Under the pieces are notes generated by a model, which was not told where the DNA came from, did not search any database, and saw only the letters and a list, made by a program, of their open reading frames with translations. Positions 1 to 25,182 of a stretch of DNA of 25,182 nt are shown here, piece after piece. This DNA comes from a virus. The DNA is taken from positions 1-25,182 of IMG/VR virus record IMGVR_UViG_3300028789_000081; one strand, 5' to 3'. How positions within the stretch are numbered: position 1 is the first letter of the stretch; every line of letters begins with the position of its first letter. The translations under genes were made by a program, and so were the position numbers.

Positions 1-2
1 GC

Positions 3-1304
3 GGCATTCTCAACACGCTGGTGCGCAACGTGGTCGGCCCCACCGGCATCGGTGTGCAGCCGCAGCCGCGTGATGCCGATGGCAACGTGCTGATGGATCT
101 GGCCAAGCAGCTGGATGAGCTGTGGCAGCAGTGGAGCCTTCAGCCGGAAGTCACCGGCGAATTGAACCGCGCCCGTGCCGAACAGCTGATGGCGCGCACC
201 TGGTTTCGCGATGGCGAGGGTCTGTGGCAATACCTTGAAGGCTCGGTGCCCAAGCTCAGCCACGGCACCAGCGTGCCGTTTTCGCTGGAGCTGCTGGAGC
301 CCGATCTGCTGCCGATCGACTACAACGACAGTCAGAAGAACATCATCCAAGGCATCGAAATTGATGCATGGGGCAAACCGCAGGGCTACTGGTTTTACAA
401 GCAGCACCCCGGCGATCCGTTCGTGGCCGTGCCCACGCTCAAGCGGCTGGCTACCGATCGCGTTGGCCACATCAAGCTGGTGGACCGCATTGGCCAGCGC
501 CGTGGCGTCAGCATGTTCGCCAGCGTGCTGGCTCGCCTCGATGACCTCAAAGACTACGAAGAAAGCGAGCGCATCGCCGCGCGCATCGCGGCCAGCATGG
601 CTGCCGTCATCAAGAAAGGTGACGCACAGTGCTACGAGCCCGAAAAAGCGGGCCAGCCGCGCAGCATGAACTTTGCCCCGGGCATGATCTTTGACGATCT
701 GCTGCCGGGCGAGTCGGTCGAAACCATCGACAGCAACCGCCCGAACCCGAATGCGGTGACCTGGCGCGATGGCCAGATTCGCGCGGTGGCATGCGGCACC
801 GACGTGAGCAACAGCAGCGCCAGCAAAAACTACAACGGCACCTATAGCGCGCAGCGGCAGGAGCTGGTCGAGCAAGACGCCGCGTATGGCGTGCTTCGTC
901 AGGCGTTTATTGATCAGTGCACCAGCGAGGTGTACCGCCGCTTTGTTGCCGCGTGTCTCGCCGGCGGCCTGATCAAACCGGTCAGGGGCATGAGCTTTGC
1001 CCAGCTAAGCCATGCTGTGTATATGCCGCCGGTGATGCCGTGGATCGACCCGATTAAAGAGGTCACCGGCTGGCAGATGCAGGAAGACCGCTGCTACATC
1101 AGCGGCGCCGAGATCGTGCAGCGGCAGGGCCGCAACCCGGCCGACGTCATCCGCGGTCAGGGCAAATGGCAAAGCGACCTCAAGGCCGCCGGCATTGTCA
1201 CGCAAGACGCGCCCACCGCACAGCCCATCTACAAAAAGCAGCCGCCGCCGGACGACGACACGCCGGAACAAGCGGCCAACCCCGAGGCCACAGCTCATGC
1301 GTAA
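3..1304 (+). CDS. Phage portal protein, lambda gpB family (5' end outside window)
   Basis: This protein forms the dodecameric portal ring at the capsid vertex, through which DNA is packaged and to which the neck and tail attach. The frame is open from base 3 with no stop, and the first visible residues (GILNTLVRNVVG) continue the family sequence upstream. The gene is therefore cut by the window edge, and the GTG at 21 is not its start. About 433 residues are visible against roughly 530 for lambda gpB, so around 100 are missing. Family-like features are the early VRNVVGPTGIGVQP stretch, the ELLEPDLLPIDY segment and the C-terminal VTGWQMQEDRCYISGAEIVQ region. The tail is a low-complexity stretch rich in Pro, Asp and Lys. 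Its 3' end overlaps the next gene by 8 bases, as expected in a head operon. Confidence 0.93.
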   Translation, partial: GILNTLVRNVVGPTGIGVQPQPRDADGNVLMDLAKQLDELWQQWSLQPEVTGELNRARAEQLMARTWFRDGEGLWQYLEGSVPKLSHGTSVPFSLELLEPDLLPIDYNDSQKNIIQGIEIDAWGKPQGYWFYKQHPGDPFVAVPTLKRLATDRVGHIKLVDRIGQRRGVSMFASVLARLDDLKDYEESERIAARIAASMAAVIKKGDAQCYEPEKAGQPRSMNFAPGMIFDDLLPGESVETIDSNRPNPNAVTWRDGQIRAVACGTDVSNSSASKNYNGTYSAQRQELVEQDAAYGVLRQAFIDQCTSEVYRRFVAACLAGGLIKPVRGMSFAQLSHAVYMPPVMPWIDPIKEVTGWQMQEDRCYISGAEIVQRQGRNPADVIRGQGKWQSDLKAAGIVTQDAPTAQPIYKKQPPPDDDTPEQAANPEATAHA

Positions 1305-3648
1305 ACACTCCCTCTCGCTTGCCATTGCTGGCCTGATGGCGGCGTGCTCGCCGCACGCGCGCCTGTCGTCTCCGGCATTCGCCGCCGCCGATGGCAACGT
1401 GCCCACGATCCGCCCGCTGATGGTGCTGCGCCCGATCGCCAACACCACCGAGGCCGAGCTGCTGGTGTATGGCGATATCGGCGACAGCTGGTGGGGCGAG
1501 TCGGTCACTGCACTGAGCGTGGTGCAGCAGCTGCAGGCACTACCGGCCAACACCACGCAGATCAATGTGCGGATCAACAGCTACGGCGGCAGCGTGAGCG
1601 ATGGCATCGCCATCTATAACGCGCTCAAGCGGCACCGTGCCCGCGTCGTCGTCACCGTTGACGGCGTGGCCATGTCCAGCGCCAGCTTGATCGCGATGGC
1701 GGGCGATGAGATCCAGATGCCGGCCACCTCGCTGTTGATGATCCACGCACCGTGGGGCGTCGCGCAGGGCAACGCGCAGGACATGCGCGTCATGGCCGAC
1801 GTGCTCGACACCTACGCCCAGGCGATGGCCGGCGCCTACGCCAACAAAACCGGCAAGCCTAATGCCGACATGTTGGCGCTGCTGTCGGATGGGCAGGACC
1901 ACTACTACACAGGTGAGCAATCCGTGGCCGAGGGCTTCGCCGACGCGCTGGTCGCCGCCACCGCGGACCTCGGCGACGAGGCGGACAACAAGAACGCGAG
2001 CGCCCGTGCCGCTGGCGTCCATCGGCTGCTGGCCGGTGCGCCCGATCACATCAAACAGATCGCTGTCGCCGCCGCCGCGCGTCATCCGGCCGCGCTGCCC
2101 GAACTGGCCAAGCCGCGCATGCGCATGCCGGCGGGTTTCGATGCGCAATCCCTTGAACAGGCGCTGGCATCCGCCAGCGGTCAACAGGCCCTGATGGCCG
2201 CACTCACCACGGCCGCCACGGCCGAATCTGGAGACGACGATATGAAACTTCGCAAGCTGTTTGCCGCGGGCTTCCGCAACAAGCTCGGCGCGGACGGTGG
2301 CGAAGGTGGCGGCGGCGTTGCCGCGACCGTCGCCGACGTCCACGCCGCGTTGCGCACCCGCAACGAGGAAATCAAGGCCGTGCTGGAACCGTACATGCGC
2401 CGCGAGGGCGTCAGTGCGCTGTACACCGCCGCGCTGGCGGATCCCTCGGCCACCGTCGACAGCGTCCGCGCGAGCTTGCTGCCGATCCTCGGCGGCGCCT
2501 CCGAGCCGGCGGGCAGCGCGATGCACATTCAGATGGGCACCAGCGAAAACGAAAAAATGCGCGGCGCGGCGGAGCAGCTGCTGATGGCCCGCTATGGCCT
2601 GATCCATGGCGATGCGGCCGTGGCCGCACGACAGGGCAACCCGTTCGGCAGTGCGTCGCTGATCAGTATGGCCGAGCAGATGCTGGTCCGCGGCGGCGCT
2701 AATACCCGCCACATGGGCCGCGAAGAAATTGCCCAGCGCGCGCTGGCCGCGGGCGGTCAGACCACGAGCGATTTCCCGGTGTTGCTGGAGAACGTGCTGC
2801 ACAAGGCGCTGCTGGGCGGCTATTCCGCCTCGGCATTCACCTGGATGCGCTTCTGCACCATCGGCACCCTGATCGACTACCGCCCGCACAGCCGTTACCA
2901 CCTCAGCTCGTTTAGCGATCTGAAAGTGGCCAATGAACGCGGCGAGTATGAGAACGGCGTGCTGGGCGATGGCGCCAAGGAAACCATCCAAGGCAAGCGC
3001 AAGGGCCGCATTCTGGAGATCACGCCGGAAGTGTTGATCAATGATGACCTCGGTGCGCTGATCCGTGTATCCGGCGCGCTAGGGCAGGCCGCAGGCCGCA
3101 CCATCGAAAAAGACGTTTACAGCCTGTTCGCCGCGAACGGTGGCAACGGCCCGACGATGAACGACGGCAAGCCGCTGTTTCATGTCGACCACGGCAACAT
3201 CGCCGCGACCGGCGGCGTGCCGAGCGTCGCGAGCTTCGATGCGGCACGCACGGCGATGGCCGGGCAGATGGATCCGGGCGGTAACGACTTCCTCGATATC
3301 ACCCCGGCCATCTGGCTCGGCCCGTTGGCGCTCGGGGGCTCCGCTCGCGTGATTAATCGCGCTGAGTACGACCCGGACACGCCGAACAAGTTGCAGCGCC
3401 CGAACATGGTGCAGAACCAGTTCAAGGACCTCATCGATACGCCGCGCCTGGCTGGGGATCCGTGGTACGCGCTGGCCGACTCCGCTACCGAGGCCGTGTT
3501 CGAGGTCGCGTTCCTCGACGGCATCCAGACGCCGACGCTGGAGCAGGAGCTGAATTTCCGCAGTGACGGTATCGCGTGGAAAGCCGCCCACCGCTACGGC
3601 GTGGCCGCCGTGGGCTGGCGCGGTATCCACAAGAACCCGGGCAAGTAG
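1297..3648 (+). CDS. ClpP-like prohead protease / Mu gpT-like major capsid protein fusion
   Basis: This 783-residue fusion combines the capsid maturation protease with the main shell subunit. Residues about 35-225 are a ClpP/S14-like protease: NSYGGSVSDG resembles the ClpP glycine-rich strand, Ser127 lies in GVAMSSASLIAMAGD as nucleophile candidate, and His150 lies in MIHAPWG. Residues about 316-783 form a scaffold-like linker and then a gpT-type capsid domain (FPVLLENVLHKALLGGY, GRILEITPEVLINDDLGAL, MVQNQFKDLIDTPRL). Fusions of this kind are known in prophages. The start chosen is ATG 1297, which overlaps the portal gene and has GAGG upstream. ATG 1411 is an alternative. The N-terminus (MRKHSLSLAIAGLMAAC) looks oddly like a signal peptide. 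An in-frame ATG at 2242 with GGAG eight bases upstream could yield a separate 468-residue scaffold/capsid product. Confidence 0.93.
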   Translation: MRKHSLSLAIAGLMAACSPHARLSSPAFAAADGNVPTIRPLMVLRPIANTTEAELLVYGDIGDSWWGESVTALSVVQQLQALPANTTQINVRINSYGGSVSDGIAIYNALKRHRARVVVTVDGVAMSSASLIAMAGDEIQMPATSLLMIHAPWGVAQGNAQDMRVMADVLDTYAQAMAGAYANKTGKPNADMLALLSDGQDHYYTGEQSVAEGFADALVAATADLGDEADNKNASARAAGVHRLLAGAPDHIKQIAVAAAARHPAALPELAKPRMRMPAGFDAQSLEQALASASGQQALMAALTTAATAESGDDDMKLRKLFAAGFRNKLGADGGEGGGGVAATVADVHAALRTRNEEIKAVLEPYMRREGVSALYTAALADPSATVDSVRASLLPILGGASEPAGSAMHIQMGTSENEKMRGAAEQLLMARYGLIHGDAAVAARQGNPFGSASLISMAEQMLVRGGANTRHMGREEIAQRALAAGGQTTSDFPVLLENVLHKALLGGYSASAFTWMRFCTIGTLIDYRPHSRYHLSSFSDLKVANERGEYENGVLGDGAKETIQGKRKGRILEITPEVLINDDLGALIRVSGALGQAAGRTIEKDVYSLFAANGGNGPTMNDGKPLFHVDHGNIAATGGVPSVASFDAARTAMAGQMDPGGNDFLDITPAIWLGPLALGGSARVINRAEYDPDTPNKLQRPNMVQNQFKDLIDTPRLAGDPWYALADSATEAVFEVAFLDGIQTPTLEQELNFRSDGIAWKAAHRYGVAAVGWRGIHKNPGK
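2230..2244 (+). promoter_or_regulatory. Candidate internal ribosome binding site and start within protease/capsid fusion
   Basis: GGAG at 2230-2233 is followed after eight bases by an in-frame ATG at 2242, giving a product that begins MKLRKLFAAGF. The site falls exactly at the boundary between the protease and scaffold/capsid parts. Starting here would give a 468-residue capsid precursor without protease, in the manner of the nested lambda C/Nu3 genes. The sequence signal is seen directly; its use is inferred. Confidence 0.5.
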
Positions 3649-3659
3649 TCGCCCACGCG

Positions 3660-3681
3660 GTGGCGCGGGCCCCCGCGCCAC
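3660..3681 (+). terminator. GC-rich hairpin after the capsid gene
   Basis: GTGGCGCGG (3660-3668) and CCGCGCCAC (3673-3681) form a perfect 9-bp stem with a 4-base GCCC loop in the gap between the capsid and decoration genes. No T-run follows, so it is not a classical intrinsic terminator. It may stabilise the 3' end of the capsid message or attenuate read-through, favouring capsid over downstream products. Confidence 0.4.
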
Positions 3682-3717
3682 GACGGCACACCTCTCTTAC
3701 GTTTCGGAGCAGAACCC

Positions 3718-4086
3718 ATGACCACGCGATACATCAAGCCTGGCGAAGCGCTTGACCATACGAACCACAGCGGTGCTGCCATCAACGTCAACGACGTCAT
3801 TGTCGCCGGTGCGTTGGTTGCCGTTGCCGCCACCAACATCGCCATCGGCGCCACCGGCACGATGCTGGCCAACGGCGTGTTCACCCTGCCAAAGAAAGCC
3901 GGCACCGCGATACCGGAAGGTACCCGCGTCACTTGGTCGGTGGCGGATAAGGCTTTCATCGTGGGCGCCGGTGTCGCCGGTGACGTGGCGAATGCCGGCA
4001 TCGTGGTGGAGGCCGACGCGGCCGCAGGCGATACCAGCGCCCGCGTGCTGATCGCACCCGGTCTCGGCACCGTGGTGGCAGCCTAA
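3718..4086 (+). CDS. DUF2190-type small head protein (putative capsid decoration)
   Basis: This 122-residue protein directly follows the major capsid gene. Its start (TTRYIKPGEALDHTNHSGA), alternating hydrophobic beta-strands rich in Ala, Val and Gly, and repeated phrases such as VNDVIVAG and VAGDVANAGIVV match the DUF2190 family. That family is found next to capsid genes and is thought to decorate or stabilise the shell. ATG 3718 is preceded by CGGAG at a suitable distance and by a strong hairpin in the intergenic gap. Length is normal for the family. The structural role is inferred from family and position, not from a catalytic motif. Confidence 0.85.
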   Translation: MTTRYIKPGEALDHTNHSGAAINVNDVIVAGALVAVAATNIAIGATGTMLANGVFTLPKKAGTAIPEGTRVTWSVADKAFIVGAGVAGDVANAGIVVEADAAAGDTSARVLIAPGLGTVVAA

Positions 4087-4088
4087 CC

Positions 4089-4382
4089 ATGCTGAGCGAC
4101 TTCGCCGCCATGCACAGTGATTTGCTTGCCGAACTTGGCGAGCCTGGCACCGTCGTGCGTGGCGAAGCCGATCCGGTACCGCTGACCCTGTTTGTTGACG
4201 ATGCCGTGCAGGACGTGGGCCAGTACGGTCGCGTGGTCGGCAACAAGCGCGTGTTGGGCATGCTGAAAGCCGAGTGGCAGCCCAAGCGCGGCGACACGTT
4301 CACTGTGCGCGGCGGCACCAGCAAGGCGGAAGAAATTGCCAGCGACGACGGCATCGTCGTGGTGGTGGTGATGCATGGCTGA
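4089..4382 (+). CDS. Head-tail joining protein, lambda gpFII-like
   Basis: This 97-residue protein lies between the decoration gene and the tail terminator, the position occupied by gpFII in lambda-like genomes. The middle and end resemble the FII beta-sandwich: LFVDDAVQDVG, a strand containing VLGMLKAEWQPKRGDTFTV, and a final hydrophobic strand GIVVVVVM. The RGDTFTV phrase parallels RGDTLTI in lambda FII as I remember it. It would sit at the bottom of the neck and form the surface on which the finished tail docks. It starts two bases after the previous stop and its last codons overlap the next gene by 8 bases, so translation is likely coupled. Confidence 0.7.
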   Translation: MLSDFAAMHSDLLAELGEPGTVVRGEADPVPLTLFVDDAVQDVGQYGRVVGNKRVLGMLKAEWQPKRGDTFTVRGGTSKAEEIASDDGIVVVVVMHG

Positions 4383-4860
4383 TCTTCATCGGAGTGCAGC
4401 CATCGTCGCCGCGCCATCGCGCACCTGGTCGCTGATCCTCGCGCTACAAGCGCAGCTCGCGACCATCCGCGTGACCAACGGCTACCTCACCGACCTCGGC
4501 GCCCATATCTGGACCACCGACAGCCAGCGCAGCAGTGATGAGGCGCTCGGCCTGATGATCTATAGCGAGCCCATTGTCGGTCCCGGCCTGGACCGCGAGC
4601 GCCCGGGCAAGCCAGTGCGTGATTTCACTATCCTGCTGGAGTGCATCGTCGGCACCGATCTGGACGATGCGCAGCAGCAGATTCACGGCGTTATTGAAGA
4701 TATCGAGGTGTGCGTGGCGAATTTCGCCAAGCAGCCGGCGGTGCTGGGTGCCCTGCAATGCACGGCGATGCACGTAGCTGATATCGCCATCCTCGACCGG
4801 CCCGAAGGTGCGGCGGTGATCGCTGCGCAGGCGCGCGTCGTCGCGAGGTACTTCCGATGA
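4375..4860 (+). CDS. Phage tail terminator protein (gpU-like)
   Basis: This 161-residue protein is of the tail-terminator type that forms a hexameric ring capping the finished tail tube and stopping its growth. The segment LATIRVTNGYLTDLGAHIW is typical of such proteins, followed by a beta-rich central part (FTILLECIVGTDLDD) and a helix carrying DDAQQQIHGVIEDIE. The position between head-tail joining and tail tube genes agrees. The start overlaps the FII-like gene and the end overlaps the next gene as ATGA. Family-level assignment is fairly secure; equivalence to lambda gpU specifically is inferred from order. Confidence 0.75.
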   Translation: MADLHRSAAIVAAPSRTWSLILALQAQLATIRVTNGYLTDLGAHIWTTDSQRSSDEALGLMIYSEPIVGPGLDRERPGKPVRDFTILLECIVGTDLDDAQQQIHGVIEDIEVCVANFAKQPAVLGALQCTAMHVADIAILDRPEGAAVIAAQARVVARYFR

Positions 4861-5480
4861 GCCGTTACACCCGCCTCGCCGTGGAGTTGACCGGCGCAGT
4901 GGACGCTATGCAGGACATGCAGCAGATCCCTGCGCGCATCCTGCTGGCACAGAAACGCGCGATCGGCACCGTCCAGCGCAAGCTGCCTACCGAGGCGAAG
5001 CGCGATATCGGCGCCGAGTACAACCTGCTCGCCGGCCGCATCGCCGATGGGCTCAACACGCGCGTCAGCAGTGATGGCATCAGCCTGGTGGGCAAGGCGC
5101 GCGGCATCAACGCCATCCAGTTCGGCGCCACGTGGAGCCGGATCACCGGCAGCGGTCTGGTCGCCACCAGCAGCCGCCGCCACTTCACCGCCATTCGCTA
5201 CCGCGGCGCGTTGCGCGGCGACTCCATGCTGGGTGCCAAATTCGCCATGAAGCGCGGCGCCGCGCCCACCGTCCACGCGGGCAGCTTCATTGCGCGCGGC
5301 AAAAACGGCGCGCTGCTGGTATTCGAGCGCAGCGGCGCCAAGCGTCTGCCGCTGCAGGGCTTGTACGGCCCGAGCGTCGGCCAGATGCTCAAGCACGGCC
5401 GCCGCCCCGAGCGCCTCGTGGATTTCGCCATCCGCACCTTGCAGAGCGAGCAGGTGCGCCTGCTTGGGCGCACCCCATGA
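4857..5480 (+). CDS. Tail completion protein, lambda gpZ-like (Minor_tail_Z)
   Basis: This 207-residue protein resembles lambda gpZ, which acts late in tail assembly and is needed for the tail to function in DNA entry. Visible features are an N-terminal helical part with IPARILLAQKRAIGTVQRKL, a basic middle (SSRRHFTAIRYRG) and the segment AKRLPLQGLYGPSVGQML. That segment matches the KRIPVRTLYGPS-type ending of the family. The ATG overlaps the upstream stop (ATGA), which indicates translational coupling with the terminator gene. In lambda gpZ precedes gpU; here the order is reversed, as in many prophages of beta- and gammaproteobacteria. Confidence 0.75.
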   Translation: MSRYTRLAVELTGAVDAMQDMQQIPARILLAQKRAIGTVQRKLPTEAKRDIGAEYNLLAGRIADGLNTRVSSDGISLVGKARGINAIQFGATWSRITGSGLVATSSRRHFTAIRYRGALRGDSMLGAKFAMKRGAAPTVHAGSFIARGKNGALLVFERSGAKRLPLQGLYGPSVGQMLKHGRRPERLVDFAIRTLQSEQVRLLGRTP

Positions 5481-5539
5481 AACTCACGTTGACCAAACCG
5501 CACACGACCACCGGAGCGCACGACCATGCCCAATCCTGA
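5477..5539 (+). CDS. Twenty-residue peptide, possible remnant of a DUF7210-like gene
   Basis: An ATG overlapping the gpZ-like stop (ATGA, 5477-5480) opens a 20-codon frame reading MKLTLTKPHTTTGAHDHAQS and running 14 bases into the tail tube gene. Small proteins of about 60 residues beginning with a similar K-x-T-L-T-K-P-H-T pattern often occupy this position in prophages (DUF7210-like, from memory). This one seems to have lost everything after the first dozen residues. It may be a coupling peptide that carries ribosomes to the tube gene start, or it may be non-functional. Confidence 0.35.
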   Translation: MKLTLTKPHTTTGAHDHAQS

Positions 5540-6314
5540 AACCTATTACTACGGCCAAGGCCGCGTCTCCATTGCCTTACGCGATGCCGTCACCGGCGTG
5601 CTGGGCAAATGGCGCTGGATTGGCGACGTCAGCGCGCTGAGCATCAAGCTCAGCGTGGACAAGGTGCAGCATAACGAAAGCTATAGCGGCCAGATTTCGC
5701 AGACGCGTTCGTTTCCGACCAAGAAAACCGCCACGCTCGACATGACGGTGAACCAGATCGACGCCGACAACCTGGCGCTGTCCCTGTTCGGCACCACGCA
5801 GGTGCAGGCCGGCGGCACCGCTGCAGCTGAAGCTTTGCCGGCGGGCTTGGTCGCTGGCGACGTCTTCTACCTCGCCAATCCGGGCGTGGCCAGCGTCGTG
5901 ATTACGGACAGCACCGCGACCCCGAAAACATTGGTGCAAGGCACCGACTACGTGGTGGAGGATGTCGGCTTTGGTCGCTGCCGTCTTCTCAGTGTCGGCA
6001 CCTATACGCAGCCGTTCAAGGCCGGCTATACGTACGGCGCGCGCAAGTCGGTCGGCATGTTCACCGCCGCCCAGCCCAACGTGGCCGTGCGCTATGAGGG
6101 CCTGAACCTGGCCGAGGGCAACGCGCCGGTGTTGGTCGATCTGTACAAGGTCGCCACCGATCCGCTGCAAGAGCTGGCGCTGATCAGCAGCGGCAACGAC
6201 GTCACCGGTATGCAGGTGAGTGGCGGCATCTTGCTCGACAGCAGCAAGCCGTCCACCGGTGCGCTCGGTCAGTTCGGCGCCATCACGCAGATCACGCAGG
6301 CCGTGGCGCCCTGA
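5526..6314 (+). CDS. Major tail tube protein (gpV-like)
   Basis: This 262-residue protein is the likely building block of the tail tube. It begins with a strand-rich segment containing YYYGQGRVSIALRD, followed by KWRWIGDVSALSIKLSVD and a long series of beta-strands, as in tube proteins. Position supports this: it comes after the terminator and completion genes and immediately before the frameshifting chaperones and tape measure. GGAG lies upstream of ATG 5526. The C-terminal part (MQVSGGILLDSSKP) is also beta-rich. There is no separate sheath gene nearby, so the tail should be non-contractile. The ending overlaps the next start as TGATG. Confidence 0.82.
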   Translation: MPNPETYYYGQGRVSIALRDAVTGVLGKWRWIGDVSALSIKLSVDKVQHNESYSGQISQTRSFPTKKTATLDMTVNQIDADNLALSLFGTTQVQAGGTAAAEALPAGLVAGDVFYLANPGVASVVITDSTATPKTLVQGTDYVVEDVGFGRCRLLSVGTYTQPFKAGYTYGARKSVGMFTAAQPNVAVRYEGLNLAEGNAPVLVDLYKVATDPLQELALISSGNDVTGMQVSGGILLDSSKPSTGALGQFGAITQITQAVAP

Positions 6315-6796
6315 TGACTACACCGACCGATAACACCGATGGCGCGCTGGACGCCGCCATCCTGCTGCCGGATCGCACCACTACCATCGCTGGCAAGGCG
6401 GTGGTGATGCGTGAATACAGCTTCGCGGAAAGCCTGCGGCACTTTGCGCTGATCGCCGCGCTCAGCGATGCCATGACCGGCATTGCGCTCAATCGCGATT
6501 TTCACGATTTCGATTCGCTGCGGGCGGCCTTTGGCGCCAACGCCGACGGCGTGATGGAGCTAATTGCGATTGCCTGCGATCAGCCGGTGGCATGGGTGCG
6601 CGGTCTGAATGCCGACGATGGCGAAACGGTGCACATGCTGTGGTGGGGAGTGAACGCGGATTTTTTTCTGCGACGCGTCCTGCTCAGCGTCAAGCTGCGA
6701 AAGGTGCGCGAACTCGCTGGGCTGACATCTTCGCCACCCTCACCGCCGCCGGACACGACGCGCGAAGCCTCACCGGATACACCCAGCGGCAGCTGA
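6314..6796 (+). CDS. Tail assembly chaperone, short form (gpG analogue)
   Basis: This is the unshifted product, 160 residues. In lambda-like phages the G protein coats the tape measure protein before the tube polymerises. The conserved part runs to about residue 118 (EYSFAESLRHFALIAALSDA, CDQPVAWVRGLNADDGETV). After the slippery site the zero-frame tail becomes a short, low-complexity run rich in Pro, Ser and Thr (SSPPSPPPDTT). That is typical of chaperone tails whose sequence is constrained by the overlapping frame. Its start overlaps the tail tube stop as TGATG. The length is close to lambda G (140). Confidence 0.85.
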   Translation: MTTPTDNTDGALDAAILLPDRTTTIAGKAVVMREYSFAESLRHFALIAALSDAMTGIALNRDFHDFDSLRAAFGANADGVMELIAIACDQPVAWVRGLNADDGETVHMLWWGVNADFFLRRVLLSVKLRKVRELAGLTSSPPSPPPDTTREASPDTPSGS

Positions 6797-6921
6797 TGCT
6801 GTTCTACGACGCGGCGCTTCGTAAAGAGCGTCGCGATCGTCGGGCACGCGTCACGGATATGGCGGCCGCCCATGTCGGCGGCAAAGCAGCCACTGACTAC
6901 ATCGCGCACTTGAAGGATTAA
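6314..6921 (+). CDS. Tail assembly chaperone, frameshifted long form (gpGT analogue), joined at 6667
   Basis: A -1 slip on the T run at 6661-6667 joins codons 1-118 of the G frame to the frame ending at 6921, giving a product of about 202 residues. The T-part begins at codon 6667-6669 and reads SATRPAQRQAAKGARTRWAD, then contains TLTAAGHDARSLTGYTQRQL and ends in a basic helix (ALRKERRDRRARVTDMAAA). The T-frame has no plausible start of its own near the conserved part and is clearly protein-like, so frameshifting is the natural reading. In lambda the GT form recruits tube subunits to the G-coated tape measure, and the G:GT ratio is set by slippage efficiency. Confidence 0.85.
6659..6691 (+). 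promoter_or_regulatory. Programmed -1 ribosomal frameshift site (T_TTT_TTT) with downstream hairpin
   Basis: In the G frame the codons are GAT TTT TTT CTG, so bases 6661-6667 form a perfect X_XXY_YYZ slippery heptamer made only of T. Slipping back one base gives TTT TTT TCT and enters the T frame. Four bases downstream, GACGC (6672-6676) can pair with GCGTC (6687-6691) across a 10-base loop, a modest stimulatory hairpin. The heptamer is unusual inside such GC-rich DNA, which itself suggests selection. Confidence 0.85.
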
Positions 6922-6929
6922 CACCCACG

Positions 6930-9900
6930 ATGGCCGTCCAAGATTACGAGTTGCTATTGCGTGTCCGGGCGGACCTGATGGAGGCCGTCAAGGGCATGGA
7001 CGGCCTGTCCACCAGCATCGGCGGCGCCAAGGCCGCCGCCGATGCGGTGGGCGAAAGTGCGGACCAAGCCAGCGCCCGCATTCAGAAGATGGTGCAGGCC
7101 ACCAGCGCGCAGGCGCAGGTGCAGGAGTCGGCGCGATCGCAGGCCGAGCGTGCCGCGGCAACCGCACGCAACACCATCCAGAGCTATGACGATCAGACGG
7201 CTGCTGCGAAGCGGGCGAGCGAAGCGCTCGCATCCTACCGTTCGCGCATGGCCACCACCGCCGGCACCGGTGGTGCTGCGGCTGGCATCGCTGCCGAACG
7301 CTCGGAGATGGCGAAGCTTGCGGCGCAGATTGATCCAACCCTAAAGGCCCTGGCCAAGCTCGACGCACAAGAGCAGTCGCTGAACGCCATGCGCAAAGCG
7401 GGCGTGGTCGGGCTGGACGATTACACGCGCTTTAAGTCGGTGATCGACCAGAACCGGGTGGCCATCACGGGCGCCGGTAGCGCCATGCACACGTTCAACT
7501 TCAACACGGCGCAGACCCGCATTGAAATGGGGCGGTTGATCAAGGATCTGTCGACCGGTCAGTGGAGCCGGCTGGGGCAGACCAGCATGACGCTGGCCAG
7601 CCAGGCCGGCCTGATGTCGGTGCTGTTCAGTCCGCTGGGTCTGGCGATCGGTGCGGTCGTCGGCTCGCTCGGTGCGTTCGTCCTCGCGGCCGAGCAGGTA
7701 GCCACGGAAAACGACAAGCTCAACCAGTCGATTGCCGCCACCGGCAACTATGCCGGCACTACCACGGGGGAGATCGACAAGCTGGCCAGCGGCATCACCA
7801 CCGCCAATGGCAGCCTCAGCGCCTCGCGTGCGGTCCTCACGCAGCTGGTGGCCAGCGGCAAGGTCGGCAGTCAAGCGCTGGCTGCGATGGGGCAGGTCGC
7901 GGTCGACATGGCCGTGCTCACCGGCCAGAGCGCCGACAAAGCCACGGCCGAAGTGCTGAAGATGTTTGACGGCACGGCCGCCAGTGCGGTCAAGGCTAAC
8001 GATCAATATCACTTCCTCACCACCAGCATCTATGACCAGATCAAGGCGCTGGAGGAAGAAGGCGACACGCAGGCAGCCATGGACGTGGCCGCCGAGGCCT
8101 TTCACCGTGCCGCGCAGGAACGCATCGAGCAAATGGATGCTCAGCTGTCCGGTCTGGCGGCGATGTGGGACAAGGTCAAGAAGTCCGCTGGCGGTGCGTG
8201 GGAGCAGATGAAAATCGGCGCGTCGCTGGTGCTGGGCACCGCCGACGATCAAACCACCATGTATGCGCTGCTCGGCAAAAAGATGAGCGCGCAGGAGGGT
8301 GGTACCAACAACGTCGGTGGTGCGCTCGCCCGTATCGGCGGCGCCGGCACGGGCCTTACGCCGCTGCTCAATTCGGCCCTGTCCAAGATGCCGGGCACGC
8401 GTGCCACGTGGAGTGATGCCGACGAGGCTGAGCTCAAGGCGCTGCAGGCCAAGATCGACAAGGCTCAGCAGGATGCCGACGCCGCTGCCACGCGTACGCA
8501 GCTCAACGACAAAGCCGTCACCGCCGACGCCGGCCTCGATCGCCTGGCGGCCAGCATCGACAAGGCGTATGGCCAAAAGGAAAAGATCAAGGAGCTGAAT
8601 AAATACTTTGAGGATCTGTGGGCCGGCGCCGATCCGAACACCGCCAAGCTCAACGGCGTGCAGCGCGTCGTCGGTGCCGATGGCAGTGCCCATTTTAGCG
8701 GCGGTCTGTACGACACGCTAATGGCCGATATCGACAAGAAGCCCAAGGCCAAGAGTGACGCCGCGCAGCAGAAGGCAGCCGCGGCGGCGCACGCCGATCT
8801 GATCAAGCGGCTGGGCGACGAACAGGGCGCGCTCGACCCGGTGGCCAAGGTGTGGGCCGCGTACAACGACGAAGTCACCAAGGCCAACGAACTCGCGGCC
8901 AAGGCCAAGACCGAGAAGGGCGCCGACGTCGTGGCGATCAACGCGCAGCGTGACGCGCTGATTCAGTTGTACGGCGCCGCGCGCGATGCCGCGCTGGACA
9001 CCATCGCGGACAGGGATCGCGAGGCATTCGTCAAACTGCGCGACAGTTTGAAAGACGTCAACGGCGTGGATTTCGGCAAGGCGCTGGCCCAGCTCAAGCA
9101 GCTGAACGATGAGCTGAAAAAAGGCACGATCACTGCACAGGAATACCACGACACCACCGCGCTGGTGCTCAATCAGAACCTGCCCAAGTTGCCCGAGTAT
9201 AAGGGCGTGGATGCCACCGTCGGCGGCCCGTTCGGCGAGCTGGACAAGCTCGACGTGCAGCACAAGGCGCTGGAGGAGGCATATAAAAAGCAGCTCGACA
9301 CACTGCATAAGTGGCACGCCGCCACACTCGATTCGGACCAAGCGTTCGCCGACAAAGAGCAGGCCTTGGCCACGGCGCATGCCACCGAGCTGGCCAAGAT
9401 CGACACCGCACGCCAGCAGGTGATGATGCTCGGCATCACCAGCTCGCTGGATGCCGCCGCCGTTGCGATCAAACAGGGCTATGGCGAGCAGAGCAAGGCG
9501 TACCGTGCCGCGTTCGCGCTGAGCAAGTCCGCGGCGATCGCGCAGGCCAGCGTCAACATGTACATGGATATCAGCCAAGCCGCGGCCAAGGGCTGGCCGC
9601 AGAACATTCCGCTGATCGCGCAGGCGTTCGCTGAGGGCGTCGGCATCATCGGCAATATCCGATCAGTCACGGCCGGATTTAGCGACGGCGGCTACACCGG
9701 CCATGGCGGCAAGTATGAACCGGCCGGCACCGTGCACCGCGGTGAGTTTGTGAACCGTCAGGAAGTGGTCAAACAGCCTGGTGCGCGCACGTTCCTCGAG
9801 GACTTCAATCGGCGCGGCATGGCCGCGGTGGTCGACCGATCACATGCCGGCTTTGCCGAGGGCGGTTACGTCAACGGCGGCATGGCTTTCCCCGCGGGCT

Positions 9901-10103
9901 TTGCGGCGCGCAATGACCCGAGTTTCAACATGAACCAGAAAAGCGGCATGCACGGTGCCGGTGCGGGTCGGAACCTGCGCCTGATCACCACGCTCGATCC
10001 TAACGCGATCAGCGACCACCTCAACAGCAGCGAGGGCGAGCAGGTGATTCTGCAGGTGCTCGGCCGCAATAAAACCACCCTGAAAACCATGGTGAATCAC
10101 TGA
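6930..10103 (+). CDS. Tail tape measure protein (lambda gpH-like)
   Basis: This 1057-residue protein sets tail length and is thought to be ejected ahead of DNA. Residues about 1-120 are a helical, Ala/Gln-rich region of coiled-coil type (SADQASARIQKMVQATSAQA). Residues about 190-430 match the prophage tape measure domain TMP_2: a hydrophobic stretch near 224-258 (GLMSVLFSPLGLAIGAVVG), then AATGNYAGTTTGEIDKLASG and a helical bundle. More long helices follow. The C-terminus from about residue 900 has the gpH-type ending with GFSDGGYTGHGGKYEPAGTV and HRGEFVNRQEVV. At about 1.5 angstrom per residue the tail would be near 160 nm, a rule-of-thumb inference. It starts nine bases after the chaperone stop. 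Confidence 0.95.
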   Translation: MAVQDYELLLRVRADLMEAVKGMDGLSTSIGGAKAAADAVGESADQASARIQKMVQATSAQAQVQESARSQAERAAATARNTIQSYDDQTAAAKRASEALASYRSRMATTAGTGGAAAGIAAERSEMAKLAAQIDPTLKALAKLDAQEQSLNAMRKAGVVGLDDYTRFKSVIDQNRVAITGAGSAMHTFNFNTAQTRIEMGRLIKDLSTGQWSRLGQTSMTLASQAGLMSVLFSPLGLAIGAVVGSLGAFVLAAEQVATENDKLNQSIAATGNYAGTTTGEIDKLASGITTANGSLSASRAVLTQLVASGKVGSQALAAMGQVAVDMAVLTGQSADKATAEVLKMFDGTAASAVKANDQYHFLTTSIYDQIKALEEEGDTQAAMDVAAEAFHRAAQERIEQMDAQLSGLAAMWDKVKKSAGGAWEQMKIGASLVLGTADDQTTMYALLGKKMSAQEGGTNNVGGALARIGGAGTGLTPLLNSALSKMPGTRATWSDADEAELKALQAKIDKAQQDADAAATRTQLNDKAVTADAGLDRLAASIDKAYGQKEKIKELNKYFEDLWAGADPNTAKLNGVQRVVGADGSAHFSGGLYDTLMADIDKKPKAKSDAAQQKAAAAAHADLIKRLGDEQGALDPVAKVWAAYNDEVTKANELAAKAKTEKGADVVAINAQRDALIQLYGAARDAALDTIADRDREAFVKLRDSLKDVNGVDFGKALAQLKQLNDELKKGTITAQEYHDTTALVLNQNLPKLPEYKGVDATVGGPFGELDKLDVQHKALEEAYKKQLDTLHKWHAATLDSDQAFADKEQALATAHATELAKIDTARQQVMMLGITSSLDAAAVAIKQGYGEQSKAYRAAFALSKSAAIAQASVNMYMDISQAAAKGWPQNIPLIAQAFAEGVGIIGNIRSVTAGFSDGGYTGHGGKYEPAGTVHRGEFVNRQEVVKQPGARTFLEDFNRRGMAAVVDRSHAGFAEGGYVNGGMAFPAGFAARNDPSFNMNQKSGMHGAGAGRNLRLITTLDPNAISDHLNSSEGEQVILQVLGRNKTTLKTMVNH

Positions 10104-10963
10104 TGGCCTACGAGATCGGCTTTGTCGACAACACCGGCAGCGAAGGCGTTGCCCACTGGCAGTTCCTGCTCAAGATCAAAGCCCTGGCTGAGGCCAACGG
10201 CTGGACCACGCTGCGCTATCTCAACCCGACGCCCTATACCACCGACACGGTGATCCGTGAGCTGATTCTGCAAGGTGTCGGTCTGTCCGGCACCGAGCAG
10301 ATCTTCATTGGCTTTCGCGCGTACCAGAGCGTCAGCGCTGATTACTACAACCTCAGCTGTGCCGCCTTCACCGGCTATGCCGCCGGCAATACCTTCATCA
10401 CCCAGCCGGGCTATGTCGAGAGCGGCGTGCCGGCGCACAACAATCGCATCGATTACTGGCTCGTTGTGAATGCGCAGCGCATCGCGTTCGGCCTGAAGGT
10501 CGGCACACCGGCCTACGAGCATGGCTACGCCGGCAAATTTCTGCCCTATGCCACGCCGGGTCAATACCCATATCCACTGGCGGTCGGCGGCATGCTCAAT
10601 GGTGTGCCAGCGACACGTTTCAGCGATACCGCGCACTCGATGCCTTACAAGGGCACCCGCGCCAACTTCAAAATCCGCTTTGTCGATGGCGCATGGAAAC
10701 AGATCGATAGCTGGCCTTGGAATAACGCTTACCTGGCTACCGCCACCCAGCTGCGCGACACCAACAACAACTACAAGCTCCTGCCGGTCGTGCTGAATGA
10801 CGCCGGCCCGAATATCTACGGCGAGCTGGATGGCGTTTACTCGATCAGCGGATTTAACAACGCCACGGAAAATACCCTGACCATCGACGGCATCCCCTAC
10901 GTCGTGCTGCAGGACGTCTCCCGCAACGGGTTTACCGACTACATTGCTTTGAGGCTCAACTGA
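10103..10963 (+). CDS. Minor tail protein of unknown function, first of a related pair
   Basis: This 286-residue protein follows the tape measure gene with a TGATG overlap, so it is surely part of the distal tail or baseplate module. I do not recognise a named domain. It has an N-terminal helix with LLKIKALAEANGW, followed by beta-rich, aromatic sequence (YWLVVNAQRIAFGLKVG) and a C-terminal part with LDGVYSISGFNNATE. The next gene has the same start (MAY), a comparable helix ending in ANGW and a similar YxxVVN...AFG strand, so the two look like diverged duplicates. Possible roles are distal tail or host-contact proteins. The function is not established by sequence. Confidence 0.65.
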   Translation: MAYEIGFVDNTGSEGVAHWQFLLKIKALAEANGWTTLRYLNPTPYTTDTVIRELILQGVGLSGTEQIFIGFRAYQSVSADYYNLSCAAFTGYAAGNTFITQPGYVESGVPAHNNRIDYWLVVNAQRIAFGLKVGTPAYEHGYAGKFLPYATPGQYPYPLAVGGMLNGVPATRFSDTAHSMPYKGTRANFKIRFVDGAWKQIDSWPWNNAYLATATQLRDTNNNYKLLPVVLNDAGPNIYGELDGVYSISGFNNATENTLTIDGIPYVVLQDVSRNGFTDYIALRLN

Positions 10964-11862
10964 TGGCCTACGTCGCCGGTACCGCCACCAGCGTGGCCGA
11001 CTTGCTCACCGCGTTGCAGAGCGCCTGCACGGCCAACGGTTGGGCGCTGAGCGGAACCATCCTCAGCAAAGGTGCCTGCTACATGCAGGTCAAGGTCGTG
11101 GGGGGCTACCTCACGGTGTTGGGTGGCACGGGCAATGCCGGCAGCGACACGCTGGCGTCTCCCGCGACCCCTGCTGCCGCGCTGGGCCAGTTATGGGCCG
11201 CAGACCCCTTCGCGTTTCCTCTGACCTATGAGATCAACGTGCACGCCGCACCCGATGAGGTGTACGTGGTCGTCAACTATGCGATTGATCGGCACCAGTG
11301 GTTGGCCTTTGGCTGTAGCCCCGCAGCAGGCTTGCCCGGCACCGGTAACTGGTTTGGAGCCAGCTTGTGCCGCGGCTCCCAGGTCACTGGGATCAGCATG
11401 AGCACCTCGCAGGGAGGTTGGAATAATTTTCAGGCGCCCGCGCTGTTCTGGCAGACGGGAGCGAGCAATTTCTGGACCGGCGTCCTGCATCACGGTCTTG
11501 ATGGTCTCACGTGGTCTGCCGGTGCAGGGGGCGGCGTGGCGAACGCTGCCGATGCACTGCCCGGTGCCACGTCACTGCTGAGCCGACAACCGAATAGCTG
11601 GAACGGCGAGGTGGTGTTGTTGCCCATCCAGCCATGCGTGGCGCGCCCCTCGTCAAAGGTCAGCATGGTGGGTGATTTGGGTCATGCCCGGTATCTGCGC
11701 AACGACAATCTGGCCGCTGGCGACATCATCACGCTGGGTCCCGATCGCTGGAAAGCTTATCCCTGGTATCGCAAAAACAGTGCGGCGCGGGATGGTGTGT
11801 ACGCAACCGCCATGGATCACAGCGGCACGCTCGGCTGGGCTATTCGTTACACGGGCCCATGA
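10963..11862 (+). CDS. Minor tail protein of unknown function, second of a related pair
   Basis: This 299-residue protein is coupled to its predecessor through TGATG. It opens with MAYVAGTATSVADLLTALQ and a helix ending in CTANGW, then a Gly-rich stretch and the strand EVYVVVNYAIDRHQWLAFG. That strand parallels the same region of the upstream protein. The middle carries aromatic-rich segments (WNNFQAPALFWQTGASNFW), and the C-terminus is YATAMDHSGTLGWAIRYTGP. This looks like a compact beta-structured tail or baseplate protein. I cannot name a family with confidence; position between tape measure and gpL-like genes is the best guide to role. Confidence 0.62.
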   Translation: MAYVAGTATSVADLLTALQSACTANGWALSGTILSKGACYMQVKVVGGYLTVLGGTGNAGSDTLASPATPAAALGQLWAADPFAFPLTYEINVHAAPDEVYVVVNYAIDRHQWLAFGCSPAAGLPGTGNWFGASLCRGSQVTGISMSTSQGGWNNFQAPALFWQTGASNFWTGVLHHGLDGLTWSAGAGGGVANAADALPGATSLLSRQPNSWNGEVVLLPIQPCVARPSSKVSMVGDLGHARYLRNDNLAAGDIITLGPDRWKAYPWYRKNSAARDGVYATAMDHSGTLGWAIRYTGP

Positions 11863-13562
11863 CCATGGCCTCACTTTCCGGCTCTCGTATCACCTCGCCC
11901 CTCGGCGGACTGCAGTCGCCAACGGTCAGCGCCGATCTGCGCACCTATGCCGTCGACTACTGGCCGCTGCATGCTGCCGTCGTCGGTCGCGCGCCGAATG
12001 GTGTGCCTACGTCGTCATGGCCCGTGCAGGCCAACGGGGTCGCGCTCAGCGGAACCCACGCGAACAGCTACCTTCTGGACTTCTACAACCGCGTGCAGAT
12101 CCACCCGGCCACGATCGCGCTGGGCAACCTGGTCAGTTCGCAGACGCGCACCGTGTCGGTGTGGAATGCGTGGCTCGATCGCTCCGCCACGGTGACCGCC
12201 GTGCAGAGCGACAGCGACAGCGCCATCGTGATCAGCGGGCAGGGCAACCCGCCACTGGTGATGCCGCCGCTGCAGGAGTTGACGTGGCAACTCAGCGTCG
12301 GCGTGGCAGGTACGGCCACGCTCGACACCACCGTGCAGTGGGTGTTTGCCGGCGACCCCTCGCTCGGCGTGCGCATCACGGGCCAGCGTGTTACCGCGTG
12401 GACGTTCGCGCCCCATTGGGACAGCGGCGTCACCGAGCGGCTGGAGTGGTTGACGCTGGTGGAGCGCGGGACCAATGGCAACGAAACCAGCACGCCGCTG
12501 CGCGAAACGCCACGCCGTAGCTGGGAGTTTGTGCCGGTGGTGGAGGGCGTCAACCGTCAGCGCATGGAGGCGATGCTGTACGACGCCAGCGCACGCACGT
12601 GGGCGGTGCCACTGTGGGCCGAGATCCATGCGTTGCCGACGCCTTTGGCCCTTGGCGCGCTGAGCATTCCGATGGCCACCGCCGGGCTGGACTTCCACAA
12701 GGGCGGTCTAGCTATCCTGATGACGGACGCGCACACGTACGAGACGGTGGAAGTCGACACCGTGACGGACAGCGCGATCAACCTGGTGCGCGCCACACTC
12801 AATGCATGGGATGCCGGCACGAAGCTGTACCCGGCACGCACCGCGCGGCTGGATGAATACCCGACGCTCAACCGCTTCACCACGCGGCTGGTCGACACGA
12901 CGGTGCGCTTCGTCAGCATGGACGCCAACGACTACATCGCGACCATGCCGGCGGCGCGCTACCTCGGCACGCCGGTGCTGGAGGATCGCCCCGAGTGGAG
13001 CGACAACCCAACCATGCAATACGGCCGTGATGTGGAACTGATCGACGGCAACACCGGCGGCGCGCTGGTCGACGATATCAGCGGCAAGCCGTGGCCGATT
13101 CAATCGCACCGCTGGCAGGTCTACGGCCGCGCAGCGCATGACAGCCTGCGCCAGCTGCTGTACGCGCTCGCTGGCAAGGTCGGTCGCGTGTGGCTACCCA
13201 CCTGGCAGGATGACCTGTATCCGGCCGCCGATGCCGCCGGCAACACCATGGACGTGACGAACGGCGGCTATACCGTCTATTTGCACGGGCAGAACGGCCG
13301 GCGCGACATTCGCGTGCAGTTGGTCGATGGCACCGTGTTCTATCGGCGCATTACGGCCTCAGCCGAGATCGACACCGATACCGAGCGTCTGCAGCTCGAC
13401 AGTGCGTGGCCGTCGACCATCGCCAAGGCCAACGTGGTGAGCATCAGCTTTATGGCGTTGTGCCGGCTCGACACCGATGCGGTGGAGATCCACCACTGGA
13501 CCGATTCCGTGGGCGCCGCGGCGTGCGCCGTGACGTTTGCGCAGTTGACCGGCAATGGCTGA
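11859..13562 (+). CDS. Large minor tail/distal tail protein, function unassigned
   Basis: This 567-residue protein has an ATGA overlap with the previous gene; ATG 11865 is a close alternative start. The sequence is mostly beta-structured. The N-terminal half has several short strand repeats (RTVSVWNAWLDRSATVTAV, VGVAGTATLDTTVQW) suggesting immunoglobulin-like modules. The C-terminal half includes HRWQVYGRAAHDSLRQLLYA, WLPTWQDDLYPA and a final domain ending FAQLTGNG. It lies where lambda has gpM, just before the gpL-like gene, and overlaps that gene by 8 bases. A distal-tail or hub-scaffold role is plausible. I see no enzyme motif and no signal peptide. Confidence 0.6.
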   Translation: MTMASLSGSRITSPLGGLQSPTVSADLRTYAVDYWPLHAAVVGRAPNGVPTSSWPVQANGVALSGTHANSYLLDFYNRVQIHPATIALGNLVSSQTRTVSVWNAWLDRSATVTAVQSDSDSAIVISGQGNPPLVMPPLQELTWQLSVGVAGTATLDTTVQWVFAGDPSLGVRITGQRVTAWTFAPHWDSGVTERLEWLTLVERGTNGNETSTPLRETPRRSWEFVPVVEGVNRQRMEAMLYDASARTWAVPLWAEIHALPTPLALGALSIPMATAGLDFHKGGLAILMTDAHTYETVEVDTVTDSAINLVRATLNAWDAGTKLYPARTARLDEYPTLNRFTTRLVDTTVRFVSMDANDYIATMPAARYLGTPVLEDRPEWSDNPTMQYGRDVELIDGNTGGALVDDISGKPWPIQSHRWQVYGRAAHDSLRQLLYALAGKVGRVWLPTWQDDLYPAADAAGNTMDVTNGGYTVYLHGQNGRRDIRVQLVDGTVFYRRITASAEIDTDTERLQLDSAWPSTIAKANVVSISFMALCRLDTDAVEIHHWTDSVGAAACAVTFAQLTGNG

Positions 13563-14334
13563 GGTCGAGATTTACACCTTTGCCTGCGGGCTGCAGATGT
13601 GGCGCTACACCGACGCCCTGCTGCCGGTCACGTTTCTTGGCAACACTTACGCGGCAGCGGTGATCAAGCGCGGTGCGATCGAGCAAAGCACGGATCTGGA
13701 AAAGGCCACGCTCACCATCACCGTGCCGGTGACGTTGGGGCTGATGGATCTCTTCCGCCCGGCGCCACCGTTGCGCCGCATCTATGTGACTGTGCAGCGC
13801 CTCACGCGCGGCGATACCACGGCGCGCACGTTGTGGAGCGGCACGGTCGGCTCGCCGGATTCTGGCCAGCACACCGCGGTGCTTACTTGCATGAGCCGGG
13901 CGGCGGCACAGCAAAACACTGGACTGCGGCGTAAGTGGACCAAAACTTGCGGCTTCGCGTTGTACAGCCCAGCGCCCATGTGCGCGGTCGATCGCACCGC
14001 GTTTCGCGTGAATGGCACGCTGAGCACTGCCCGCGGCAACGTGATTAAGTCGGGCGCGTTCGCAAACAAGCCCGACGGCTATTTCGCGGGCGGCTTCATC
14101 GAGTGGACGCGCAACGGCGACGAAGCCTGGCGTTTTGTTACGGCGCATGTGGGCGACACGCTGACTCTACTGACTGCCGCGCCCTTGCTGGTAGGCGATG
14201 TGCTGCAGGCGTACCCGGGCTGCGATCACTCCACCGGCGGCAATGGCTGCGGCCGGTTCAATAACCTGAGCAACTACGGCGGCCAACCTTACATCCCATC
14301 TAAAAACCCGTTCGGCGCGAACAACATTTACTGA
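13555..14334 (+). CDS. Baseplate/tail tip protein, gpL-like (DUF2163 / phage BR0599 family)
   Basis: This 259-residue protein belongs to the family of phage proteins with a DUF2163-type N-terminus and a BR0599-type C-terminus. The first part has AVIKRGAIEQSTDLEKATLT and VPVTLGLMDLFRP. The end has the signature CDHSTGGNGCGRFNNLSNYG followed by GQPYIPSKNPF. Cysteines 132, 143, 223 and 232 are grouped in two pairs; in lambda gpL, C-terminal cysteines bind an iron-sulphur cluster. It should form part of the tail tip that assembles with the gpJ-like hub protein. The start overlaps the upstream gene. Family identification is firm; metal binding is inferred. Confidence 0.85.
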   Translation: MAEVEIYTFACGLQMWRYTDALLPVTFLGNTYAAAVIKRGAIEQSTDLEKATLTITVPVTLGLMDLFRPAPPLRRIYVTVQRLTRGDTTARTLWSGTVGSPDSGQHTAVLTCMSRAAAQQNTGLRRKWTKTCGFALYSPAPMCAVDRTAFRVNGTLSTARGNVIKSGAFANKPDGYFAGGFIEWTRNGDEAWRFVTAHVGDTLTLLTAAPLLVGDVLQAYPGCDHSTGGNGCGRFNNLSNYGGQPYIPSKNPFGANNIY

Positions 14335-14341
14335 GGTCCAC

Positions 14342-14578
14342 ATGCCGTTTCTTATTTATATGATCATCATGCTGGTGGTGGCGGTGGCGGTCTATGCCAG
14401 CATGCCCAAGCCGCCCAGCACCCAGCCGCAGTCGCTGACGGACGGCGGCGTGCCGCTGGCTTCGGACGGTCGCGACATGTGCGTGGTGTTCGGCGAGGTC
14501 TGGATCGACGACAACAACGTCTGCAATTACGGCGGCCTCTACACCGTGGCGATCAAGTCCAGCGGTGGTGGCAAGTGA
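14342..14578 (+). CDS. Small conserved tail-module protein with N-terminal membrane-like segment
   Basis: This is a 78-residue protein with GAGG upstream of ATG 14342. Residues 4-20 are strongly hydrophobic (LIYMIIMLVVAVAVYAS), followed by a Pro-rich linker (MPKPPSTQPQS). A short conserved domain then contains VVFGEVWIDDNNVCNYGGLY and TVAIKSSGGGK. Small proteins with this layout recur immediately upstream of gpJ-like genes in prophages and are usually left unnamed. The part after the linker resembles the opening of tail tip proteins. The gene ends in GTGA, sharing bases with the next start. The hydrophobic segment might act in tail-tip or ejection steps, but I see no direct evidence of that. 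Confidence 0.65.
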   Translation: MPFLIYMIIMLVVAVAVYASMPKPPSTQPQSLTDGGVPLASDGRDMCVVFGEVWIDDNNVCNYGGLYTVAIKSSGGGK

Positions 14579-14811
14579 GCGCTCCCATCGTGGTGATCAT
14601 GCAACACGTGCGCGCGGCCTCGATGCCGGGCGTCGGCGTGCTATGCGCATCCGGCGTGCGCGCGTGGTTCGCGCAGCACGATCTGGACTATCGCGCGTTC
14701 CTGCACGATGGCCTGCCGCTGGAGACGCTGGAGGCCACCGGCGATGCCTTTGCCTTGCGCGCCTGTGCGATCGCACGTGCCGAAGTGAGCGAGGTGAGCG
14801 ATGGGCGGTAA
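14575..14811 (+). CDS. Small conserved tail-module protein (GTG start)
   Basis: This is a 78-residue protein starting at GTG 14575, which overlaps the previous stop as GTGA. An in-frame opening further upstream exists but would overlap the preceding gene by almost 100 bases, so the GTG is preferred. The sequence contains VLCASGVRAWFAQHDLDYRA and a C-terminal helix with LEATGDAFALRACAIARAE. This pattern (a Cys-containing turn, R-x-W-F, an aspartate-rich loop, then ATGDA) is common in small proteins that sit between gpL-like and gpJ-like genes of prophages. No function is known to me. Its last 11 bases overlap the tail tip gene. Confidence 0.65.
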   Translation: MSAPIVVIMQHVRAASMPGVGVLCASGVRAWFAQHDLDYRAFLHDGLPLETLEATGDAFALRACAIARAEVSEVSDGR

Positions 14812-16957
14812 GAGCAGCGACGCCACCATCGGCTACTGGTACGGCGGCACGTTCCATATGGGGCTGAGCCATGGCCCGCTGGACGAGATTCTGGAGATCC
14901 GCGGCGACGATAAGACCATGTTTCCGGCTTCGGGACAGCCCACCATGACCGCCAGTGGTGCGGTCACCATCAACGCACGTAGCCTGTACGGCGGCGAAAA
15001 GCAGGAGGGTGGTGTGCAGGGCACGCTCACCGTGCTGATGGGTGAGGCGACACAGGTGCCCAGCGCGGCGCTAGCCACCATCGAGCCCATCGTGCGGCCT
15101 GCTTACCGCAACATCTGCACCGTGGCATTTACCGGCCTGATCGGCGCGATGAGCCCCTACGTCAAAGCGTGGCGCTTTCGCGTGCGTCGCCATCTGAAGG
15201 GCTGGAATACGCCGGTTTGGCGTCCGGAGCTGTGCAAGGTCGGCCGTGGCATGAACCCGGCGCACATCATCTATCAAGTACTCACCGACCCGGTGTGGAG
15301 CGCGTCGGAAGATGCCGGGCAGGGCCTCGACGATGCCAGCTTTCTGACAGCCGCGCAGGCGCTCTACAACGAAGGCATGGGACTCTGCCTCAAGTGGTCG
15401 TCGGCGGATGCGGTGGGCGACTTCATCAACATCGTGATCAACCACATCGGCGCATTGCGCACCATCGACCCGACCACGAACCGCGCCGGCATCCGGTTGC
15501 TGCGCGCCGATTACGACGTGGCCACGTTGGCGGCCAATCCCAACACCGTGCTCGATGAAAACGACATACTCGAGATGACCAGCTTTCAGGTGCCGGTACT
15601 CGATCAGTCCGTCAATCAGGTCACGGTGACATATCGCGACGTCGATACCAACGAAGATGCGGCGGTGGTGTACCAGAACCTGGCCAACATTCAGGCGCAG
15701 GGCAAGGTGGTGGACCAGTCCACCGCGTACCCAGGCGCGTGGAGTGCGGCGCTCGCCAGCCGCCTGGCGGCACGGGACTGCCACACGCTTAGCGCGTTGC
15801 TGGCCAAGGGCGAGTGCAAGGTCAAGAGCACGCGCTGGAAAACGAAGGTGGGCGACGTGCTGCTGCTGAGCTGGGCGCGCGAGAAAGTGGTGCAGATGCC
15901 GATCCGCGTGCTCAAGGTCAACTATGGCGACAGCACCGCGCGCAGCCTCACGATCAGCTGGGCACAGGATGAGTTTGCGCTGCCGTCCACCTCGTACCTC
16001 ACGCCCGGCGGCTCGCTGTGGGCAGCGCCAGACCGCACGCCGCAGGCCATCACCACGTCGCAGGCGGTGGAGATGACGTACCGCGACCTAGCGCGCACGA
16101 TGGACCCAGCCAACCTGCAGATGCTCACGTCCGACGCCGGCTATCTCACCGCGCTGGCCGTGCGCCCGCCGGGCGTCAATTACAACTATCACCTGTTCAC
16201 GCGGCTGGGCACGGCGGCATACGCCGATCGCGGCGGCGGCGACTTCATCACCACCGGTACGCTGGGGGTAGCGATCGGGCCCACCGACACCACGCTCGCG
16301 CTATCGGCGTTCGATGACCTCTCGGCGGTGCAGGTGGGCAGCGCGGCGCTGCTGGATGCCGAGGTCGTGCGTATCGACGGTATCAATACCGTGACAGGCA
16401 GTGTCACGTTGGGCCGCGGTTGTGTCGATACCGTGCCAGCGGCGCACGCGCTCGGTGCGCGGTTGTGGTTCTATCAGGGCCATGTCGGCTCCGACAGCAC
16501 GCAATACGTGGTCGGCGAAAGCGTCAACGCCAAGCTGTTGACCGTTTCCGGCGCAGGTATGCTCGATCCATCCGCGGCGGCCACGCTCAGCCTGCCGATG
16601 AAACAGCGCCAGGCGCGCCCCTACCCACCGGGCAATCTCAGGGTGGCGGGCAATCGGTATCCGGCGACGGTCGTCGGCAGCCTGGCACTGGCATGGTCGC
16701 ATCGCTCGCGCGTGCTGCAAGCGGATCAGATGGTGGACACGCGGCAAGTCGATATCGGTCCGGAATCCGGTACCACCTACACGGTACGCGTGTATCTCAA
16801 CAACGCGCTCAACAGCACGACCACCGGTGTTACTGCCAATACCCTCACGCCCGTGGTCAGTGGTGATGGCCCGGTACGCGTGGAAATCGACGCTGTGCGC
16901 GCCGGGCTTACCGGCTGGCAGACGCTCTCCGCATCCTTCGCTTACTCACGCAGCTAG
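14801..16957 (+). CDS. Tail tip/central fibre protein, gpJ-like host-specificity protein
   Basis: This 718-residue protein is probably the central hub of the tail tip, contacting the host surface. The N-terminus (MGGKSSDATIGYWYGGTFHM) leads into a hub region with VKAWRFRVRRHLKGWNTPVW and MNPAHIIYQVLTDPVW. A central phage-tail_3-type domain follows (LDENDILEMTSFQVPVLDQS, VNQVTVTYRDVDTN). The second half has a beta-strand module (TTLALSAFDDLSAVQVGSAA) and ends in a fibronectin-III-like domain (residues about 600-718). It is shorter than lambda gpJ (1132 residues) and lacks a long C-terminal receptor-binding extension. No separate tail fibre gene follows. Its ATG overlaps the end of the small upstream gene. 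Confidence 0.85.
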   Translation: MGGKSSDATIGYWYGGTFHMGLSHGPLDEILEIRGDDKTMFPASGQPTMTASGAVTINARSLYGGEKQEGGVQGTLTVLMGEATQVPSAALATIEPIVRPAYRNICTVAFTGLIGAMSPYVKAWRFRVRRHLKGWNTPVWRPELCKVGRGMNPAHIIYQVLTDPVWSASEDAGQGLDDASFLTAAQALYNEGMGLCLKWSSADAVGDFINIVINHIGALRTIDPTTNRAGIRLLRADYDVATLAANPNTVLDENDILEMTSFQVPVLDQSVNQVTVTYRDVDTNEDAAVVYQNLANIQAQGKVVDQSTAYPGAWSAALASRLAARDCHTLSALLAKGECKVKSTRWKTKVGDVLLLSWAREKVVQMPIRVLKVNYGDSTARSLTISWAQDEFALPSTSYLTPGGSLWAAPDRTPQAITTSQAVEMTYRDLARTMDPANLQMLTSDAGYLTALAVRPPGVNYNYHLFTRLGTAAYADRGGGDFITTGTLGVAIGPTDTTLALSAFDDLSAVQVGSAALLDAEVVRIDGINTVTGSVTLGRGCVDTVPAAHALGARLWFYQGHVGSDSTQYVVGESVNAKLLTVSGAGMLDPSAAATLSLPMKQRQARPYPPGNLRVAGNRYPATVVGSLALAWSHRSRVLQADQMVDTRQVDIGPESGTTYTVRVYLNNALNSTTTGVTANTLTPVVSGDGPVRVEIDAVRAGLTGWQTLSASFAYSRS

Positions 16958-16960
16958 ACG

Positions 16961-16989
16961 TGTGCCACCTGTCGGGTAAAGGTGGCACA
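16961..16989 (+). terminator. Perfect 10-bp hairpin between tail and lysis modules
   Basis: TGTGCCACCT (16961-16970) and AGGTGGCACA (16980-16989) are exact inverse complements separated by a 9-base loop. The hairpin begins three bases after the tail tip stop codon and no T-run follows. It could be a weak terminator, an RNA processing site or a translational barrier that lowers lysis gene expression relative to tail genes. Confidence 0.5.
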
Positions 16990-17011
16990 GCGAGCCCGGC
17001 ATGCTGATCGC

Positions 17012-17575
17012 ATGCCAAACCAACCGCCAAACTCTGCCACCGGCTCTGCGATCAGTCTTGCATGGGGCGCGCGCGTCTCCACGGGCTTTGCTAAAACGCT
17101 GCTCGGCATCTGCCGTGACTTTGGTTGGGGTGCTGAGCATCCGAGCTGGCTGATGAGCTGTATAGCGTTTGAAAGCGGCGAAACGTTCAGCGCATCAGTG
17201 CGCAACGCGGCCGGATCTGGCGCGGCGGGCCTCATCCAATTTATGCCAGCGACGGCCGCTGGCCTTGGTACCACCATCGAGAATCTGCAGCTGTTGTCGG
17301 CCGAGTCGCAACTGTCCTACGTGCGGCAGTATTTCAAGCCGTACGCGCGGCGCATCGGCTCGCTGTCGGACATGTACATGGCGATCTTGTTGCCCAAATA
17401 CGTGGGCCAGCCCGGCAGCTCGGTACTGTTCTCTGACGGCGCAGGCTACCGGCAAAACGCCGGCCTCGATGCGAGCCACGACGGCAAGATCACGAAAGAC
17501 GAAGCCACTGCCAAGGTGCTCGCCAAACTGCAGCGCGGGCTGACGCCCGGCTTGACCGCAACCTATGTCCTATGA
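17012..17575 (+). CDS. Phage endolysin, lytic-transglycosylase-like with EF-hand-type loop
   Basis: This 187-residue protein should degrade peptidoglycan at the end of the lytic cycle. Glu54 in CIAFESGETFSASVRNAAG is the likely catalytic acid, followed by the SLT-type signature GAAGLIQFMPATA. Later segments such as LSYVRQYFKPYARR and DMYMAILLPKYVG fit transglycosylase-fold phage lysins. Near the end, D153-A-S-H-D157-G-K-I-T-K-D-E164 has the spacing of an EF-hand calcium loop. ATG 17012 is preferred because the upstream GTG at 16982 lies within the right arm of a hairpin. There is no signal peptide, so export depends on the holin encoded just downstream. Confidence 0.85.
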   Translation: MPNQPPNSATGSAISLAWGARVSTGFAKTLLGICRDFGWGAEHPSWLMSCIAFESGETFSASVRNAAGSGAAGLIQFMPATAAGLGTTIENLQLLSAESQLSYVRQYFKPYARRIGSLSDMYMAILLPKYVGQPGSSVLFSDGAGYRQNAGLDASHDGKITKDEATAKVLAKLQRGLTPGLTATYVL

Positions 17576-17581
17576 CTCGCC

Positions 17582-17983
17582 ATGCGCGTGATAGGCACTG
17601 ACATGGATCAGCCGCCGCTTAACTTCACCTGGTGGCAGTTGGTGCTGTACCCCTTGTTTGCGTGCGTAGGCGGTGCGCTTGGCCATGTGCTGCGCACGCT
17701 CGACGCTGGCGGCCCCATTTCGCTGTGGCGCACGTTGCTGGAGTCGATGGCCGCGGGCTTCGTCGGCATTCTGGTGATGCTGATCTGCCAGCAGCTGCAC
17801 CTGTCCCCGCAGTGGACCGGCGTGTGCGTCGGGGTGTGCGGCTGGCTGGGAGCCACCGTGAGCATTCGCATGCTGGAGCGCCTGGTTCGGGCCCGACTCG
17901 GCGTGCCGGTGGACGAAGGCGATCACACCGAAAGCACCTTCATTGGTGCCACACCGCCGCCGGCCGGCGACAAGGGGAATTGA
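17582..17983 (+). CDS. Phage holin, three-helix (LydA/holin superfamily III type)
   Basis: This 133-residue membrane protein has three predicted helices: WWQLVLYPLFACVGGALGHV, then SMAAGFVGILVMLICQQL, then WTGVCVGVCGWLGATVSIRM. A soluble C-terminal tail ends in Pro- and Gly-rich sequence. The architecture and phrases such as LRTLDAGGPISLWRTLLE fit the LydA-like holin family. It would open the inner membrane at the programmed time and release the endolysin encoded six bases upstream. ATG 17603 (MDQPPLN), with AGG seven bases before it, is a second possible start. Dual starts are sometimes used to make holin and antiholin forms, which I mention only as a possibility. Confidence 0.85.
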   Translation: MRVIGTDMDQPPLNFTWWQLVLYPLFACVGGALGHVLRTLDAGGPISLWRTLLESMAAGFVGILVMLICQQLHLSPQWTGVCVGVCGWLGATVSIRMLERLVRARLGVPVDEGDHTESTFIGATPPPAGDKGN

Positions 17984-18375
17984 TGAAAAGCATCTATCGC
18001 TATGCCGGTGTCGCGCTCGCGGCCATCGGGCTGGTGACGTTGGGTGCGATCGCCGTGCGCCACTACGGTAATGGACGATTCGAAGACGGCCGCAACGCGG
18101 TGCTGGCTGACGATGCGCGCGCGGCTGTCCAACGGCAAACCGACCGCGATGCACTCGACCGGTACAGCGCGCTGGCCACCGGCACGCTCACCACCGCGCT
18201 CGGCACCCAGCTGCCCGCCATCCAAGGCCAGACCCATGACACACTCGAAACGATCCGTACGGTCTATCGTGACCGCCCTGCCGCTGACGTGGCTTGCGCT
18301 CGCCCTGACGGCGTGCAAACCGCTCTCAACGCGGCCGTCGAAAGAGCCAACCAAGCCGCCCACGGTCAACTGTGA
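17983..18375 (+). CDS. Inner membrane spanin subunit (Rz-like)
   Basis: This 130-residue protein starts at ATG 17983, sharing a base with the holin stop (TGATG). One N-terminal membrane segment (YAGVALAAIGLVTLGAIAV) is followed by the typical i-spanin opening RHYGNGRFEDGRNAV. A periplasmic helical region rich in Ala, Thr, Gln and Asp follows (TDRDALDRYSALATGTLTTA). It should pair with the lipoprotein encoded in the overlapping frame and fuse the inner and outer membranes in the last step of lysis. Rz1 begins within it in the +1 frame, the classical overlapping spanin arrangement. The length is close to lambda Rz (153). Confidence 0.82.
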   Translation: MKSIYRYAGVALAAIGLVTLGAIAVRHYGNGRFEDGRNAVLADDARAAVQRQTDRDALDRYSALATGTLTTALGTQLPAIQGQTHDTLETIRTVYRDRPAADVACARPDGVQTALNAAVERANQAAHGQL

Positions 18376-18553
18376 TCGGACACCGCCGCCAGCGGTCGTG
18401 CCGTTTGTGCCGGAGCTGAAGGGCGCCGCCGATATGCCGGCTAACGATGCATGGAAGGCGCAGATGATCGGCCTGTATCAGGCCGAGGTCACCATTCGCC
18501 GCGAGGAGCATGTCTGCATGGACACGCTGCGCGGGAAGGGCGTCATTCAATAG
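18236..18553 (+). CDS. Outer membrane spanin lipoprotein (Rz1-like), overlapping Rz out of frame
   Basis: The +1 frame inside the Rz gene opens at ATG 18236 (105 residues) or GTG 18269. It shows a short basic N-terminus, a hydrophobic core and a lipobox (WLALALTAC), with lipidated Cys27 counted from the ATG. The mature protein is Pro-rich and continues well beyond the Rz stop (VNCDRTPPPAVVPFVPELKG, then NDAWKAQMIGLYQAEVTIRR). It would be anchored in the outer membrane and bridge to Rz. At about 79 mature residues it is longer than lambda Rz1 (40), because only its first half is embedded in Rz. Start choice is uncertain. Confidence 0.8.
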   Translation: MTHSKRSVRSIVTALPLTWLALALTACKPLSTRPSKEPTKPPTVNCDRTPPPAVVPFVPELKGAADMPANDAWKAQMIGLYQAEVTIRREEHVCMDTLRGKGVIQ

Positions 18554-18858
18554 GAAAAGAGAAGGGCGACCGGCCATGGTGCGTCAACACCACGGTAAGT
18601 CACCAACCCGCAAGCACGCTGCGAGTCAGCCGAGGCCGACCGGTCCGCGCGAAGCCCTGCGGGCCTACGTGGCAAGAGGATCACTCGCAAGCCGACGGTG
18701 GCCGGTGGGCTGCTCTGACTCAGGCCGTGCAGCGTGTCCGCCCAGACGTGACCCGCGGTCTGTTCCTTCGGCCGGTCAGGTGAATTCGTGCACTTTGTGT
18801 TGCTCGTGATTGGATGACGGCACATCCTGATTACGGGCACCTGTAGTTTCTGACAGGG
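18554..18858 (+). other. Intergenic stretch between lysis module and RHS gene, no convincing gene
   Basis: I see no gene that I can support here. A 77-codon frame from ATG 18576 has purine-rich sequence upstream but encodes Arg-, Pro- and Ser-heavy sequence (MVRQHHGKSPTRKHAASQPR) of the kind produced by non-coding GC-rich DNA. It could be a decayed phage gene. The boundary between phage late genes and accessory cargo probably falls in this stretch. From about 18781 the base composition becomes less GC-rich, which suits a promoter region for the next gene. Confidence 0.5.
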
Positions 18859-18966
18859 CGCATCTTTCGGATGCGTAAAGTTTGCTATAAAGAGCGCTGC
18901 TCGCAGGCCCACGACAACCGTGGGTGGCATCGAGCGCACTTTGCGCGCTGCGCATTTAGGGGATAC
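18859..18966 (+). promoter_or_regulatory. Structured leader and ribosome binding site of the RHS gene
   Basis: Two clear hairpins lie upstream of the RHS start: CGCATC/GATGCG (18859-18864 with 18870-18875) and CCCACG/CGTGGG (18908-18913 with 18919-18924). A weaker AGCGC/GCGCT pair follows (18933-18937 with 18945-18949). TATAAA at 18886-18891 could be a -10 element, but no good -35 is at the right distance. AGGGGA ends just before ATG 18967 and is the best ribosome binding site in the region. The arrangement suggests a gene with its own transcription and a folded 5' leader. Confidence 0.35.
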
Positions 18967-21900
18967 ATGGACATCGCACGGATAGCGCTGCGTGCGCTTC
19001 GGGATCGCTTGGCAATGGGGCAACGGGGCAAGCAAACATCACGTTGGCGCACTGGGCATCAGCTGCTCGCCGTTGTGGTATTCGCGCTGGCGCACCTGCC
19101 ATCGGCGTCGGCTCAAGTGCAGATCTTCGGCGGCACTTATTACTTTCATTCCATGCCACAAGCTTTGGCAGCGTGCATGGCGGACGTACCGACGCGTCAG
19201 TACCTTTACAAAGCTTGCTATACCTATTCAGGAATCAACGAATACTGGGATAACTGGACGTCGTCCTTGCACCCTCTGGAGGCTGAGGGGACGAATGATT
19301 ACCTCGACGTTGGAGTCACTCCCATCGCGCCGGGTACTCCCGGCAAGAATGCAGGCCCCGCCTGTCATTGTGCGACCAACCCTATTAATAAGTCCGGGGG
19401 AGACCCCATTAATCTGGGCACGGGTAATGAGTATCGTGACGAAGAGGACGCCGCCCTCGGCGCGCTGAGCTTCCATCGCTATTACAACAGCCAGCCTGAA
19501 GTTATCTCGGCAAACATCGGCGTTAACTGGCGCGACAGCTTTGACCGCAGCGTGCTCGCAGTAAGCGTCAATCCAACCCAGGCCACGGTCGTGCGGCCCG
19601 ATGGCACGCAAGTCCTCTTCAATCTTAAGGGCGCCGCATGGGTCTCCGACTTGGATGTTTCCGATACGCTGTCGTCGACATCCGATGGGTCAGGTGATAT
19701 CACCGGCTGGACATACTTCGAGGCTGCGACCCGTCATAACGAAAGCTTCGATGCCTATGGGCGAGTCACATCCATCGTTGACGAAAACCAGCGCACAACT
19801 TTGCTCACTTACGCTCCAGCGTCGGTGCTGCCGGGAAGCGGCAGGCTGAGCAGCGTGGTCGACCCAGAGGGTCGCCAGCTCTCGTTCACTTACAACAGTA
19901 GTGGAAACATTGCGACGGTGACGTTGCCCGATAACGGCGTGTTGACTTACGGCTATGACAGTTCCGGCAATCTTCAGCAGGTGACGTACCCCGATCAAAG
20001 CACGCGGGTGTACCACTACAACGAGAGCGGGTTGACCTCTGGCGCTTCGTTCCCCAACAACCTCACGGGAGTCACGGACGAGACCGGAACGCGCTACGCC
20101 AGTATCGGCTATGACAGCGTCGGTCACGCCAACTCCTCCGTGCTCGCAGGCAACGTCGACCTCACGCAGGTCACGTACAACAGCAATGGCACGACATCGG
20201 TCACGTATCCGCTGGGTGCACAGACCACGCTGAATTTTGTGGTGACCAGTGGCACCGTCCACGGCAGCACCGTCAGTGCCCCCTGTGGTCCGATCTGCGA
20301 TCAACCGTACGCCGCGGCTACGTTCGATAACAATGGCCATCCGCTCACAGCGACCGATTTCAAAGGCAATGTGACTCGGACAACCTACGACGCGAATGGA
20401 TTGCTCGATCAGGAAGTCGACGCCCTCGGAGCGACCAATCAACGCGTAACCAATACCACTTGGAACACCGCGCTGCGAGTGCCGCTCCAAACCACCGTCG
20501 TCAACGCGAGTAACGCCACGGTCGCCGAGACTTCTTGGGTCTACAACACGATTGGCCAGCCGCTAGCCCGTTGCGAGATCGATCCGGTTTTGGCGAGCAG
20601 CTACACCTGTGCAGTCACCGGTGTAGTCCCAGCGGGTGTGCGTCGCTGGACCTATAGCTATTGCGCGGCGGTGGACGGCGTGCAGTGTCCGTTGGTCGGA
20701 TTACTGCTCAGCGTCACCGGCCCCCGTACCGATCTCGCCCAGACCATCACTTACAGCTATTACATGACCAGCAGCGCCACGAGCTGCGGCACACCGGGTG
20801 CGGCGTGTTACCAAACGGGTGACCTTTATCAGATCACCGATGCGCTGGGCCATGTGACCACTGTCGCTTCGTACGACGGGGCGGGCCGCATCACGCGGTC
20901 CGTCGACGCTAACGGCATCAACACTGACTTGGCCTACACGCCGCGTGGTTGGCTCGCCTCGCGCACCGTCAACGGTGCCACCACTACCCTCACTTATTGG
21001 CCATACGGCGCAGTCGAAACGATCACCAAACCCAACGGGGTGACCACCACCTTCAAATACGATACCGCCCATCGTCTGACCGACATCCTGGATGCGCAGA
21101 GCAACGACCTTCACTACACGCTGGACGCGGCTGGCAACAAAACCAGTGAGCAGATTTTCAACATCTCTGGCATGCCGCTGCAAAGCCAGTCACGTCAGTT
21201 CAACACGCTGGGCCAGCTCACAGCGGTGATCGACGGGCTCAACCAGACCGTCTTCAATGCCAGCGCCAGCGGTAACTACGATGCTAATGGCAATCTGGTC
21301 AACAGTACCGACGCCCTCGGTCACCAGCGCCAACAGGGCTTCGATGCACTGAACCGCTTGACGAGCACCATCGCCAATTACAACGGTACCGACACGGCCA
21401 CGAAAAACACCACCACAACGACCAGCCTGGATGCGCTAAACCGCATGACGAGCGTTACCGATCCGGCGGCTCTCATAACCACCAACACCTACGATGGTCT
21501 GAGCAACCGCACGCGGCTGCAAAGCCCGGATACCGGCACCAGCACCGACACTTTCGATGCGGCCGGCAATCGCCTCACGCATACCGATGCAAAGGGCGTC
21601 GTCAGCACCTCGACCTATGACGCGGATGATCGCCTGATCAGCACCAGCTACGTCGATACCACGCAAAACGTCAGCTATACCTACGACGAAGCCAACACAG
21701 TGACAGGCTGCAGTGCTTCCAGTCCAATCGATCGGCTCACGAGGGTGGTGGAGGGCGCCGTCACTACGGTGTTCTGCTACGACGGCCGCGGTAACGTCAT
21801 CCAGAAGATGCAGGAGACGTCGGGTAATAATGACATCACCCATTACAGCTACACGGCAGCCAATCAACTAAGCAGCGAAAGTACGCCTGACCAGACCGCG

Positions 21901-23442
21901 ATCAGCTACACGTACGATAGCAACGGACGTATCAGCGGTGTGCAAGTGACACCCAGCGGCGCCACCACGGCATCGCCTACTGTGGTCAGCGCCATCAGCT
22001 ATCTGCCGTTCGGGCCGATCAGCAGCTACACGCTAGGTAACGGTCAGACCATCATTCGCGGTTATAACGCCAACTACCAGCTTACCGACCTGACCAGTCC
22101 GGCCCTGGTGCTGCATTTTGCGCGGGATGCGATGGGCAATATCGTCGCCTTGGGCAACGCACCAGGTGCCAACCCAGCTACGGAGACGTATAGCTACGAT
22201 CCGCTGTATCGGCTCACTGGCATCACCGACGCCGGCACCGCGCTGGAAACCTACACCTACAATCAGACCGGCGATCGTCTAAGTAAGACGGCGCCCGGCC
22301 TGGCTACCGGTGCCTATCTCTACACCAGCGGCACACACAAAATCGCCAGCATCGGCAACGCAGCACGCATCAACGATGCTGACGGCAACACGACAGCTAG
22401 TGTGATGGGAGGGAATGCGTACGGGTTCGGGTACAACGGACGCAACCGCTTGACGGTGGCGCAGCTCAATGGCCAGACCGTGGGCGCGTACACGTACAAC
22501 GCCGTGGGCGAGCGCATCAACAAGGTCGCTACCTATCCGCAGGCCGTGACCGAGCGTTACGCCTACAATGAGGCCGGTCAATTGATCGGCGAATACGGCA
22601 CGACCAACAGGGATTACATCTGGCTGGGCGACTTGCCGGTGGCGGTTGTGGACAACACCATCAATGGCAGCGTGACGACCAGCACGGTCAACTATGTGAC
22701 TGCCGATCAGCTAAATACGCCGAGGGCGGTAACCAATAGTACGGGCACCGTGATCTGGCAGCTGCCGTATCAAGAGAACCCCTTCGGTGAACAGCAACCG
22801 ACGTCAGCGACGGGCTATGTATTGAATTTAAGGTTCAGTGGGCAGTATTACGATGCCGAATCTGGTTTGGCGAACTTTGGCTTCCGAAGCTACGAGGCGG
22901 CTACGGGTCGTTCTCCCCAGAGTGATCCGATGGGGCTTTTCGGCGGGCAGATTGATACTTATGCGTATGTCGACTCCAGTCCATTAAACTTCGTTGACCC
23001 CTATGGCTTGGCTTTGCAACGCGTCACGCTCCCGGGACTTGGCTCAACATACCTGGATGACTCCTTCTCGCCCCACGTCGATCAGTTCATAGCTAATGCT
23101 GCTGCAAATGGGGTGAATCTGAATTTTAATAGCGCTTATCGAACTCCCGAGCATCAAGCGGCCTTACACAACGATCCTCATGCCATCACCCCAGCAGATC
23201 AGAGCCTACATTCGTGTGGCTTTGCGGTCGATGTGAATTATTCAACGTTATCTACGGCGCAGCAAAAAATAATTCGAGACGCAGCCAGCTCGGCGGGTTT
23301 AAGTTGGGGAGGGAGCTTCAGTACTCCCGACCCACCGCATTTTTATATGAATCCACCCGCTGACAGATCTACCGCAATTCAAAATGCAACCGATGAATAC
23401 CAGAAGTTAAATGCCCCAACGACCCAGGGTGGAACACCATGA
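18967..23442 (+). CDS. Exported RHS-repeat polymorphic toxin with C-terminal M15 peptidoglycan peptidase domain
   Basis: This is a 1491-residue protein from ATG 18967 (AGGGGA upstream); ATG 19015 is also possible. Residues 1-49 look like a long signal peptide (basic region, LLAVVVFALAHL, then SASA). A DUF6531-like domain begins near 145 (GGDPINLGTGNEYRDEEDA), followed by dense YD/RHS repeats to about 1290 (for example SYTYDSNGRISGVQV). The RHS core closes at 1294-1348 with YYDAESGLANFGFRSYE, DPMGLFGG at 1320 and DPYGL at 1344. The last 143 residues match zinc peptidase family M15: SAYRTPEHQ at 1389, HSCGFAVD with His1415 and Asp1422, and WGGSFSTPDPPHFY with His1458. The toxin domain should cut peptidoglycan stem peptides or cross-bridges. 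No PAAR or VgrG domain is seen, so the delivery route is unclear. The toxin tip is AT-richer than the repeats. Confidence 0.88.
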   Translation: MDIARIALRALRDRLAMGQRGKQTSRWRTGHQLLAVVVFALAHLPSASAQVQIFGGTYYFHSMPQALAACMADVPTRQYLYKACYTYSGINEYWDNWTSSLHPLEAEGTNDYLDVGVTPIAPGTPGKNAGPACHCATNPINKSGGDPINLGTGNEYRDEEDAALGALSFHRYYNSQPEVISANIGVNWRDSFDRSVLAVSVNPTQATVVRPDGTQVLFNLKGAAWVSDLDVSDTLSSTSDGSGDITGWTYFEAATRHNESFDAYGRVTSIVDENQRTTLLTYAPASVLPGSGRLSSVVDPEGRQLSFTYNSSGNIATVTLPDNGVLTYGYDSSGNLQQVTYPDQSTRVYHYNESGLTSGASFPNNLTGVTDETGTRYASIGYDSVGHANSSVLAGNVDLTQVTYNSNGTTSVTYPLGAQTTLNFVVTSGTVHGSTVSAPCGPICDQPYAAATFDNNGHPLTATDFKGNVTRTTYDANGLLDQEVDALGATNQRVTNTTWNTALRVPLQTTVVNASNATVAETSWVYNTIGQPLARCEIDPVLASSYTCAVTGVVPAGVRRWTYSYCAAVDGVQCPLVGLLLSVTGPRTDLAQTITYSYYMTSSATSCGTPGAACYQTGDLYQITDALGHVTTVASYDGAGRITRSVDANGINTDLAYTPRGWLASRTVNGATTTLTYWPYGAVETITKPNGVTTTFKYDTAHRLTDILDAQSNDLHYTLDAAGNKTSEQIFNISGMPLQSQSRQFNTLGQLTAVIDGLNQTVFNASASGNYDANGNLVNSTDALGHQRQQGFDALNRLTSTIANYNGTDTATKNTTTTTSLDALNRMTSVTDPAALITTNTYDGLSNRTRLQSPDTGTSTDTFDAAGNRLTHTDAKGVVSTSTYDADDRLISTSYVDTTQNVSYTYDEANTVTGCSASSPIDRLTRVVEGAVTTVFCYDGRGNVIQKMQETSGNNDITHYSYTAANQLSSESTPDQTAISYTYDSNGRISGVQVTPSGATTASPTVVSAISYLPFGPISSYTLGNGQTIIRGYNANYQLTDLTSPALVLHFARDAMGNIVALGNAPGANPATETYSYDPLYRLTGITDAGTALETYTYNQTGDRLSKTAPGLATGAYLYTSGTHKIASIGNAARINDADGNTTASVMGGNAYGFGYNGRNRLTVAQLNGQTVGAYTYNAVGERINKVATYPQAVTERYAYNEAGQLIGEYGTTNRDYIWLGDLPVAVVDNTINGSVTTSTVNYVTADQLNTPRAVTNSTGTVIWQLPYQENPFGEQQPTSATGYVLNLRFSGQYYDAESGLANFGFRSYEAATGRSPQSDPMGLFGGQIDTYAYVDSSPLNFVDPYGLALQRVTLPGLGSTYLDDSFSPHVDQFIANAAANGVNLNFNSAYRTPEHQAALHNDPHAITPADQSLHSCGFAVDVNYSTLSTAQQKIIRDAASSAGLSWGGSFSTPDPPHFYMNPPADRSTAIQNATDEYQKLNAPTTQGGTP

Positions 23443-23840
23443 AGCGTATCTTTGTTAAATGTATAATTTGTATCTCAATGCTCCTAGTCGTTGGCTCTGG
23501 CATTTGTCAGAATTCTCCTAATTCAAAGCTGAAGATCACTGGAATTTATTCAAATATGCAGTACAACGCGGAGTCTGGTGACGTTCTTGGGCAGGAAATA
23601 TTCATTGTTTTCTCAAGAGATGGGTATTTCGCCATTCTGCAAAATAGCGAAGGTGAGCCGGCCGTGCCAGTGGTCGTTCCATTGAAGGTTCTAGGCTCAA
23701 ATATTTATTTTCACGTGCCTTCGAACCTTGATTCCAGAGGTAACTTTCAAGGTGTCATTACCGGTGCGGAACTGAGGGGGGCGTTTAGCGGGAACGACCA
23801 AAAAGTTGAATTAAAAAGGAAGAATAGCTACTGGCAATAG
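23439..23840 (+). CDS. Putative periplasmic immunity protein for the RHS-M15 toxin
   Basis: This is a 133-residue protein whose ATG overlaps the toxin stop (ATGA), the usual link between a polymorphic toxin and its immunity gene. Residues 1-23 form a signal peptide-like segment (MKRIFVKCIICISMLLVVGS) with no canonical lipobox. The mature part is beta-rich (LKITGIYSNMQYNAESGDVL, EIFIVFSRDGYFAILQ, GVITGAELRGAFSG). I recognise no named family. Periplasmic location is what an inhibitor of a peptidoglycan peptidase would need. Its DNA is markedly AT-rich: line 23461-23520 has 24 G/C in 60 bases, against 41 in 60 for 9181-9240 in the tape measure gene. This indicates separate acquisition. Function is inferred from context only. 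Confidence 0.65.
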   Translation: MKRIFVKCIICISMLLVVGSGICQNSPNSKLKITGIYSNMQYNAESGDVLGQEIFIVFSRDGYFAILQNSEGEPAVPVVVPLKVLGSNIYFHVPSNLDSRGNFQGVITGAELRGAFSGNDQKVELKRKNSYWQ

Positions 23841-24022
23841 CTCTCGCGAAGTTTTGCCTTAATGGATATGACGTCCGCGAAGCAATTTGAGCGCCCGCTA
23901 AATGGCTCAAGGCATTCGCAGAGGAAGTTCTCGTTCCAGGTCGTTTCGGCCGCAAGCCATATCTCAGACTAGCTGTGCTGACATCATTAGATGAGCAAAT
24001 CAACGCTAGGTTGGCGGCGTAG
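23828..24022 (+). pseudogene. Decayed coding remnant with an in-frame TGA
   Basis: One frame reads ALAKFCLNGYDVREAI, a TGA at 23888-23890, then APAKWLKAFAEEVLVPGRFG and RKPYLRLAVLTSLDEQINAR, ending at TAG 24020. The part after the TGA is amphipathic and protein-like rather than random, but it has no start codon or ribosome binding site. It looks like the 3' end of a gene that lost its beginning, perhaps an earlier immunity or cassette gene. I do not recognise the family. Confidence 0.35.
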
Positions 24023-24041
24023 GTTAACTTCAGCGTTAGAC
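24002..24041 (+). repeat. Candidate attC-like hairpin (integron cassette site) before the TIR gene
   Basis: AACGCT (24002-24007) pairs with AGCGTT (24032-24037). The inner AGGTTGGC can pair with GTTAACTT using G-T wobbles, leaving one unpaired C and a 7-base loop. The right end GTTAGAC (24035-24041) fits the integron core consensus GTTRRRY. The stretch TTAACTTCAGCGTTAGAC resembles the right half of aadA-type attC sites as I remember them. The left core is poor and the site is shorter than normal, so this may be a degenerate site or chance. Confidence 0.25.
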
Positions 24042-24059
24042 TTCTTTGACAGGAGACGT

Positions 24060-24887
24060 ATGGGACACGAGATTCAAAAGCCAAAGCTCTTCATCAGCCA
24101 CGCCACCAGCGATGGAGAGTTTGCGCATGCTGTCAAAGCCGAGATCGAGAAGGTGTTCGCAAATGGCGTAAGCGTTTTTTGCACGAGCTCGCCCGGTTCT
24201 ATTCCAATTGGTAATGATTGGCTATCAGACATTGAAGGAAAGCTCAATTCGGCTCAGGCAGTCATCGCCATTGTTACCCCAGTCTCTATTGAGCGCCCTT
24301 GGCTTTGGTTCGAACTAGGCGCCACCTGGTCGAGCGGCCGATCTGGCGACTGTCACATCTATCCGCTTTGCGTGGCTGAAATTGACCTCAGCTCACTGCC
24401 TCCTCCGCTAAATCGCCTGCAAGCATTGTCACTGGGTCGTGCATCAGACTTAAAGATGTTGTTCGAGGCCCTAATAGCTCAGTTTGGCTTTGGCAAGATC
24501 TCGTCTTTCAAAGCGTCCAACATTACGTCCCGCATTCCCAAGTACGAGAAGGTACGGGTGAAAGAGGTAGATCTAAACGAGCGTCGGTTGTACTCGGGGA
24601 AGTACTCTGGATACAGCAATGAAGAACTCATGGAGATCATCGACACCCACTTGTTCTTCCCGGACTACGAAACCGAACAGCGATATTCCTCCATTCGCGG
24701 CAGAGAGGAGGTTGTTCAACGCGGTAAGCTTCTTCACTTTGGGGAAATCGACCGTGAGCTTGAGCTGCCCCCAGGGACGGCGAGACAACTCGTCGTTGCG
24801 GTAGCGGAGCGTTACGACCTCAAGCCAACGCTTCTCACGGATAACGTTGTGCGCTTCGAATATGGCGAGGACGAAGCCGAAGCCTAG
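24060..24887 (+). CDS. TIR-domain protein, candidate anti-phage defence NADase
   Basis: This 275-residue protein starts at ATG 24060, with AGGAG four bases upstream. Residues 8-100 form a TIR domain: strand A with KLFISHATSDGEFA, then GVSVFCTSSPGSIPIGNDWL, AQAVIAIVTPVSIERPWLW and the motif WFELGATW with candidate catalytic Glu85. Bacterial TIR domains commonly cleave NAD+ or make cyclic ADP-ribose variants in anti-phage systems. The C-terminal half (about 160-275) has no family I recognise. It includes SNEELMEIIDTHLFFPDYET, a basic helix-turn region (RGREEVVQRGKLLHFGEID) and a final helical segment, and may sense infection or bind a partner. No second defence gene is visible, so it may act alone or with a gene beyond the window. 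Composition differs from the phage genes, suggesting independent acquisition. Confidence 0.8.
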   Translation: MGHEIQKPKLFISHATSDGEFAHAVKAEIEKVFANGVSVFCTSSPGSIPIGNDWLSDIEGKLNSAQAVIAIVTPVSIERPWLWFELGATWSSGRSGDCHIYPLCVAEIDLSSLPPPLNRLQALSLGRASDLKMLFEALIAQFGFGKISSFKASNITSRIPKYEKVRVKEVDLNERRLYSGKYSGYSNEELMEIIDTHLFFPDYETEQRYSSIRGREEVVQRGKLLHFGEIDRELELPPGTARQLVVAVAERYDLKPTLLTDNVVRFEYGEDEAEA

Positions 24888-25182
24888 CAATCACTCGAGC
24901 GTCGAATGTCCGTATATGGACTCCTGACCCACCGCGCGGCAGCGCTAACCGCTAAAAGGGCCTGAGTCTTCGCCGCTAAGGTTCTGGTCCTAAGAGGGGA
25001 CCCGACTTAGAGAAGTTCACGGACTCCCCAAATTTCCCCCACGATAGCGATCAAGCCCATATATTATGCGGTTTGCGGGTGCCCCTCTTGGGCATCTTTA
25101 TAGTGAAAGCGGGCGATTGGGCTCAGCGGCCCGTCCCTGGGCGATGAGGTGCCCCCTTCGATCCTTACGAGGAACGTCTCCC
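24888..25182. other. Terminal non-coding stretch with weak hairpins
   Basis: No gene can be supported in these 295 bases. GGTCC/GGACC (24986-24990 with 24998-25002) and TGCCC/GGGCA (25080-25084 with 25090-25094, followed by TCTTTAT) are short hairpins. The second is a weak candidate terminator for the TIR gene. The heptamer GGGCGAT occurs twice (25111 and 25139). I see no tRNA, integrase or clear attachment site. Confidence 0.5.

Follow-up and report, generated by a model that had tools for sequence, protein, structure and literature searches.

A candidate toxin–immunity pair with an M15-family peptidase tip on an RHS protein encoded next to phage lysis genes

The DNA analysed here, an IMG/VR virus record of 25,182 bases referred to below as the window, very probably contains a polymorphic-toxin locus in which an exported RHS protein bears an M15 warhead and is accompanied by an exported neutralizing partner, in one mobile cassette. 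In the mechanism we envisage, the RHS protein would be exported by its Sec signal, with its last 143 residues serving as the warhead. Self-cleavage after the DPYGL motif, expected by analogy with Rhs1 of P. laumondii, may free this warhead, a predicted metal-dependent M15 peptidase most similar to the M15C L-alanyl-D-glutamate endopeptidases of phage endolysins, which would attack the target from within its periplasm by cleaving peptidoglycan stem peptides. The partner, a putatively exported and mostly beta-strand protein, would protect the producer and its kin by neutralizing the tip in their periplasm, and the tip and the immunity gene would move as a single cassette among RHS proteins, CdiA-type proteins and phage cassettes. 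The two together are apparently a new toxin–immunity pair of a known class, real, mobile and hitherto undescribed. The window has the following features.

1–16957, + strand: phage head and tail genes (portal, protease/major head protein, tape measure, tail tip)
16982–18553, + strand: phage lysis region (SLT, holin, Rz-like and Rz1-like genes)
16982–17575, + strand: SLT gene (transglycosylase-type), preceding the holin gene
17582–17983, + strand: holin gene (phrog_785, E 1e-28)
17983–18375, + strand: Rz-like gene (weak match to phrog_8821, E 0.0012)
18236–18553, + strand: Rz1-like gene, a lipoprotein-type frame overlapping the Rz-like gene
18967–23442, + strand: RHS polymorphic toxin gene, 1491 amino acids (frame open from 18871), with RHS_repeat, DUF6531 and Rhs_assc_core matches
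18967–19113, + strand: predicted Sec signal peptide of the RHS protein, cleavage after ...LPSASA
19399–19620, + strand: DUF6531 N-terminal RHS domain (44.7 bits, cut-off 24.1)
22777–23010, + strand: RHS-associated core (TIGR03696), DPMGLFGG ... DPYGL, predicted self-cleavage region
23011–23442, + strand: M15-family peptidase tip, 143 amino acids, assigned by Pfam and predicted fold (the last three bases are the stop codon)
23209–23340, + strand: metal/catalytic site, His1415 (23209–23211), Asp1422 (23230–23232), Asp1455 (23329–23331) and His1458 (23338–23340)
23439–23840, + strand: predicted periplasmic immunity gene, 133 amino acids, with homologues beside tips and a signal-like N-terminus
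23991–24887, + strand: TIR-domain gene, the downstream neighbour of the RHS pair, likely start at 24060 (TIR_2, 42.7 bits, cut-off 28)

The RHS carrier and its M15-family tip

The long reading frame has the hallmarks of an RHS polymorphic toxin, i.e. YD/RHS repeats (Pfam RHS_repeat, 180.5 bits against a cut-off of 22) and a core (TIGR03696, 63 bits against 32.5) followed by a variable C-terminal toxin domain. The core match extends to base 23010 (residue 1380 in the long frame), exactly where the tip starts, and the boundary motifs DPMGLFGG and DPYGL, both named in an earlier note on this DNA, lie at residues 1320 and 1344. We favour the start at position 18967 that the note had taken, because two 60%-identical RHS proteins from the viral contigs L013 and L014, which bear other tips, begin with MDVAR, and the protein studied here with MDIAR. 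From this start the protein carries a Sec-like N-terminal segment, LLAVVVFALAHLPSASA, with a mean hydropathy of 2.73 over LLAVVVFALAHL and RWRTGH just before it; after the hydrophobic stretch come small residues and ASA-Q, a pattern resembling Sec signals. Neither PAAR nor VgrG was matched in this protein, nor was a MuF domain (Pfam, PHROG). The earlier note had counted an exported RHS protein lacking PAAR among the features of an unusual competition module; the signal-like segment and the lack of PAAR and VgrG indeed stand, but the platform is a common one in the bacterial family that includes genome G305. The N-terminal part of the window RHS protein was matched in 66 of the 198 genomes of that family; the RHS tips differ among the loci checked there, and a hydrophobic, signal-like stretch lies close to the N-terminus in all or nearly all of the proteins. 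DUF6531 is present and PAAR absent in all ten RHS N-terminal regions scanned (that of the window and nine others).

As the earlier note had proposed from its metal-site pattern, the tip belongs to the M15 family. A profile search matched it to Pfam Peptidase_M15_4 (34.5 bits, cut-off 25) and VanY (26.3 bits, cut-off 25), and further to the PHROG endolysin family 2649 (E 3.6e-11); given that both Pfam cut-offs are passed and considering the PHROG value, the match is far beyond chance. His1415, Asp1422 and His1458 are found at the positions previously assigned to them, Asp1455 of the DPPH motif completes an M15C-type site, and all four residues are invariant across eight intact tips (alignment A9). 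A profile built from four tips retrieved Ply500, the L-alanyl-D-glutamate peptidase of a Listeria phage endolysin (2vo9), with E 5.5e-10. The same structure is the best PDB match (E 2.4e-5) of an AlphaFold model of the tip made from four sequences (pLDDT 86), followed by LysB4, VanY-type and Hedgehog structures, so the tip is predicted to have the fold of the LAS superfamily. The DxxH (rather than ExxH) motif, together with Ply500 as the best match, suggests an M15C endopeptidase more than a D,D-carboxypeptidase, so that cleavage between L-Ala and D-Glu is the presumed reaction. The description of the tip as a lysin-like warhead thus holds as regards the M15 domain and the endolysin-like fold, but M15 domains as such have already been reported as interbacterial toxins. 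A tblastn search of the tip against phages returned no match. Weak M15 matches in three further genomes (G852, G952 and G980; 50–62 bits) score well below this group of tips and have no partner, the G980 protein being free-standing, and were set aside.

The partner gene and its pairing with the tip

The small gene downstream overlaps the RHS stop codon by four bases (ATGA), and its product has a hydrophobic, signal-like N-terminal segment, CIICISMLLVVG, so that both of these features noted earlier are confirmed. The protein gave no match in Pfam, NCBIfam, PHROG or PADLOC and none by tblastn in the phage and plasmid collections; six members of the family compared with Pfam and NCBIfam yielded nothing convincing, and neither the protein nor its alignment gave a credible hit among the sequences of solved structures. 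Its structural model is of modest confidence (pLDDT 68), and a fold search with it returned no match below E 0.04. Lipid-binding beta-barrel proteins and the lysozyme inhibitor PliC (E 0.25, TM 0.43–0.55) resemble the model loosely, and no weight is given to this.

What ties the two proteins together is their shared occurrence: a homologous tip and a homologous partner are adjacent in nine loci, the window included, and the carriers are unrelated. In an RHS protein of Rahnella laticis the tip is 68% and the partner 43% identical, the partners sharing the C-terminus RKNSYWQ. Variovorax sp. SRS16 encodes on a plasmid a CdiA-type protein (filamentous haemagglutinin) with a 40%-identical C-terminal M15 domain (BLASTP 2e-27), and the next gene encodes an exported partner homologue of 127 residues (23% identity, BLASTP E 1e-10). 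In the phage contig L017, a free-standing M15 protein is overlapped by its partner by four bases. Genome searches with the partner only led to G305, G1065, G1034, G977 and G967, with a tip immediately upstream in each, which is the co-occurrence the earlier note had called for. In the reverse direction, strong tips (more than 100 bits) had an adjacent partner in two of two cases among 398 genomes and in four of four among 227 genomes; this direction is less independent, because the larger set includes the Rahnella genome that served as its centre and the profile used for the smaller set contained some of these tips. Tip and partner distances are correlated across eight pairs (Mantel r 0.70, p 0.0007, all 40,320 permutations). 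The GC content decreases stepwise from carrier through tip to partner in three hosts (0.587/0.507/0.428 in the window, 0.523/0.431/0.321 in Rahnella and 0.607/0.489/0.414 in Variovorax), as expected for a transferred cassette. Pairs on unrelated carriers, the partner-only searches and the correlated divergence together sustain the toxin–immunity relation that had been suggested for tip and partner, with toxicity residing presumably in the former and inhibition in the latter.

Two of these loci deserve a comment of their own. Contig L017 (IMGVR_UViG_3300047160_023205) has two tandem toxin–immunity cassettes at 779–3157, just 5' of the phage major capsid gene. Both toxins, one weakly similar to Ntox44 and the other being the M15 protein, start with a common tag, MPGxFxxPFGDxETTGFFGGYRxP, which might serve in sorting to the virion or for export; neither toxin matched an RHS or a MuF domain. 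In genome G305, the RHS-M15 tip is frameshifted in a run of seven G (L027:7625–7631) before the DPPH motif with the second histidine, with the downstream immunity gene intact; decay, phase variation and a sequencing error are all possible.

Partner homologues also exist apart from any tip, most of them in RHS or integron contexts or distant in sequence. One (G319) belongs to a series of small genes adjoining an RHS gene. Another (G919, L048:5920–6438) coincides exactly with a single cassette of an integron-like array, the repeats on its two sides, at 5920–5993 and 6365–6438, belonging to an attC-like family of 14 copies, and a third (G1010, L052:4014–4456) is followed by the same attC-like repeat. 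Immunity genes without toxins usually look like this, and such orphans may protect their hosts. A solitary homologue in G655 is unexplained and counts against the pairing. Weak immunity-like matches in G146, G274, G847, G861, G905, G1003, G1019 and G1126 (22–43 bits) have no toxin neighbour and were dismissed as distant relatives or noise; three of them (G1019, G1003 and G1126; L055–L057) are exported, distantly immunity-like proteins with no toxin nearby, which could be free-standing inhibitors of wall enzymes. Conversely, no relative of the partner family is adjacent to a 33%-identical M15 tip on an RHS protein from Bacteroidota (L020), or to an M15 frame in G889 (L091) that is truncated where its contig stops. 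The L020 locus (Rikenellaceae) has several exported small genes near the M15 tip (3479–4207), which may include a different inhibitor.

Instead of inhibiting the tip, the small protein might assist it as a chaperone or co-toxin. Pairing by itself is, admittedly, no proof of inhibition, but the homologues that persist alone, in the row of small genes associated with RHS and in the single integron cassette, behave like immunity genes, and we consider a chaperone or co-toxin hardly probable. It is likewise highly improbable that the M15 domain serves the phage itself, for lysis or as a tail-associated wall enzyme, and became fused to RHS by chance. The nearest folds are indeed those of phage endolysins and the gene follows the holin and spanin genes; however, an SLT gene is already present before the holin, the same domain and partner occur on the Rahnella RHS protein and the Variovorax CdiA-type protein, and a lysis enzyme would not need an exported inhibitor. 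A third alternative concerns delivery: the RHS protein might be an effector of the type VI secretion system (T6SS) acting via a separate adaptor, its N-terminal segment being a membrane helix instead of a signal peptide. The T6SS is used by most of the studied RHS toxins of Gram-negative bacteria, but the window protein and nine other RHS proteins of this platform have neither PAAR nor VgrG, and the hydrophobic segment with the small residues and ASA-Q after it is Sec-like, so we regard this option as unlikely. Export via the Sec pathway is hence our preferred reading of the first step, which would be followed by a passage across the outer membranes.

Phage cargo or host flank

Head, tail and lysis proteins are encoded in the left two thirds of the window. 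The tail protein at 14801–16957 is 38–44% identical to proteins of Stenotrophomonas phages (e.g. phiSHP3) and Pseudomonas phage B3; no close relatives of the window were found in the phage collection at the DNA level. The RHS gene does lie directly downstream of the spanin pair, as the earlier note had it, 'directly' standing here for a gap of 413 bases. No recognizable promoter was found in this gap; no sigma-70 promoters were found, their count being below that in shuffled sequence, and no RNA families were detected in the region. The junction between the lysis genes and the RHS gene recurs in two further contigs, one identical over 14598–25176 and the other 99.99% identical over 15000–22879, and a search for sequence past the right end of the window recovered only the identical contig. 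The assignment of the RHS gene to prophage late-region cargo is borne out by phage genes on the left side only; between the TIR gene and the end of the record no phage gene is found. The TIR protein itself shows a weak similarity to TIR proteins of phage defence (SpbK, Thoeris, retron-TIR).

It is therefore possible, if doubtful, that the RHS gene, the small gene and the TIR gene are not cargo at all but host chromosome beside the right end of a prophage, in which case the toxin–immunity reading would stand and that of a prophage competition module would fall. This would agree with the lack of any phage gene to the right of RHS in the window, with a GC content that is lower in the RHS core (0.587) than in the phage part (0.646), and with the commonness of the RHS platform in bacterial genomes; moreover, the ends of the two contigs that reach this far lie no more than 6 bases apart, perhaps through trimming or a repeated boundary. 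Against it, in three of three contigs the lysis genes are directly followed by the RHS gene in the same orientation, and two related RHS loci, on the further viral contigs L013 and L014, have phage genes to either side. That RHS genes do occur as phage cargo is shown by these two contigs, whose 60%-identical, Sec-signal RHS genes, with other tips and other small genes, sit between phage genes. Each of the two contigs has three consecutive RHS genes (L013:5653–12772, L014:5635–12859), all with signal-like N-termini of their own, and then a small gene; the set is located between a repressor-like gene and P2-like tail genes and represents tandem, split RHS cargo in prophages.

Returning to the reading of the locus as phage cargo, we tentatively suggest, with more doubt than confidence, that the phage arms its lysogen with an exported RHS protein, a domesticated endolysin-type warhead, a periplasmic shield and a TIR gene, the cassette being traded between RHS proteins, CdiA proteins, capsid-adjacent phage cassettes and, for the shield alone, integrons. 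If true, phages and integrons would carry both cell-wall weapons and protection against them.

Relation to known systems

The partner adds a predicted periplasmic immunity family, missing from Pfam, NCBIfam, PHROGs and PADLOC, whose counterpart is a predicted peptidoglycan-peptidase warhead. Work on endolysin-type and VanY-type enzymes would profit from a natural protein that inhibits an M15 peptidase, and the pair is small (143 and 133 residues) and directly testable. The locus also offers a case in which to study toxin delivery by Sec-exported RHS proteins that lack PAAR, which are common in one bacterial family. We found no description of the partner family or of the tip–partner pair in the open-licence papers searched.

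The window protein shares its repeats, core, DPxGL junction, variable tip and overlapping immunity gene with known RHS polymorphic toxins (Zhang et al. 2012, PMC3482391; P. laumondii Rhs1, PMC8636562), and differs from them in its Sec-like signal and the lack of PAAR. L,D-peptidase and NlpC/P60 tips are described in the former survey, in whose accessible parts M15 or VanY tips were not found, and self-cleavage is known for P. laumondii Rhs1 (PMC8636562). T6SS PAAR-RHS effectors have an N-terminal PAAR domain, which the window protein lacks. With M15C endopeptidases such as Ply500 (PDB 2vo9) the tip shares the predicted fold and the His-x6-Asp and DxxH site; unlike Ply500, it has no wall-binding domain and would serve as a warhead with a dedicated partner gene. 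The M15 catalytic class, employed against rival bacteria, has been described in other carriers, namely the LysM-M15 effectors of the Neisseria T6SS (PMC10210955), WHIX effectors with M15 (PMC12135965), lipocone-associated VanY-like toxins (PMC12419801) and albusin B (PMC6240691), all reported as M15 or VanY-like antibacterial effectors; the partner family of the window is unmentioned in the accessible parts of these reports.

Other systems resemble the locus in their organization. VgrG2b (PMC6899460) is likewise a periplasmic metallopeptidase toxin with a periplasmic inhibitor, although, by its description, it is fused to a T6SS spike. The MuF toxins of temperate phages (PMC5576092) likewise form phage-encoded toxin–immunity pairs, but they are proteins of the packaging module, whereas the window RHS protein has no MuF domain. 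Finally, contact-dependent inhibition by CdiA/CdiI is linked to the present pair by the CdiA-type relative from Variovorax with its homologous tip and partner, the window protein differing in being an RHS protein and not a filamentous haemagglutinin.
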